A stretch of DNA of 64,000 nucleotides from Streptomyces sp. SLBN-31. Its GTDB lineage: Bacteria; Actinomycetota; Actinomycetes; Streptomycetales; Streptomycetaceae. Made by a program: the position numbers and the translations under genes. Where the stretch lies: assembly GCF_006715395.1 (NCBI RefSeq), contig NZ_VFNC01000001.1, forward strand, positions 62,001 to 126,000, written 5' to 3'. Position 1 is the stretch's first letter. Each line of letters starts with the position of its first letter. Below are positions 1-64,000 of the stretch, piece after piece. Below the pieces are notes generated by a model that saw only the letters and a list, made by a program, of their open reading frames with translations, did not search any database and was not told where the DNA came from.

Positions 1-541
1 CCCCGATGTTCAAGCGCGCGGCCTCGGACGCCCCCGACCCCAGACACACGACCACGACGGAAGCGAGGACAGCCAGCACCACCGCGACGATCACCCGGGT
101 CAGCCAGGCGGACTTCTGAATGCCGCCGTAGTTCACCGCGGTCAGCGCCACCACCGCCGCGACCGCCACGGCATGGGCCTGCCCGGGCCAGACGTAGGCC
201 CCCACGGTGAGCGCCATCGCCGCACAGGAGGCCGTCTTCCCGACGACGAACGACCAGCCCGCGAGATACCCCCAGAACGCGCCGAGCCGCTCGCGCCCGT
301 ACACGTAGGTGCCGCCGGAGGCCGGGTACAGAGCGGCCAGCCGCGCCGACGACGTGGCGTTGCAGTAGGCGACCACGGCGGCGACCGCCAGGCCGAGCAG
401 CAGCCCGGAGCCGGCCGCACGGGCCGCGGGTCCCAGGGCGGCGAAGATCCCGGCGCCGATCATCGAGCCGAGCCCGATGACCACGGCGTCGCCGACGCCC
501 AGGGTGCGTCGCAGTTCGGAGGCGGAGCCGGACCGTGTCAT
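1..541 (-). CDS. APC-family amino acid permease, N-terminal part (cut by window edge)
   Basis: The frame stays open from an ATG at 541 to the window start, giving the first 180 residues. They begin with a short cytoplasmic segment followed by a glycine-rich first membrane helix (GLGSMIGAGIF), the signature of the amino acid-polyamine-organocation transporter superfamily. At least four further hydrophobic stretches follow, and a YPASGGTYVYGRERLG loop is typical of the family. It should act in the cytoplasmic membrane as a secondary transporter of amino acids or amines. Substrate cannot be inferred. The C-terminal half lies outside the window, so completeness is unknown. It is transcribed away from the GlsB-type gene. 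Confidence 0.85.
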   Translation of the reverse strand, partial: MTRSGSASELRRTLGVGDAVVIGLGSMIGAGIFAALGPAARAAGSGLLLGLAVAAVVAYCNATSSARLAALYPASGGTYVYGRERLGAFWGYLAGWSFVVGKTASCAAMALTVGAYVWPGQAHAVAVAAVVALTAVNYGGIQKSAWLTRVIVAVVLAVLASVVVVCLGSGASEAARLNIG

Positions 542-755
542 GGCTCGCACCCTACTGATCGCTGCAACCGGGGAGCACCGCGGAGGCGTCCTCCCCAGCA
601 ACGGAACACGAACAAGCGCGCCGAGAACGGATCGTGCGAGCCGGCCGACAGGCGGCCCGCGCGGTGGACGCGTGGCACACGGAGCACAGGCTGTCCGCAC
701 CGAAATCACACCGTTCGGACAGCGGATGCACAGAGCGGGAGGGCAGGTTCACGGC

Positions 756-1022
756 ATGACGATCATCAGCTGGATCATCCTGGGGTTGTTGGCCGGAGCC
801 ATCGCCAAGTTCCTGCTGCCGGGCCGCGACCCGGGCGGCTTCGTCGGCACGACGCTCATCGGCATCGCGGGCGCGTTCATCGGCGGCTGGATCTCGTCCC
901 GCTTCCTGGACCACCCGATCACCAAGCACTTCTACGACGGTGCGACCTGGGCGGCGGCGATCGGCGGCTCGCTGGTCCTCCTGATCGCTTACCGCATCCT
1001 GTTCGGCAACTCCCGCGACTGA
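756..1022 (+). CDS. GlsB/YeaQ/YmgE-type small membrane protein
   Basis: An 88-residue protein of three hydrophobic helices: residues about 2-20, 27-47 and 66-84. The first loop carries the LLPGRDPGGF motif, typical of transglycosylase-associated/GlsB stress-response membrane proteins. The family is widespread and induced by general stress in several bacteria. Its molecular role is unknown. I chose the ATG at 756 because homologues begin directly with the first helix; a longer frame upstream has no membrane or family character. A strong hairpin follows the gene and probably serves both it and the convergent yajQ. Confidence 0.8.
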   Translation: MTIISWIILGLLAGAIAKFLLPGRDPGGFVGTTLIGIAGAFIGGWISSRFLDHPITKHFYDGATWAAAIGGSLVLLIAYRILFGNSRD

Positions 1023-1078
1023 CCGGGAAGAACGGCCCGGTACGGCCGGGCACCCCTTGGACCGCAGCCAGCAGGCGA

Positions 1079-1112
1079 GAAAGGGTGGGCACCGACGGGT
1101 GCCCACCCTTTC
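1079..1112. terminator. Bidirectional hairpin terminator between GlsB-type gene and yajQ
   Basis: A perfect 15-bp inverted repeat (1079-1093 with 1098-1112) with a 4-base GACG loop lies between two convergent genes. The arm begins GAAAGGG, so each strand ends in a short pyrimidine run. It can stop transcription from both sides. Confidence 0.8.
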
Positions 1113-1161
1113 CCGTACGCCGTGAGTCAGCGGCTCGTCGCGCCCACCAGGTGCATCCGGC

Positions 1162-1650
1162 TCACCGGTAGTTCACGAACTGGACCGCGAAGTCGAAGTC
1201 CTTGCCCTTCAGCAGGGCGATCACGGCCTGCAGGTCGTCACGGCTCTTGGAGCTGACGCGCAGCTCGTCACCCTGCACCTGAGCCTTGACCCCCTTGGGA
1301 CCCTCGTCACGGATGATCTTCGCCACCTTCTTGGCGTTCTCCTGGGAGATGCCCTCCTCGATGGACGCGAAGATCTTGTACTCCTTGCCCGAGAGCTGGG
1401 GCTCGCCCGCGTCCAGGGCCTTCAGCGAGATGCCGCGCTTGATCAGCTTGGACTGGAAGACGTCGAGGACGGCCTTGACGCGGTCCTCGGAGTTCGCCTC
1501 CATCAGGATCTTTTCACCGGACCACGAGATCGAGGCTCCCACGCCCTTGAAGTCGTAGCGCTGCGAGATCTCCTTGGCGGCCTGGTTGAGGGCGTTGTCG
1601 ACCTCCTGCCGCTCGACCTTCGAGACGATGTCGAAACTGGAGTCGGCCAT
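1162..1650 (-). CDS. yajQ: YajQ family nucleotide-binding protein (UPF0234)
   Basis: The 162-residue product is full length for the YajQ family. It starts [19 protein letters not shown] and ends [13 protein letters not shown], both close to the family consensus. YajQ proteins have two RNA-recognition-like folds; in some proteobacteria a member binds cyclic di-GMP and works with a transcription factor. The role in Streptomyces is not established. In my recollection of S. coelicolor, yajQ also sits just upstream of tRNA-Tyr, so this is the conserved left flank of the AICE insertion site. Confidence 0.9.
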
Positions 1651-1875
1651 GTCCTGTGGCTCCTTGTATCGGGGTGCTTGTGGGGTGCGGTTCGGCGGGC
1701 GTGGGGGTGGCCGCCGAGCCCGGCGTGGTGCGCGGGCCGCATCCGGACAAGCCTAGCCACCCGTGCTCGCTCGAGCGCAGATCAATCGGGTGGCGAAGCA
1801 CCCCTCCGCATCGGGTATTGTTTACGTCGTTGCCAGCGAGCACCGCCGAAAAGCGGTTCGAACGGCAGCAGCCCC

Positions 1876-1957
1876 GGCGGTGTGCCCGAGCGGCCAAAGG
1901 GAGCAGACTGTAAATCTGCCGGCTCAGCCTTCCCAGGTTCGAATCCTGGCGCCGCCA
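1876..1957 (+). tRNA. tRNA-Tyr (anticodon GTA), AICE attB/attL site
   Basis: An 82-nt class II tRNA: acceptor GGCGGTG pairs with CGCCGCC, and the anticodon stem GCAGA/TCTGC encloses loop CTGTAAA with GTA at 1910-1912. The long variable arm and TTCGAAT T-loop are present. No CCA is encoded. From position 1906 onward the sequence is duplicated exactly at 30324-30376, so the 3' part of the intact gene is supplied by the integrated element. Confidence 0.95.
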
Positions 1958-1958
1958 C
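1906..1958 (+). repeat. attL (53-bp direct repeat inside tRNA-Tyr)
   Basis: All 53 bases match 30324-30376 exactly; the flanking bases (A versus G on the left, A versus G on the right) differ. The repeat runs from the anticodon stem to one base past the discriminator, as expected when a tyrosine integrase recombines within a tRNA 3' end and restores the gene. Confidence 0.93.
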
Positions 1959-1966
1959 AGGGAAAA

Positions 1967-2011
1967 CAAGGGGCCCGTGACCAGCCATTTCGGCTGGTCA
2001 CGGGCCCCTTG
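1967..2011. terminator. Hairpin terminator brought in by the AICE
   Basis: A perfect 20-bp stem (1967-1986 with 1992-2011) with a 5-base loop lies just inside the left end of the element. It can end the tRNA-Tyr transcript from the left and the leftward integrase operon from the right. The host's own tRNA-Tyr terminator has been displaced to 30388-30423. Confidence 0.85.
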
Positions 2012-2035
2012 TCGTGTCTCCTGGCGATCGACACG

Positions 2036-2073
2036 CTGTCTCGCTCTGTCTCGCGTTCGAACGCCCTGTCTCG
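2036..2073 (+). repeat. Helically phased CTGTCTCG repeats, possible integrase arm sites
   Basis: CTGTCTCG occurs at 2036-2043, 2046-2053 and 2066-2073, so starts are 10 and 20 bp apart, one and two DNA turns. The position between attL and the integrase stop codon fits arm-type binding sites for Int or Xis. Binding is inferred, not shown. Confidence 0.45.
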
Positions 2074-2111
2074 AACCGCGTGGCCCAGACGTGGACGGGA
2101 TTTCTGCCCTG

Positions 2112-3479
2112 CTAGGAGCGCCCCTCCAGGCGAGCGGAGATCTTGGCGTTTGCCGCTTCGTCTCCGTCGCTGAGGAACTTCGCGTAGACGCGGAACAGGA
2201 CGGCCACACTGTGGCCGGCGCGCTTCGCTACGAGCTGAGGTTCGACGCCAGAACTGAGCCAGGTGGAGACAGCCGCGTGACGGAGATCATAGGGACGCTT
2301 GGCCAAGGCTGACCCCCGCTGAGCGGGGGTCAGGGCCCGCGTTCGAGCTTCAGCCCAGACTTCCCCGTATCCGGTGTCTTGGATCAGTCCGCCCCGTTGC
2401 GTCCGGAACAGCCGGCCGTCCGGTGCCGTGCCGTATGCCATCACGTGCCATCGGAGCAAGGCGACCAGCTCTGGCGGGATAGGTACCTCCCGAACGGCCT
2501 TCCGAGGGCGGTGCTTCAGGCCCCGTTTGTCGTGGGCCTCGCCACTGTCCGTCCACGCCGAACCGGACCGCGGTCGTGTCTCTCTGAGGCGCAACTTCCC
2601 CCATCCGCGCCGCGGAAGGTCGCAGTCCTGGAGACGCAGGCCGATGACTTCGGCTGGCCGGGCCGCGGCGTAGTACATGCAGCCGAAGAACGGCATCAGG
2701 CGGCGGCCGCGTGGGCTCTGGGCCCGCACAGCGGCCAAGAGCTTCGCGGCCTGAGCAGGGTCCGGCACGCACGCCGGGTCCACCTCCTCTTCAACCTGTT
2801 CGGGAGCCTTCCACTGGACGCGCGGCAGGGGGTTCTCCGTCAAGAGTTCGGCGTCCACGGCGTACCCGAGGGCGTTGTGGAAGATGGCTCGCTTCCTGCG
2901 GATCACGCTTGCCGCTGCCGTCTTGCCGTCGAGCTTCTTGGTCAGGGCTTCCAGCGCGGCACGTACTTGCATGCGGTCTGCCAGAGCGGATGTGGGCAGG
3001 GACTTCGCTTCGAACCAGGCGAGCACCTTGACGACCTCGTCCGGGGGATCCTCCTTCCAGCGGTTCTTGTTGAACGCCCAGCTGTAGAGGGCGGTGCGTA
3101 CGACTCGCGGTTCCGGCATGCCCTTGGTGTTCTTCACCAGAGCGGGCGTGACGGTTGCCATGGCTTCGGCGAGCGTGCGGCGTGTCGACGCAGGGGAGTG
3201 GTCCCACTTCATGGCGATGTAGTTGCGGGCATGCTCGTACCACGAAATGTCCCGCTCCTTGGTGAGCAAGGACTGGGGCAGTCCGCTCTCCACGTCGAAC
3301 GGCTCGCCCTTGCGAGCGGCCGTCATGAGCTGGGCCCGGCGGCTCTCCGCCAGGCCCGATGTCTTGAAGGACTCCGAGTGCGGGCGGGTGCCGGTACCCC
3401 AGCGAACTTGGTAGGGCTTCCGCGTCGAATCACGCTTGCGGATAGCCCAGATCTTGACGTCGTAGGTCCACTCAGTCAC
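2112..3479 (-). CDS. int: Tyrosine recombinase (AICE integrase)
   Basis: A 455-residue site-specific recombinase. The N-terminal half has the SAM-like, DNA-binding character of phage-type integrases. The catalytic half shows box I Arg near residue 274 (AAARPAEVIGL), box II PYDLRHAA near 400 with the usual first His replaced by Tyr, an RAGHS motif, and the nucleophile Tyr near 432 (RVYAKF). It should integrate and, with Xis, excise the element at tRNA-Tyr. The GTG start at 3479 overlaps the excisionase stop by four bases (GTGA), which decides the start and implies coupled translation. It is the last gene of the leftward operon and ends about 150 bp from attL. Confidence 0.93.
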   Translation of the reverse strand: MTEWTYDVKIWAIRKRDSTRKPYQVRWGTGTRPHSESFKTSGLAESRRAQLMTAARKGEPFDVESGLPQSLLTKERDISWYEHARNYIAMKWDHSPASTRRTLAEAMATVTPALVKNTKGMPEPRVVRTALYSWAFNKNRWKEDPPDEVVKVLAWFEAKSLPTSALADRMQVRAALEALTKKLDGKTAAASVIRRKRAIFHNALGYAVDAELLTENPLPRVQWKAPEQVEEEVDPACVPDPAQAAKLLAAVRAQSPRGRRLMPFFGCMYYAAARPAEVIGLRLQDCDLPRRGWGKLRLRETRPRSGSAWTDSGEAHDKRGLKHRPRKAVREVPIPPELVALLRWHVMAYGTAPDGRLFRTQRGGLIQDTGYGEVWAEARTRALTPAQRGSALAKRPYDLRHAAVSTWLSSGVEPQLVAKRAGHSVAVLFRVYAKFLSDGDEAANAKISARLEGRS

Positions 3480-3685
3480 GCGGCATCCAGTTCTTCTTTG
3501 AAGGCATCCAGGACACTTCGACGCACGCAGATGCGACCGGAAGGCGTGCGCCGCGCCTCCGGCGTGTAACCGCGGTCGCGCCACCGGTACCAGGTGGCGC
3601 GGGTGATGCCGATCTCGTCCAACACGTCGCTGAGCGGCACCAGTTCATCCTTCGGCTCGCGACGACGACGGGTAGGGGTGGCCAT
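3476..3685 (-). CDS. xis: Excisionase-like MerR/HTH_17 DNA-binding protein
   Basis: A 69-residue basic protein with a helix-turn-helix of the excisionase/MerR type: LSDVLDEIGITRATWYRWRDRG, then a wing containing RTPSGRICVRRS. Small proteins like this directly upstream of an AICE integrase act as recombination directionality factors that favour excision. The gene overlaps int by four bases. Upstream lies the iteron cluster, so its expression may respond to replication-protein binding. Assignment as Xis rests on size, fold and position. Confidence 0.85.
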   Translation of the reverse strand: MATPTRRRREPKDELVPLSDVLDEIGITRATWYRWRDRGYTPEARRTPSGRICVRRSVLDAFKEELDAA

Positions 3686-3764
3686 GTCGGAGTCTCCTTG
3701 AGACGGCAGGAGGGGAAGACGAACGAGAGGGGCCGTCGCAACCTTCGCGCGGCCCCTCTGGGAA

Positions 3765-3970
3765 TCCGCTACAGCCGCTACATCCGCTACAGCGCAGGTC
3801 AGGGGGCTGTTGCGTGTAGCGGATGGGCGGGATGTAGCGGATAGGTGGTGCTACGCGGGGCGGTCGCCGGTAGCGGCTTGCGGGGTGATGTAGCGGATGC
3901 CGGGAAGCTCTTCCGCTACAGATTCACCCCCGTTGACCTGCGGTGTAGCGGATGTAGCGGATGTAGCGGA
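3765..3970. repeat. Symmetric array of 9-bp iterons (TGTAGCGGA), probable replication origin
   Basis: TGTAGCGGA or its complement occurs at 3765, 3783, 3815, 3833, 3889, 3912, 3944, 3953 and 3962, with a one-mismatch copy at 3774. The outermost copies form two tandem triplets in opposite orientation (3765-3791 and 3944-3970), so the array is nearly mirror-symmetric. The part right of 3851 lies in the 3' end of the DUF3631 gene. Iterons beside rep genes usually bind the initiator and mark the origin. A role in autoregulating xis-int is also possible. Confidence 0.75.
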
Positions 3971-5092
3971 ATTCTCGGGGAGTGGGGGGCAGTAGCGCAG
4001 CCAGGCGTCCGCGAGATCTTCGGCGTAGTAGCCCTTGGGGACGCCCTGGGTGGTGCGGATGGATCGGGGCCCGATCGGCTCGTTCTTCGCCGTGACGTAC
4101 TCCCCGAGCATCTTGGACAGCGACCGGGCGTTGAGGGGCTTGCCGTTGCCATCCATGTCCGCCCACGGGGCGTCATCGATCCGGTGAAGGAGTTCGAGGA
4201 TCGCGGCCGTGGGCATGCGCTCGGCTCCGCAGAACACCTTGTCCCGCAGGTCGGTCAACAGCCGGATGCCGATGGAGGAACCGCTTCCCTCGCCCGCCGC
4301 GCGGACCAGTTCCAGGCAGGCCGCGCGGGCTCGCTCGGGCCAGTGCCCGCCCGCCGCGTCGGCGACCGCCAACAGCGGCTCCCACACGTCGGCGGGCCGG
4401 TCCGAGACTCCCTCGGGCATCTCCGGCCAGGCCGCGGCGATGTCGTCCCTGACGGTGTCGGCCCACTTGGCGAGGCGGTCACGCAGGGCGTGGCCCTGCT
4501 TCTCGTGGACGCGTCGGCGATAGGGTTCGGCCTTCTCGTTGGGGGCCTTCTTGCGCATGCGGATGATGACGGAGCGGGTCAGGATCGTGTCCGGTAGCGA
4601 GCCGAGTCCGGCCATGGCGACCGCGCAGAACGAGGAGAACCACTCGGTGCTCTGGTTGGAGCCGTCGCCGACGCAGCGCAGGGACTTGGCGCCGCGCCGA
4701 TAGCCGGAGTTGAGGAACCCGCGGACCTCTTCGTTGCCGCCGGCCTTGGGACCGAAAACGGTGTCGATCTCGTCGAAGAGCAGCGTCGGGGTTCCTCCGT
4801 CGGCCTCCACCAGCCGGAACAGGGCGTTGGCCGATGCGTTGACGGTGGTGGCCGCGCGTGGCGTGAGGGTTTCCACGATCTCCAGGGCGCGGGACTTGCC
4901 CGATCCGGGCTCGGGGGAGAGGAACGCGAGGCGGGCGGTGCCGTCGAACGCATCGATCAGGTGGGCGTGTGCGTCCCACAGGGTGACGGCGACGTAGGCG
5001 GCCTCGCGGGGGAAGACGTTGAAGCGGCGGTGGAACGCTTCGACCTCATCGAGCAGCGCGGCGCCGTCGATGGGGGCCTTGGGGCTGGTCAT
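3851..5092 (-). CDS. DUF3631 P-loop ATPase/helicase-like replication protein
   Basis: A 413-residue protein with Walker A PEPGSGKS at residues 60-67 and Walker B LLFDEID at 104-110, followed by a DUF3631-type C-terminal half. In AICEs and phages this family follows a prim-pol protein and is thought to supply the helicase or ATPase for initiation. The two activities are often fused in one RepSA-like protein; here they are separate. Residues near the C-terminus read Ser-Ala-Thr three times because the coding sequence contains three tandem iterons. Its start overlaps the stop of the 65-codon gene before it (ATGA). Confidence 0.85.
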   Translation of the reverse strand: MTSPKAPIDGAALLDEVEAFHRRFNVFPREAAYVAVTLWDAHAHLIDAFDGTARLAFLSPEPGSGKSRALEIVETLTPRAATTVNASANALFRLVEADGGTPTLLFDEIDTVFGPKAGGNEEVRGFLNSGYRRGAKSLRCVGDGSNQSTEWFSSFCAVAMAGLGSLPDTILTRSVIIRMRKKAPNEKAEPYRRRVHEKQGHALRDRLAKWADTVRDDIAAAWPEMPEGVSDRPADVWEPLLAVADAAGGHWPERARAACLELVRAAGEGSGSSIGIRLLTDLRDKVFCGAERMPTAAILELLHRIDDAPWADMDGNGKPLNARSLSKMLGEYVTAKNEPIGPRSIRTTQGVPKGYYAEDLADAWLRYCPPLPENSATSATSATPQVNGGESVAEELPGIRYITPQAATGDRPA

Positions 5093-5286
5093 GCGGCGTT
5101 TCCCCTTTCGGAGTTACGTGCCGGGCACGGGGTGCGGTGGATCGGGGGGAAAGGCTGAAAGGACGCCCTTCGGGCGGCCTTCCGTCGGCCGCCCCCGCCT
5201 GCTCCGGTAGGGGCGGGCGGGGCGTCTGGCGGCCCGTCGGGGGCGGGGATGAGGCAATCCAGGCGGGGGGAACGGTTGGTGGTCAC
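5089..5286 (-). CDS. Small hypothetical protein between prim-pol and DUF3631 genes
   Basis: A 65-codon frame that opens with GTG overlapping the prim-pol stop (GTGA, 5283-5286) and closes overlapping the next start (ATGA, 5089-5092). The double overlap is the main evidence that it is translated. The product is Pro/Gly/Arg-rich (residues 16-40), with no recognisable domain and little predicted structure. It may be a flexible linker-like replication accessory, or a coupling frame that carries ribosomes from one rep gene to the next. Confidence 0.55.
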   Translation of the reverse strand: MTTNRSPRLDCLIPAPDGPPDAPPAPTGAGGGGRRKAARRASFQPFPPIHRTPCPARNSERGNAA

Positions 5287-6209
5287 GCGACCTCCCGCGG
5301 TGTCGCGTGCGCCACGATCCACTCCATGGCGCTGTGGATGGTGGTGCGGCACTCGGCGGCCGGCAGTCCCGTCGACTCCCCCGCCGCCTGGATTGCCTCT
5401 TCGACCGTGCGCCGGTCGATGTGTCCCCAGGCGACGAACCGGGCCACCTTGCACGCACTGCGGTGCAGGGTGGCGTTGCGCCCGTTCGGCCCTCCCTCGC
5501 GGGCGGCCCGGATGACCGCACACTCCCGCTCGAGTGCCGTGCGCGCGGCCTTGCTGCCGTCCAACACCCGAGCGAGCGTCGGCGGTTCGGCCGGTTTCGC
5601 CGACTCAGTCAGCAGCTCTGCCAGCCACGCCGGCAGCGCGGCAACCGGGGCAGCCTCGGCTACCTCGTAGGCGCCCTGCGGGGTGGTACAGCCCGCGGCG
5701 ACGACGTAGCCGCCCCAGGCGCGGGTGTCGATGTTGGGGGCGATCCGCTTGACGCTGCACTTCAACCGCACCCCGCGTGGGGCCGTGAAGTACAGGTGGC
5801 GGCCCCCGCTGGGAGTCCGCACCTGGTAGGTGTCCGGAAAGGGCTGACCGTGGCGCTCGCAGAGCGCCTCGAAAGAAGTGGCGCCGTCAGGCGCTCCTTC
5901 CTGCTCTTCCTCTTTCGGCACGTCCAGATCGACGACCAGTAGGCCAGCCGGTCCGGTCGCGATCCCGACGTTGTAGGGGTGGTGGGCCCACGCGGTCTGG
6001 ATCAGGTCGGGCTCGGTGGTGGCGCGCTGTTCGGGGGTGCGGTGCCCGCCGGAGCAGCGTCCGGTGCGGGGGCAGGAGCGTTCGGGGTGTCCGGTAGGCC
6101 GCTTGGCCCCCGGAATCAGGGGAATGACAGGCCAGCCCCGCTCACCGCAGAGCAGGGCGGCGGCGAGCAGGTGCAGGGTGTCCAGGGACACGGTCCGGGG
6201 CTCGTTCAC
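5283..6209 (-). CDS. Bifunctional DNA primase/polymerase (prim-pol), AICE replication initiator
   Basis: A 308-residue archaeo-eukaryotic primase-polymerase domain protein. The metal-binding DLD is at residues 94-96 (LLVVDLDVP), TPSGGRHLYF at 132-141, and a further NIDTRAWGGYVVAAG motif matches the prim-pol core. An N-terminal Cys/His-containing stretch (about 45-56) could bind zinc. With the DUF3631 ATPase it should replicate the excised element. The start is GTG at 6209, overlapping the stop of a 17-codon leader. The separate helicase-like gene downstream makes this a split version of the usual AICE replicase. Confidence 0.88.
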   Translation of the reverse strand: MNEPRTVSLDTLHLLAAALLCGERGWPVIPLIPGAKRPTGHPERSCPRTGRCSGGHRTPEQRATTEPDLIQTAWAHHPYNVGIATGPAGLLVVDLDVPKEEEQEGAPDGATSFEALCERHGQPFPDTYQVRTPSGGRHLYFTAPRGVRLKCSVKRIAPNIDTRAWGGYVVAAGCTTPQGAYEVAEAAPVAALPAWLAELLTESAKPAEPPTLARVLDGSKAARTALERECAVIRAAREGGPNGRNATLHRSACKVARFVAWGHIDRRTVEEAIQAAGESTGLPAAECRTTIHSAMEWIVAHATPREVA

Positions 6210-6259
6210 GGCGCAGCTCCCTCACTGCGCACTCGCCGGATGTCCGTGGGGTGGGTCAT
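6206..6259 (-). CDS. 17-codon leader peptide coupled to prim-pol
   Basis: ATG at 6259 has a good GGAGG ribosome-binding site eight bases upstream. The frame encodes MTHPTDIRRVRSEGAAP and stops in a GTGA overlap with the prim-pol GTG start. The prim-pol gene has no strong ribosome-binding site of its own, so the leader probably delivers ribosomes to it and may control replication-protein level. It is inferred from signals only. Confidence 0.5.
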   Translation of the reverse strand: MTHPTDIRRVRSEGAAP

Positions 6260-6298
6260 GCTGGAGACCTCCACAGGTCTGGTGACTGGTGGGTGGAC

Positions 6299-6341
6299 AA
6301 GGGCGGCCCCGCGACTTTGCCGAGACGAGGGGGCCGCCCTT
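6299..6341. terminator. Hairpin after ssb
   Basis: A 12-bp perfect inverted repeat (AAGGGCGGCCCC, 6299-6310 with 6330-6341) with a 19-base loop sits just past the ssb stop on the leftward transcript. It may attenuate transcription into the replication genes. Confidence 0.6.
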
Positions 6342-6348
6342 GGCGTAG

Positions 6349-6804
6349 CTAGAACGGGGGTTCGGCGTCGGCCGCGCCTGCGGCAGAGTTGTTGCCGGTG
6401 GCCCACACGTCATCGCCCGCCGAGCCGTTCTGACCAGTGCGCTTGGCGTTGATGGTCACGGTGGTGAAGCGGACCGAGGCGCCGATGTCGTCGATCTCGA
6501 CGGCGAGCATGGAACGCTTCTCGCCCTGCTCGTTGGTCCAGTCGTGCTGCCGCATCCGCCCGTTGGCGACGACGCGCGAGCCCTTCTTGAGGCTGTCGGC
6601 GACATGTTCGGCGAGGGTGCGCCAGGCGGCGCAGCGGTAGAACGCGGTGGTGCCGTCCTTCCACGCGTTGGAGGTGCGGTCGAAGGTGCGCGGGGTGACA
6701 GCAATGGTGAACTTCGCCAGCGCGGCGCCGCCCTCGGTGAACTTCAGCTCCGGGTCGTCGGTCAGGTTGCCGACAAGGGTGATCGGGGTTTCTCCGAACG
6801 ACAT
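6349..6804 (-). CDS. ssb: Single-stranded DNA-binding protein
   Basis: A 151-residue SSB with an OB fold over residues 1-110 (ITLVGNLTDDPELKFTEGGAALAKF, YRCAAWRTLAEHVADSLKKGSRV, IDDIGASVRF). It has a short flexible tail ending AEPPF, a near-canonical SSB tip that recruits partner proteins. It should protect single strands formed during replication or transfer of the excised element. I chose the ATG at 6804 because the family starts there; a longer frame upstream is the tail of another reading frame. The preceding gene ends two bases upstream, so translation is probably coupled. Confidence 0.93.
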   Translation of the reverse strand: MSFGETPITLVGNLTDDPELKFTEGGAALAKFTIAVTPRTFDRTSNAWKDGTTAFYRCAAWRTLAEHVADSLKKGSRVVANGRMRQHDWTNEQGEKRSMLAVEIDDIGASVRFTTVTINAKRTGQNGSAGDDVWATGNNSAAGAADAEPPF

Positions 6805-6806
6805 GG

Positions 6807-6995
6807 TCACTCGCTCTCGAGGTCGGTGGGCTGGTGGTCGGCGGTGAAGTACAGGCGGACGCGCTTGCGGTCGCGGGTGGGGTACTGGCGGGCGGGTCCG
6901 GTGTCGAACGCGGCGGCCAGGACTCGGCTGACGCGGTCGGTGTCGGTGGGCTCGCAGATGACGCGGATCTCGAACACGGATGCCTTCGGGGTCAC
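6807..6995 (-). CDS. Small conserved AICE protein upstream of ssb
   Basis: A 62-residue protein starting at GTG 6995, overlapping the previous stop by four bases (GTGA), and ending two bases before ssb. It has a simple alternating pattern (VFEIRVICEPTDTDRVSRVLAAAF, then RKRVRLYFTADH) suggesting a small ferredoxin-like alpha-beta fold. I do not recognise a characterised family. Its tight place in the operon argues that it is a real gene, perhaps acting with SSB or Tra. Confidence 0.7.
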   Translation of the reverse strand: MTPKASVFEIRVICEPTDTDRVSRVLAAAFDTGPARQYPTRDRKRVRLYFTADHQPTDLESE

Positions 6996-7294
6996 TTGGA
7001 GCGGGCGAGTTTGAGGGTGATGCCGCCGACGCCGACGGGTCCGGCGGCGCCGGCGATGACGGTGGCGGTGTGGGCGGCGATGTCGAGCAGCCAGGCGAGC
7101 GCGGCGACCAGTCCCCAGCCGCCGATGACAACCGCGCCGGCAATGGCGAACGGGTACGCGAGGCGCCGCCAGGGGAAGGCAGCGGTGTTGTCCTGGACGA
7201 CGAACACGACGGGCTGGCCGGTGGCCTGGGCGCGGTGGTAGGCGTCGGCGGGGATGTGCGGGGCTAAGACGCCGGGCGGTTCACGGTGCTCCAT
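6992..7294 (-). CDS. Small membrane protein downstream of tra
   Basis: A 100-residue protein with about 45 soluble residues (MEHREPPGVLAPHIPADAYH), then two hydrophobic segments around 51-76 and 80-92. The ATG at 7294 is preferred; another in-frame start lies ten codons upstream. It overlaps the next gene by four bases. Small two-helix proteins next to tra in Streptomyces elements are often grouped as spread (Spd) proteins. Membership here is an inference from location and topology. Confidence 0.65.
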   Translation of the reverse strand: MEHREPPGVLAPHIPADAYHRAQATGQPVVFVVQDNTAAFPWRRLAYPFAIAGAVVIGGWGLVAALAWLLDIAAHTATVIAGAAGPVGVGGITLKLARSK

Positions 7295-7326
7295 CAGGTG
7301 TGTCCTTCCGGTGTGCCGGGACACGC

Positions 7327-7359
7327 GGGCGCCCGCCGGAGGTGTTCCGGCGGGCGCCC
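7327..7359. terminator. Strong hairpin between tra and the downstream operon
   Basis: A perfect 14-bp stem (7327-7340 with 7346-7359) with a 5-base loop lies about 155 bp past the tra stop on the leftward strand. It may partly terminate tra transcription. There is no T-tract. Confidence 0.5.
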
Positions 7360-7392
7360 ACGTGATGACGGTGTGTGGTTGTAGTGGTCACT

Positions 7393-7500
7393 GGCTAGTG
7401 GCTACTGGCAAGCCGAAAGAGCCTGTTGAGGGCCCCTGGTGGCCAGTAGCGGGGTGTTCTACCGGCTAGTGGCAAGTTGGCGGTAGCCAGTAGCCGGTAG
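7393..7500. repeat. Cluster of CTAGTGGC/CTACTGGC repeats, candidate clt (Tra recognition) locus
   Basis: GGCTAGTGGC occurs at 7393-7402 and 7464-7473. GCTACTGGC occurs at 7401-7409 and inverted (GCCAGTAGC) at 7442-7450 and 7486-7494. The repeats fill the intergenic space next to the tra stop codon. Streptomyces Tra proteins recognise short repeated octamers in clt loci located near tra. That this cluster is such a site is inferred from position and repeat length. Confidence 0.5.
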
Positions 7501-7514
7501 CTTTCTGTGAGCGT

Positions 7515-9695
7515 TCAGGCGTGGTCGGGGTGGACGTAGACCGAGTGCGGTCCGTTGTCCCGGTAGACCAGCTCGCCTCGTTCGGCCGCCGCTTTGAGTG
7601 CCTCGCGGACGGCTTGCCGGCTGCGGCCCACGCGGTCGGCGACGGCGGACGGTTTCATGCCCACCGGACCAGCGTCGGCGATCGCCGCGAGCGCGTCCGC
7701 CAGCCATTCCGGCCCCGCCGTCCCGCCCTGCGGCGCGGGCGCCTGGTCGTCGTCGTCCCGCAGCGCGGACAGGTTCAGCCCGCGCCGCTCCGGACGCTCC
7801 CGCTCCGGGTGCGGTGCCGGGGCGGACGGGTCGGGCTCGTCGGTGGTGCCGAACTGTGCGTCGATCTCGCGCATGAACGCATCCGCGAGCCGATCCACCT
7901 CCGACCCCGACCCTGAATCCGCCTGAGTCGGCGGGGTGTTGTTCGGTGCGTCGCGCAGGGCGGACAGATTGAGCCCGTACCGGCCACCCGCACCGCCGCC
8001 TTGGCCGGTGGGGATGGGGGTGGTGTCGGGGTTGCCCATCCAGGCGATGCGGTCGGCATCCCAGCGGCGCGCGTATGCCTCACCGGCGGCCTTGGCGGAC
8101 ACCGTGTCGAGGGCGGGGTGGCGTTCGCTGGTGGCGGCGACGATCTCGCGGATCTGGTGGGGCAGGACCCGCCACGTCTTGAACAGGGCGGCCGGCGATT
8201 CGGGTGTGCTCATGAACCCGGCGCCCTTGTAGGGGGCTTGCTCGGTGCGCAGGCCGCGGCTGCCGGGGAACATCTTCGAGAGGTCCATGCCCTCGGTTTC
8301 GCCGCCGGTCAGGGCGACGCGCACCTTGGCCTCGCGGCGGATCATCAGGTTGCCCAGCACACTGCCGGTCGCCCCCAGCGCGGTGAGCACGGTGCGGACG
8401 CCCATGGAGCGGGCGATGCGGATGACTTCCAGGATCTTTTCTGCGAGCTTGCGCATCCGCCGGTCGGTGCTGACCAGGATCTCCGCACCCTCGTCGATCA
8501 ACAGCATGATCTGCGGGATCGCCGAACTAACCGGCAACAGGTCGGTGTTGTTGCGGTGCATGAGGTCCTGGTAGGCAGTCTTGCGATACCGGGCGACCGC
8601 CAAAGCGGTGTCCAGCATCAACAGCGCCTCCTCGTAGGTCGAGGCGAGCCAGTCGATCCCGGGCCGCCAGCGCCGCTCGCCCTCTGCCGGTTGGTGGTTG
8701 AGGGCGGGCAGGACCCAGGGCAGGCCGGCCGATCCTGCATTCAGGTCGATCACCCACGGCAGGATGTCCGTGGCGCGGGCGAAGCCGGCGAGGATGGCGT
8801 GGACCATGTTGGTCTTGCCCGACCCGGTGGGCCCGACCACGAGCGCGCACTGTTCGCGCAGGTAGGCGAGGATCTCGTCGGCGTTGGTGCGGTATCCCCA
8901 GGGGATGCCGGTCAGGACCGAGAGAGGGCCGTAGTCGGTGGGGTAGGTGCGTTCGTCCATGAGGACGTTGACGGTGGCCACGTCGATCAGGGCACGGCCC
9001 TGGTGGACGCCGGGAGAGGCGGTCGCGGTGCAGCCATGCGGCAGATGCGCATCCGACGACAACACTGCCGACCGCTTGCTGATCAGGTCATACGTGGCGC
9101 CGCCCGGCAGTTCGGCGTCGATGGTGAACCCGGTGCCCGCGGCCCACTTCTCGACGGCGAGCACCTTCAGGCGGATGCCGCAGATCCTTTCGATCCGCTC
9201 CGCCCACTCCTCAGCGATCGCCCGCCGCTCCGCAGACAACGCCGCGGCCACCGCCCGCTGTTCGGCAGCCAGCGCCTCGGTCTCGCGGGCTTCCTCGTAG
9301 AGGTTGGTGGACCGGGTGGCGGTGCCCATGCCGACGCCGATGACGGCCAGCGAGCCGAGCGCCTGCCAGGTCAGCGGCCCGTTGGTGACTGCCCAGGTGG
9401 TCCAGCCGGCGCCGATGAGCCAGGAGGAGGCGCGGGAGGCGATGGTCTGGCCGGCGTTGCGCAGCCGGATGCCGGCGGCGGTGTGGCCGATCGCTCCGGC
9501 CGCACCCACCGCCAGCGCCCACCCGGGCGGCATGCCCGTGGCGGCGCCGGTGGTGGCCACGGCGAACATGCCAGTAGTGGCGGACAGGGCGCCGGTCACA
9601 GGCCCGTGGCCGGCTGCCCAGTCCCACGCCGGGCCACCCTGAGCCGTATCGGTCTGCTTGCTGTTCTGTTTGGTCATGGTGGCCTCGGTAGTCAT
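7515..9695 (-). CDS. tra: FtsK/SpoIIIE-type conjugative translocase
   Basis: A 726-residue DNA pump. Two or more membrane segments lie around residues 45-115, then the motor domain has Walker A VGPTGSGKT near 287-295 and Walker B IMLLIDEGAE near 392-401. A winged-helix domain at the C-terminus (about 665-726, VADRVGRSRQAVREALKAA) resembles the FtsK gamma domain. Streptomyces Tra proteins move double-stranded DNA between hyphae and bind short clt repeats through this domain. Two nearly repeated GLNLSALRD motifs in the linker are unusual. The ATG at 9695 is one base from the previous stop; a second in-frame ATG lies at 9677. Confidence 0.92.
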   Translation of the reverse strand: MTTEATMTKQNSKQTDTAQGGPAWDWAAGHGPVTGALSATTGMFAVATTGAATGMPPGWALAVGAAGAIGHTAAGIRLRNAGQTIASRASSWLIGAGWTTWAVTNGPLTWQALGSLAVIGVGMGTATRSTNLYEEARETEALAAEQRAVAAALSAERRAIAEEWAERIERICGIRLKVLAVEKWAAGTGFTIDAELPGGATYDLISKRSAVLSSDAHLPHGCTATASPGVHQGRALIDVATVNVLMDERTYPTDYGPLSVLTGIPWGYRTNADEILAYLREQCALVVGPTGSGKTNMVHAILAGFARATDILPWVIDLNAGSAGLPWVLPALNHQPAEGERRWRPGIDWLASTYEEALLMLDTALAVARYRKTAYQDLMHRNNTDLLPVSSAIPQIMLLIDEGAEILVSTDRRMRKLAEKILEVIRIARSMGVRTVLTALGATGSVLGNLMIRREAKVRVALTGGETEGMDLSKMFPGSRGLRTEQAPYKGAGFMSTPESPAALFKTWRVLPHQIREIVAATSERHPALDTVSAKAAGEAYARRWDADRIAWMGNPDTTPIPTGQGGGAGGRYGLNLSALRDAPNNTPPTQADSGSGSEVDRLADAFMREIDAQFGTTDEPDPSAPAPHPERERPERRGLNLSALRDDDDQAPAPQGGTAGPEWLADALAAIADAGPVGMKPSAVADRVGRSRQAVREALKAAAERGELVYRDNGPHSVYVHPDHA

Positions 9696-9696
9696 C

Positions 9697-11265
9697 TCAG
9701 ACGTTCCAGCCCTTCTCGGCCTCGGTGCCGTTGCGGGGTTCCTCGTGGCGGGCGATGTCCTGCTCGTGGGCCTGCCGGAACAGCGGCACGAGGGTTTCGG
9801 CGGAGTCGACCGCGTTGAGCAGGGTGCGGTGGATGTCGTCGAACCCGGCGGCCACGTCCTTCTCGAAGGCGAACTCCTCGTCGGAGCGTTCGGCCAGAAT
9901 GCGGAAGGTGTTGGCAATCGACAGCATGGCCGTGGGCAGGTTGTCGATCATCGCGAGAACTTCCATGTTCCCGTCGGGGTCGTAGGTGCGCGCCGCGTTC
10001 TCCATCTCCGCCGCGGCCTCTTCGAACTTGAAACCAGACACGCTGATGGCCTCCTGAACAGCCGAAAGAAACGTCGGAATGAGCGAGGCAGGACGCTGCA
10101 CGCGGTCGCCGATCTCCTGCGGATTGCTGTCCGCGGCGGCCTCTTCCGCCGCCCGGGTGGCGCGGATCTGCTCGTCACGAGCGGCTCGCTTGGCGCGGGC
10201 TGCCGCAACCAGCCGCGCGTACAGGCGCCGTCCGGGGTGTATCAGGGCCCGCCAGCCGAGCTTTTTGCCCAGCGGGGTGGTCAGGCAGCCCAGCACTCCG
10301 GCGGCGCCGCCGGCCAGGGCGGCGAGCAGGCGCCGTCCCTGGAAGCGGGAAGCCGACTTCAGCAGCCCCCAGCGCGCCTTACGGCGGGCAGGCGCCTTGC
10401 GTACCTGATCGCGCTTGGCGGCGACCTGCGCCCCGGTAGCACGGTCACGAGCGGCGCGGGCCTTGTTGACCAGGGCTCGGCTGCCGGCGGCGGCCTTACC
10501 TGCTGCCCAGCCGCCTGCACGCCCCAACAGGCCACGCGAGGCCGCCTTGTTGGCGCGGTTGGTGGCGCGGGCGTTGCGGCGGGCATCGGCGACCTGCCGG
10601 CGGGCCGCGGTGGTCTGCTGCCGGGCCGCGGTCCGGGTCGGCGACTGCTTCCGGTTGGCGTTGCGCAGCGCCCGCACCTGCCCCAAACGCCCGGAACCGC
10701 CGCCAGCACCGGAGCGGGACGCCCCACTGCGGGAAGCACTCGGACGGGACGTGGGACGCCCGCTCCCACCGTGACGGCCGGCGCCGCCACGGCCACCGGA
10801 GCGCAGGCCCAAGCCTCCCGTGCCGCTGCCGGTGCGGGACTTGCCACCGGAGCCGCGCCCACGGCCGCGCCCGCCGGAGAACAGGCCGGAGCCACCGCCG
10901 GAGCGGGAAGCGGACGGGCGCGAGGCGTTGCGCCGCTGGTCGGAGCCGGCCGAACCACGACCACCGTTGGCGGTGGTGGTGCGGCGGCGGGCACGGATCG
11001 CGGCGGTGGTGCCCACGACGGCGGCGCCGCCCGCGGCCACCGCGAGCGCGATCGGCCCGCCGCCGACCAGGGCGACGGTGCTGACCGCGCCCACCGCGCC
11101 GTTCGTACCGGCCAAGGCCAGCGGCAGCACCGGGATACCGCCCGAGGTGTGCGCCAACTCCCTTTCAGAGGAAGCGATTTGAGCCTGGTCCGGTGGGGTG
11201 GTGGGTGGGGGTGGGGGTGGGGTGGTAGCCGGGTGGGCTACCGGTTCGGTGGTGGTCTCGGTCAT
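9697..11265 (-). CDS. Spd-like membrane protein with basic low-complexity region
   Basis: A 522-residue protein: a Pro-rich N-terminus (residues 13-25), two hydrophobic segments at about 44-90, then a long Arg/Ser/Gly-rich stretch (92-200) and basic Ala/Arg-rich helices. A last hydrophobic region precedes a helical, acidic C-terminal third (380-522). It lies directly upstream of tra, ending one base before it. The location and topology suggest a mating or spread protein that works with Tra at the membrane, with the basic region perhaps touching DNA. No characterised family is recognised with confidence. Confidence 0.75.
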   Translation of the reverse strand: MTETTTEPVAHPATTPPPPPPTTPPDQAQIASSERELAHTSGGIPVLPLALAGTNGAVGAVSTVALVGGGPIALAVAAGGAAVVGTTAAIRARRRTTTANGGRGSAGSDQRRNASRPSASRSGGGSGLFSGGRGRGRGSGGKSRTGSGTGGLGLRSGGRGGAGRHGGSGRPTSRPSASRSGASRSGAGGGSGRLGQVRALRNANRKQSPTRTAARQQTTAARRQVADARRNARATNRANKAASRGLLGRAGGWAAGKAAAGSRALVNKARAARDRATGAQVAAKRDQVRKAPARRKARWGLLKSASRFQGRRLLAALAGGAAGVLGCLTTPLGKKLGWRALIHPGRRLYARLVAAARAKRAARDEQIRATRAAEEAAADSNPQEIGDRVQRPASLIPTFLSAVQEAISVSGFKFEEAAAEMENAARTYDPDGNMEVLAMIDNLPTAMLSIANTFRILAERSDEEFAFEKDVAAGFDDIHRTLLNAVDSAETLVPLFRQAHEQDIARHEEPRNGTEAEKGWNV

Positions 11266-11291
11266 GCTGAGAGCACTCCTTTATGGAGAGA

Positions 11292-11338
11292 GCAGGGCCC
11301 GGACGCGTGCTTTCCAGGGCTTGGCGTCCGGGCCCTGC
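11292..11338. terminator. Hairpin upstream of the Spd-like/tra pair
   Basis: A perfect 15-bp inverted repeat (11292-11306 with 11324-11338) with a 17-base loop lies between two leftward genes. It could attenuate read-through into the Spd-like and tra genes. Confidence 0.6.
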
Positions 11339-11357
11339 GCAGGGGGAAAGGGGCTGG

Positions 11358-11594
11358 TCAGAGCCGGTTGGGCTCCAGGGAGAAGAACAGGACCGTGGCG
11401 CCCCGCAGCGCGGGGTGGCTGGCCGTGGCCGTGACCTCCTCGTAGATCTCCTGGTAGGCGTCCTCGCGGGTAGCACCCGGGCGCGGGGTGTAGGTGCCGC
11501 TGCGGGTCGTGGAGACCAGACCGGGCTTGTCCACGGACAGCACCCAGAACAGCGGGCCCGGCGCGCCGGCGCCGTCGGGGTGGACGGTGCTCAT
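11358..11594 (-). CDS. Small hypothetical AICE protein
   Basis: A 78-residue protein, MSTVHPDGAGAPGPLFWVL at the N-terminus and ATVLFFSLEPNRL at the end. The ATG at 11594 is preceded by a strong AGGAGG eight bases upstream, which favours it over the ATG six codons earlier. A beta-rich start, a helical middle (TREDAYQEIYEEV) and a beta end suggest a compact alpha-beta fold. I recognise no characterised family. The position within the transfer operon suggests a role in transfer or its control. Confidence 0.7.
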   Translation of the reverse strand: MSTVHPDGAGAPGPLFWVLSVDKPGLVSTTRSGTYTPRPGATREDAYQEIYEEVTATASHPALRGATVLFFSLEPNRL

Positions 11595-11608
11595 GGCGGC
11601 CTCCTGGC

Positions 11609-11692
11609 TCACGTGGTGCGGTGGTCGGGGTGACGGGTGGCGATCTCCTGCCAGCGGCGGCTTTCCGCAGGACCGGCGTGCGTCAGCCGCAC
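11609..11692 (-). CDS. Possible 27-residue peptide
   Basis: A GTG at 11692 opens a short frame, VRLTHAGPAESRRWQEIATR and seven more residues, ending 15 bases before the next gene's start. It fills the gap between two operon genes but has no clear ribosome-binding site. It may be real or a chance frame. Confidence 0.3.
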   Translation of the reverse strand: MRLTHAGPAESRRWQEIATRHPDHRTT

Positions 11693-11701
11693 CTGGAAGT
11701 C

Positions 11702-11926
11702 TCAGCCCGCCTGCGTGCAGCGGTGGGTGGTCGTCGACCGCGCGTCCACCAGGCGGAACAGCAGGCTGGAGAAGGTGGCCACGCAGGACAGGCAGCAGGC
11801 CAGCAACAGCGCAAGCGGCACGCCGTAGCCGGCAAGCCGCACGCCGATCGCGACGGACAGGGCCGTACTGACAGCGACGGCCGCCGACACCGCGAGGCGC
11901 CGGCGGCGGATGGATGAGGTGTTCAC
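11702..11926 (-). CDS. Small two-helix membrane protein (Spd-like)
   Basis: A 74-residue protein with a basic start (MNTSSIRRRRL) and two hydrophobic segments, residues about 11-32 and 36-58. It resembles the small membrane proteins encoded next to spd genes in Streptomyces plasmids, thought to aid spread of the element between mycelial compartments. It lies in the transfer operon, downstream of the SpdB-like gene. No further domain is visible. Confidence 0.65.
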   Translation of the reverse strand: MNTSSIRRRRLAVSAAVAVSTALSVAIGVRLAGYGVPLALLLACCLSCVATFSSLLFRLVDARSTTTHRCTQAG

Positions 11927-11982
11927 CAGGGAAGTTCCCTTCCAGACAGCGGGGGTGGGGGTGGTGTGCTGGGCTCAGCTCG

Positions 11983-12036
11983 CCGGGTCTGTACCGGGTC
12001 TGCGAACGTGCCGCTCGCCGACGCTCACCGGGTCTG
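11983..12036 (-). repeat. Three CAGACCCGG repeats, second candidate clt/TRS cluster
   Basis: On the minus strand CAGACCCGG occurs three times (plus-strand CCGGGTCTG at 11983-11991, 11994-12002 and 12028-12036), in an intergenic space of about 200 bp. From memory, the octamer recognised by TraB of plasmid pSVH1 is GACCCGGA, and seven of its eight bases match here. This supports a Tra recognition role but is not proof. Confidence 0.45.
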
Positions 12037-12128
12037 CTTCACTGGTGCTCGACTGCTTCCGGCAGTCGCAACGAGGGCCAGCCCACTAGACCTGGGCTGG
12101 TCCTCATTGATGTGTGCCGGACGCTCGT

Positions 12129-13151
12129 TTACGGCTGTGCGTCCTCCGCGTCGATCAGGGCGGCGTACGCTTTGCGCACCCGCTCTTCCTTCGCGACGAA
12201 CCCCGCCGCGCGGTAGGAGGCCAGCGCCTTGCGATACGACAGGGGCGGGTTGTCCGAGTGGCGCAGCCACCGCAGGACCACGGTGAGCTGTTCCTCGCTC
12301 AGCGGTTCGCCCGGCTCGGGGGTCTCGACCCCGGCCACGGACGCCACCTGCACGAGAGCCGACCAGTCGAGCGGGGTGTGTCCCTCGCCCTGCGAGGCGG
12401 TCAGTTCGGGCGTCGGGGACACGGGGCGGACCTGGGGGGACACAGGGGACACACCCGGGGACACGGCAGGGGACACGCCCCCGTCCGACCACTGGCCCAG
12501 CACGCGGGCGAGATCCTCGTCGGTGAACAGCGCCGGCACCGCCTGGGGGACGTCGGCTGCCGGGTGGTCGGCGGTGAGCTTGGTCAGCTTGTCTGCTGCC
12601 TCGTGGCGAACCTTCTGTGCCTTGCCGCGGGCCTTGTGCTCCTCGCGCTCCAGGACAGCCGCGGTGGTCTGTCGGTCGGTCTTGGCGCGGGTGACCGCAC
12701 GGCCGATCGCGACTTGGTCCCGCGTCGCGCTGCGTACCGCGTCGATCTGCGCCTGTGCCGCGGGCGAGATCCGGGTGGCCTCCCGTTCCACCGCCATGAT
12801 CAGCGTGGCCTTGGCGGCGGCGGGGACCACGGCGCCGATGACGGCGACGACCGCGGTGGCGTAGAGCAGGCCGTGGGTGAATAGCACTCCGACCGAGGTG
12901 ACCAGGAACAGCCAGCCGAGCGTGGTGGGCAGTGTGGCCTTGGAGCCCTGGCGGCGGTGCGCGGTCTCCATGGCCAGCGCGTACAGCCACACCGCGTCGT
13001 AGATCCCGGCCACCGTGTAGGCGAGCGGTTCCGGTGCCTGGTGGGCGAGGATCTCGCCCACCGCGTAGACCGTCCAGCCCAGCGAGAGGCCGGTGAGACC
13101 GGCCGGCAGACTCCAGTGCACCGCCTTGCGGGCGGCCTTCTTCCAGTCCAT
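12129..13151 (-). CDS. SpdB-like membrane protein with C-terminal helical domain
   Basis: A 340-residue protein with four predicted membrane helices in the first 125 residues (about 13-35, 42-61, 75-95, 98-122). A charged coiled segment (130-200) and a Pro/Ser/Val-rich linker with repeated VSP motifs (about 225-250) follow. The soluble tail (about 280-340) has helices of winged-helix character. Its place at the head of the tra region suits the SpdB spread family, which assists DNA movement along hyphae. ATG at 13151 follows the upstream stop by two bases. The repeats at 11983-12036 lie just past its stop. Confidence 0.75.
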   Translation of the reverse strand: MDWKKAARKAVHWSLPAGLTGLSLGWTVYAVGEILAHQAPEPLAYTVAGIYDAVWLYALAMETAHRRQGSKATLPTTLGWLFLVTSVGVLFTHGLLYATAVVAVIGAVVPAAAKATLIMAVEREATRISPAAQAQIDAVRSATRDQVAIGRAVTRAKTDRQTTAAVLEREEHKARGKAQKVRHEAADKLTKLTADHPAADVPQAVPALFTDEDLARVLGQWSDGGVSPAVSPGVSPVSPQVRPVSPTPELTASQGEGHTPLDWSALVQVASVAGVETPEPGEPLSEEQLTVVLRWLRHSDNPPLSYRKALASYRAAGFVAKEERVRKAYAALIDAEDAQP

Positions 13152-13153
13152 GT

Positions 13154-13534
13154 TCACTCCTTGTTCTGGTCGTCGGGGTAGGCGCAGGGGACGCAGACCC
13201 CGAGGGATGAGGGGATGACGTATCCGGCATCTCTGCGGCACTGCGGGCACGTCCGGCGAGCGCGCATCGCGCAAGCCAAGGCCCGCCGCTTGGCCGGGGT
13301 CATGGGCCGCACGGGCAGTGCCTTGTCGAGGCGGTAGAGGTAAGCGACCAGCGGCCCGCGCCGGTAGCGGGGTCGGAGTATCTGGCCAGCGATCGGCTGA
13401 CCGCCGGGACGCAGGCCGCGGGCCCGTAACTGGCGTCTGGTCGCCAGCCCGTCGGGGGCGTACCGCCACGGCCAGGTGGGGATGCCGTGCTGGGCGCCGT
13501 TCGGGTCGAAGCACTTGCCCCAGGTGACCGACAT
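13154..13534 (-). CDS. RRQL-motif zinc-binding protein
   Basis: A 126-residue protein with the sequence TRRQLRARGLRPGGQPIAGQ near residues 30-49, a motif known from small streptomycete mobile-element proteins. A C-terminal zinc ribbon follows: CPQC near residue 95 and CVPC near 113. DNA binding is likely given the zinc ribbon and the basic charge, but no function is known. Its start overlaps the preceding stop by one base (TGATG), implying coupled translation. It precedes the SpdB-like gene by two bases. Confidence 0.75.
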   Translation of the reverse strand: MSVTWGKCFDPNGAQHGIPTWPWRYAPDGLATRRQLRARGLRPGGQPIAGQILRPRYRRGPLVAYLYRLDKALPVRPMTPAKRRALACAMRARRTCPQCRRDAGYVIPSSLGVCVPCAYPDDQNKE

Positions 13535-13863
13535 CAGGCCGCCATTCCCACCGCGGCCGGCGCGGGGATGCGGCCGTAGCCGACCAACGCCAGCCGGGCG
13601 CCCGCGTACTCGGTGTGGGCGTGCAGCACGCGGGTGCGGCCCGCGCTCTGGGTGGTGTGGGTGACCGCGTCCGGGGCGATGCCTAACGCGTCCCGCCACG
13701 CCTCAAACCCGGCCAGGTCGTCGTGGAACTCCAGCTCCAGCCGGTCCGGCCACACCGTGGTCACCCGCACCGCGGGCGCCGGCAGATGCCCGAAGTCCCC
13801 GGTCAGCAGGCGCAGCACCCGCAGCGGCACGGCCAGGTCATCCAGCGTCAGTGCCTCGCTCAT
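13534..13863 (-). CDS. Hypothetical AICE protein
   Basis: A 109-residue protein beginning MSEALTLDDLAVPLRVL. It looks like a mixed alpha-beta domain with strands such as PDRLELEFHDD and TRVLHAHTEYAGARLALVGYG. I do not recognise the family. It overlaps the upstream gene (ATGA at 13860-13863) and the downstream gene (TGATG), so it is a fixed member of the operon. Similar small proteins are common at the head of AICE transfer operons. Confidence 0.65.
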   Translation of the reverse strand: MSEALTLDDLAVPLRVLRLLTGDFGHLPAPAVRVTTVWPDRLELEFHDDLAGFEAWRDALGIAPDAVTHTTQSAGRTRVLHAHTEYAGARLALVGYGRIPAPAAVGMAA

Positions 13864-14153
13864 GCCGCCACCCCCCGACGCGCGATACGGCGGCGGGCGG
13901 GGCGAACGAGCGGGACCACGTCGAACAGGCCGGGGTTCTCGTCGATCACGCGGGCGGCCAGGCGGATCAGGTCGTCGGGCAGGCTGCCGTACTCGGGGTC
14001 GGCGAGGATGTCGCGGGCCGCGTCCAGGCGGGCCGCGCCCTCCATCTCGCTCTCGCCGTCGACTCCGAGCCAGAGTTCGGTAGGGGTACCGAGGGCCAGC
14101 TCTGCGAACTCGGCGTCGGAGACGGCCTGATGACCGACAACGATGTACTTCAT
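13860..14153 (-). CDS. Hypothetical AICE protein, first gene of the leftward operon
   Basis: A 97-residue acidic protein starting MKYIVVGHQAVSDAEFAELA, with a basic tail ending RRRIARRGVAA. A GGAG-rich ribosome-binding site precedes the ATG at 14153. No known domain is recognised; the N-terminus looks like a beta strand followed by helices. As the first gene of the long leftward operon it marks where the operon's promoter should be, within the following 700 bp. It overlaps the next gene by four bases. Confidence 0.65.
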   Translation of the reverse strand: MKYIVVGHQAVSDAEFAELALGTPTELWLGVDGESEMEGAARLDAARDILADPEYGSLPDDLIRLAARVIDENPGLFDVVPLVRPARRRIARRGVAA

Positions 14154-14273
14154 GGAGGTCTCTCCTCAGGGGAGCGGTCGCATGTGCCTGGAGTTGCCTC
14201 AACAGGCGTGCGCCGCGCGAAAGGGGGACTGCACCGGATGCGGTGCGGGTGGATCCTTCGAGGTACTCATCAA

Positions 14274-14340
14274 GCGGGCAGGGCACCGACGTGAGGCTGG
14301 CGCCCTGCCCGCATGACGAGTGACGGGAAAGCCCGTCACT
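14274..14340. promoter_or_regulatory. Two consecutive hairpins upstream of the leftward operon
   Basis: An 11-bp perfect stem (14274-14284 with 14302-14312) is followed by a 9-bp stem with a 4-base loop (14319-14327 with 14332-14340). They lie 120-190 bp upstream of the first leftward gene. They could form a 5' leader structure, or insulate the operon from transcripts entering from the right. Confidence 0.45.
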
Positions 14341-14686
14341 GTCTTCTCACGGCTCCCGTATGCGCCTCGCTCCGCCTCCTTTTGGTCGGCGCGCGGTCAC
14401 CGCGTCACTCAGTCGTCACTCGCTGAGTCGATCTCCCTGGAATGGCTACCTGTCATGGACCGGGTGCAGCCCAATCACCGGGATTCCCGCCGATCCGGTC
14501 CCTGGGTCTACGCCCGAGGGTCAGACCAACGGCTTAGCCGATGACACCGATCACTCCGTGAAGACGACGGACTTCTACGTCTCCCCTGCCGCTCGGACCG
14601 CGTGTAAGCGGGGCCGGCGGGGTCCTGCTGCGCGCACGGATGGATCCGCGCACGCCGGATCAGCTCCGTCCGGAGCCGCCCGTCTT

Positions 14687-14711
14687 GCAGTACCTGTTTT
14701 ACAGGTACTGC
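14687..14711. promoter_or_regulatory. 25-bp palindromic operator candidate
   Basis: Two perfect 11-bp arms (GCAGTACCTGT and its complement) are separated by TTT, next to a CATAAT box. Such symmetry is typical of dimeric repressor sites. KorSA, HTH-type or Pra-like regulators of AICEs control this kind of divergent region. The GntR and HTH proteins encoded downstream are the likeliest ligands. Confidence 0.65.
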
Positions 14712-14880
14712 ATAATGGTCCGTCAAGTACGAGCACGGATCCGCTTGGGTTTGGCGCCGGGACTTCTTGGCGCACATTCAGAATCGCCCCAGGTCAGGGG
14801 AGTTGGTCACCCCGTACGTAGACAGCTCGAAATCATCTGGCTACGGTCAAGAAGTCCCTAGAAGTCCACGCGGGGGTAAG

Positions 14881-15636
14881 GTGTCCAACGAACGATTGAG
14901 GTCTGCCCTGTTGGCGCGCGGCATGACGATTCAGGACCTGGCTGCCGAGATTGGGGTGATCCCCAAGACCATCGAGCGCTGGGTAACGCAGGGCAAGGTG
15001 CCGTACCGGCGTCACCAGTACGCGACGGCGACAGCGCTTCAGGTCGACGTGACGATGCTGTGGGATGACTCCCGGACTCAGGAGTCTGCAGCCGACCTGA
15101 GCAAGGCGGAGATCGTCACGGTCTACCCGCATCGCCACGTCGTACCGACGGACTTGTGGCGGGAGATGTGCGAGTGCGCCAAGGAGCGCATCGACATCCT
15201 GGTCTACGCGGGCATCGGCCTTGCAGAAGACCCGCGCTTCCTCGCGGTCCTCAAGGCGAAGTCGAAGAGCGTCGTGATTCGCGTCCTGATGGGTGACCCT
15301 GCGTGCGAGGCCGTTATCCGGCGCGGCATCGACGAAGGTCACCGCATCATGGACGGCAAGATCCGCAACGCTCTGGTCAACTACAGCCCTCTGTTCACCA
15401 GCCACCCTGAGATCACGTTCCGCCTCCACGACACGGTGCTCTACAACTCGATCTACCGTGCGGATGACGAGATGCTCGTCAATACGCATGTGTACGGCAT
15501 CGGCGCCTACCTGGCTCCGGTTCTGCACCTACGGCGGCTCCCTGGTGCCGGGCTCTTCGACACCTTCGCCAATAGCGTGCAACAGACCTGGGAAGGCGCA
15601 AGGCCAGTGACCGAACACGACATCACAGGAGCATGA
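14881..15636 (+). CDS. HTH regulator with PLD-like (DUF5919-type) C-terminal domain
   Basis: A 251-residue protein. Residues about 3-45 form an XRE/MerR-like helix-turn-helix (MTIQDLAAEIGVIPKTIERW) for DNA binding. Residues 75-245 form a second domain (IDILVYAGIGLAEDPRFLAVL, IRVLMGDP) with the look of a phospholipase D-like fold; I believe it is DUF5919, often encoded beside NUDIX and HD genes in Streptomyces. The GTG at 14881 follows a GGGGG ribosome-binding site, and a family-typical start lies there; the frame upstream is spurious. It is four bases from the NUDIX gene, so the two are one operon behind the palindrome. Confidence 0.8.
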   Translation: MSNERLRSALLARGMTIQDLAAEIGVIPKTIERWVTQGKVPYRRHQYATATALQVDVTMLWDDSRTQESAADLSKAEIVTVYPHRHVVPTDLWREMCECAKERIDILVYAGIGLAEDPRFLAVLKAKSKSVVIRVLMGDPACEAVIRRGIDEGHRIMDGKIRNALVNYSPLFTSHPEITFRLHDTVLYNSIYRADDEMLVNTHVYGIGAYLAPVLHLRRLPGAGLFDTFANSVQQTWEGARPVTEHDITGA

Positions 15637-15640
15637 GCCC

Positions 15641-16114
15641 ATGGGACGCATCGACTACCTTCACGACCCCGACGCCCCGCCGGCCAACTCGGTGGTGCCC
15701 TCCGTCGTGGCATTCGTGCAGAACGATGCGGGACAGGTGCTGATGATCCAGCGGTCGGACAACGGCCGTTGGGCCCTGCCCGGAGGCGGGCACGACGTCG
15801 GCGAGTCCATCAGCGACACCGTGGTGCGCGAGGTCTGCGAAGAGACGGGCGTCAAGGCCGAAGTCGTCGACATGTCCGGGATCTACACCGACCCTGGTCA
15901 CGTGATGCAGTACGACGACGGCGAGGTGCGCCAGCAGTTCAGCATCTGCTTCCGCGCGCGGCCGGTCGGCGGTGAACTCCGTACGAGCAACGAGACGACT
16001 CAGGTCCGTTGGGTCGACCCAGCGGACCTGACGACGTTGGACGTGCACCCCACGATGCGGCTCCGAATCGAGCACGCCATGGATCGGACGCGCCCGACTC
16101 CCTACATCGGCTGA
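15641..16114 (+). CDS. NUDIX hydrolase, Pif-like (AICE immunity factor candidate)
   Basis: A 157-residue NUDIX protein. The Nudix box G-x5-E-x7-REVCEETGV spans residues 49-71 with all catalytic residues present. In pSAM2 the NUDIX protein Pif blocks transfer into hyphae that already carry the element; gene order here (HTH regulator, NUDIX, GntR) suggests the same role. Substrate is unknown. It is collinear with, and about 77% identical to, the host copy at 31124-31597 (36 differences in 157 by hand). Its 3' end overlaps the convergent HD gene by 13 bp. Confidence 0.9.
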   Translation: MGRIDYLHDPDAPPANSVVPSVVAFVQNDAGQVLMIQRSDNGRWALPGGGHDVGESISDTVVREVCEETGVKAEVVDMSGIYTDPGHVMQYDDGEVRQQFSICFRARPVGGELRTSNETTQVRWVDPADLTTLDVHPTMRLRIEHAMDRTRPTPYIG

Positions 16115-16668
16115 CGCTTGGCGGCGCTGACGCGTTCGAGCACCCGCGATGTGCACGCCAGGATCTCGGGTTCGGCCCTGCGGATGAACTGCCCGATCAA
16201 GCTCTCCGGTCCGTACCGTCCGGCGATCTCGTTGATCCGGTCGATCGGGTTCGTGGGCGTCCCATCCGGCGTGGTGTTCATGTCGCAGTAGCAGAGCGCA
16301 TCGTTCAGCTGCGCGCTATCACGGGGGAACTCGCCCTCCAACTCCTCGCGCATACCGCGGGCTTCCGCCTCCAACCAGGCGCAGGAGTGGTGAGCAACCA
16401 GGTTGGTGACCCGTTCGTCGGCGCCGGCCACGTCCCGGAGGTATCGAGCCCCGTCCAGCGGGTGGAAGCCCGTCTTGGCCAGGTCCGGGGCATAGCCGAT
16501 GTCGTGCAGTACCGCCGCGGCCTCCAACAGATCAGCGTCCTGGTCAAGAACGAGCGCGATCGTACGCGCCCTCTCGGCCACTCCGAGGCAGTGCTTCCAG
16601 CGCCGGGGAAGTGGCTCGGCGAGCAGGGACTCAGCCAGTGGATAGGCCCATTCCGTCAACCTCGGCAA
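16102..16668 (-). CDS. HD-domain phosphohydrolase-like protein
   Basis: A 188-residue protein with His near residue 26 (RWKHCLGVAERA), the HD pair at 55-56 (AAVLHDIGYAP) and a downstream HHSCAW near 98. These are metal ligands of HD phosphohydrolases, enzymes that cleave nucleotides or nucleotide second messengers. The start is probably TTG at 16668, one base past the GntR stop and preceded by GAGGAG inside the GntR gene; no ATG or GTG fits. Coupling to the repressor suggests it acts in the same control circuit. Its substrate is unknown. Confidence 0.8.
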   Translation of the reverse strand: MPRLTEWAYPLAESLLAEPLPRRWKHCLGVAERARTIALVLDQDADLLEAAAVLHDIGYAPDLAKTGFHPLDGARYLRDVAGADERVTNLVAHHSCAWLEAEARGMREELEGEFPRDSAQLNDALCYCDMNTTPDGTPTNPIDRINEIAGRYGPESLIGQFIRRAEPEILACTSRVLERVSAAKRQPM

Positions 16669-16669
16669 G

Positions 16670-17131
16670 CTACGAACGCTCCTCTCGCATCGGCACGGCG
16701 CGGACCGTCCGCGCCCTGCCCTGTCCGCCTCCCGCCAGCACACCGGCGGCCTCCAACTTCTCCAGTGCTTTGGTCACTGTCGGACGCGAGACCCCAAACC
16801 GATCGGCCAGCGTAGAAGCGCTGGGGAAGGCTTCCCCTACTTCAAGCGCCTCAGCCGTGATGATGTCGGCAATTCGCTCATGGAGCGGGCGCCGGTCGAC
16901 GCGCGCTCCCGCGCGTACGACGCGCCACCGCTCGCCGGGCACTGGTTCGGCCACGCCTTCCTGCCGCAGCACGCCAAACGCGCGGAGGGCGACCCCCCGC
17001 GATACCTCGTGATCACGCATGACCTCAGCCAGGGACGGGAGCTCTGTCATGTCTGGGTCGGTCGCGATCCGGGCCTTCACCGCGTCTGCCACCTTGAGGA
17101 AGGTCCCCCGAGGACTGGATTGCTGCGACAT
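16670..17131 (-). CDS. GntR-family repressor with two winged-helix domains (KorSA-like)
   Basis: A 153-residue regulator made of two GntR-type winged helices in tandem: about residues 9-67 (LAEVMRDHEVSRGVALRAFGVL) and 79-145 (LADRFGVSRPTVTKALEKLE). There is no effector-binding domain, which is unusual for GntR proteins and recalls KorSA, the pSAM2 transfer/replication repressor. ATG at 17131 fits the family; upstream codons have no family character. The HD gene follows immediately. It probably represses the rightward and leftward operons, possibly through the 14687-14711 palindrome. Confidence 0.85.
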   Translation of the reverse strand: MSQQSSPRGTFLKVADAVKARIATDPDMTELPSLAEVMRDHEVSRGVALRAFGVLRQEGVAEPVPGERWRVVRAGARVDRRPLHERIADIITAEALEVGEAFPSASTLADRFGVSRPTVTKALEKLEAAGVLAGGGQGRARTVRAVPMREERS

Positions 17132-17329
17132 CGCTCTCCTCTCTGTTCGCCGGTTCCAAGCTTCCCATGGCGTCACGGAAGTTTGATGGCCCCAACAACC
17201 CTCCACCGCACGGGGCGCTCGACCCTCTACGCACGCAGATCCTTCGCTGTACTCGTGGATTTGAAATGGCAAGCGATCTTGAGAGTTGGCGATCTACTCT
17301 TGTTTCACAGGCGTGAGACAGGATCCGGT

Positions 17330-19195
17330 ATGAGCGATCGACATGTGGCAGTCCAGGTTGACCGGCTTCGCCGACTCCTATGCGGTGATTCGGCGGGAGA
17401 CTCAGAGTCCCCCTACTTGGTGGAGATCGAAAACGGAAAGACTTTCGTCTCCGGCACCGCTGTGAGGATGCTGTCGACCTCTTACGTCCAACGCTCCTCC
17501 GGAATACTTGTTCCCGAGAGATTTGGCGCGCCGATAGCTCCGATCGACCTGATTAAGACGTATGTAACGTACGAAGAATTGGTAGGGGGGAAGTCTGAAC
17601 TTTCAGCTGTAATCGAAACCTTGAAAAGGATCAGCGTTTTTCAAGTGCTCGGCTTTACTTCGCATTGGCTTGCGCGATATTACGACCCTAGGGTCGATCA
17701 TGCAAAGCTGGATCGCGAATATGCCGAGTTGCACTTTCAGGGGCCGGTGCGCATAAAGGCGATCTCTCTTGTGGGCGAGAGCCGTGCGCTTGTTGTTCCG
17801 CAGTTGCTGCATGCGCTGGCTAAGATTGCCATCATCTACTGTTCTGCAGAGACCCAGGACGTTGTGGATGTCGGTGTGCTCGGCTGGATGCCTTTGACTC
17901 TCGGTGATCACCTAGATCAAATTGGTGAAATTCCGGATGGTGAGAACGTGGCAGTGAACGCCGATGGAACCCCGGGTGTCCTGGCTCGTCATATGATCAG
18001 CAATCAGCATCTAAATCGTCCGCTCGATGCTGCTTCCCTGATGGCTAGCTTCTCGCGCCGCTGGAGAGAGATTCCCAGATGTAATCCCCATGAGAGTCTA
18101 GGGTCATTTGAGGACTTGTATCGGGCAGAAGTGGGGATCGACCTGGATGAGTTGGAGTCCGTGGTCTTGGCTGCCTGGTCCCATGTTTCACTGCATCACA
18201 AGACCTTTATTCCAGCGTCCTACTTCCAGTCCTGTGGCCTGCCGCTGGAGCGGACAGTGGAGGTGCTGAAGAAACTGGCAACCACTGTGGATGGGTTGCG
18301 CTATTACATCGCTAACGACATGACAGAGTTGGAAGGCGGTTTGGAGTGGTCCATCGCCCCGTTCGAAAGATTCCCCATCCTTGCTGTAGATGGAGGAATC
18401 CTCGTCCTGGATCCGCGGCTACTTATGCGCAGGTCTTTCGGGTGGCTTCCTTACTTCGACGTTCTTGATGAGTTGAAGGGCGACAAGAAGAGAGCTGGGC
18501 AACTGCGAGATTACGCCGGACGAGTGAGTGAGATCTATGCGCTAGAGATCCTCGATTCGATAGCCCCGCGTCTGCGTAAGTCCATCTTCTATGAAGGTGA
18601 CCTGCGTCGGGCGTACGGAGCGAAACGGAAAGTGGTCGACGCCGCGATCGATTACGGGGACCGCTGGGTGATCGTCGACATCTCAACTCGCCAATTGATG
18701 CGGGAATCTGTGGCAGGTGTATCTGGGGACACTGTGAAGAAGGACCTGGATGCCCTGGTTAAGGCCAAGGCTGCGCAGATTCAGTCAACGATCGATGCTA
18801 TAAGGGATGACGAAAAACCTCTAACTGGGCTGCCTGGTGAGGCGCGAATTTTCTATCCGGTGGTTGTTGCTAGCGAGGGGTTTCCTGTCAACCCGATAAC
18901 TAGCTCCATGATTGAAGAAATGTTGCGTCGTGAAAACCTTCTTCAGGGTCCAGGGGTGGCTCCTGTTCAGGTTGTCGATATTGCAGAGCTAGAAATCGTG
19001 GAGGGTGTTCAAGAGCAGGGAGGCCCATCATTTGTGGATCTTCTAGAAAGGAAGGGGAAATCGGGCCTCTGGCGGGCTTCGTTGCGCGATTACATTCTTG
19101 TGGAGTTGAGGCTAGCGCCCAAGCGTCCAGAGCGGCTGGATAGGTTGTGGCAAGGTCTGTTTAATCGCGTCATCGATAAGGTCAAGCCTCGCTAA
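17330..19195 (+). CDS. Unrecognised 621-residue cargo protein, nuclease-like C-terminal motif
   Basis: Codon use is far more AT-rich than in the backbone, a sign of recent acquisition. I recognise no known family. Residues about 345-450 carry APFERFPILAVDGGILVLDP, a helical stretch, then RKVVDAAIDYGDRWVIVDIS. That layout resembles restriction-type (PD-D/E-XK) proteins in which an acidic residue, a strand and an E-x-K triad follow one another; here the triad reads D-I-S, so the lysine seems missing. The preceding 340 residues look mainly helical. It is divergent from the GntR gene and convergent with the ScoMcrA-like gene. A defence role is inferred from context only. ATG at 17330 is chosen because codons upstream are non-coding in character. 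Confidence 0.6.
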   Translation: MSDRHVAVQVDRLRRLLCGDSAGDSESPYLVEIENGKTFVSGTAVRMLSTSYVQRSSGILVPERFGAPIAPIDLIKTYVTYEELVGGKSELSAVIETLKRISVFQVLGFTSHWLARYYDPRVDHAKLDREYAELHFQGPVRIKAISLVGESRALVVPQLLHALAKIAIIYCSAETQDVVDVGVLGWMPLTLGDHLDQIGEIPDGENVAVNADGTPGVLARHMISNQHLNRPLDAASLMASFSRRWREIPRCNPHESLGSFEDLYRAEVGIDLDELESVVLAAWSHVSLHHKTFIPASYFQSCGLPLERTVEVLKKLATTVDGLRYYIANDMTELEGGLEWSIAPFERFPILAVDGGILVLDPRLLMRRSFGWLPYFDVLDELKGDKKRAGQLRDYAGRVSEIYALEILDSIAPRLRKSIFYEGDLRRAYGAKRKVVDAAIDYGDRWVIVDISTRQLMRESVAGVSGDTVKKDLDALVKAKAAQIQSTIDAIRDDEKPLTGLPGEARIFYPVVVASEGFPVNPITSSMIEEMLRRENLLQGPGVAPVQVVDIAELEIVEGVQEQGGPSFVDLLERKGKSGLWRASLRDYILVELRLAPKRPERLDRLWQGLFNRVIDKVKPR

Positions 19196-19252
19196 GCGAG
19201 CAGCGGCTGCATCGCCGATCCGCGTTCCGCTTTCTTAGGGCTGTTCCTGTGA

Positions 19253-19289
19253 CGTGCCGGCGCTTACGCCACGAGGAGACGCCGGCACG
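19253..19289. terminator. Hairpin between two convergent cargo genes
   Basis: A 10-bp perfect stem (19253-19262 with 19280-19289) with a 17-base loop lies between the stops of the 621-residue gene and the ScoMcrA-like gene. It is a plausible bidirectional terminator. Confidence 0.6.
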
Positions 19290-19295
19290 CGCAAA

Positions 19296-20972
19296 TCAAT
19301 CGAGCATCGCTTCATGAAGGCGTCGTGCCGTAGCAGCGAGCAGACGCCGGAGCCTCTCCTTGTTTTCGCCGTACGTCTTGAGGGCGTGGCAGTTGGGACA
19401 CAAGGCGATCATGTTCCAAGGGACATCGGGTCCCTGTTTGGCGAGGTCTTTGACGTGGTCGACCTGCAAGATTGGCAGGCCGGCTGTGGTCAGCTCGGTG
19501 GGGTGGCCTGCACATTCAGGGCTTTCGCACCTGCCGCGGCAGCGCTTGATGACGGCAGCTCGCGCGCTGGGGTCGCGGACGTACTTGTCGGCCAGTGTCG
19601 GTTTCTTCATCCCGCGGCGCCGCTCGGCGTTCGCCTCGGCCTTCTGCGCCAGGCGCCGATAGGCATCCTGGTCGCTCTCCCCGGTGGTGGGGGCTTCGAG
19701 GTCGAGGTCGCTGGGACGGTAGTCGCCGGTGTCGTCGTGGAGCTCCCCTGTATCGGCGTCCAGCGCTTCGAGCACTTCGGCAGGCCAGGTCTCCCGCTCT
19801 GGGGAGGGAACAGGCGCCAGCACCCAGAGGAACTCGCGGCGGGGCAGCTTGTCTTCTCCAACGCCCCACCGCAGTCGGCGTTGCACGATCACGGCCCAGG
19901 TTTCGAAGCCGAACTGTCCTTGGAACGGCTTGTGCCAGTAGCGCAGCGGGCGGCCGGCCGTCTGATGTTCGGCCATGAGCTCGTTGCCGTCAGTGAGCTT
20001 TTGGTCGCCAGACAGACCGTCGCCCACGTAGGCGATCCAGTTGGTGTCCGGGATGCGCCCATCGGCGTAAGGCCCCTTGTCGTCCGAGAAGACGCTCAGG
20101 ATGCCATCGGCGAGGCAGCCGATCCCTGCCATCTTCTGACCGCCATAGGCCCGCCAAATGGTGTCCCGATCCTTGAACGTTTCCCCAAGCACCGGGCGCA
20201 GAGCATCCGGCCACCTGCCGGCGAGCAGCTCGTGGAGGCCGAAGTCTTCGAGCAAGCCCGCTGGAAGGGGATGGAAGTAGCGCAGGATCAGTCCGGCAGC
20301 CGCGGATGCAGCGGCATCCGGGTGCGAGCGGAGCAGGTTGTAGTCATCCTCGCGCAGACCGCCAAGGGGATTGACCTCATTCAAAGACTCCAGTGTCGGG
20401 CGCCGCCCACGGCTGGTCAGGTTGAGGTCCTGCCCCTGCTCGATGGTCCACAGCTCATCGCGAACAAGGGCCCAGAACGGGTAACGGGCCCCGTCCACGC
20501 CGTCTTCCACCTGGCCGTACTTCACCAGCAGAGGTGCCACAGCATCACGTGTGGCTGCCCATGGCTGCATGCGGGGTGCGCCGGCCAGAGCCTGGCCGAT
20601 AGCCCAGAGCAGCAGAACGGGACGGTGCAGAGCGGGCCCCGTCGCACGTCGAGCCGGCCGGACGTCTCCCACGCGCCTGTGAAAGGTCTTCGGGGGCGCC
20701 ACCACGGTGAAGCCCTCCCTACGGAGCCACGCCACTGCATGCTTGAGACCCCCGCTGAGCCCCGGAGAGGAGGGCTTGAGCGCTACGCCGAAGTCATACA
20801 GGTGGGCGACTCCGGCTATGGCCTTCGAGTCGTACAGGTTGCCTTCGTGTTCCAGGAAATACGCCGCCGCGGCGTGGAAGCCGTACGTTGCCCTAAACGC
20901 TTCCGGGCCGAGCCGGTCGTGCTCCGCAATCGCCTGCAGGATGCCTGCACGAGTGATCTCCGAAGGTGCCAT
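19296..20972 (-). CDS. ScoMcrA-like type IV restriction endonuclease
   Basis: A 558-residue modification-dependent nuclease. Domains in order: N-terminal head (about 1-92, YFLEHEGNLYDSKAIAGVAH), sulfur-binding domain (112-255, with HR at 116-117 and YPFW at 164-167), SRA/YDG-like domain (about 262-400, YVGDGLSGDQ), and HNH nuclease (about 480-545, VDHVKDL and ALCPNCH). ScoMcrA of S. coelicolor cuts phosphorothioated and 5-methylcytosine DNA. As I recall, its key sulfur-pocket residues are numbered H116, R117, Y164 and P165; they fall at the same positions here. This supports the ATG at 20972 over an upstream ATG at 21020. It should exclude modified foreign DNA. Confidence 0.92.
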   Translation of the reverse strand: MAPSEITRAGILQAIAEHDRLGPEAFRATYGFHAAAAYFLEHEGNLYDSKAIAGVAHLYDFGVALKPSSPGLSGGLKHAVAWLRREGFTVVAPPKTFHRRVGDVRPARRATGPALHRPVLLLWAIGQALAGAPRMQPWAATRDAVAPLLVKYGQVEDGVDGARYPFWALVRDELWTIEQGQDLNLTSRGRRPTLESLNEVNPLGGLREDDYNLLRSHPDAAASAAAGLILRYFHPLPAGLLEDFGLHELLAGRWPDALRPVLGETFKDRDTIWRAYGGQKMAGIGCLADGILSVFSDDKGPYADGRIPDTNWIAYVGDGLSGDQKLTDGNELMAEHQTAGRPLRYWHKPFQGQFGFETWAVIVQRRLRWGVGEDKLPRREFLWVLAPVPSPERETWPAEVLEALDADTGELHDDTGDYRPSDLDLEAPTTGESDQDAYRRLAQKAEANAERRRGMKKPTLADKYVRDPSARAAVIKRCRGRCESPECAGHPTELTTAGLPILQVDHVKDLAKQGPDVPWNMIALCPNCHALKTYGENKERLRRLLAATARRLHEAMLD

Positions 20973-22231
20973 GGGCGACACCGTAGAGCAGGGCACTGAC
21001 AGCGGAGGTGGCGCTGCCATGCGCTGGGGTCAGTTGGTGTGGGGGAGTTCGCCAGCATTCGCCACCCTTGAACCAGCACTTGCGCCACTGGCGCGCCAGT
21101 TAACTTCTTGTGGGTTCGATGCCTGTCTCCTCGAGCGCCCGCCTGAACGCAGGCGGGCCCAACTCTGTTGGGATCACTGAGAGATGGGAGATCGAATCAG
21201 ATGGAGCGATCGACACGGCGAGCACGGTGCCGCAGGCGCAGTCAGTTACCGGACTGGGTCCAGCTGGTGGCCTTGTTCCTGACTGCGGTCACTGCCATCG
21301 CGGGGTGCATCGAGCACTTTGTGTGAGGCATCAGAGGCGTTCCGGACGGTTGGTTGGGCGGCAGGCGAGCCCGACCGGTGCATAGTCGGCCGGACCCGCC
21401 CGTAACCCGCATGTGAGCCTGGCTCCGGGGAGCTGCCCGGAGCCAGGCATCCATGCGTCGTAGGTGCCTTTCGGCTCCATGACGAGGAAACCGCAAGTCA
21501 CCAATACCTTCAAGCATCGGAACCAGCTTCATGATCCAAAACCGTGGCGAAGACCCGTAGTGAAGGCATGGCGCGAAGGGTGGCGTTCACCTTCAGTGCC
21601 TGGTCAGAGCCCTGCGGGGGTGGCGAAAGCTGGCGAATCGTGTCGGCCGACAGAACGGGTTGGAGGGCCGCGTGGTGCATGATCCCCCGGGTGCCCCCCC
21701 AGGAACGCGGCGTTGCTCTTCTTGCCAGGTGAGGCAGGCTGGGAGCGGTCCTCAGTAAGTCTGCCGATGCACTTCGACAGAACGTCTTGCTGAGAGTGGG
21801 GGCGTCACTGATCGCGGCTAACAAACCCGGGCCGTCTGGTGCAGGTCCACCGGGCGCATGTTGATTTACGCCGGGCGATTGGGCAGTGGCCGAGCAGCTC
21901 GGAGAACACGGCTGGTTGTGCCGGGATTGGGATACCCACTGATGGCCGTCTGCAGCCAGGACAGACCTCGCGGGGACTGCTTCGGGGCCGCCTGAGGTGT
22001 CTCGGGACGAGCCGCGGCCAGCCTCCGGCGGATGGCGACGGCTCCTCGATGGCGGTCAGTGCCTCCAAGCGCCGCCCCAGATCTCCCAGTCGGACGGAGA
22101 GGCGGCTGCATGGGCGCTGCTCGCGCTGCACCGCGAGCAGCACGAGTCTGGCGGTGAGCCAGTAAGGCATCCGGGTGCACGTTTCTCGGAACTTGACGTG
22201 GCGGACCGAAGCATCTGCTAGAGGAGTGAGC
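20973..22231. other. 1.26-kb cargo spacer without a convincing gene
   Basis: Several frames of 60-230 codons cross this stretch on both strands, but none has a recognisable domain, good ribosome-binding site and codon bias together. The sequence is patchy in composition, consistent with decayed genes at a cargo junction. A 41-codon frame with one membrane helix (21201-21326) is the only candidate I keep. The right end must hold the promoter of the Trypco2 gene. Confidence 0.5.
21201..21326 (+). CDS. Possible 41-residue single-helix membrane peptide
   Basis: ATG at 21201 opens a frame with a strongly basic start (MERSTRRARCRRRSQ) and one hydrophobic helix (WVQLVALFLTAVTAIAGCI). A GGGAG lies upstream, somewhat far away. 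The basic-then-hydrophobic arrangement is typical of small membrane peptides or toxins. It could be real or the remains of a larger gene. Confidence 0.35.
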   Translation: MERSTRRARCRRRSQLPDWVQLVALFLTAVTAIAGCIEHFV

Positions 22232-22561
22232 ATGAAGGAAACTAGCGTGGGTTTGGCGGACGCAGTCGCCGCTCTGCGGCGGGAACTATTGAACGCAATG
22301 CAGGAGGGCGATAGAGCCCCGATGCGATTTCGGCTAGCGCCAATTGAGCTGTCGATGCAGGTAGCGATCTCCAAGGAAGCCAACGGAAATATCGGCTGGC
22401 ATGTGCTTGGCTTGGGCGGGAAGTATAGCTCGGCGACGACACAGACACTGACGCTGCGGTTAGAGCCACTCTGGCAGGCAAAGGACGGCTCATACATCGG
22501 CGACTTCGCGATTGCAGATCAAGGAACAGAGAAACCTCGAGTGGGACCAGGCGCCGAATAG
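22232..22561 (+). CDS. Trypco2 (trypsin-co-occurring domain 2) protein
   Basis: A 109-residue protein. A helix (LADAVAALRRELLNAMQEGD) is followed by strands MRFRLAPIELSMQVAISKE, then a loop and a final strand TLTLRLEPLW, matching the Trypco2 pattern. This family is known only from its frequent neighbourhood with trypsin-like proteases in predicted conflict systems; the molecular role is unknown. ATG at 22232 has GAGGAG five bases upstream. It is 51 bp from the trypsin-NB-ARC gene and on the same strand, so the two form a unit. It could be a substrate, chaperone or brake for the protease. Confidence 0.82.
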   Translation: MKETSVGLADAVAALRRELLNAMQEGDRAPMRFRLAPIELSMQVAISKEANGNIGWHVLGLGGKYSSATTQTLTLRLEPLWQAKDGSYIGDFAIADQGTEKPRVGPGAE

Positions 22562-22612
22562 CCGTATAATATATATGTGCACCCTTTCCTTCGTATCGGC
22601 TAGGTGGTGTAG

Positions 22613-25600
22613 ATGGCGACTAAGGCTTGGAGTGGCATCCCGTCTCATCAGGTAGTGGCTGTCGTCTGCGATCTCGATACAGGGCTGGTGCAGGTCGGTT
22701 CCGGCTACATGATCACGGGCCACCACGTGCTGACCGCGCTGCACTGCACGTTGGACAAGAAGACTGGCCGGGAACCCCGATCAATCAGTGTGATCCGCCG
22801 AACTGATGGCGCACGAGTAACAGCTACACGAATCGCTACAGAAATGGATGTGGCTGTCCTTAATATTTCCGAAAGTGCCGAGTGGGTGACAGATAAAGCG
22901 ACGGAACCTCCCACGTTCGGGGTAGTAAGCCGTGCTTACGCTGGTGAGTTGCATAATTGCGCAGCCGTGGGGTTCCCCCTGTGGCAAATGGATCCGCAGG
23001 ATCAGCAGCGGAACGCGGCGGAGATGCACGGCACGATCCGGGTAACCGAGGACGTCGAATCGGGTCTCCTAGTGATGAGGGATCCGCTGCTCAGCGACGT
23101 CAGTGTCCCCGATGCTGTACCCGAAGGACACGGATCGCCCTGGGGCGGACTGTCAGGTGCGCTGGTGTTTCACGATGGCATCGCCCTCGGAGTGGTCATT
23201 GAGCATCATCCGCGCCAGGGCCGATCAGCGGTCCGGATCATGCCGATCGAACGGCTCGTAGCCGTTCGGGACAGAATTGGCGAGCGGCAAAACTCCATCG
23301 CGTCCGTATTGGGAATAGGTTCTATAGATGAGTTGCGGCGAGTCGAAGTTGGTCTCCCGCGTAAAGGTGTCATTCAGCGCAAAATCTGGAGGGTTCCTTT
23401 TCCCGTGGATCCGGACTTTGTCGGCCGCGACGAAGAATTGGCCAAGCTCGCGGCTTCCCTCGTCCCCGGGGCTCGAACTGTAGTCACCCAGACTGTGTCT
23501 GGCCTCGGTGGGATTGGCAAAACCCAGTTGGCTGCCCACGTGGCCCATTCTGTCGTGAACAGGTTCCACATCATCTGGTGGGTAGAGGCACAGCAGCGCT
23601 TGACGATTGATGCCTCTCTTCGTGCACTGGGAAAGGCACTGGGCCTTCGGGAAGATTCGACAAGCGCGGATGTCTTGTCGGAGCTTTCCACCCTTGAGTC
23701 GTCAGTCAATTGGATGCTGATATACGACAACGCTGAGTCGCCGGCATCCCTCCACGGCATGCTGCCCACTCGTGGTTCCGGAGCCGTCCTCATCACCACC
23801 CGTTGCCAGGATTGGCCAACTTGGGCGTCAGTCACTGACCTCGGCCCTCTCGATGAAGAAGCGGCGGCGATACTGCTGTCTAAAGCATCCGGGAACGAGA
23901 GAGACGTTGCCCGAAGAATTGCAAATAAATTCGGCCGTCTCCCCTTGGCTCTAGCGCAAGCAGCAGCACAGATTCGCGCAGGGATCTCCTTGACCGAATA
24001 TGAAGAGATACTGGGGTCGCGATTCCTTGATGCGGTCAGAGCCAAGGCATCTCTTCCTGGCTACGATCGTCCTGTACTCGATGTCGTCGTTATGGCGCGC
24101 GATGCTGCCGCTGCCGCTGCCGGAAGTGCTCAACGGCTTCTAGTGCTGTTTGCGTTACTGGATCCCGATAGAGTTGAAGACTGGCTATTGCAGAGCATCC
24201 CGGCAGATGATCCTCTCTCCGATCCGTTTGACCGTGGTGCCGCTCTCGCAGCACTCAGACGTTTTTCCCTGGTAACTGAGATTGAAGGCGAGTCGAGAGC
24301 GTACGCTAACCACAGACTCGTACAGGAGATTGTGCGGCAGACCTGCGAGGGTGATCTGGAAGATCTGTCGAAACTGGCTCTGCGTACACTCTGTAATTCA
24401 ATTACAAGTGGTGACTGGAGATATCGCGAACAACGCACGTGGAGAGCCTCCAATCATCTGCAACACTTCTTGGATATTGCTGAGCTTTTTCATCCCCGCG
24501 AAACCGTGGCGGCTCTCATACGTCTCGCCGATCGATCAAATAGCGGCGTAGCCATGCGCGGCAATTCTGTGTGGGCTGCGCGAGCGGCACTCCAGATCGT
24601 AGAACGAAATTCTGGATTCTCGGACGATGACGTCGTAATTGCACTCCTCACTGTCCACAAAGCCGAACAGGGTGACAATGGACGCCGGCGCAACAGGCCA
24701 GATACTACCGCGATCCGCCGCGCCTTGGCCGTGCAGCGGAAAAAGGATCCAAATGGTTCCCAAGCTGTTGCGGCAATCGAGTTGGAACTGGCACGTACGT
24801 TGGCACGCAAATACTTTTGGTGGGTCGATTTTGATTTCATCGAGGCCGATCTTCTCGAGGCTGCGAATCTCGCTGGGTCGTCCTTGACGATACTGCAACG
24901 CGACAACAATCGTTTGGCAACTGCATCGGCTCAAGCACTTCACGCAGGCACGGTTGGACATCTGCGTTGCGTTGATGAGGCGGTGGCAGAATATGGTGAC
25001 GCGGTCGCTCTGGCAGAAGAAGACGATTCCGTGTGGTGGGGACGGGTGGAGGCCGGGTATGCGCTCTCAAAGTTTGGGAGAATTGCTGACGCTCGCAGGA
25101 TGGTAACCCCGCTCCTTGATCGCATCGAAGACGATTCCGAGGATTTTATCGAGCGCTCTCGGTATGGTGAATCATTGGACCGGATCTATTCATGCTGCCT
25201 CTGGGAACAGCGTGACTGGCGAGAATACTTGACCTACAAGGAAGCGAGATACGACCGTGCTGAGCAGAGAAACCGGACAAGAGGGATTGGCGATTCTTCG
25301 ATAAGCCGCTACTATGCGTTGACTTCGTTGCGTAGCGCATACGATGCTCTGGGGTACTTGACAAGGGTTGACGAGTGCGACCAGGAAATTGCGTCTACTG
25401 CGATCGCCAACATGGTGAATGGACTTAGGCGCTATGAGATAGAGGTTGCTGGGGGCCAGCCAACTGCTGATGAGATAGTAGAAATGCTGGAGCGAGTGCC
25501 CAGAGGTAAAGATCTGCCGGTGGGGGATGATTGGCTGTATAGCTTGCAGGCGTTTAGAGATAGACCTGATCTCAGAGTGCGGATTGCTCGCGTTAAGCGA

Positions 25601-26353
25601 ATCAATAAAGAGTACGCGACCCGCCAACCTTCATCTTCACAGGTTTCCCAGGATCTCCTATTTTATGCTCTCGCGCAAGAGGCGCGTGAACTTGCGGAGA
25701 TTGACGAGGATGCAGCCGTATCAGTTATTGGACGAGCGCGATCAATGGTAGATCGCGGGGACGTCAAAATTCCCGTGTCGGAACTTGCAAAAGCGTATCT
25801 CGATATGGCTTCGGTGCCACGACCAAGTTCGATTGCCTTCATGGAAGAGGCGGTTTCGCTGCTGACGTCGGGCAATTGGTACGATAGTACCCATTATGTT
25901 CACTTCGGTTGCACTGGTCCGGGCCTACTCAGTCGTGCAGCTGACAGAATTGCTGTGCTCAAGCATGGGTTCACGAAGGCCAAGAACCTTGAGCTTGAGG
26001 CGGTGGCTCTTGAAGAGAATGTGCATGGTCGAATCTCTCCGGGGGTTTCTATGCATCTGTTCAACGCTGGCCAGTATGCCGTAAGCGCTGGCGAGATCAT
26101 GGGCCAAATCGGGGCGATTTCCTTGCTGGAGGAATCCCTTGACATAGCTTCCATCTGTTTCGGCCGAGAGGTTCCTCGCTGGGCCAGCCATGCTGTTGAA
26201 TTGGCGGCAGTGCTGCCTGATATCGAGCAGGCGTGGGCTAAAGCGCTACTGCAGCGTTCTCTGGCGATCTTCTCTGGATTCTATGGGGCAGATCATCATT
26301 TGGTCAGGGACTGTAAAATCAAGCTGACCGGCCTCACTGTCGGCCACGCATAG
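22613..26353 (+). CDS. Trypsin-like protease fused to NB-ARC STAND ATPase and TPR array
   Basis: A 1246-residue protein. Residues 12-215 are a trypsin-like peptidase with His44 (TALHC), Asp79 (EMDVAVL) and Ser180 (GLSGA), so the triad is complete. The NB-ARC domain follows: Walker A GLGGIGKT at 295-302, Walker B WMLIYDN near 365-371, ITTR after it, and GRLPLAL near 448. About 700 residues of helical TPR-like repeats end with LLQRSLAIFSGFYGADHH. This is the NLR plan: effector, switch and sensor. It probably senses a phage or plasmid cue and unleashes proteolysis. A TATAAT box at 22565-22570 lies upstream. Composition is AT-rich compared with the backbone. Confidence 0.9.
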   Translation: MATKAWSGIPSHQVVAVVCDLDTGLVQVGSGYMITGHHVLTALHCTLDKKTGREPRSISVIRRTDGARVTATRIATEMDVAVLNISESAEWVTDKATEPPTFGVVSRAYAGELHNCAAVGFPLWQMDPQDQQRNAAEMHGTIRVTEDVESGLLVMRDPLLSDVSVPDAVPEGHGSPWGGLSGALVFHDGIALGVVIEHHPRQGRSAVRIMPIERLVAVRDRIGERQNSIASVLGIGSIDELRRVEVGLPRKGVIQRKIWRVPFPVDPDFVGRDEELAKLAASLVPGARTVVTQTVSGLGGIGKTQLAAHVAHSVVNRFHIIWWVEAQQRLTIDASLRALGKALGLREDSTSADVLSELSTLESSVNWMLIYDNAESPASLHGMLPTRGSGAVLITTRCQDWPTWASVTDLGPLDEEAAAILLSKASGNERDVARRIANKFGRLPLALAQAAAQIRAGISLTEYEEILGSRFLDAVRAKASLPGYDRPVLDVVVMARDAAAAAAGSAQRLLVLFALLDPDRVEDWLLQSIPADDPLSDPFDRGAALAALRRFSLVTEIEGESRAYANHRLVQEIVRQTCEGDLEDLSKLALRTLCNSITSGDWRYREQRTWRASNHLQHFLDIAELFHPRETVAALIRLADRSNSGVAMRGNSVWAARAALQIVERNSGFSDDDVVIALLTVHKAEQGDNGRRRNRPDTTAIRRALAVQRKKDPNGSQAVAAIELELARTLARKYFWWVDFDFIEADLLEAANLAGSSLTILQRDNNRLATASAQALHAGTVGHLRCVDEAVAEYGDAVALAEEDDSVWWGRVEAGYALSKFGRIADARRMVTPLLDRIEDDSEDFIERSRYGESLDRIYSCCLWEQRDWREYLTYKEARYDRAEQRNRTRGIGDSSISRYYALTSLRSAYDALGYLTRVDECDQEIASTAIANMVNGLRRYEIEVAGGQPTADEIVEMLERVPRGKDLPVGDDWLYSLQAFRDRPDLRVRIARVKRINKEYATRQPSSSQVSQDLLFYALAQEARELAEIDEDAAVSVIGRARSMVDRGDVKIPVSELAKAYLDMASVPRPSSIAFMEEAVSLLTSGNWYDSTHYVHFGCTGPGLLSRAADRIAVLKHGFTKAKNLELEAVALEENVHGRISPGVSMHLFNAGQYAVSAGEIMGQIGAISLLEESLDIASICFGREVPRWASHAVELAAVLPDIEQAWAKALLQRSLAIFSGFYGADHHLVRDCKIKLTGLTVGHA

Positions 26354-26507
26354 GAGTCCCTGATTCCCCCAGGCGTTCCCCGGGAGGGTTAGGCGCCGGA
26401 AGAACCGCAGGCCAAGAGCGGTGGGCGGAGCTCGATGTAAATCCGCCAGCTAAGTCATCTTTGACAGGAGGCCAGCATGTCAATGTGGTCCGGGCCTGGC
26501 GTCGGTC

Positions 26508-29500
26508 TCACGCGAGAAGGGTGACGGTCAACGAATCGTCCAGGGCGTCCAGGCCCCGCACACGGTCTTGGGCGATCGTGATGATGACGTCCCGCAGGGA
26601 GGTCAGGCCGGCCAGCGGCGTGAGGTCGATGTCCCCTTCCGCCGTCATGTCCCCGCTCAACTGACAGATCGCCAGTCCGGGGAAGGCGTACGGTAGCCGT
26701 CGCACCGCCGCCTGGACGACTCGGTCACCGCCTCCTCCGGACAGCGCCAGATGAGAGACACTGCCGAGGACCGCGTCCGACGGCAGTGCCTCCAAGGACA
26801 CGGCGGTCGTGCTGAGCTCAGTGAGACAGGACAGGGAGCGGATCTCGGCCCATTCCTCGGCGGAGGTCGGGCACGACGGGCTGTTGAGGGTGAGGCTCTT
26901 CATTTCTGGGAAGTTGCCAATGCCCCGCATGCCTCCCTCGGGGCGCATGCTGCTCTCCACCTTCAGTACGTTGAGTGGGGCCGACCTCGGCAGGTCCGTC
27001 AGGGACCAGCGCAGATCCGCAGGGCCGGTGAGCGTGAGCGTCGTCAGTTCCGGCAGCTGGGACAACGGGCTCAGGTCCAGGTCGGACCGGGTGGCGGAGA
27101 TGTCTAGATAGCGGATCGGGAGTCTGGTTAGGGCCGAAAGATCGGTCAGATGAGGGCAGTCGTCGATGATGAGGGTACGCAGCCGCGTCTGCCCGGTGAG
27201 GAAGTTGAGATCGGTGATCTCGTCGCTGGACACGGACAGAGACGCGAACGGTTGCTCGGCGGAGTACATGGCCAGGGCTTCCAGGGAGACCCCGGTCCTG
27301 ACGTCCAGGTCGTCCGGCCGCACCTTGAGACGGATCAGCTGACGCAACTGCTCGTCCGACTGGATCGTGCAGTTCAGCTGGGTCATGTTCAGTCGTGCGA
27401 CGACCTCCTCGGCGTACCGCGCCGTGTCGAAGCGTGACCAGGCCCACAGGAGCTGAAGGCGGACCAGCACGGAAGAGTGGTCGGCAAAACGAGAGAGGAA
27501 GGCGATGGCGGCGTCGGACTTGATGTGTGAGGCGGCGATGACCACGTTGAAGGCGGCCACATCGTCGGTCAGTTCATCGGGACCGGGCAGGAGGTGCAGG
27601 ATCAGCGGGCCGACTTCGGCGAGGGCTTGGGCCTCCGCTTCGCTTCCCGGCGGGATTAGGGTTGCGGTGCGCTGTTCCACGGCCTCACGAACGGCGGGGT
27701 CGAGGGCTGTGGCGTGCTCCAGACAGGCGGCGGCGAGTAGGTAGAACCTGGCCTGCACCCGCTGCTCCACGGCCCGGTCCCCCTGAGCCATCAGCTCTTC
27801 GAAGATCGTCACGCGTTCACGGGCGCGGGCGAGGGCGACTGCCATACGGATGACGTCCTCCCACTGGTCGTCATCCGCGTGCTCGCTGAGTAGACCGAAG
27901 TCACCCTCTTCGAGGGCCGCCCGGGCTCCGAGGAAATCCTGGAAGGTGCGGTGGATGAAGTCCACGGAGTCGAGAGAAGGCTCGCGGAGCAGGCCGCTGC
28001 GCTGCAGGAAGTGATCGAACACGGCTGACGCGTCACCCAGCGCGGCCACTTCGGGCACCGCGGGAAGGGCCCGGTCGATGATGGACTCGGCACGCGCCCG
28101 GTCCATCTCTGTGCGGCCGTTTTTGATCAGCCAGTACGCGAGCCGCTGGAGGACGTCGAGCTGGGGGTCGTCGGCCAGTTCTGGACCCTCCATGTCCCGC
28201 TCCCGGTCGCGGCGGCTGAGAAGCATCGAGAGCGCGGCCTCGTAGAGGTCCTTGCGGCCGTGGGGGAGGTAACCCCGGCGGTCACGATGTAGAGCACAGG
28301 TCAGTCCGCACATCAGAGGATTGGTGGCCAGCCGGGCCAGCCCCGGTTCAGTGCGGACAGCGGTGAGCAGCTGCGCCTCGTACCTCTCCAGGTCGGTGTC
28401 GTCCTCGCCGCCGACGCGCGCCGCGCGGTGCCATCGCCGGATGAACGTGGCGATGCTGGCGGAGTCCATCGCGGCAAGACTCAGCTCGGTGAAATCCTCT
28501 TCGGCGAGCCAATCCCGGTCCACGGCCGCAGGACGGGATGTGATCAGCCAGCGGTTGTCACCGTCGTAGGTGTCGACGAGGTCCCGCAGCCACCTCCGGG
28601 CCCGCTCGCGCTCGCGGGCCGGTATCTCGTCGACGCCGTCGACGAGGAGGAGACCGCGCCCGGCGAGCAGCACCCTGTGCTCCCAGCCGTCGGGCTGGGA
28701 GCCGTCGAGGGGGCAGCTGGTGGCGGCCAGGAACCGCTTGGGGGAGGGGAGATCCCTGCCGTTGCGTGTCAAGGTACGCAGAGGGAGGACGAAGGGGACG
28801 CGGTCGTACAAGTAGTCAGCGCCGTCGGGTAGCTCCTGGCGGGCGGCAGTGACCGCGAGCCACTGGACCAGCGTCGTCTTGCCCGACCCGGCCTCGCCGC
28901 GCAGCAGCACACGGTGGCTGGTGGCGAGGGCGCGGTCTGCGGGCTGAGGCGTGAACAGGCCCGAGGGCTGGCTATTCAGTCCACGGAGGAGCGTCGGAAG
29001 GAGAGGGCTGCTCTCCCAACTGCGGCCGACTAGCTCGTGCGCCTGGCGGTTTCTCGTCTTCTCCCGCAATGACCACAGCTCCTCCGAGGCGGAGGTCACC
29101 AGCGCGTTCCTTCCCCCGTCGTCCGTCGCGGACCGGACGGACGACGTACGCAGCAGGATGGCTACACGGTCCTCGGAGGTCGCGGCCGTGTCGGCGAGGA
29201 GCTGATCGAGGATCAGCTGGTGGTTCCACGACGGTGACGCCTGGAGGCTGAGATAGGCCACGTCTAGCGGCCACCGCCGTGGCGAGTTGTTGAGGTCGAT
29301 GCCGTAGATGGTCAGCTTGCCGTGCTTCTTCGCCACGTGGGCGAGATACCGCTGCTCGAAGGCGGCGTCCTCACCGCCGGGGAGCGGGTTGCGGCGGATC
29401 AGTTCGTCAATCTTGACAACGAGTTCGCCGAGGCTGTGGGCCTGCTCGACCAGAGCGTGGGCGACGAACGTTGAGCGTTGCGTGAAGAAGTGCAGGATGT

Positions 29501-29936
29501 GCAGGCAGGCCGTGTCAAGCAGACTCTCGTAGAAGTACGTGCCGTCGGCCGACAGATGGCGTTCGGGGGAGCCGCTCGCACGCCGCAGGGAACGGGCGAA
29601 CTCCCGGTGACCGAGGCGGACCGCTTCGAGGTCGGTGAGCGTGATGTCGCCGAGGGCGCGCAGTGTAACGGCGAGGGCGTCGGTAACGGCCTGCCGTTCG
29701 TCAGCCGCGACGGGCCGTTCGCCGGCCTGCAGGGCCTTTCGGACGAGCCGGTCGGCCAGACGGCCGACATCGGCCTCGGTGAGGGTACGCTTCTCGCCCC
29801 TGAAGGACACGTACGCCGAAATGCGGACGGGCTTGGCGACCAGTCCCGCCCCGGGGCCCTCGTTGACGAAGAGCTTTTTGATGAGCGGGCCGATGGCGGC
29901 CGAAGCCAGCCGCGCGCCGATGGCCGTAGGTTCCAA
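26508..29936 (-). CDS. NACHT-LRR (bacterial NLR-like) protein
   Basis: A 1142-residue protein. The N-terminal region (about 1-330) starts with a helix EPTAIGARLASAAIGPLIKK, like the helical N-terminal domains found in bacterial NACHT proteins. The NACHT NTPase has Walker A GEAGSGKT at about 347-354, Walker B LLLVDGVDE near 430-438 and LITSRP after it. Leucine-rich repeats occupy roughly the last 250 residues (LPIRYLDIS, LPELTTLTLTG). Bacterial NACHT proteins protect against phages, and LRRs are likely the sensing part. The start is probably TTG at 29936 behind GGGGGC; codons upstream lack family character. It is convergent with the NB-ARC gene and is the last gene before attR. Confidence 0.88.
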   Translation of the reverse strand: MEPTAIGARLASAAIGPLIKKLFVNEGPGAGLVAKPVRISAYVSFRGEKRTLTEADVGRLADRLVRKALQAGERPVAADERQAVTDALAVTLRALGDITLTDLEAVRLGHREFARSLRRASGSPERHLSADGTYFYESLLDTACLHILHFFTQRSTFVAHALVEQAHSLGELVVKIDELIRRNPLPGGEDAAFEQRYLAHVAKKHGKLTIYGIDLNNSPRRWPLDVAYLSLQASPSWNHQLILDQLLADTAATSEDRVAILLRTSSVRSATDDGGRNALVTSASEELWSLREKTRNRQAHELVGRSWESSPLLPTLLRGLNSQPSGLFTPQPADRALATSHRVLLRGEAGSGKTTLVQWLAVTAARQELPDGADYLYDRVPFVLPLRTLTRNGRDLPSPKRFLAATSCPLDGSQPDGWEHRVLLAGRGLLLVDGVDEIPARERERARRWLRDLVDTYDGDNRWLITSRPAAVDRDWLAEEDFTELSLAAMDSASIATFIRRWHRAARVGGEDDTDLERYEAQLLTAVRTEPGLARLATNPLMCGLTCALHRDRRGYLPHGRKDLYEAALSMLLSRRDRERDMEGPELADDPQLDVLQRLAYWLIKNGRTEMDRARAESIIDRALPAVPEVAALGDASAVFDHFLQRSGLLREPSLDSVDFIHRTFQDFLGARAALEEGDFGLLSEHADDDQWEDVIRMAVALARARERVTIFEELMAQGDRAVEQRVQARFYLLAAACLEHATALDPAVREAVEQRTATLIPPGSEAEAQALAEVGPLILHLLPGPDELTDDVAAFNVVIAASHIKSDAAIAFLSRFADHSSVLVRLQLLWAWSRFDTARYAEEVVARLNMTQLNCTIQSDEQLRQLIRLKVRPDDLDVRTGVSLEALAMYSAEQPFASLSVSSDEITDLNFLTGQTRLRTLIIDDCPHLTDLSALTRLPIRYLDISATRSDLDLSPLSQLPELTTLTLTGPADLRWSLTDLPRSAPLNVLKVESSMRPEGGMRGIGNFPEMKSLTLNSPSCPTSAEEWAEIRSLSCLTELSTTAVSLEALPSDAVLGSVSHLALSGGGGDRVVQAAVRRLPYAFPGLAICQLSGDMTAEGDIDLTPLAGLTSLRDVIITIAQDRVRGLDALDDSLTVTLLA

Positions 29937-30323
29937 TTCTGCCCCCTGGAACTGTGATGACCCGTGTGCTGCGATCTTACGGTGCCCGGGCGGTCCGCAC
30001 CGGCCCTGCGCTGATGATCTGCGGCTCTCAGTGGAGCCGGGGATCTCGATGGCCGGGCAGCGTTCCATGGCTATGTCCGGCCCTTTCGGAGCGGCACTCA
30101 GCTTCGCGTCTGAGTAGCAGCGCATGGGCTTTCCGCGGTCGGCACGGCCGCCCACTGCGGCCGTCGCATGACTCGATCGTCTCGGGGACTCCAGGGGGCA
30201 GATCCAAGTGAAGCGGCCGGGAACTTCAAGATCAGGACGAGACGTGGACGAGATTCGGCTGTCCGCCTTGGAGGCTATGCAAAGTGCCAGGTCAGAATGG
30301 CTATAGCTGAGGGATCTTGAGGG
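29937..30323. other. NACHT promoter side and right terminal region of the AICE
   Basis: About 390 bp between the NACHT start and attR. No gene is convincing; short frames lack domains. The NACHT promoter must lie here. Near 30236-30255 the sequence AGACGTGGACGAGATT nearly repeats AGACGTGGACGGGATT near attL (2087-2102), a 15 of 16 match that may be a recombination-protein site at both ends. Confidence 0.5.
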
Positions 30324-30376
30324 GACTGTAAATCTGCCGGCTCAGCCTTCCCAGGTTCGAATCCTGGCGCCGCCAC
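30324..30376 (+). repeat. attR (53-bp direct repeat)
   Basis: Identical to 1906-1958 over 53 bases. It contains only the 3' part of tRNA-Tyr, from within the anticodon stem onward, with no D-arm or 5' acceptor strand upstream. It is therefore the right-hand attachment site, not a second tRNA gene. Confidence 0.93.
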
Positions 30377-30387
30377 GCTGAGAGAGG

Positions 30388-30423
30388 CCCCCTCCGAACT
30401 GCGGAAACGCAGCGCGGAGGGGG
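30388..30423 (+). terminator. Original host tRNA-Tyr terminator displaced by the AICE
   Basis: CCCCCTCCG (30388-30396) pairs with CGGAGGGGG (30415-30423), with an inner CTGCG/CGCAG stem, followed by TTTCTT. In a chromosome without the element this hairpin would stand 12 bases past the tRNA-Tyr 3' end. Confidence 0.75.
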
Positions 30424-30459
30424 TTTCTTCGTGTTCGGCTCAGACCACCGGGCGGCGGT

Positions 30460-30999
30460 TCACGAGACCCGTTCGTCCTGCTCCCGCAGGGCCGACTGCA
30501 TATGGCGGCAGCGGTCCAAGGTGCGGCGGCGCATCCAGAGGGTCCAGCAGCAGATGCCGATCAGGAGGACGGTGAACACGGGGAGGGAGAGCGAGCCGGT
30601 TACGGCACCGACCACGAGCAGTCCGACCGCGAGGAGCCCCATCAGGCCCAGCGAGTACGGCAGCCACCTGCCTCCGCGTTCCATCCGTCGCAGGTGCTCG
30701 GCGACCAGTCGGCGCATGACCGCCCGCTCCTCGGGATCGCTGGGCACCTCGCGGTGCCGGATCTTGCGGTTGAGGTCGGCGAGCCTGCGCGGGTCGGCAC
30801 CGGTCGCACGGCCGATCCTGCGGCGCTGTACGACTATGAACACGACGCCGATACCCGTATAGAGCGCGCTTCGCAGAAGCCAGGAGGCCGGATGCTCGTC
30901 CGGGCGGGCGAAGAGGGCGGTGATGGCCAGAGCCATCAGGAAGGCCAGGACGGCCTGGGCGGTCAGGCTGCTGTCGAGCCGGCGCTTCAGGGCGCTCAC
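30460..30999 (-). CDS. Hypothetical membrane protein
   Basis: A 179-residue protein with four hydrophobic helices: about 12-30, 41-57, 115-133 and 137-155. A charged helical segment (60-105, rich in Arg and Glu) separates the helix pairs. GTG at 30999 has a GAGGAG ribosome-binding site eight bases upstream, better than the far-upstream ATG. No characterised family is recognised. It is the first complete host gene right of the element and diverges from the NUDIX gene. Confidence 0.75.
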   Translation of the reverse strand: MSALKRRLDSSLTAQAVLAFLMALAITALFARPDEHPASWLLRSALYTGIGVVFIVVQRRRIGRATGADPRRLADLNRKIRHREVPSDPEERAVMRRLVAEHLRRMERGGRWLPYSLGLMGLLAVGLLVVGAVTGSLSLPVFTVLLIGICCWTLWMRRRTLDRCRHMQSALREQDERVS

Positions 31000-31051
31000 G
31001 GCGCGTATCTCCTCGTAACCGAAGGGGTGTTGCCGCTGACGTATCCCGAAT

Positions 31052-31109
31052 ACCCCGTTACAGCATGCGTATTGGCCGAGACCCCGTAACAGCACGCCTA
31101 TTGGCCGCG
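31052..31109 (+). repeat. 29-bp tandem repeat upstream of host NUDIX gene
   Basis: Units 31052-31080 and 31081-31109 match at 25 of 29 positions and share ACCCCGT, ACAGCA and TATTGGCCG. They end 14 bp before the NUDIX start and lie in a divergent promoter region, so they could be tandem operators. The AICE copy of the gene lacks them. Confidence 0.6.
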
Positions 31110-31123
31110 ACAGGAGGCAACAC

Positions 31124-31597
31124 ATGGGACGCATCGACTACCTGCACGACCCCGACGCCCCACCGGCGACCTCGGTGGTGCCCGCCGCCGTGGCGCTCGT
31201 CCAAGACGACACGGGACGCGTCCTCATGGTCCGTCGCTCCGACAACGGCCGCTGGGCCCTGCCCGGGGGCGGCCACGACGTGGGGGAGTCCATCAGCGAC
31301 ACCGTGGTCCGCGAGGTCCGGGAGGAGACCGGCATCGAGGTGGAGGTCGTCGGACTGACGGGGATCTACACCGACCCGGGGCACGTGATGCGCTACGACG
31401 ACGGCGAGGTCCGCCAGCAGTTCAGCATCTGCTTCCGGGCGCGCCCGACGGCGGGCCAACTCCGTACGAGCCCCGAAACCCCCCGCGTCCGCTGGGTCCC
31501 GCCGGCCGAACTCCCCGAACTCGACATCCATCCGAGCATGCGCCTGCGGATCGGGCACGCACTGGACCCCGCGCGCACCTCCCCCCACATCGGCTGA
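31124..31597 (+). CDS. NUDIX hydrolase, host paralogue of the AICE Pif-like gene
   Basis: A 157-residue NUDIX protein with the full Nudix box (residues 49-71, REVREETGI). It aligns without gaps to the AICE protein at 15641-16114: the first 15 residues are identical and about 77% match overall. It stands alone, without the HTH, HD or GntR partners found in the element, 750 bp outside attR. It may be a housekeeping nucleotide hydrolase from which the AICE gene derives, or the remnant of an earlier element at this site. AGGAGG lies seven bases upstream of the ATG. Confidence 0.9.
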   Translation: MGRIDYLHDPDAPPATSVVPAAVALVQDDTGRVLMVRRSDNGRWALPGGGHDVGESISDTVVREVREETGIEVEVVGLTGIYTDPGHVMRYDDGEVRQQFSICFRARPTAGQLRTSPETPRVRWVPPAELPELDIHPSMRLRIGHALDPARTSPHIG

Positions 31598-31664
31598 CGC
31601 CCACCGACGGCACGAACCGGCGGCGATGAGCACGATCCCCTTACCCCCAAGGCAAACTGACTCC

Positions 31665-31877
31665 ATGTCGACCCGCCGCAGACGCTGCCCCGAATGCCGT
31701 CGCGAAATCGCCGTCGTCGCCGGCCGCTTCGCACGGCACGACCCGCCCGGCGCCCGCGAGCACGGCGCCCTCGTGTCCTGCCCCGGCTCCCGCCGCCAGG
31801 CCCAGGCCGACGCCGCCCAACCCGCGTTGGACGGCTACGTCGTCCCCGAGATGCCGGGCCAACTACCCCTCTTCTGA
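31665..31877 (+). CDS. Small Cys-containing hypothetical protein
   Basis: A 70-residue protein, MSTRRRRCPECRREIAVVAG onward, with CPEC at residues 8-11, later His residues and a Cys at about 39, a possible zinc-binding set. It ends LPLF. The ATG at 31665 is used; an in-frame ATG 13 codons upstream (31626) is an alternative. No characterised family is known to me, although short proteins of this kind are common in Streptomyces. It follows the NUDIX gene on the same strand by about 70 bp. Confidence 0.6.
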   Translation: MSTRRRRCPECRREIAVVAGRFARHDPPGAREHGALVSCPGSRRQAQADAAQPALDGYVVPEMPGQLPLF

Positions 31878-31941
31878 CCAGCGGCACGCCTGCCCACCAC
31901 CGCTCTGCCTCAGCGGCGCGGACCGCCCCCGGCGGCCGCCC

Positions 31942-32598
31942 TCAGTTGCCCGCCACCGACTTCACCGCGACCGACACCGGCGTCGACCCGCCGACCAGTT
32001 CGAGGGTCAGGCCGGCGGTAGCGGCGGAATCCACCAACTCCGCGAGCACGGCGGCCACATCGTCGCGGGGAATCGCGGCGCGACCGGTGCGCGCCTCCAG
32101 CCGTACGAGTCCCGTACCGGCGTCGTTCGTCAGCATTCCGGGGCGCAGGATCGTCCAGTCCAGTGCGTCCAGATTCTGGATGTACCGGTCGGCCTCGCCC
32201 TTCGCCCGCAGGTACACGTCGAACACCTCGTCGCCCTCGTGCGCGGGGTCGGCACCCATCGACGAAACGACGACGTATCGGCGTACGCCCGCACGGACCG
32301 CCGCGTCCGCGAACAGGATCGCCGCCGCCTTGTCCACCGAGTCCTTGCGCGCGGTCCCGCTGCCCGCGCCGGCGCCCGCCGCGAACACGGCCGCGTCCGC
32401 GCCCCGCAGCCGCTCCGCGACCTCCTCGACCGAGGCCGACTCCAGATCCAGCACGATCGGTTCGGCCCCTGCCTCCCGCAGGTCGTCGCCCTGTTCGGCG
32501 CGGCGGATGATCCCCGCGACGTCGTCCCCGCGCGCGGCGAGCAGCCGTTCCAGCCGCAACGCGATCTGACCATGACCACCAGCGATGACAATGCGCAT
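31942..32598 (-). CDS. NAD(P)-binding Rossmann-fold protein (SDR-type epimerase-like)
   Basis: A 218-residue atypical short-chain dehydrogenase. The nucleotide-binding loop is IVIAGGHGQIALRL at residues 3-16, followed by YVVVSSMGAD near 110 and DVYLRAKGEADRYI near 128, the Tyr-x3-Lys-like region. Proteins of this group, often called YwnB- or NmrA-like, bind NAD(P) and act as oxidoreductases or redox sensors. Substrate is unknown. ATG at 32598 is preferred because the Rossmann strand starts at residue 2; a longer frame adds unstructured residues. It is transcribed in the same direction as the amidohydrolase upstream. Confidence 0.82.
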   Translation of the reverse strand: MRIVIAGGHGQIALRLERLLAARGDDVAGIIRRAEQGDDLREAGAEPIVLDLESASVEEVAERLRGADAAVFAAGAGAGSGTARKDSVDKAAAILFADAAVRAGVRRYVVVSSMGADPAHEGDEVFDVYLRAKGEADRYIQNLDALDWTILRPGMLTNDAGTGLVRLEARTGRAAIPRDDVAAVLAELVDSAATAGLTLELVGGSTPVSVAVKSVAGN

Positions 32599-32708
32599 GC
32601 TTCCGACCGTACGCCCGGCCGGCCCCGTCCGCCGCACGACTCGGGCCATGCCCCAACGCCGCGCCACGCCGCCTTACGACACCTCGCCCGCCCCGGGAGA
32701 CAGCCGCT

Positions 32709-32774
32709 CTACGCCACTTCCCCCGCCCCGTGCACGCCGCCCTACGCCACTTCCCCCGCCCCGTGCACGCCGCC
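32709..32774 (-). repeat. 33-bp tandem repeat at the end of the amidohydrolase gene
   Basis: Two identical 33-bp units (32709-32741 and 32742-32774) follow the amidohydrolase stop. A diverged third copy covers the gene's last codons, and a weaker one lies near 32673. Each unit includes the stop codon in frame, so the gene's 3' end seems to have been duplicated. No effect on the protein is expected. Confidence 0.75.
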
Positions 32775-34046
32775 CTACGACACTTCCCCACGCCCCTGCC
32801 GAGGCAGTCCCCACTCGGCCGCGGCGGCGGAGTTGCAGTACTCCCGTACCGCACTCGTCCGGGCCACAACCCGCCCCCGGTGCACGACGATCCGGCTGTA
32901 CGCCAGTGACAGCGCCCCCGGCAGCCCGTCCCCGCGCACCGCGAGCAACTCGGCCGGGAAGCCCGCCTCGACCCGTACCTCGGGCAGCCCCAGGACCGCC
33001 CGCGCCGACGCGCTCACGGCGTCGTAGGCCTCCTCGGGGCGCAGCCCGTAGCGGGAGGCGAGCAGATAGGCCGCCTCCAACGGGTCGCCGCGCCCCACCG
33101 GGTTCGACAGGTCCCGCAGCGCACCGCTGCCCGCGGCGACCCGCACACCGGCCGCGCGCAGCAGCCGTACCGGAGCCGTGCCGCGCCGGTCGGTGCCGGA
33201 GCAGCCGCCCTGGGGCACGCACACCACGGTCACGCCGGCGGCCGCGAGCTGGTCGGCGGTGCGCCGGGCCGCCTCGGCGGGCATCCGGTCCAGCCCCCCG
33301 CACGGGCCGAGGGTCACGCCGGGGCGCAGCCCGCCGGCCATCGCGGCGAGGCGGGCGAGGCGGGCCGGATCGTCGGCGTCCGTGTGCAGGTCGACGGGGC
33401 AGCCGTACTCGGAGGCGATCTCCAGGACCGCCTCCACATATCCGGTCGGATCCGGGTCCAGGTCCGGGCACCCGCCCACCACCGTGGCGCCCATCTTGAC
33501 CGCGTCGCGCAGTACGGCGAGCCCGTCCGCCCCGGCGACCCCGGTCAGCACCCTGGGCATCGCCACGGCCGTCAGCTCGGTCAGTCCGCGCAGCGAACGC
33601 CGTGCCCGCAGTACGGCGGCCAGCGCGCCGAGCCCCTGTACGTCGCCCACGCGCACGTGTGCCCGCAACGCGGTGGCCCCGTGCCCGAGTTGCAGCAGTG
33701 CCGCCTCCGTGGCGCGGCGCTGGACGTCGTGGGGGTCGTAGGAGGCGGGGCCGTCCCCGTCGGCCGACAGCGCGGTGTCGCCGTGGGCGTGCGGTTCGGC
33801 CGGCGCCGACAGGAGGAGATACCCGCCCAGGTCCACGCGTGCCCCGCACGCGCGCGTGCCGCCCACCGCCAGGCTCCCCGCCGTGCCGACCGCCTCGATG
33901 CGCCCGCCGCCCAGCCGTACGTCCACGGTCCGGCCGTCGGTCAGCCGCGCCCCGCACAGCAGCAGAGCGGCGGGGGCGCCGGGCCCGGAGGAGCCCGAAG
34001 AGCCCGAGGGAGACGAGTGGGGCGGCTGCGGCTGGCTGTCGGGCAT
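32775..34046 (-). CDS. Amidohydrolase family protein
   Basis: A 423-residue metal-dependent hydrolase of the cytosine deaminase/imidazolonepropionase group. After a beta domain with ALLLCGARLTDGRTVDVRLG come the metal-binding HAHGD (about residue 86), VDLHTDADDP (about 222) and a GSGALRD motif in place of the usual final Asp region. These enzymes hydrolyse cyclic amides or deaminate heterocycles; the substrate is not evident. ATG at 34046 is used; a start eight codons upstream also exists. The N-terminal 30 residues are Ser/Pro-rich and dispensable-looking. The gene is monocistronic or leads the Rossmann gene. Confidence 0.78.
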   Translation of the reverse strand: MPDSQPQPPHSSPSGSSGSSGPGAPAALLLCGARLTDGRTVDVRLGGGRIEAVGTAGSLAVGGTRACGARVDLGGYLLLSAPAEPHAHGDTALSADGDGPASYDPHDVQRRATEAALLQLGHGATALRAHVRVGDVQGLGALAAVLRARRSLRGLTELTAVAMPRVLTGVAGADGLAVLRDAVKMGATVVGGCPDLDPDPTGYVEAVLEIASEYGCPVDLHTDADDPARLARLAAMAGGLRPGVTLGPCGGLDRMPAEAARRTADQLAAAGVTVVCVPQGGCSGTDRRGTAPVRLLRAAGVRVAAGSGALRDLSNPVGRGDPLEAAYLLASRYGLRPEEAYDAVSASARAVLGLPEVRVEAGFPAELLAVRGDGLPGALSLAYSRIVVHRGRVVARTSAVREYCNSAAAAEWGLPRQGRGEVS

Positions 34047-34248
34047 CGCGCTCCTGGGACAAGAGGACACAAGATCACGCAGAGTGAGTCGAGCCTAGGG
34101 TGGTGATCCGTCCTCGGCGGGGAGGAGCGCAATAGTCGTACCGGTGTGGTCATCCGTGCGCGGGGCGACCTCAGTGGCTGGTGGGGAGGCCGCGAGAAGG
34201 CCGCGCGCGGCCCGCCGCGGAGACCGGGACGGGGGCCGCGAAACGGAT

Positions 34249-34276
34249 TTGGGCGAACGGCGGCGGACCGTGTAAT
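34249..34276 (+). promoter_or_regulatory. Promoter of the tRNA-Thr/tRNA-Met/rpmG unit
   Basis: TTGGGC (34249-34254) and TGTAAT (34271-34276) are separated by 16 bp, and the tRNA-Thr gene starts 14 bp downstream. The boxes resemble the vegetative sigma (HrdB) consensus. Confidence 0.6.
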
Positions 34277-34289
34277 GTCTTCATCGCTC

Positions 34290-34362
34290 GCCCCAATAGC
34301 TCAGTCGGCAGAGCGTCTCCATGGTAAGGAGAAGGTCTACGGTTCGATTCCGTATTGGGGCT
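34290..34362 (+). tRNA. tRNA-Thr (anticodon GGT)
   Basis: A 73-nt cloverleaf: acceptor GCCCCAA pairs with TTGGGGC, and the anticodon loop reads CATGGTA-like with GGT at 34323-34325 between CTC- and GAG-containing stem strands. The T-loop TTCGATT is present. CCA is not encoded. It lies 46 bp upstream of tRNA-Met and is probably cotranscribed with it and rpmG. Confidence 0.93.
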
Positions 34363-34408
34363 CTGGTGCGAGAGGTTCCCGTCGCAAGGCGGGAACGGAT
34401 CGCATCAC

Positions 34409-34481
34409 AGCGGTGTAGCTCAGTCGGTAGAGCAAGCGGCTCATAATCGCTGTGTCACCGGTTCAAGTCCGGTCACCGCTA
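34409..34481 (+). tRNA. tRNA-Met (anticodon CAT), elongator type
   Basis: A 73-nt cloverleaf: acceptor AGCGGTG pairs with CACCGCT, and the anticodon stem AGCGG/TCGCT encloses CTCATAA with CAT at 34442-34444. The first acceptor pair is A-T, and the stem lacks the three G-C pairs of the initiator, so it is an elongator. The same tRNA-Thr, tRNA-Met, rpmG order is typical of Streptomyces. Confidence 0.92.
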
Positions 34482-34570
34482 CTGACAGTAGCCGATTGCG
34501 GGGTCGGTCCTTCGATCGGCTACTCTTCTATGCGTTAAACCATCCCATCCGTTCGTCAAGGAGCACTCAC

Positions 34571-34735
34571 GTGGCTGCCACCGACGTCCGCCCGAAGATC
34601 ACGCTGGCCTGCGTGGAGTGCAAGGAGCGGAACTACATCACCAAGAAGAACCGGCGTAACAACCCGGACCGTCTTGAGATGAAGAAGCACTGCCCGCGTT
34701 GCAACGCGCACACCGCGCACCGCGAAACGCGATAA
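34571..34735 (+). CDS. rpmG: 50S ribosomal protein L33
   Basis: A 54-residue L33 with zinc-ribbon cysteines CVEC at residues 14-17 and CPRC at 41-44. It is the zinc-binding (C+) form; Streptomyces also carry a cysteine-free copy used under zinc limitation. GTG at 34571 follows AAGGAG. It sits downstream of two tRNAs and is followed by a strong terminator, so the three genes form a short transcription unit for translation components. Confidence 0.95.
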
Positions 34736-34750
34736 ATCAGGCTCGTACAC

Positions 34751-34781
34751 GAGGCCGCCCCCACCACAAGGGGGCGGCCTC
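34751..34781 (+). terminator. rpmG terminator
   Basis: A 12-bp perfect stem (GAGGCCGCCCCC 34751-34762 with 34770-34781), loop ACCACAA, lies 15 bases past the rpmG stop. Confidence 0.8.
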
Positions 34782-34836
34782 GCGTCGTTTGCCCGCGCAG
34801 TGAACGTAAGTCATCGACACCAGGAGGTGCCGAGCC

Positions 34837-35289
34837 ATGGCGCTCGACCAGTCCTTCGTGGGGCGGACGTACCCGCCCACCGCCCCCTACGAGGTGGGCC
34901 GCGAGAAGATCCGTGAGTTCGCGGAAGCGGTGGGGGACACCAATCCCGCGTACACGGACCCGGAGGCCGCCAAGGCGCTCGGTCACCCCGACGTCGTCGC
35001 CCCGCCGACCTTTGTGTTCGCCATCACCTTCAAGGCGGCGGCTCAGGTCGTCCAGGACTCCCAGCTCGGCCTGGACTACAGCCGGGTCGTGCACGGCGAC
35101 CAGAAGTTCTCGTACGTCCGCCCGGTACGGGCCGGTGACCGCCTCACCGTCATCTCCACGATCGAGGCGATCAAGTCCCTGGCGGGCAACGACATCCTGG
35201 ACATCCGCGGTGAGGTCCACGACGAGGCGGGCGAGCACGTCGTGACCGCCTGGACGAAGCTGGTCGCGCGCGCGGCAGAGGAGGCGTGA
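34837..35289 (+). CDS. MaoC-like dehydratase, HadA-type subunit
   Basis: A 150-residue hot-dog fold protein of the FAS1-type dehydratase N-terminal family (UPF0336). It contains YEVGREKIREFAEAVGDTNP and VVHGDQKFSYVRPVRAGD, as in mycobacterial HadA/HadC, which form heterodimers with a HadB catalytic subunit to dehydrate 3-hydroxyacyl thioesters. It lacks the catalytic Asp/His pair, which the next gene provides. ATG at 34837 follows AGGAGG. The gap to the HadB-type gene is seven bases, so they are cotranslated partners. Confidence 0.85.
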   Translation: MALDQSFVGRTYPPTAPYEVGREKIREFAEAVGDTNPAYTDPEAAKALGHPDVVAPPTFVFAITFKAAAQVVQDSQLGLDYSRVVHGDQKFSYVRPVRAGDRLTVISTIEAIKSLAGNDILDIRGEVHDEAGEHVVTAWTKLVARAAEEA

Positions 35290-35296
35290 GAGCGGG

Positions 35297-35725
35297 ATGA
35301 CGGCAAAGATCGCATACGACGACGTCGAGGTCGGCACCGAACTGCCCGCCCGGACCTTTCCCGTGACTCGCGCCACACTCGTCCAGTACGCGGGCGCCTC
35401 CGGGGACTTCAACCCCATCCACTGGAACGAGAAGTTCGCCAAGGAGGTGGGCCTCCCCGACGTCATCGCGCACGGCATGTTCACCATGGCCGAGGCGATT
35501 CGGGTGGTCACCGACTGGGCCGGCGACCCGGGCGCGGTCGTCGAGTACGGCGTCCGCTTCACCAAGCCGGTCGTCGTCCCGAACGACGACAAGGGCGCCG
35601 TGATCGAGGTCAGCGCCAAGGTCGCCGCCAAGCTCGACGACAACACCGTCCGCGTGGACCTCACGGCGACCAGCGCCGGCCAGAAGGTGCTGGGCATGTC
35701 GAGGGCGGTCGTCCGCCTGGCGTGA
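35297..35725 (+). CDS. MaoC-like dehydratase, HadB-type catalytic subunit
   Basis: A 142-residue hot-dog fold hydratase. It carries the (R)-hydratase motif with catalytic Asp and His: YAGASGDFNPIHWNEKFAKE (about residues 31-50), followed by IAHGMFTMA. It likely pairs with the HadA-type product and dehydrates or hydrates acyl thioesters in a fatty-acid-related pathway. The exact acyl substrate in Streptomyces is not established. The two genes form an operon ending in a hairpin at 35748-35783. Confidence 0.87.
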   Translation: MTAKIAYDDVEVGTELPARTFPVTRATLVQYAGASGDFNPIHWNEKFAKEVGLPDVIAHGMFTMAEAIRVVTDWAGDPGAVVEYGVRFTKPVVVPNDDKGAVIEVSAKVAAKLDDNTVRVDLTATSAGQKVLGMSRAVVRLA

Positions 35726-35747
35726 GCCACGCGCGCGCGTGGCGAGC

Positions 35748-35783
35748 GGTAAGGGGCTCCCTCAGTGGCGGGCGCCCCTTACC
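35748..35783 (+). terminator. Terminator after the MaoC pair
   Basis: GGTAAGGGGC (35748-35757) pairs with GCCCCTTACC (35774-35783) around a 16-base loop, 22 bases past the stop codon. Confidence 0.7.
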
Positions 35784-35825
35784 CCCGCCTCTTGCGAACG
35801 CACTCCCCGCCCTCCCCTTGACGTA

Positions 35826-35845
35826 GTTAGTGATTGAGCACTAAC
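35826..35845. promoter_or_regulatory. TetR operator 1, at the regulator's own promoter
   Basis: GTTAGTG (35826-35832) and CACTAAC (35839-35845) form a palindrome with a 6-base spacer, directly after a TTGACG -35-like box at 35818-35823. It overlaps the regulator's promoter, so it should mediate autorepression. A similar site lies before the MFS gene. Confidence 0.7.
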
Positions 35846-35853
35846 TTGCTCGC

Positions 35854-36423
35854 ATGGTCAGGATGAGCGCAGAAGAGAGGCGCGAGAGTGTCATCCGCGC
35901 GGCGACGGCCGAGTTCGCCCGCGGCGGCTACTACGGCACGTCCACCGAGGCGATCGCCAAGCGCGTGGGTGTCTCGCAGCCGTATCTCTTCCGCCTCTTC
36001 CCGGGCAAGAAGGCGATCTTCCTCGCAGCGTCCCAGCGGTGCCTGGAGGACACGATCCGCACCTTCGAGGAGGCCGCCGAGGGTCTGGAGGGCGAGGAGG
36101 CCCTGCGCGCCATGGCGAACGCCTACACCAAGGTCATCGCCGAGGAGCCCGAGCGGCTGCTGATGCAGATGCAGATGTACGTGGCCGTGGCCGCCGCCGA
36201 ACAGGCCGGCGAGCCCGAACTCGGCGAGCAGGTGCGGGCGGGCTGGATGCGCCTGTGGGACACGGTCCACCTGTCGCTGGGCGCCGACACCGATGAGACG
36301 ACGACCTTCATGGCGTACGGGATGCTCATCAACTGCCTGGTGTCCATGGGCTTCCCGCCCGGGCACAGGATCTGGGAAGGGCTCTACCCCGAGGCGCGCC
36401 TCAGGGGCCGGCTGGAGAAGTAG
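35854..36423 (+). CDS. TetR-family repressor controlling an MFS exporter
   Basis: A 189-residue TetR protein. The helix-turn-helix lies at residues about 25-50 (TSTEAIAKRVGVSQPYLFRLFPGKKAIFLAA), and a helical ligand-binding domain follows. It is probably a repressor of its own gene and of the MFS transporter 120 bp downstream, since both are preceded by related TTAGT palindromes. The inducer is probably a drug-like compound exported by the transporter. ATG at 35854 lies only nine bases after the operator, and a Met at codon 4 is an alternative. Confidence 0.85.
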   Translation: MVRMSAEERRESVIRAATAEFARGGYYGTSTEAIAKRVGVSQPYLFRLFPGKKAIFLAASQRCLEDTIRTFEEAAEGLEGEEALRAMANAYTKVIAEEPERLLMQMQMYVAVAAAEQAGEPELGEQVRAGWMRLWDTVHLSLGADTDETTTFMAYGMLINCLVSMGFPPGHRIWEGLYPEARLRGRLEK

Positions 36424-36486
36424 AAGCAAGAGGTGGACGGAAGGGCGAGAACCCGACCGTCACGGCGGACATCCGTGCCCGCGAAA

Positions 36487-36506
36487 GTTAGTCATCAATA
36501 ACTAAT
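36487..36506. promoter_or_regulatory. TetR operator 2, upstream of the MFS gene
   Basis: TTAGT (36488-36492) and ACTAA (36501-36505) flank an 8-base spacer, the same outline and spacing as operator 1. It stands about 40 bp before the MFS start. Confidence 0.6.
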
Positions 36507-36545
36507 TAATCGATGACCTTCATCTGATGACCCTCTGGGGGAGCG

Positions 36546-37988
36546 ATGTCAGAGCAGACCGCACGTCGCGGGGGAACCGTCTGGGCCCTCGTCATCACCA
36601 GCGTCGCCGGATTCATGGCGGCGCTCGACAACCTCGTAGTCACCACCGCCCTGCCCTCCATCCGCAAGGACCTCGGGGGAGCCCTGGACGACCTGGAATG
36701 GACGGTCAGTGCCTACACCCTGACCTTCGCCGTCCTCCTGATGTTCGGCGCGGCACTGGGCGACCGCTTCGGCCGGCGCCGCCTCTTCCTCACCGGCCTC
36801 ACGATATTCACCGGCGCCTCCGCCGCCGCGGCCATGTCGACCGGCATCGACGCCCTCATCGCCGCCCGGGCGATCCAGGGCGTGGGCGCGGCGATCATGA
36901 TGCCGCTGACCCTCACCCTCCTCACCGCGGCTGTCCCCGCCGCCAAGCGCGGGATGGCGTACGGCATCTGGGGCGCGGTCAACGGCCTGGCGGTGGCCTC
37001 CGGCCCGCTGATCGGCGGCAGCCTCACCGAGCACGTCTCCTGGCACTGGATCTTCTGGCTGAACGTGCCGCTGGGCATCGCCCTGCTGCCGCTCGCCCGC
37101 CTCCGCCTGGCCGAGTCGCACGGCACCGGAGCGCCCCTCGACATCCCCGGCACCCTGCTGGCCAGCGGTGGTCTGTTCGGGATCGTCTACGGCCTGGTCC
37201 GCGGCCCCGCCGACGGCTGGACGGCACCTCTCGTCCTCACCGGCCTGTTCGCGGGCGCCGCGCTGCTGACCGCCTTCGTCCTCTACAGCCTGCGCGCCAA
37301 GAACCCCATGCTGCCGATGCGCCTGTTCCGCTCGCGGGCCTTCTCCGGCATCAACGCGGCGAGCCTGCTCATGTTCCTCGGGATGTTCGGCTCGATCTTC
37401 CTGCTCAGCCAGTTCATGCAGGGCGTCCTCGGCTACTCGCCCACCGAGGCGGGCCTGCGGATGCTCCCCTGGACCGGCATGCCGATGCTCGTCGCCCCGG
37501 TCGCCGGCATCCTGTCCGACCGCATCGGAGGCCGGCCCGTGGTTGCCGCGGGCCTCTTCTTCCAGGCGGCGGGGCTCGGCTGGATGGCTTCCGTGGTCGA
37601 CCCCGAGGTGTCCTACGCCGCCCAGCTCCCGGCCCTGATCATCAGCGGCGTCGGCATGGGTCTGTTCTTCGCTCCGGCCGCCAACCTGGTCATGTCCAGC
37701 GTCCGCGCCACTGAGCAGGGCATCGCCTCCGGTGCGAACAACGCGCTGCGTGAGGTGGGGGGCGCACTGGGCATCGCGATCATGTCGTCGATCTTCTCGT
37801 CCCAGGGTGGGTACGAATCCGCCCAGACCTTCGTCGACGGTCTGCAGCCGGCGCTGGTCACCGGGGCGGCGGTGGTCGCGGTCGCGGGAGCCGCGGCGCT
37901 GCTGATCCCGAGGCGTCGCGCGCCCCACCCGACGGCCACCTCCCCGGCAGAGGAACCGACCCCGACCCTCGACCCCGTCGCAGGATGA
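36546..37988 (+). CDS. MFS transporter, DHA2 drug:H+ antiporter type
   Basis: A 480-residue membrane protein with about 14 hydrophobic helices. Motif A is GDRFGRRRLFL at residues about 76-86, and the helix-5 motif VNGLAVASGPLIGGSLTEHVSWHWIFWLNVP matches the DHA2 (EmrB/QacA) signature. It should expel small hydrophobic compounds using the proton gradient. ATG at 36546 has a GGGGGA ribosome-binding site. It is cotranscribed with or regulated by the TetR gene upstream, and a terminator follows at 38000-38034. The exported compound is unknown. Confidence 0.88.
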   Translation: MSEQTARRGGTVWALVITSVAGFMAALDNLVVTTALPSIRKDLGGALDDLEWTVSAYTLTFAVLLMFGAALGDRFGRRRLFLTGLTIFTGASAAAAMSTGIDALIAARAIQGVGAAIMMPLTLTLLTAAVPAAKRGMAYGIWGAVNGLAVASGPLIGGSLTEHVSWHWIFWLNVPLGIALLPLARLRLAESHGTGAPLDIPGTLLASGGLFGIVYGLVRGPADGWTAPLVLTGLFAGAALLTAFVLYSLRAKNPMLPMRLFRSRAFSGINAASLLMFLGMFGSIFLLSQFMQGVLGYSPTEAGLRMLPWTGMPMLVAPVAGILSDRIGGRPVVAAGLFFQAAGLGWMASVVDPEVSYAAQLPALIISGVGMGLFFAPAANLVMSSVRATEQGIASGANNALREVGGALGIAIMSSIFSSQGGYESAQTFVDGLQPALVTGAAVVAVAGAAALLIPRRRAPHPTATSPAEEPTPTLDPVAG

Positions 37989-37999
37989 CCCAACCCCCC

Positions 38000-38034
38000 G
38001 AAACGGCCCCGCTTCCCAAAGTCGGGGCCGTTTC
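38000..38034 (+). terminator. MFS gene terminator
   Basis: An 11-bp perfect stem (GAAACGGCCCC 38000-38010 with 38024-38034) ends in TTTC, 12 bases past the stop codon. Confidence 0.75.
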
Positions 38035-38553
38035 CCCGTACCCCGGCAGGTGGGCTTCGGCCCGGCCAAGAGGTACCGCTGCGCCCACCCGTGCCGCCCA
38101 AGCGGCACGACTGCCCGCAGCTGAGCGAGTGCAGCCGCCGAACGTCCGCTGCGACGGCCGGAGCTGAGTGGCACAGCCGCCGAGGCCCCCGCTGCCATGG
38201 CCCAGCGAGCGACCACAGCCGCCGGACCCGCAGCCGAGTGGCCACAGGCGCCGCCCGCCGCGACGACGGCCCGCGGCCGATTGCCGGGGCTGTCGGCCTC
38301 GTAAGGCATCCGCTGTGGCGGCCCGCAGGGGGCTACGGCGGGGAGGGGGCGGGGTGGGGGGTGTCCGCCCGCAGTGGCGGGCGTCAGGCTGGGAGTGCGT
38401 CTTGGCCGACGGCACCGCCCGTCCGAGGACGGACACCCCCCACCCCGCCCCCGCACCCACACCCACCCCGCCCCCGCCTCGCACCCACACCCCCGGCGCC
38501 CGCGCCCCCGCACCCACACCGACCGCGGCCCCGAAGCCGGAGGCCCTACCCTT
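38035..38553. other. 520-bp intergenic region upstream of murB
   Basis: No convincing gene. Long frames here are GC-driven and encode Pro/His/Thr-rich low-complexity sequence. The region includes a 22-bp G-rich inverted repeat (38345-38452) and a CA-rich stretch with CGCACCCACAC-like repeats (38452-38520). The murB promoter should lie here. Confidence 0.5.
38345..38452. repeat. 22-bp perfect inverted repeat, G-run rich, upstream of murB
   Basis: Positions 38345-38366 and 38431-38452 are exact complements, 64 bp apart. Each arm has runs of five, four and six G (or C), so it could fold into a cruciform or, on one strand, a G-quadruplex. It lies about 100-210 bp before the murB start. Confidence 0.75.
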
Positions 38554-39615
38554 GTGCCCGTGCAGGAACGACACGACGCCCCCCTCGCCCCGCTGACCAC
38601 CTTCCGCCTGGGCGGCCCAGCCTCCCGCCTGATCACCGCCACCACCGACGCGGAGGTCATCGCGGCGGTCCGCGAGGCCGACGACACCGGCACCCCGCTC
38701 CTGCTGATCGGCGGCGGCTCGAACCTGGTCATCGGCGACAAGGGCTTCCCCGGCACCGCCCTGGTCATCGCCACCAAGGGTTTCACCCTCGACGGCACCC
38801 GCCTCGAACTCGCCGCGGGCGAGGTGTGGACCGACGTCGTCGCCCGCACGGTCGAGGCCGGCCTCGCCGGCATCGAGTGCCTGGCCGGCATCCCCGGCTC
38901 CGCCGGCGCGACCCCCATCCAGAACGTGGGCGCGTACGGCCAGGAGGTCTCCTCGACGATCACCGAGGTCGTCGCCTACGACCGCACGACCCGCGAGACG
39001 GTCACCCTCCCGAACGCCGACTGCGCCTTCTCCTACCGCCACAGCCGCTTCAAGGCCGACCCCGACCGCTACGTCGTCCTGCGCGTCCGCTACGACCTCG
39101 AGGACGCGGCCGGCCTCTCCGGCCCCATCAAGTACGCCGAGACGGCCCGCGCCCTCGGCGTGGACCCCGGCGACCGCGTCCCCCTGCCCGCCGCCCGCGA
39201 GACGGTCCTCAAGCTCCGCTCGGGCAAGGGCATGGTCCTGGACCCCGAGGACCACGACACCTGGTCGGCGGGCTCCTTCTTCACCAACCCGATCCTCACG
39301 AACGCCGACTTCGCCGCCTTCCACGCACGCGTGAGGGAACACCTCGGCCCCGACGCCGAACCCCCCGCCTACCCGGCGGGCGAGGGCCGCACCAAGACCT
39401 CGGCGGCCTGGCTGATCGACAAGGCGGGCTTCACCAAGGGCTACGGCACCGGCCCAGCCCGCATCTCCACCAAGCACACCCTCGCCCTCACCAACAGGGG
39501 CGAAGCCACCACGGAGGACCTCCTCGCCCTCGCCCGCGAGGTCGTGGCAGGCGTCCGCGACACCTTCGGCATCACGCTCGTCAACGAACCGGTGACGGTC
39601 GGCGTGAGCCTGTAA
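38554..39615 (+). CDS. murB: UDP-N-acetylmuramate dehydrogenase
   Basis: A 353-residue FAD enzyme that reduces UDP-N-acetylglucosamine enolpyruvate to UDP-MurNAc in peptidoglycan synthesis, using NADPH. Visible motifs: FAD-binding IGGGSNLVI near 47-55, GIPGSAGATPIQNVGAYGQE near 115-134, the SYRHSRFK region with the catalytic Tyr and Arg, and SAGSFFTNPI with the catalytic Ser. GTG at 38554 has GGAGG ten bases upstream; a second GTG two codons later is possible. The long frame upstream is spurious. It faces the add gene tail to tail with only 11 bp between stops. Confidence 0.93.
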   Translation: MPVQERHDAPLAPLTTFRLGGPASRLITATTDAEVIAAVREADDTGTPLLLIGGGSNLVIGDKGFPGTALVIATKGFTLDGTRLELAAGEVWTDVVARTVEAGLAGIECLAGIPGSAGATPIQNVGAYGQEVSSTITEVVAYDRTTRETVTLPNADCAFSYRHSRFKADPDRYVVLRVRYDLEDAAGLSGPIKYAETARALGVDPGDRVPLPAARETVLKLRSGKGMVLDPEDHDTWSAGSFFTNPILTNADFAAFHARVREHLGPDAEPPAYPAGEGRTKTSAAWLIDKAGFTKGYGTGPARISTKHTLALTNRGEATTEDLLALAREVVAGVRDTFGITLVNEPVTVGVSL

Positions 39616-39626
39616 CGGGCCAGGCC

Positions 39627-40658
39627 CTAAGACGCCAGCCAGTCGTCGATCCCCGCCAGCAGCTTCCGCCGCACATCCTCCGGCGCCGCCGACCCCCGCA
39701 CCGACTGCCGAGCCAGCTCGGCCAACTCCTCGTCGCCGAAACCATGGTGGCGCCGAGCGATCTCGTACTGCGCGGCGAGCCGGGACCCGAACAGCAGCGG
39801 ATCGTCGGCGCCCAGGGCCAGCGGCACACCGGCGTCGTACAGGGTCCGCAGCGGGACGTCCTCGGGCTTCTCGTAGACACCCAGCGCGACGTTCGACGCC
39901 GGGCACACCTCGCACGTGACGCCCCTGTCCGCGAGCCGCTTCAGCAGCCGCGGATCCTCGGCGGCCCGCACCCCGTGCCCCAGCCGGTCGGCGTGCAGGT
40001 CGTCGAGGCAGTCCCGTACCGACGACGGCCCGGTCAGCTCCCCGCCGTGCGGGGCGGACAGCAGGCCGCCCTCGCGGGCGATGTGGAAGGCACGGTCGAA
40101 GTCGCGGGCCATGCCCCGCCGCTCGTCGTTGGACAGCCCGAAGCCCACGACGCCCCGCTCCGCGTACCGCACGGCGAGCCGGGCCAGCGTGCGGGCGTCC
40201 AGCGGATGCTTCATCCGGTTCGCGGCGACGAGCACCCGCATCCCGAGCCCCGTCTCCCTGGACGTGGTCTCGACGGCGTCGAGGATGATCTCCAGCGCGG
40301 GGATCAATCCGCCCAGCCGAGGGGCGTACGAGGTCGGATCGACCTGGATCTCCAACCACCCCGAGCCGTCCCGGACGTCCTCCTCGGCGGCCTCGCGCAC
40401 CAGCCGCTGGATGTCCCCGGGCTCGCGCAGACACGACCGGGCGGCGTCGTACAGCCGCTGGAAGCGGAACCAGCCCCGCTCGTCCGTGGCCCGCAGCTTC
40501 GGCGGCTCCCCGCTGGTCAGCGCCTCGGTCAGGGCGTCGGGCAGCCGCACGCCGTACTTGTCGGCCAGTTCCAGGACGGTCCCCGGCCGCATGGACCCGG
40601 TGAAGTGCAGGTGCAGATGGGCCTTCGGCAGCTCAGAGACATCACGTACACGCTCCAT
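39627..40658 (-). CDS. add: Adenosine deaminase
   Basis: A 343-residue zinc hydrolase converting adenosine to inosine in purine salvage. The metal ligands HLHLH lie at residues 14-18, the substrate loop TGSMRP follows, HGGELTG is near 200, and HGVRAAEDPRLL near 228 and LGADDPLLF near 290 complete the site. The length is normal. It is a separate gene between murB and the aminotransferase, transcribed leftward. An in-frame M at 40658 is used. A terminator between add and aspC (40730-40761) suggests they are separate units. Confidence 0.9.
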   Translation of the reverse strand: MERVRDVSELPKAHLHLHFTGSMRPGTVLELADKYGVRLPDALTEALTSGEPPKLRATDERGWFRFQRLYDAARSCLREPGDIQRLVREAAEEDVRDGSGWLEIQVDPTSYAPRLGGLIPALEIILDAVETTSRETGLGMRVLVAANRMKHPLDARTLARLAVRYAERGVVGFGLSNDERRGMARDFDRAFHIAREGGLLSAPHGGELTGPSSVRDCLDDLHADRLGHGVRAAEDPRLLKRLADRGVTCEVCPASNVALGVYEKPEDVPLRTLYDAGVPLALGADDPLLFGSRLAAQYEIARRHHGFGDEELAELARQSVRGSAAPEDVRRKLLAGIDDWLAS

Positions 40659-40729
40659 CCCAGGATCCTGCCGTACGTCCCCGCCGTCCCGGTAGCGGAA
40701 TCCACGTTAGTGGTCTTGCTCGCACGAAA

Positions 40730-40761
40730 GAGCGGACCCCCTCACGCGAGGGGGTCCGCTC
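40730..40761 (-). terminator. Terminator after the aminotransferase gene
   Basis: A 12-bp stem (AGCGGACCCCCT 40731-40742 with 40749-40760), extended by a G-C pair, has a CACGCG loop. It lies about 25 bases past the aminotransferase stop on the leftward transcript. Confidence 0.8.
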
Positions 40762-40784
40762 AGCCGTTGCCAGAAGCCGGGTTC

Positions 40785-42011
40785 TCAGTCCCGGGCCTCC
40801 GCCAGCAGCTTCTGGATCCGCGAGACGCCCTCGACGAGATCCTCGTCACCGAGGGCGTACGACAGACGAAGATATCCCGGGGTGCCGAAGGCCTCACCCG
40901 GGACGACCGCGACCTCGGCCTCCTCCAGGATCAGCGCGGCGAGCTCGACGGTGTCCTGCGGCCGCTTGCCGCGGATCTCCTTGCCGAGCAGGGCCTTCAC
41001 GGACGGGTAGGCGTAGAACGCGCCCTCGGGCTCGGGGCAGACGACGCCGTCGATCTCGTTGAGCATCCGCACGATGGTCTTGCGGCGCCGGTCGAAGGCC
41101 TCGCGCATCTTCGCGACGGCCTCCAGGTCACCGGAGACGGCGGCGAGCGCCGCCACCTGCGCGACGTTGGACACGTTCGACGTGGCGTGCGACTGCAGGT
41201 TGGTGGCCGCCTTGACGACGTCCTTCGGGCCGATGACCCAGCCGACACGCCAGCCGGTCATGGCGTACGTCTTGGCTACGCCGTTGACGACGATGCACTT
41301 GTCGCGCAGCTCGGGCAGCAGCGCCGGCAGGGACACGGAGACCGCGTCGCCGTAGACGAGGTGCTCGTAGATCTCGTCGGTCAGCACCCACAGGCCGTGC
41401 TCGACGGCCCAGCGGCCGATCGCCTCGGTCTCGGCCTCGGAGTACACCGCGCCGGTCGGGTTGGACGGCGAGACGAAGAGGACGACCTTCGTCTTCTCCG
41501 TACGGGCCGCCTCCAGCTGCTCCACGCTCACGCGGTAGCCGGTCGTCTCGTCCGCGACGACCTCCACGGGCACACCGCCGGCGAGACGGATCGACTCCGG
41601 GTACGTCGTCCAGTACGGCGCGGGCACGATGACCTCGTCGCCCGGGTCGAGGATCGCGGCGAAGGCCTCGTAGATGGCCTGCTTGCCACCGTTGGTGACG
41701 AGGATCTGCGAGACGTCGGGCTCCCAGCCGGAGTCGCGCAGCGTCTTCGCGGCGATCGCGGACTTCAGCTCGGGCAGGCCGCCGGCCGGCGTGTACCGGT
41801 GGTACTTGGGGTTCTTGCAGGCCTCGACGGCCGCCTCGACGATGTAGTCCGGGGTCGGGAAGTCGGGCTCACCGGCGCCGAAGCCGATCACCGGACGCCC
41901 GGCTGCCTTGAGGGCCTTGGCCTTGGCGTCCACGGCGAGGGTGGCGGACTCGGAGATCGCGCCGACTCGGGCGGAGACCCGGCGCTCGGTGGGAGGGGTT
42001 GCAGGGCTCAT
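40785..42011 (-). CDS. aspC: Class I pyridoxal-phosphate aminotransferase (aspartate aminotransferase)
   Basis: A 408-residue aminotransferase that interconverts aspartate and 2-oxoglutarate with oxaloacetate and glutamate. It shows [12 protein letters not shown] near 45, the [11 protein letters not shown] motif near 175, [11 protein letters not shown] near 205 and the PLP lysine in [16 protein letters not shown] near 240. ATG at 42011 matches the length of streptomycete homologues; an ATG three codons upstream is an alternative. A second-sight alternative is an aromatic or other class I specificity. The gene diverges from the tRNA-Trp/secE region. Confidence 0.9.
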
Positions 42012-42295
42012 GGAGCCCATCGTTCCAGACCGGAAACATGCCGGGCACGCGGGTTTCACAGACTGAACATCCAGGGGTCGGTCGCTGAACACCCGTCCGG
42101 AACGGGGCCATGGCCTGGGTGATCTTCCACGGGTTTCGTGACGATCCTCCTCCGCCAAGCCCCGTACGCGGGCTTTCTGTTCGACGGAGGGCTCCGGAAC
42201 ACGTACACTCTCACCTCGTTGGCCTTCAGCAGCCGCGCCGCAGCCGGTGCACACCGAGCACCCGGTCGGATGCGGTACGTTGGGGGACACACCAA

Positions 42296-42368
42296 AGGGT
42301 CGTAGCTCAATTGGTAGAGCACCGGTCTCCAAAACCGGCGGTTGGGGGTTCAAGTCCCTCCGGCCCTG
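42296..42368 (+). tRNA. tRNA-Trp (anticodon CCA)
   Basis: A 73-nt cloverleaf: acceptor AGGGTCG pairs with CGGCCCT (one T-G pair), anticodon stem CCGGT/ACCGG, loop CTCCAAA with CCA at 42329-42331. No encoded CCA tail. Its position just upstream of secE-nusG is conserved in Streptomyces. Confidence 0.94.
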
Positions 42369-42473
42369 CTACACACACCTTCGCCAGGTGTGCGCATGTA
42401 CGTACAGCAACGCACCGCCGTGCGGCTCAGACCGGGCGCGGCACGGCCACGACCCGGGAACAGGTGAGGACGA

Positions 42474-42761
42474 ATGGCGGACGCCGTGGGCTCCATCGAT
42501 ACGCCTGATGCCCAGGACGAGGCTCAGGAGACCAAGAAGAAGGCCCGGAAGGGCGGCAAGCGGGCCAAGAAGGGTCCGCTCAAGCGGCTTGCCCTTTTCT
42601 ACCGCCAGGTCATCGCCGAGCTCCGCAAGGTCGTCTGGCCGACGCGCAACCAGCTGACGTCGTACACCACCGTGGTGATCTTCTTCGTCGCCATCATGAT
42701 CGCCCTGGTGACCGTGATTGACTATGGGCTCAACCACGCGGCCAAGTACGTCTTCGGCTGA
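42474..42761 (+). CDS. secE: Preprotein translocase subunit SecE
   Basis: A 95-residue SecE: a hydrophilic, lysine-rich N-terminus (ETKKKARKGGKRAKKGP), an amphipathic helix LKRLALFYRQVIAELRKVVWPTRNQ, and one membrane helix near 67-87. SecE is an essential part of the SecYEG channel. The single transmembrane helix is the short form usual in Gram-positives. It heads the secE-nusG-rplK-rplA cluster. Confidence 0.95.
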   Translation: MADAVGSIDTPDAQDEAQETKKKARKGGKRAKKGPLKRLALFYRQVIAELRKVVWPTRNQLTSYTTVVIFFVAIMIALVTVIDYGLNHAAKYVFG

Positions 42762-42771
42762 GTCGAAAGCG

Positions 42772-42800
42772 AAGGGCGCCGTGGTTACCGGCGCCCCTTT
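42772..42800 (+). terminator. Hairpin between secE and nusG
   Basis: AAGGGCGCCG (42772-42781) pairs with CGGCGCCCCTT (42789-42799), loop TGGTTAC, followed by TTTTCGC. It probably attenuates rather than ends transcription toward nusG. Confidence 0.6.
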
Positions 42801-42842
42801 TCGCATGTTCCACCCCTATGTATCCAGGAAGAAGCAGCCACC

Positions 42843-43694
42843 GTGTCTGACACGAACCTGAACGACGACGCCATCGAGCCGGACGAGTCCGTGGACGACG
42901 AGCTCGACATCGTCGAGGGCGCGGACGACGACCTGGACGAGTTCGAGGCTGCGGACGCAGAGGCCGGCGAGGCCGCCGAGGAGGACGCCGTCCACGTCGT
43001 GGACGAGGACGCCGAGGATGCCGACGACGCCGAGGAAGAGGCCGTCGCCGAGGAGGAGACGGAGCCCGCGGAGCCCGTCGACCCCGTCGCCGCCCTGCGC
43101 GAGGAGCTGCGCACCCTGCCCGGCGAGTGGTACGTCATCCACACCTACGCCGGTTACGAGAACCGCGTGAAGACCAACCTGGAGCAGCGCGCCGTCTCGC
43201 TGAACGTCGAGGACTACATCTTCCAGGCCGAGGTGCCGCAGGAAGAGGTCGTCCAGATCAAGAACGGCGACCGCAAGACGATCAAGCAGAACAAGCTGCC
43301 GGGTTACGTCCTGGTCCGCATGGACCTGACGAACGAGTCCTGGGGCGTCGTCCGCAACACCCCGGGTGTCACCGGGTTCGTGGGCAACGCCTACGACCCG
43401 TACCCGCTGACGCTGGACGAGATCGTCAAGATGCTCGCCCCGGAGGCCGAGGAGAAGGCCGCCCGTGAGGCCGCCGAGGCCGAGGGCAAGCCGGCTCCGC
43501 AGCGCAAGGTCGAGGTCCAGGTGCTGGACTTCGAGGTGGGCGACTCGGTCACCGTCACCGACGGCCCGTTCGCCACGCTGCAGGCGACGATCAACGAGAT
43601 CAACCCGGACTCCAAGAAGGTCAAGGGTCTGGTGGAGATCTTCGGCCGCGAGACCCCGGTCGAGCTGAGCTTCGACCAGATCCAGAAGAACTAG
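42843..43694 (+). CDS. nusG: Transcription termination/antitermination factor NusG
   Basis: A 283-residue NusG. Residues 1-85 are an acidic extension ([19 protein letters not shown]) typical of actinobacterial NusG. The NGN domain begins at [20 protein letters not shown] and the KOW domain with the [19 protein letters not shown] region. It binds RNA polymerase at its clamp and affects pausing and Rho termination. GTG at 42843 is the start. A near-perfect terminator follows. Confidence 0.95.
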
Positions 43695-43714
43695 CTTCTT
43701 CCGAAAAAGAGCTT

Positions 43715-43765
43715 CCGAGCAGGTCAGGCGGGCTGTCCTCAGCCTTCCTGACCTGCTCGGTTTTT
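43715..43765 (+). terminator. Intrinsic terminator after nusG
   Basis: A 14-bp perfect stem (CCGAGCAGGTCAGG 43715-43728 with 43747-43760) is followed directly by a run of five T. This is the most classical terminator in the window. Confidence 0.9.
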
Positions 43766-43862
43766 GGCCGCGCATCTATACCCGTTATCGTTGTGCGGTA
43801 TGCCTGCGTTCGGGTGGTCCCCGCGTGCAGGCAGGACCCGAACCGAAAGGACGCGGAGAGCT

Positions 43863-44297
43863 ATGCCTCCCAAGAAGAAGAAGGTCACGGGGCTCATCAA
43901 GCTCCAGATCAACGCCGGTGCGGCGAACCCGGCTCCGCCGGTCGGCCCCGCGCTGGGCCAGCACGGCGTCAACATCATGGAGTTCTGCAAGGCGTACAAC
44001 GCCGCGACCGAGTCGCAGCGTGGCTGGGTGATCCCGGTGGAGATCACGGTCTACGAGGACCGCTCCTTCACCTTCATCACCAAGACGCCGCCGGCCGCCA
44101 AGATGATCCTCAAGGCCGCGGGTGTCGAGAAGGGCTCCGGCGAGCCGCACAAGACCAAGGTCGCCAAGATCACCGAGGCGCAGGTCCGCGAGATCGCCCA
44201 GACCAAGCTTCCCGACCTGAACGCCAACGACCTGGACGCCGCGTCGAAGATCATCGCCGGCACCGCCCGTTCCATGGGCATCACGGTCGAGGGCTGA
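43863..44297 (+). CDS. rplK: 50S ribosomal protein L11
   Basis: A 144-residue L11 ([20 protein letters not shown] start). L11 and 23S rRNA helix 43/44 form the GTPase-associated centre, the site of thiostrepton and of stringent-response RelA activation. The C-terminal RNA-binding domain ([23 protein letters not shown]) is intact. ATG at 43863 follows AAGGACGCGGAGAG. It is the first gene of rplKA. Confidence 0.96.
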
Positions 44298-44380
44298 GCC
44301 CCACCTCCCCCGTACATCAAGCAGAAGTGGCAGGGCCTGCTCGGCCCGTACCACGACTCCTAAAAACCTCAGGAGAAGTA

Positions 44381-45106
44381 GTGAGCAAGCGCAGCAAGGC
44401 CCTTCGCGCTGCGGACGAGAAGATCGACCGGGAGAAGCTGTACGCCCCGCTCGAGGCCGTCCGTCTCGCCAAGGAGACCTCCACGTCCAAGTTCGACGGC
44501 ACCGTCGAGGTCGCCTTCCGTCTGGGTGTCGACCCGCGCAAGGCCGACCAGATGGTCCGTGGCACCGTGAACCTGCCGCACGGCACCGGCAAGACTGCCC
44601 GGGTCCTGGTCTTCGCGACCGGTGACCGTGCTGCGGCCGCGGAGGCCGCGGGCGCCGACATCGTCGGCTCCGACGAGCTGATCGACGAGGTTTCGAAGGG
44701 CCGCCTGGACTTCGACGCCGTCGTCGCCACCCCGGACCTCATGGGCAAGGTCGGCCGCCTCGGCCGCGTGCTCGGTCCCCGTGGTCTCATGCCGAACCCG
44801 AAGACCGGCACCGTGACCCCGGACGTGGCGAAGGCCGTCACCGACATCAAGGGCGGCAAGATCGAGTTCCGCGTCGACAAGCACTCGAACCTGCACTTCA
44901 TCATCGGCAAGACGTCCTTCGAGGACGACAAGCTGGTGGAGAACTACGCCGCGGCGCTGGACGAGATCACCCGTCTGAAGCCGTCCGCCGCCAAGGGTCG
45001 CTACATCAAGAAGGCCGCCATCAGCACCACGATGGGCCCCGGCATCCCGGTCGACCCGAACCGCACCCGCAACCTCCTCGTCGAGGAGGACCCGGCCGCC
45101 GTCTGA
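44381..45106 (+). CDS. rplA: 50S ribosomal protein L1
   Basis: A 241-residue L1. It carries [22 protein letters not shown] (about residues 125-146), the family signature. L1 binds the mobile L1 stalk of 23S rRNA and, in many bacteria, represses its own rplKA mRNA. GTG at 44381 lies after AGGAGAAGTA. A strong terminator follows the stop. Confidence 0.96.
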
Positions 45107-45141
45107 TCCGACGGCGGCCGCGCGCAGGCGCAAGCAGTGGC

Positions 45142-45173
45142 GGGCCCCGCAACCTTCCGAGGTTGCGGGGCCC
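45142..45173 (+). terminator. rplKA terminator
   Basis: A 14-bp perfect stem (GGGCCCCGCAACCT 45142-45155 with 45160-45173), loop TCCG, with CCTTTT close behind. Confidence 0.85.
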
Positions 45174-45247
45174 CCGCCTTTTCCGGCGCGTCCGTCAGTG
45201 CCCTGGGTCAGCGTGCGAGCACGGCAATCTCATGGGGGTGGGGACGT

Positions 45248-45679
45248 ATGAGGGGCACGACCGTGTGCCGTGGGACCGTCGCGATCGCGGTGGTGGCCGC
45301 GCTCGCGGGCGCCGCCGGCTGCACCTCCTCCGACGCCTTCGGTGACACGGACCGCGGCGGCAGGGCGTCCGGCAAGGTCACCGCCCACCCCGCCGTCGTC
45401 ACGGCCCTGCGCGCGGCCGAGAGTTCCACCGACCGCGCGGACTCCGCCCGGGTCCGCTCCACGACCACCATGGGCTCCGACCTTGGACGCGCTCACATGG
45501 ACATGTGGGTCGACGGCCAGGACCACACCAAGCAGGTCCGGATGCGCGGAGACGCCGACAAGGGGCCCCTCGACCTGACGTTCACCTTCCTCGACTTCGA
45601 CAAGCCGGTGAAGGTCACGGCCCCGCCGGCCAAGGACACCGCCGATCTCGCCGAGATGATGAAGGGCCTCCAGGGCTGA
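45248..45679 (+). CDS. Putative lipoprotein
   Basis: A 143-residue protein with a signal peptide: basic start ([10 protein letters not shown]), hydrophobic core ([13 protein letters not shown]) and lipobox LAGAAGC with the Cys at about 25. It should be exported and lipid-anchored on the outer face of the membrane. The rest shows a pattern ([37 protein letters not shown]) seen in streptomycete lipoproteins located between rplA and rplJ. ATG at 45248 is used. Homologues I recall are longer, so it may be a shortened form. Function unknown. Confidence 0.75.
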
Positions 45680-45727
45680 GCCGTACGGGCGGATTTGCCT
45701 GACGGCGACCGGGTCCCGTACTCTCCT

Positions 45728-45906
45728 ACAGAAGCCAAAGACCGCTGGTCGTTGCCGTGCGCTCGTGAGAGGGCCCGGTGGCCGAAGGATCCGCTGAACT
45801 GCGGACGACCCGCGCAGGTGACTGTGGAAGTGCTCCCGGGTACGCCCCTGTCCAAGGGGATCTCCGGTCGAGCTACGCCCCGTGCGCCTGCGCCGGGGCG
45901 TTTCGT
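45728..45906 (+). ncRNA. Ribosomal L10 leader (rplJL autoregulatory mRNA element)
   Basis: The 280-base interval before rplJ contains CGTGCGCTCGTGAGAGGGCC, pairing segments and a final stem (GCCCCGTGCG with CGCCGGGGCG). The pattern fits the L10 leader, which the L10-L12 complex binds to repress rplJL. Boundaries are approximate; I assigned it by position and sequence appearance only. Confidence 0.6.
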
Positions 45907-45960
45907 TTTCCCCAGCCCCTTCCGAGCGGTCGTCATCACCCGGAAGGAGGCCGACGCTCT

Positions 45961-46491
45961 ATGGCAAGGCCCGACAAGGCTGCCGCGGTAGCCGAGCTGA
46001 CGGAGCAGTTCCGCAGCTCGAGCGCCGCCGTGCTGACCGAGTACCGGGGTCTCACCGTGGCGCAGCTCAAGACGCTGCGCCGCTCGCTCGGTGAGAACGC
46101 CCAGTACGCCGTGGTGAAGAACACGCTGACCAAGATTGCGGCCAACGAGGCCGGGATCACGACGCTCGACGACCTGTTCAACGGTCCGACGGCGGTCGCC
46201 TTCGTCACCGGTGACCCGGTGGAGTCGGCGAAGGGTCTTCGTGACTTCGCCAAGGACAACCCGAACCTCGTCATCAAGGGCGGTGTCCTTGACGGCAAGG
46301 CTCTGTCCGCCGACGAGATCAAGAAGCTTGCGGACCTCGAGTCCCGCGAGGTTCTGCTCTCCAAGCTGGCCGGTGCCATGAAGGGCAAGCAGTCCCAGGC
46401 TGCCTCCCTCTTCCAGGCGCTGCCGTCGAAGCTCGTCCGCACCGTGGACGCGCTCCGTGCCAAGCAGGACGAGCAGGGCGGTGCCGAGTAA
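45961..46491 (+). CDS. rplJ: 50S ribosomal protein L10
   Basis: A 176-residue L10. It shows [26 protein letters not shown] near 31-56, the 23S rRNA/L11 binding part. The C-terminal helix carries the dimer-binding sites for L7/L12, which forms the flexible stalk recruiting translation factors. ATG at 45961 follows GGAAGGAGG. It is co-transcribed with rplL and regulated through the L10 leader. Confidence 0.96.
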
Positions 46492-46616
46492 CTCGGCTCG
46501 CATCATGACCGCCGCCGGAGGCAGCCGCCGAAGGCAACGGTCGTAGCGGGCCGAACGTACGCCCGCCAGACATGTACATCACGGCACCAGCCGAAATTAG
46601 TGGAAGGAAAGCCATC

Positions 46617-47003
46617 GTGGCTCTCACCCAGGACGAACTGCTCGCCGAGTTCGAGGGCATGACCCTCATCCAGCTCTCCGAGTTCGTGAAGGCGTTCGAG
46701 GAGAAGTTCGACGTCACCGCTGCCGCCGCCGCCCCGGTCGTCGTGGCCGGCGGTGCCGCTGGTGGCGCTGCCGCCGAGGCCGTCGAGGAGAAGGACGAGT
46801 TCGACGTCATCCTCACGGGTGCCGGCGACAAGAAGATCCAGGTCATCAAGGTCGTGCGTGAGCTGACCTCCCTCGGCCTGAAGGAGGCCAAGGACCTCGT
46901 GGACGGCGCCCCGAAGCCCGTTCTCGAGAAGGTCGCCAAGGACGCCGCCGAGAAGGCCGCCGAGTCCCTCAAGGGCGCCGGCGCCTCCGTCGAGGTCAAG
47001 TAA
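46617..47003 (+). CDS. rplL: 50S ribosomal protein L7/L12
   Basis: A 128-residue L7/L12 with a dimerising N-terminal domain, an Ala/Gly-rich hinge ([20 protein letters not shown]) and the C-terminal factor-binding domain [24 protein letters not shown]. Multiple copies on L10 recruit EF-G and EF-Tu. The GTG at 46617 follows GGAAGGAAA; an earlier ATG at 46572 adds residues not found in the family. Confidence 0.96.
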
Positions 47004-47009
47004 GACCTC

Positions 47010-47073
47010 TTACAGCCCTAAGGGCTGTAACGCGTAAGCACTGAGGAGCGATCATCCATCCGGGTGGTCGCTC
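47010..47073 (+). promoter_or_regulatory. Two hairpins after rplL (attenuator candidates)
   Basis: TTACAGCCC/GGGCTGTAA (47010-47018 with 47022-47030) is followed by a 12-bp stem with wobble pairs (47046-47057 with 47062-47073). Together they could reduce read-through from rplJL into rpoBC, giving the usual drop in RNAP gene expression. Confidence 0.55.
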
Positions 47074-47529
47074 TTCGGCGTTCCTGGAGGCGTGGCCACG
47101 GTTGCCTTGCGGCCTCGTACACGAGGGGTATGGTGATCTTCGTCGTGTCTCCGGGCGGCCCCGGTTCGGGCTACGGGGCCTTGACGAACCGCACGCAGCG
47201 CGCAATTCTCAGGACGCGTCGCCAGAACGGTCCGAATCCGAGGCATGGATCGGCGACGAAGAGGGCAGTATCAACGTGCGTTGAGGGCGACCATGCCGAG
47301 GGCGTTGAGGACAACGAGGGTCTCAGAAAATCGGGGCTGGACATCAGTGCGCCAAGTGGCTACACTGACCCTTTGCGCTGCCTGTTAGCTGTCCCCTGCC
47401 CGTCACCAGGGGTCTGCCCTCGCCTCGGCACCTTCGATCGGATCTCCCTGACCTGGGATTTCTGTCGCTTGTGTGGGGTGAGGGGCCGGGGAGCGCGTAG
47501 TGAGTCCGAGCCCTCGGAAGGACCCCCTC
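47031..47529 (+). promoter_or_regulatory. rpoBC upstream region with promoter candidate
   Basis: This 500-bp space has no convincing gene. CTGGAC (47337-47342) and TACACT (47361-47366) are spaced by 18 bp and resemble a vegetative promoter, about 165 bp before the rpoB TTG start. The longer space fits the separate rpoB promoter known in Streptomyces. Which transcript start is used cannot be seen. Confidence 0.5.
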
Positions 47530-50500
47530 TTGGCCGCCTCGCGCACTGCCTCGAACGCGAATATGAACAACGGCGCCAGCACCGCCCCGCTGCGCATCTC
47601 CTTTGCAAAGATCAAGGAGCCTCTCGAGGTTCCCAACCTGCTCGCGCTTCAGACCGAGAGCTTTGACTGGCTGCTCGGCAACACCGCTTGGCAGAGTCGG
47701 GTCGAGGAGGCTCTGGAGTCCGGTCAGGACGTCCCCACCAAGTCCGGTCTGGAGGAGATCTTCGAGGAGATCTCCCCGATCGAGGACTTCTCCGGGTCCA
47801 TGTCGCTGACGTTCCGCGACCACCGCTTCGAGCCGCCGAAGAACAGCATCGACGAGTGCAAGGAGCGCGACTTCACGTACGCCGCCCCGCTCTTCGTGAC
47901 GGCGGAGTTCACCAACAACGAGACCGGCGAGATCAAGTCCCAGACGGTCTTCATGGGCGACTTCCCGCTCATGACCAACAAGGGCACCTTCGTCATCAAC
48001 GGCACCGAGCGTGTCGTGGTGTCGCAGCTGGTCCGCTCGCCCGGCGTCTACTTCGACTCCTCCATCGACAAGACGTCCGACAAGGACATCTTCTCGGCCA
48101 AGATCATCCCGTCCCGGGGTGCCTGGCTGGAGATGGAGATCGACAAGCGCGACATGGTCGGTGTCCGTATCGACCGCAAGCGCAAGCAGTCCGTCACCGT
48201 CCTTCTGAAGGCGCTCGGCTGGACGACCGAGCAGATCCTGGAGGAGTTCGGCGAGTACGAGTCGATGCGCGCCACCCTGGAGAAGGACCACACCCAGGGC
48301 CAGGACGACGCGCTGCTCGACATCTACCGCAAGCTGCGTCCGGGCGAGCCCCCCACGCGTGAGGCCGCGCAGACGCTTCTTGAGAACCTCTACTTCAACC
48401 CCAAGCGCTACGACCTCGCCAAGGTCGGCCGCTACAAGGTCAACAAGAAGCTGGCCGCGGACGCTCCGCTGGACGCCGGCATCCTGACCGTCGAGGACAT
48501 CATCTCGACGATCAAGTACCTGGTGAAGCTGCACGCCGGCGAGACCGAGACGGTCGGGGACAACGGTCAGACGATCGTCGTCGAGACCGATGACATCGAC
48601 CACTTCGGCAACCGTCGTCTGCGCAGCGTCGGCGAGCTCATCCAGAACCAGGTCCGCACGGGTCTGGCCCGTATGGAGCGCGTCGTGCGTGAGCGCATGA
48701 CGACCCAGGACGTCGAGGCGATCACGCCGCAGACCCTGATCAACATCCGGCCGGTCGTCGCCTCCATCAAGGAGTTCTTCGGCACCAGCCAGCTGTCGCA
48801 GTTCATGGACCAGAACAACCCGCTGTCGGGTCTCACCCACAAGCGCCGTCTGTCGGCCCTTGGCCCGGGTGGTCTCTCCCGTGAGCGGGCCGGCTTCGAG
48901 GTCCGTGACGTGCACCCCTCGCACTACGGCCGCATGTGCCCGATCGAGACCCCCGAAGGCCCGAACATCGGTCTGATCGGCTCGCTCGCCTCCTACGGCC
49001 GGGTCAACGCGTTCGGCTTCGTCGAGACCCCGTACCGCAAGGTCATCGACGGCCAGGTCACCGACGAGGTGGACTACCTGACCGCCGACGAGGAGGACCG
49101 CTTCGTCATCGCGCAGGCCAACGCCACGCTCAACGACGACATGCGGTTCGAGGAGTCCCGGGTCCTGGTCCGCCGTCGTGGCGGAGAGGTCGACTACGTC
49201 CCCGGCGACGACGTCGACTACATGGACGTCTCGCCGCGCCAGATGGTGTCGGTCGCGACCGCCATGATCCCGTTCCTCGAGCACGACGACGCCAACCGTG
49301 CCCTCATGGGCGCGAACATGATGCGTCAGGCCGTGCCGCTGATCAAGAGCGAGGCGCCGCTCGTCGGCACCGGCATGGAGTACCGCTCCGCGGTCGACGC
49401 CGGCGACGTGGTCAAGGCCGAGAAGGACGGTGTGGTCCAGGAGGTCTCCGCGGACTACATCACCACCGCCAACGACGACGGCACGTACATCACGTACCGC
49501 CTGGCCAAGTTCTCCCGGTCCAACCAGGGCACCTCGGTCAACCAGAAGGTCATCGTCAACGAGGGCGACCGGATCATCACGGGCCAGGTGCTCGCCGACG
49601 GTCCCGCCACCCAGAACGGCGAGATGGCGCTCGGCAAGAACCTGCTGGTCGCGTTCATGCCGTGGGAGGGTCACAACTACGAGGACGCGATCATCCTGTC
49701 GCAGCGCCTCGTGCAGGACGACGTCCTCTCCTCGATCCACATCGAGGAGCACGAGGTCGACGCCCGTGACACCAAGCTCGGCCCCGAGGAGATCACCCGG
49801 GACATCCCGAACGTCTCCGAGGAGGTCCTCGCCGACCTCGACGAGCGCGGCATCATCCGCATCGGCGCCGAGGTCATCGCCGGTGACATCCTCGTCGGCA
49901 AGGTCACGCCCAAGGGTGAGACCGAGCTGACGCCGGAGGAGCGCCTGCTGCGCGCGATCTTCGGTGAGAAGGCCCGTGAGGTCCGTGACACCTCGCTGAA
50001 GGTGCCGCACGGCGAGACCGGCAAGGTCATCGGCGTCCGCGTCTTCGACCGCGAGGAGGGCGACGAGCTTCCCCCCGGTGTGAACCAGCTGGTGCGCGTC
50101 TACGTCGCGCAGAAGCGCAAGATCACCGACGGTGACAAGCTCGCCGGCCGTCACGGCAACAAGGGCGTCATCTCCAAGATCCTGCCGATCGAGGACATGC
50201 CGTTCCTGGAGGACGGCACCCCGGTCGACATCATCCTCAACCCGCTGGGTGTCCCGTCCCGAATGAACCCGGGACAGGTCCTGGAGATCCACCTCGGCTG
50301 GCTCGCCAGCCGCGGCTGGGACGTCTCCGGCCTCGGCGAGGAGTGGGCGCAGCGCCTCCAGGCGATCGGCGCCGACCAGGTCGACCCGGGCACGAACGTC
50401 GCGACCCCCGTCTTCGACGGTGCGCGCGAGGACGAGCTCGCGGGTCTGCTGCAGCACACCATCCCGAACCGCGACGGCGAGCGCATGGTGCAGCCGACCG

Positions 50501-51015
50501 GTAAGGCGAGGCTGTTCGACGGCCGCTCCGGTGAGCCGTTCCCGGACCCGATCTCGATCGGGTACATGTACATCCTCAAGCTGCACCACCTGGTCGACGA
50601 CAAGCTGCACGCCCGCTCGACCGGCCCGTACTCGATGATCACCCAGCAGCCGCTGGGTGGTAAGGCGCAGTTCGGTGGCCAGCGCTTCGGTGAGATGGAG
50701 GTGTGGGCCCTCGAGGCCTACGGCGCCGCGTACGCCCTCCAGGAGCTGCTGACCATCAAGTCCGACGACGTCACCGGCCGCGTGAAGGTCTACGAGGCCA
50801 TCGTCAAGGGCGAGAACATCCCCGAGCCCGGCATCCCCGAGTCCTTCAAGGTGCTCATCAAGGAGATGCAGTCGCTCTGCCTGAACGTGGAGGTGCTGTC
50901 CAGCGACGGTATGTCCATCGAGATGCGTGACACCGACGAGGACGTCTTCCGCGCTGCGGAGGAGCTCGGCATCGACCTGTCCCGGCGCGAGCCGAGCAGC
51001 GTCGAAGAGGTCTGA
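47530..51015 (+). CDS. rpoB: RNA polymerase beta subunit
   Basis: A 1161-residue beta subunit, the length I recall for S. coelicolor RpoB. I chose TTG at 47530 ([11 protein letters not shown]), with GAAGGA eight bases upstream; an earlier GTG or ATG does not fit the family. The rifampicin region reads wild type: [20 protein letters not shown], so rifampicin sensitivity is expected. [10 protein letters not shown] and the C-terminal [19 protein letters not shown] motifs are intact. It forms an operon with rpoC. Confidence 0.97.
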
Positions 51016-51115
51016 CGGGAGTCCGGCCGGAGGATCTGGTGAGGAATCTCCGGCCGGCCCCTGGACCCCCGTTTCAGACCCCAAGACTTTCAACCCTGAG
51101 AGGGATTGACGCATA

Positions 51116-55015
<3,900 letters not shown>

Positions 55016-55028
55016 GGCGCACGTCAAC

Positions 55029-55064
55029 CGAAGGGCGGTCACCCCGTGGGGCGGCCGCCCTTCG
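55029..55064 (+). terminator. rpoBC terminator
   Basis: CGAAGGGCGG (55029-55038) pairs with CCGCCCTTCG (55055-55064), 14 bases past the rpoC stop. Confidence 0.8.
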
Positions 55065-55415
55065 GCGTGCGCAGGGCGATCCGCCCTGCGCCCCGTGCCC
55101 GGCCGCCGCGCGGCAACCGTGCGCCGCCGGCCGGGCGCCGGCTCCGGCCCTGCCGGACACCGGACTCCACGCCTCGGCGCGACGCAGCACAGCTCCCGCG
55201 GACGCACGTCCCGACCGCCGCCCTCGTACACCTGGGAGCCGCCGGGGCGCGCTCCGGTCCCGGCGTCAGGGGGCGATCCGTGCCGTATCGAGAGGGTTTC
55301 GGATGTCGGGCTTCGGTGGCGGCCGGAAGTAGATGTCCTCGTCCGGGAACCGGTGCCGGAAACGATGCGTTAGAGGATGATGGAGGCGTTGATTCGCTTT
55401 TGGGGGGAGGCGCCC
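55065..55415. other. 350-bp intergenic region after rpoC
   Basis: No convincing gene. Reading frames on both strands are GC-driven and Arg/Pro-rich. The end holds a purine-rich ribosome-binding site (GGGGGGAGG, 55401-55409) for the following DUF1707 gene. Confidence 0.5.
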
Positions 55416-55964
55416 GTGTCGCAGTCGCAGCCGACGCCATGGCAGCCGTGGCAGTCGGGACAAGGTGTCCCGCAGCCCTGGCAGGCCCAGGCCACCTCTT
55501 CCATGCTCGCCTCCCACGCGGAGCGCGAGCGGGCCGTCGATGTGCTCAGAGCCGGGTACGGGGAAGGGCGGCTGCAGCACTCCGAGTTCGAGAGGCGGGT
55601 CGCGCGGGCCTACGAGGCGCGGACGGTGGGGGAGCTGGCGCTGCTGGTCGCCGACCTGCCGCAGGGGCCCGTACCGGTCAACAGGCCGCCCGTGGGGCCC
55701 GTGCCACCCACCTTCCTGCCGGCCCCGCCCACGAACGCCAAGGCGGTCGGTTCCCTCATCTGCGGGGTGCTCACGGTGGTGACCGGCGGCCTCACCGGGC
55801 TGCCCGCGGTCATCCTCGGGCACAGTGCGCGCAGTGAGATGCAGCGCACCGGCGAGCGGGGCGACGGACTGGCGATGACCGGGCTCGTGCTGGGCTGGAT
55901 GTCGGTCGCCGGATGGGCACTGATCATCACGATCCTCATGGCGGCGGCGATCGCCGGCGCGTGA
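55416..55964 (+). CDS. DUF1707/DUF4190 membrane protein
   Basis: A 182-residue protein: Trp/Gln/Pro-rich start, a DUF1707 domain at about 31-85 (ERAVDVLRAGYGEGRLQHSEFERRVARAYEART), then a DUF4190-type pair of membrane helices (115-140 and 155-180). Proteins of this plan are common in actinomycetes; no biochemical role is known. I chose GTG at 55416, six bases after GGGGGGAGG; an ATG 13 codons earlier also exists. It sits alone between rpoC and rpsL. Confidence 0.8.
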   Translation: MSQSQPTPWQPWQSGQGVPQPWQAQATSSMLASHAERERAVDVLRAGYGEGRLQHSEFERRVARAYEARTVGELALLVADLPQGPVPVNRPPVGPVPPTFLPAPPTNAKAVGSLICGVLTVVTGGLTGLPAVILGHSARSEMQRTGERGDGLAMTGLVLGWMSVAGWALIITILMAAAIAGA

Positions 55965-56229
55965 GCCGCCTGAGCTGCGGTGACGTAGCCGCCGTGGATG
56001 ACCGGAGCGTGAAATCGAAGATCAACCACGGTGCAGGGTCTTGACATGGTCCGCATGGCGATGCGGGCGGGGCCCATTTGTTTTGACCGTAGCGTTTGAG
56101 GTAGGTACGCTCAGACCTTGTGCCTGGGGTGTGCCCTGGCTCTTGTGCGTGCCATCAACCGCATAGCGAGTCAAGACTGGCCACCGTAATCTGTGCTCTT
56201 TTCGCCTCGCGGCGGGAGTCCGCCGGATT

Positions 56230-56254
56230 CGACACACCCGACCGCGTGGGTCGG
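56230..56254 (+). promoter_or_regulatory. Shared 5' leader motif upstream of rpsL
   Basis: CGACACACCCGACC-GCGT-GGGTCGG-type sequence, containing a CCGACC/GGTCGG hairpin, lies 50 bases before the rpsL start. 24 of 25 bases match 62586-62610 upstream of rpsJ. It probably is a conserved leader element for ribosomal protein operons in this organism. Confidence 0.65.
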
Positions 56255-56304
56255 CGAAGTTCCAGGTTAGCTTCACCATTCGGCACACAGAAACCGGAGA
56301 AGTA

Positions 56305-56676
56305 GTGCCTACGATCCAGCAGCTGGTCCGTAAGGGCCGGCAGGACAAGGTCGAGAAGAACAAGACGCCCGCACTCGAGGGTTCCCCTCAGCGTCGCGGC
56401 GTCTGCACGCGTGTGTTCACGACCACCCCGAAGAAGCCGAACTCGGCCCTGCGTAAGGTCGCGCGTGTGCGTCTGACCAGCGGGATCGAGGTCACCGCTT
56501 ACATTCCGGGTGAGGGACACAACCTGCAGGAGCACTCCATCGTGCTCGTGCGCGGCGGCCGTGTGAAGGACCTGCCGGGTGTTCGCTACAAGATCATCCG
56601 CGGCTCGCTCGACACCCAGGGTGTCAAGAACCGCAAGCAGGCTCGCAGCCGTTACGGCGCCAAGAAGGAGAAGTAA
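56305..56676 (+). CDS. rpsL: 30S ribosomal protein S12
   Basis: A 123-residue S12. The decoding loops read [11 protein letters not shown] (Lys43, Lys44) and [11 protein letters not shown] (Lys88 region), the wild-type forms, so no streptomycin-resistance change is present. S12 controls decoding fidelity at the A site. GTG at 56305 follows GGAGAAGTA. It begins the rpsL-rpsG-fusA-tuf operon; rpsG starts two bases after its stop. Confidence 0.96.
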
Positions 56677-56678
56677 GA

Positions 56679-57149
56679 ATGCCTCGTAAGGGCCCCGCCC
56701 CGAAGCGCCCGGTCATCATCGACCCGGTCTACGGTTCTCCTCTGGTGACCTCCCTCATCAACAAGGTGCTGCTGAACGGCAAGCGCTCCACCGCCGAGCG
56801 CATCGTCTACGGTGCCATGGAGGGTCTGCGTGAGAAGACGGGCAACGACCCGATCATCACGCTGAAGCGCGCACTGGAGAACATCAAGCCGACCCTCGAG
56901 GTCAAGTCCCGCCGTGTCGGCGGTGCGACGTACCAGGTTCCGATCGAGGTCAAGCCCGGTCGTGCCAACACGCTCGCGCTGCGCTGGCTGGTCGGTTACT
57001 CCCGCGCCCGTCGCGAGAAGACCATGACCGAGCGTCTGCTCAACGAGCTTCTCGACGCGTCCAACGGCCTTGGTGCCGCTGTGAAGAAGCGCGAGGACAC
57101 CCACAAGATGGCCGAGTCCAACAAGGCCTTCGCGCACTACCGCTGGTAG
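56679..57149 (+). CDS. rpsG: 30S ribosomal protein S7
   Basis: A 156-residue S7. The family start [20 protein letters not shown] and [17 protein letters not shown] are intact. S7 nucleates the 30S head and binds its own mRNA in some bacteria to limit str operon translation. It lies two bases past rpsL and 40 bp before fusA. Confidence 0.96.
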
Positions 57150-57188
57150 TCGCTACCCACATCGAGACCGAGAGAAGACTGAAGCCTT

Positions 57189-59315
<2,127 letters not shown>

Positions 59316-59471
59316 CGCACCGCGTTCACACGCCGTAGGCTTGACTCCGGAGCCTCACGGGGCATTCCGTCGCAAGAGCGGAGGAATGCCCCGGGGATCC
59401 GGGCCATCCAGCAAAGATCACCTGGCGCCGATGAAGCAAGGCGTTCAGAACCACTCCACAGGAGGACCCCA

Positions 59472-60665
<1,194 letters not shown>

Positions 60666-60705
60666 TCTTGGCCCGCAAGGGCTGACCTGACCCGCCAAGG
60701 GCACT

Positions 60706-60743
60706 GAAAGGGCCCGTACGACTTCGGTCGTGCGGGCCCTTTC
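60706..60743 (+). terminator. str operon terminator after tuf
   Basis: A 17-bp stem (60706-60722 with 60727-60743, one mismatched pair) with a TTCG loop, ending in CTTTCGC. Confidence 0.85.
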
Positions 60744-60874
60744 GCTCGTGCTGTGAAGGCTGGGCGAACTCTGTGGGACGCGACGCCGAAGATGCCCCTT
60801 CCGTCACGGTGTGCGGTGGATGTGACGCCCTAGCGTGAGGGTGTTCCGAGCAGCCAGGCAGGGGATGATCGTCG

Positions 60875-62011
60875 ATGTCCGTGGTGGTCGACCGACCGAC
60901 GCAGCGGTTGCGAACGGTGCGGGTCCACCGTCACAGACCCCCGCTCCGCCCCGAACGCCCGCGGCTGTACGCCGTGGACGGCATCCGCCTCCTCGCCGCC
61001 CTGATGGTCGCGGTCCACCACTACGCCGGCAGTTGGCGGGTCGACCAGCCGGGCAACGCGGTGTGGGGCCGGCCGGTGTCGGAGGTGATGCCGACGGTGT
61101 TCCGCCTCGCGGCCTACGGCTGGATCGGCGTCGAGTTCTTCTTCGTGATCAGCGGCTTCGTGATCTGCATGTCCTGCTGGGGCCGCGGCCCGCGCCAGTT
61201 CTTCGTCTCACGCGTGATCCGCCTGTACCCGGCGTACTGGTTCGCCATCGTCTTCACGACGGCCGTGGTGGTGGCGCTGCCCGGCGTCTGGGACCGCCTG
61301 AAGGCGCGCGACATTCTGCTCAACTTCACGATGCTGCAGTCCGGTTCGGGCGTCGACAGCGTCGACGGGGTGTACTGGACGCTCTGGTCCGAGCTGCGTT
61401 TCTACCTGCTCTTCCTCGCGGTCGTCGCCACGGGACTGACCTACCGCAAGGTCGTCGTCTTCTGCTGCGCGTGGGGCGCGGCCGCGATGCTGGCGCCGGC
61501 GGCCCACTTCGCCCCGCTGACACTCGCGGCGAACCCCGAGGGCGCCTGGTTCTTCATTGCGGGGCTCGCCCTCTACCTGATGCACCGCTTCGGCCAGGAC
61601 CTGCTGCTGTGGGGGATCCTCGCGATGGCGTGGCTGATGGGGCAGCGCCAACTGGGCCTGCGCATCGACGACTTCGAGCAGGTCTCGGGCTGGCGGGGGA
61701 GTGTCGTCCTCTTCACCGGGTTCCTGCTCGTGATGGTCGCGATCGCGCTGGGCGCGACGGACCGCCTCCGCTGGAAGTGGCTGGCGACGGCGGGCGGCCT
61801 CACCTATCCGCTCTACCTCCTGCACTACGTCGCCGGTACGACACTCATCAACCGCCTGCAGGGCACGATGGACGCGCGACTGCTGGTGACCGCGGTGATC
61901 GCCGGCTTCCTGGTACTGAGCCGGCTGGTGCACCGGTATGTGGAGCGGCCGGGGGCGCGGCTGCTGAAGAGGGGGTTGGAGGGGGCGTTCGCGCGGGTGC
62001 GGGGGGTCTAG
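60875..62011 (+). CDS. Acyltransferase 3 family membrane protein (OafA/YrhL-like)
   Basis: A 378-residue protein with about ten membrane helices. The motif RPRLYAVDGIRLLAALMVAVHHY (about 28-50) holds the conserved Arg/His of the family, and GWIGVEFFFVISGFVI follows. These proteins transfer acyl groups to extracytoplasmic sugars or cell-wall and polyketide-type substrates; the target here is unknown. ATG at 60875 is used, with GGGGATG upstream. It is a single gene between tuf and the S10 operon. Confidence 0.85.
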   Translation: MSVVVDRPTQRLRTVRVHRHRPPLRPERPRLYAVDGIRLLAALMVAVHHYAGSWRVDQPGNAVWGRPVSEVMPTVFRLAAYGWIGVEFFFVISGFVICMSCWGRGPRQFFVSRVIRLYPAYWFAIVFTTAVVVALPGVWDRLKARDILLNFTMLQSGSGVDSVDGVYWTLWSELRFYLLFLAVVATGLTYRKVVVFCCAWGAAAMLAPAAHFAPLTLAANPEGAWFFIAGLALYLMHRFGQDLLLWGILAMAWLMGQRQLGLRIDDFEQVSGWRGSVVLFTGFLLVMVAIALGATDRLRWKWLATAGGLTYPLYLLHYVAGTTLINRLQGTMDARLLVTAVIAGFLVLSRLVHRYVERPGARLLKRGLEGAFARVRGV

Positions 62012-62053
62012 GGCGCGCCGGGCCTCGACCGGGCGCGCCCTCATCCGGCGGGG

Positions 62054-62287
62054 TCAGCCGGACGTGACCGGCACTGCCGTCCGGTCGGCGGACGTGGGCT
62101 GTTCGGGCGGGGACGGCCGGTGCCGGTCGTGCTCTCGGATCGCCTGCCGCAGCCGGGCCAGTACCGGCCCGTGCCCGGTGCCCAGTTCCCGGGCCGCGCC
62201 CGCCGGGGCTTCCGCGACGGCCGACTCGATGGCCACGAAGAGTGGAGGGGATCGGTCCGCTCTGTGCGTGATCGTTGCGAAGGGCAC
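62054..62287 (-). CDS. Possible 77-residue protein upstream of the S10 operon
   Basis: A frame opening at GTG 62287 encodes VPFATITHRADRSPPLFVAI, a helical section EAPAGAARELGTGHGPVLAR and a Pro-rich tail. The first two sections look like folded protein rather than noise. There is no strong ribosome-binding site, and the start is beside the S10 promoter on the other strand. I do not recognise a family. Confidence 0.35.
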   Translation of the reverse strand: MPFATITHRADRSPPLFVAIESAVAEAPAGAARELGTGHGPVLARLRQAIREHDRHRPSPPEQPTSADRTAVPVTSG

Positions 62288-62293
62288 CCGTGT

Positions 62294-62321
62294 TTGACCT
62301 ACGTCACTCCCGGGGTATTCT
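62294..62321 (+). promoter_or_regulatory. S10 operon promoter candidate
   Basis: TTGACC (62294-62299) and TATTCT (62316-62321) are separated by 16 bp, about 350 bases before rpsJ. The leader between holds the shared motif at 62586-62610. Confidence 0.6.
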
Positions 62322-62585
62322 CTCCGGCTCGATTGGCCAGGCCCCTGCCCCATATGGCAGACTGTCCGAGTTGCTCGGTCGAGTGTTGATGCTGCGCGCC
62401 TCCCGCCGGGAGGACCGGAAGCGAGTCCCACAGTACTCGTCGTCCTAACTGCCCTCGGGCAGCACTGGGGCGGACGTACGGGAATCTTCCGGGAAGCGTT
62501 GGTGCGGCACCGGCCAGGCACCCGGTGAACCTCTTTCCCAAGATCAGGGATGTTCGAACAAGGGACATCTGTGTCAGTGGAAGCG

Positions 62586-62610
62586 CGACACGCCCGACCG
62601 CGTGGGTCGG
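62586..62610 (+). promoter_or_regulatory. Shared 5' leader motif upstream of rpsJ
   Basis: A 24 of 25 match to the element before rpsL (56230-56254), with the same CCGACC/GGTCGG hairpin, and a CCAGGTT downstream in both leaders. It stands 63 bases before the rpsJ start. Confidence 0.65.
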
Positions 62611-62672
62611 AGAAAGTGTCAGAGGGACACCAGGTTCCAGAGCTGTAGAAGAGACAGGACTACTGAGTAGCC

Positions 62673-62981
62673 ATGGCGGGACAGAAGATCCGCATCCGGC
62701 TCAAGGCCTACGACCACGAGGTCATCGACTCCTCGGCGAAGAAGATCGTCGAGACGGTGACCCGCACTGGTGCGTCGGTCGCGGGCCCGGTGCCGCTGCC
62801 CACTGAGAAGAACGTGTACTGCGTCATCAAGTCGCCGCACAAGTACAAGGACTCGCGCGAGCACTTCGAGATGCGCACGCACAAGCGCCTGATCGACATC
62901 CTCGACCCCACCCCCAAGACCGTTGACTCTCTGATGCGACTCGACCTCCCGGCCGGTGTCGACATCGAGATCAAGCTCTGA
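62673..62981 (+). CDS. rpsJ: 30S ribosomal protein S10
   Basis: A 102-residue S10, start [18 protein letters not shown] and end [15 protein letters not shown] as in the family. S10 assembles into the 30S head and, with NusB, forms an antitermination complex. It opens the S10-spc operon and ends 17 bases before rplC. In S. coelicolor I recall dozens of genes between tuf and rpsJ; only one clear gene lies here. Confidence 0.96.
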
Positions 62982-62998
62982 GGGCTGGTGATCTGAGA

Positions 62999-63643
62999 AT
63001 GGCTAAGCAGATCAAGGGCATCCTGGGCGAGAAGCTCGGCATGACGCAGGTGTGGGACGAGAACAACCGCGTTGTTCCGGTCACCGTCGTCAAGGCCGGC
63101 CCCAACGTCGTCACCCAGGTCCGTACGAACGACGTCGACGGCTACGAGTCCGTCCAGATCGCGTTCGGCGAGATCGACCCGCGCAAGGTGAACAAGCCCC
63201 TCAAGGGCCACTTCGCCAAGGCCGACGTCACTCCCCGCCGCCACCTCGTCGAGATCCGCACCGCGGACGCCTCCGAGTACACGCTGGGCCAGGAGATCTC
63301 CGCTGAGGTCTTCGAGGCGGGCGTCAAGGTGGACGTGACCGGCAAGAGCAAGGGCAAGGGCTTCGCCGGTGTCATGAAGCGTCACAACTTCAAGGGCCTC
63401 GGCGCCGGACACGGCACCCAGCGCAAGCACCGCTCTCCCGGTTCCATCGGTGGCTGCGCCACCCCGGGCCGTGTGTTCAAGGGCCTCCGCATGGCGGGTC
63501 GCATGGGCAACGAGCGCGTCACCACCCAGAACCTGACCGTCCACGCCGTTGACGCGGAGAAGGGTCTGCTGCTCATCAAGGGCGCGGTTCCCGGTCCGAA
63601 CGGCGGCCTCGTCCTGGTCCGCACCGCGGCCAAGGGGGCCTGA
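62999..63643 (+). CDS. rplC: 50S ribosomal protein L3
   Basis: A 214-residue L3: [26 protein letters not shown] at the start and the conserved central loop [29 protein letters not shown] that reaches the peptidyl-transferase centre. It is an early 50S assembly protein. ATG at 62999 follows GGGCTGGTGATCTGAGA. It ends eight bases before rplD. Confidence 0.96.
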
Positions 63644-63650
63644 GGTACCG

Positions 63651-64000
63651 ATGAGCACTGTTGACATCCTTTCGCCTGCCGGCGAGAAGACCGGTAGCGT
63701 CGAGCTCCCCGCGGAGATCTTCGGCGTGGAGAAGGTCAGCATCCCGCTGATCCACCAGGTCGTCGTCGCGCAGAACGCCGCTGCCCGTCAGGGCACGCAC
63801 AAGACCAAGACCCGTGGCGAGGTTCGCGGTGGCGGCAAGAAGCCGTACCGCCAGAAGGGCACCGGCCGCGCCCGTCAGGGCTCGACCCGCGCGCCCCAGT
63901 TCGCCGGTGGTGGCGTCGTGCACGGTCCCGTGCCGCGCGACTACTCGCAGCGGACCCCGAAGAAGATGAAGGCTGCCGCCCTGCGTCACGCCCTCACCGA
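63651..64000 (+). CDS. rplD: 50S ribosomal protein L4, N-terminal part (cut by window edge)
   Basis: The first 116 codons of L4: [20 protein letters not shown] and [30 protein letters not shown], the family's RNA-binding extended loop. L4 binds 23S rRNA and in some bacteria represses the S10 operon. ATG at 63651 lies after TGAGGTACCG. The rest lies beyond the window. Confidence 0.95.

What the first reader, a model, noticed from the sequence alone, without database searches (positions are those of the whole stretch)
22232..26353. Trypco2 protein paired with a trypsin-NB-ARC-TPR STAND protease
The protease has an intact His44-Asp79-Ser180 triad, a complete NB-ARC switch and a long TPR sensor. 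The 109-residue partner is a Trypco2 domain, known mainly from genomic association with trypsin-like proteases. The gap is only 51 bp. A plausible model: oligomerisation of NB-ARC on sensing a trigger activates the protease, with Trypco2 as substrate, adaptor or brake. The function of Trypco2 is unknown, so this pair is a good test case.
Basis: partly seen in the sequence, partly recalled or inferred. Interest (0 to 1): 0.85.

Follow-up and report, generated by a model that had tools for sequence, protein, structure and literature searches.

The report
Trypco2 partner of NLR-like bacterial protease
Two neighbouring Streptomyces genes encode an immune-receptor-like protein with a trypsin-type cutting domain and a small partner protein of unknown function; in related genes the partner usually stays with the cutting domain while the rest of the protein changes, which makes the pair a good place to find out what the partner does.

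Summary
The pair is real: Trypco2 (22232-22561) and a 1246-aa protein (22613-26353) with trypsin-like, NB-ARC and DUF7779 domains and a long C-terminus. Corrections: the catalytic Ser is 181 and the Walker lysine 303; Trypsin_2 is below Pfam's cut-off; TPRs are only sub-threshold. It is not a one-off: 78 of 121 genomes of the genus carry Trypco2. Of 121 Trypco2 loci examined, 111 have a trypsin gene directly adjacent; 5 more are VMAP-type clusters. This trypsin subclass was found in 25 of 30 Trypco2-positive and 0 of 20 Trypco2-negative genomes. The Trypco2+trypsin unit sits in front of NACHT, NB-ARC, nSTAND5, iSTAND, VMAP or Sel1 modules, or beside kinase and vWA genes; L155 keeps both (56% and 52% identity) on another C-terminus. 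So Trypco2 most likely acts on the trypsin domain rather than the sensor; I favour a regulatory subunit (brake or assembly factor) over a substrate. Against: two Trypco2 fusions without trypsin nearby (to CHAT and to TPRs), and only a weak evolutionary preference for trypsin over the C-terminus. Binding was not shown; both AlphaFold models were poor. The association was published in 2020; the sensor-independent cassette is the addition.

The parts
22222..22226 (+). AGGAG, likely ribosome-binding site of the Trypco2 gene
   Evidence: sequence
22232..22561 (+). Trypco2 protein, 109 aa; domain at residues 6-79, C-terminal tail conserved within its own clade
   Evidence: Pfam PF19631 1.1e-20; 37-sequence alignment
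22613..26353 (+). 1246-aa protein: trypsin-like, NB-ARC, DUF7779, long C-terminus
22649..23272 (+). trypsin-like (S1, PA clan) domain, about residues 13-220; begins almost at the N-terminus, so little room for a propeptide
   Evidence: alignment A2; PDB match of its profile; Trypsin_2 sub-threshold
22742..22744 (+). catalytic His44
   Evidence: aligned column: His in 88 of 88 downstream partners
22847..22849 (+). catalytic Asp79
   Evidence: Asp in 87 of 88, one gap
23153..23155 (+). catalytic Ser181 (reader: 180)
   Evidence: Ser in 84 of 88, four gaps; numbering
23438..23953 (+). NB-ARC domain, residues 276-447; Walker A GLGGIGKT 297-304, Walker B region 367-374
   Evidence: Pfam PF00931; motif positions; nearest solved chain by sequence NRC1, E 0.0018
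23519..23521 (+). Walker A Lys303 (reader: 301)
24119..24346 (+). DUF7779 (residues 503-578), with NHRLVQ at 566 (likeness to the plant NLR MHD motif is recalled)
   Evidence: Pfam PF25000 2.1e-8; motif position
24410..26353 (+). C-terminal putative sensor, residues 600-1246; TPR-like only below threshold
   Evidence: TPR_12 E 0.015; FxSxx_TPR 199.7 bits, cut-off 300

Best explanation
A two-gene, NLR-type protease switch. The C-terminus senses a trigger, NB-ARC exchanges nucleotide and the protein assembles (inferred from the STAND class), and the N-terminal trypsin domain is the effector. That domain starts at the very N-terminus and has Leu, not Asp, just before the catalytic Ser (the chymotrypsin Asp194 site, numbering recalled), so it is probably not kept off as a classical zymogen. 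Trypco2 is the partner of the trypsin domain, not of the sensor: most likely a bound regulatory subunit that holds the domain inactive or shapes its assembly until oligomerisation. Shown by sequence: the linkage, examples of cassette exchange, the conserved triad. Inferred: direct binding (about 0.6), the brake role (about 0.4), phage defence (about 0.7).
For: Adjacency: 88 of 121 loci have trypsin directly downstream on the same strand, 20 divergent, 3 convergent or in reversed order; of 87 downstream pairs with an estimated gap, 73 lie between -17 and +60 bp, 19 of them at -4 (counted from the list). Genome level: strong trypsin-subclass hits in 25 of 30 Trypco2-positive genomes and none at E 1e-14 in 20 of the 43 Trypco2-negative ones; Fisher p 2e-9. 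Sensor independence: the unit occurs before NACHT, nSTAND5, NB-ARC, iSTAND, VMAP and Sel1 modules and beside kinase and vWA genes. Natural swaps: L155 keeps Trypco2 (56%) and trypsin (52%) with another C-terminus; L146 shares its C-terminus with one family while its trypsin and Trypco2 both match another better. Trypco1: 3 of 18 places in 8 genomes lie next to weakly matching trypsins, none next to the 22 strong ones. Active site conserved.
Against: No binding evidence: Trypco2 alone gave pLDDT 64, pTM 0.45, the tethered Trypco2-trypsin model pLDDT 61.5, pTM 0.50. Over 80 loci, Trypco2 similarity follows trypsin only slightly better than the C-terminus (standardised weights 0.46 and 0.39; 80% of subsamples favour trypsin), with a counter-case (L068: C-terminus 36-38% and Trypco2 51-52% alike, trypsin only 31-34%). 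7 of 50 strong trypsin places have no Trypco2 close by, and 4 of 121 Trypco2 loci have no trypsin in the stretch. One of those four, L143, is a TPR-Trypco2 fusion in a genome without the trypsin subclass, and in Arthrobacter Trypco2 is fused to a CHAT protease. Gene order varies, which speaks against a strict 'inhibitor first' rule.
Confidence: 0.5

Rival explanations
1. Trypco2 is the substrate or pro-effector: the activated trypsin domain cuts it, as Avs1b cuts the Avs1a pro-nuclease and HamA cuts HamM, and the product does the work.
For: Same gene place (smaller gene just upstream of a trypsin-STAND gene) as the nuclease-protease pairs of PMC12799240 (outline and passages read); no flanking ORF family recurs in more than 17 of the 88 downstream loci, so no other common effector gene is apparent; the C-terminal tail is conserved within the window's clade (D91, F92, G105, P106 at least 90% in 37 sequences) and poorly ordered in a weak model.
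Against: About 100 aa with no other Pfam hit (membrane segments were not predicted); by eye no tail position is conserved across the 121 members; also present with VMAP and iSTAND proteins, whose systems by the 2020 description have effectors of their own; fused to a CHAT protease in one genome.
Confidence: 0.2
2. Trypco2 is an adaptor that clusters or recruits protease effectors, like the effector-associated domains.
For: PMC10907252 calls Trypco1 and Trypco2 adapter domains (passages); Trypco2 is fused to CHAT in Arthrobacter hankyongi and to TPRs in L143; in the VMAP-type cluster of the window's own genome Trypco2 is kept although the trypsin is a separate trypsin-EAD2 protein.
Against: The HMM found a second Trypco2 in only 1 of 121 loci, so no nearby partner for homotypic pairing; no Trypco2-trypsin fusion in the genus loci; in STAND fusions the protease is already joined to the sensor.
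Confidence: 0.22
3. The pair is a developmental or stress-signalling protease of a filamentous bacterium rather than an anti-phage system.
For: Enrichment in the genus (78 of 121) against 4 of 296 genomes in a phylum-wide sample, 3 of the 4 being of the same genus; at 17 loci the pair lies beside a clpC-like gene (named by eye), so some versions look like a fixed part of the chromosome.
Against: Window neighbours look like defence genes (GapS1-like below cut-off, type IV restriction enzyme, NNH1-NACHT); Trypco2 on 14 plasmid records; low G+C of the pair (0.56-0.58 against 0.67 for the window); variable C-termini.
Confidence: 0.1

Closest known systems
Trypco2 with trypsin-VMAP in vWA-MoxR ternary systems (Kaur et al. 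2020, PMC7159879, passages read)
   Same: Trypco2 gene beside a gene for a protein with an N-terminal trypsin domain
   Different: Here the trypsin is fused to NB-ARC-DUF7779; no VMAP, MoxR or vWA domain in the eight window proteins scanned, the pair included
AVAST type 1 (Avs1a nuclease, Avs1b trypsin-STAND; PMC12799240, outline and passages read)
   Same: Trypsin at the N-terminus of a large STAND-type protein, smaller gene upstream; weak Avs1b match over residues 26-90
   Different: Avs1b score 20.7 against a cut-off of 1500; partner is Trypco2, not an MBL-fold nuclease
FxSxx-COOH system TPR protein and the VMAP-linked AP-ATPase-TPR
   Same: NB-ARC plus DUF7779 engine: 33% identity over 343 columns to the NB-ARC protein of the same genome's VMAP-type cluster
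   Different: Below the FxSxx_TPR cut-off (199.7 against 300); carries a trypsin domain; no FxSxx component among the eight window proteins scanned (short peptides were not sought)
CARD-NLR systems (L. enzymogenes; LypABC of Caulobacter, PMC13236601, passages read)
   Same: Trypsin-like protease plus NLR-like ATPase with TPR-like repeats
   Different: There the CARD-trypsin protein and the NLR-like protein are separate; here one polypeptide that begins with trypsin, plus Trypco2

Membership tests
Trypco2 (PF19631) | Pfam profile match over the curated cut-off | tested here: met
   74.1 bits against 24.2, profile 1-78 of 78
Trypco2 (PF19631) | gene neighbour encodes a trypsin-like peptidase | tested here: met
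   next gene 51 bp downstream; same in 88 of 121 loci, 111 of 121 adjacent in any orientation
Trypsin-like serine peptidase (S1, PA clan) | His-Asp-Ser triad in order | tested here: met
   H44, D79, S181; aligned columns conserved in the partner set
Trypsin-like serine peptidase (S1, PA clan) | Pfam Trypsin_2 over cut-off | tested here: not met
   24.1 against 27.6 for the window protein; 14 of 15 relatives scanned are over
STAND NTPase, NB-ARC/AP-ATPase class | NB-ARC profile and P-loop | tested here: met
   25.7 against 23.5; GLGGIGKT 297-304
STAND NTPase, NB-ARC/AP-ATPase class | C-terminal superstructure-forming repeats | tested here: inconclusive
   only TPR_12 at E 0.015 and below-cut-off FxSxx_TPR
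AVAST type 1 | Avs1b equivalog score | tested here: not met
   20.7 against 1500
AVAST type 1 | upstream MBL-fold pro-nuclease | tested here: not met
   upstream gene is Trypco2; no MBL domain in the eight window proteins scanned between 16.6 and 31.6 kb
vWA-MoxR VMAP ternary system | VMAP, MoxR and vWA components | tested here: not met
   none in the eight window proteins scanned; the same genome has an EAD2-VMAP gene beside its other Trypco2
FxSxx-COOH TPR protein | NCBIfam equivalog cut-off | tested here: not met
   199.7 against 300
Anti-phage defence system | protects against phage | not testable with these tools
   no experiment; context only

The most novel reading that the evidence does not exclude
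Trypco2 plus its trypsin subclass is a plug-in protease cassette that bacteria bolt onto many unrelated immune switches (NB-ARC, NACHT, nSTAND5, iSTAND, VMAP, EAD2-recruited, Sel1, kinase/vWA). Trypco2 is the trans-acting regulatory subunit that makes an always-mature trypsin domain safe inside the cell; Trypco1 does the same for another trypsin subclass, and in Arthrobacter Trypco2 has been joined in cis to a caspase-like (CHAT) protease.
Probability: 0.38. Interest if true: 0.72.

Novelty: new variant of a known kind. Interest (0 to 1): 0.52.

Why it matters
Trypco1 and Trypco2 were named in 2020 for an association only; I found no experimental work on them (searches, in the held open-access library only). 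In Streptomyces the commonest setting is a gene pair, simpler than the ternary systems in which they were named, so the role of Trypco2 can be tested with two genes. A cytosolic protease without a propeptide needs some other control; if Trypco2 is that control, it would be a reusable safety part of bacterial NLR-like immunity.

Tried and rejected
Structure: Trypco2 alone with 41 sequences (helix 8-28, strands 38-48, 54-58, 69-77; pLDDT 64) had no PDB match with E below 0.9. A Trypco2-trypsin tether with 72 rows (only 3 of them covering trypsin) gave an N-terminal beta-barrel at about pLDDT 90 but a poor second barrel and pTM 0.50; its best PDB matches were trypsin-fold proteases, so no interface is claimed. 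A first tether alignment (A5) laid a trypsin-only row onto Trypco2 and was discarded. Mirror-tree and regression tests: linkage to trypsin only slightly stronger than to the C-terminus, reported as weak. Phage origin: no Trypco2 relative in the phage records, viral contigs or PHROGs. Promoter and terminator scan: nothing clearly above shuffles. My codon-based gene caller missed the Trypco2 gene in 9 of 121 loci, the window's included, and was replaced by ORF and HMM analysis. Considered and rejected: AVAST type 1, VMAP ternary and FxSxx_TPR membership (scores below cut-off or components missing). Solitary trypsins explained by Trypco1: rejected, as no Trypco1 lies beside them.
Full report
What is there. 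Pfam gives Trypco2 at 74.1 bits (cut-off 24.2). For the large protein it gives NB-ARC (25.7, cut-off 23.5) and DUF7779 (34.7, cut-off 27) over the cut-offs, and Trypsin_2 (24.1, cut-off 27.6) below it. The C-terminal 647 residues carry only a sub-threshold TPR_12 match (E 0.015), so 'TPR sensor' is a likely reading through the related FxSxx_TPR family (199.7 bits, cut-off 300), not a shown fact.

How common it is. In 121 genomes of the genus, 78 have Trypco2; in 296 genomes drawn from the phylum, 4 have it, 3 of them of the same genus. I fetched 120 of the 125 listed places and analysed them with the window's own (121 loci). With HMMs built from the window's Trypco2 and trypsin domain on these same loci, trypsin lies directly downstream on the same strand in 88 loci and divergently in 20. 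Three of four 'far' loci are also gene neighbours: L045 and L147 convergent, L102 with the trypsin gene first. That makes 111 of 121. Five more (L035, L062, L071, L105, L107) have an NB-ARC protein 3-4 kb off and no trypsin in the stretch. In two of them, L035 (the window genome's own second copy) and L071, I scanned the neighbouring gene and found EAD2-VMAP. In four of the five genomes a longer stretch showed a trypsin gene 8-9 kb off; the one scanned, in the window's own genome, is a trypsin-EAD2 protein. In the fifth, L107, the contig ends. L076 has a trypsin 2.2 kb away; L057, L131, L143 and L151 have none in the stretch. Only 3 trypsin ORFs besides the nearest one per locus were found in 1.65 Mb. 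A P-loop motif was found in 76 of 88 downstream partners and in 0 of 20 divergent ones. For 87 downstream pairs a gap could be estimated: 73 lie between -17 and +60 bp, 3 are larger, and 11 are large negative values that I take for wrong start choices. The HMMs were trained on these loci, but Pfam, run on 15 partner proteins, found Trypsin_2 in all 15, 14 over the cut-off. I opened 6 of the 14 plasmid hits: in 5 the next gene is annotated as a trypsin-like or serine protease, and in the sixth it is a TPR protein with a weak Trypsin_2 match (E 0.0012).

The reverse test. A profile of 44 of the 88 trypsin domains (A2) separates two sets in 30 Trypco2-positive genomes: 50 places with at least 120 bits and the rest below 63. 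By coordinates 39 of the 50 are next to a Trypco2 gene, 4 lie in the VMAP-type clusters just named, and 7 have none close by (two of these are one gene in both chromosome ends). The strong hits occur in 25 of the 30 genomes; of the five without, four have a divergent-type locus (L066, L085, L109, L115) and one is the genome of L143. In 20 of the 43 Trypco2-negative genomes (those that one search listed by handle) nothing reached E 1e-14. In both searches only part of the first-look candidates was scored (109 and 150 per genome). Fisher p is 2e-9, and gene counts per genome correlate (rho 0.79). The 30 genomes were chosen because they had Trypco2, so the 39 of 50 holds for such genomes only. 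Solitary trypsin proteins were thus seen only where another Trypco2 is present, which would fit action in trans, but the sample is small.

Which part Trypco2 belongs to. Representatives show the same front end on NACHT (L048, L104), nSTAND5 (L091 and L140 below the cut-off; plasmid L163 over it), NB-ARC-TPR (L038), iSTAND (Azospirillum plasmid L161), VMAP (Methylosinus plasmid L162) and Sel1 proteins (L158 over the cut-off, L157 at it). Two members of the divergent class were scanned: a PknG-like kinase with TPRs is joined in one reading frame in L043 and is the next gene in L083, where a vWA gene follows. Of the six loci, L155 is closest to the window: it keeps Trypco2 (56%) and trypsin (52% over 217 residues) on another C-terminus, though a 39-residue stretch of the C-termini aligns at E 0.015. 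Closer Trypco2 proteins exist (up to 77%, Kitasatospora), but I did not hold their DNA. L146 has its C-terminus from one family (35% over about 920 residues; trypsin 29-32%, Trypco2 38-39%) while its trypsin and Trypco2 resemble another more (L056: 58% and 53%). L068 speaks the other way. Over 80 loci the standardised weights for Trypco2 similarity are 0.46 (trypsin) and 0.39 (C-terminus), and trypsin is higher in 80% of subsamples: a tendency, not proof. Within its own genome the NB-ARC-DUF7779 part is 33% identical over 343 columns to the NB-ARC protein of the VMAP-type cluster, so the window protein looks like the Trypco2-trypsin cassette on an AP-ATPase engine.

Trypco2 without this trypsin. 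Arthrobacter hankyongi has Trypco2 and CHAT in one 730-aa protein, which NCBI also lists as one protein. L143 has Trypco2 at the end of a 381-aa ORF with TPRs, in a genome without the trypsin subclass. Both show that Trypco2 is not tied to trypsin alone. In L131 Trypco2 stands alone beside a clpC-like gene where other genomes have the pair, as if the protease had been lost (clpC named by eye).

Trypco1 (PF19493) was sought in 8 genomes: 18 places, three of them 84-126 bp from a weakly matching trypsin (G000:C2, G003:C2, G011:C4) and none next to the 22 strong ones. The genes beside the other 15 were not read. This hints that each Trypco family goes with its own trypsin subclass, which would explain the mutual exclusion reported in 2020.

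Mechanism. The triad is conserved in every downstream partner that aligns there (His 88 of 88, Asp 87 of 88, Ser 84 of 88, the rest gaps); among the 20 divergent ones it is His 20, Asp 19 and one Glu, Ser 19 and one gap. So proteolysis is under selection. The residue before Ser is Met or Leu in 68 of 88; in chymotrypsin-type zymogens it is Asp194 (recalled), and the trypsin domain starts almost at residue 1, so classical zymogen control is unlikely (inference). Control must come from assembly, from Trypco2, or both. Because Trypco2 mostly goes with trypsin whatever the switch, and is kept with VMAP and iSTAND proteins, I think a regulatory subunit of the trypsin domain most likely. Brake against assembly factor is open. 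The Avs1a/HamM precedent (PMC12799240) keeps the substrate reading alive.

Structure work was poor and is not used as evidence.

Print. 'Trypco2' occurs in 2 papers of the held library: PMC7159879, which named it for VMAP systems, and PMC10907252, which calls it an adapter (passages of both read). 'trypsin-co-occurring' occurs in one. A search for NB-ARC, trypsin-like, Streptomyces and STAND gave one unrelated paper (passages). Supplementary tables were not open to me, so the 2020 authors may list trypsin-STAND-Trypco2 pairs there.

Noticed in passing
window 16880-30155: Small defence-like island around the pair: GapS1-like protein (16880-19195 +, 37.8 bits, below cut-off 320), type IV methyl-directed restriction enzyme (19296-21020 -, PADLOC mREase_IV 1168.9 bits), the pair, and an NNH1-NACHT protein with weak LRR matches (26508-30155 -).
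   Followed up: partly
window 15641-16114 and 31124-31597: Two similar NUDIX-like genes, both beginning MGRIDYLHDPDAPPA, flank the island on the same strand (the second is NUDIX by Pfam; the first by likeness); the island may have been inserted or duplicated there.
   Followed up: no
window 22232-26353: Pair is G+C-poor (0.58 and 0.56 against 0.67 for the window; third-position G+C 0.64 and 0.57), which may point to recent acquisition; the GapS1-like gene is similar (0.56).
   Followed up: partly
L160 6001-8193: Arthrobacter hankyongi: Trypco2 fused to a CHAT (caspase-like) peptidase in one 730-aa protein, followed by a 460-aa ORF with an alpha/beta-hydrolase look (by eye).
   Followed up: partly
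L143 6134-7279: TPR-Trypco2 fusion (381 aa; TPR_12 37 bits, Trypco2 72.8 bits), followed at 7391-8011 by an ORF with an MBL-hydrolase-like THEHADH motif (by eye); no trypsin within 7 kb.
   Followed up: partly
L083 7344-12410 (and L043): Divergent Trypco2 class, two members scanned: trypsin with a PknG-like kinase and TPRs (same ORF or next gene), and in L083 a vWA gene; no P-loop motif in the trypsin protein in 20 of 20 divergent loci; possibly a further switch type.
   Followed up: partly
L080, L131 and other loci: A recurrent downstream neighbour at 17 loci is a clpC-like gene in reverse orientation (named by eye); in L131 Trypco2 sits beside such a gene without a protease.
   Followed up: no
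L165 (window genome C1:2316000-2331000): Second Trypco2 of the same genome: Trypco2, EAD2-VMAP, NB-ARC-DUF7779-TPR protein and a trypsin-EAD2 protein 8.5 kb away.
   Followed up: partly
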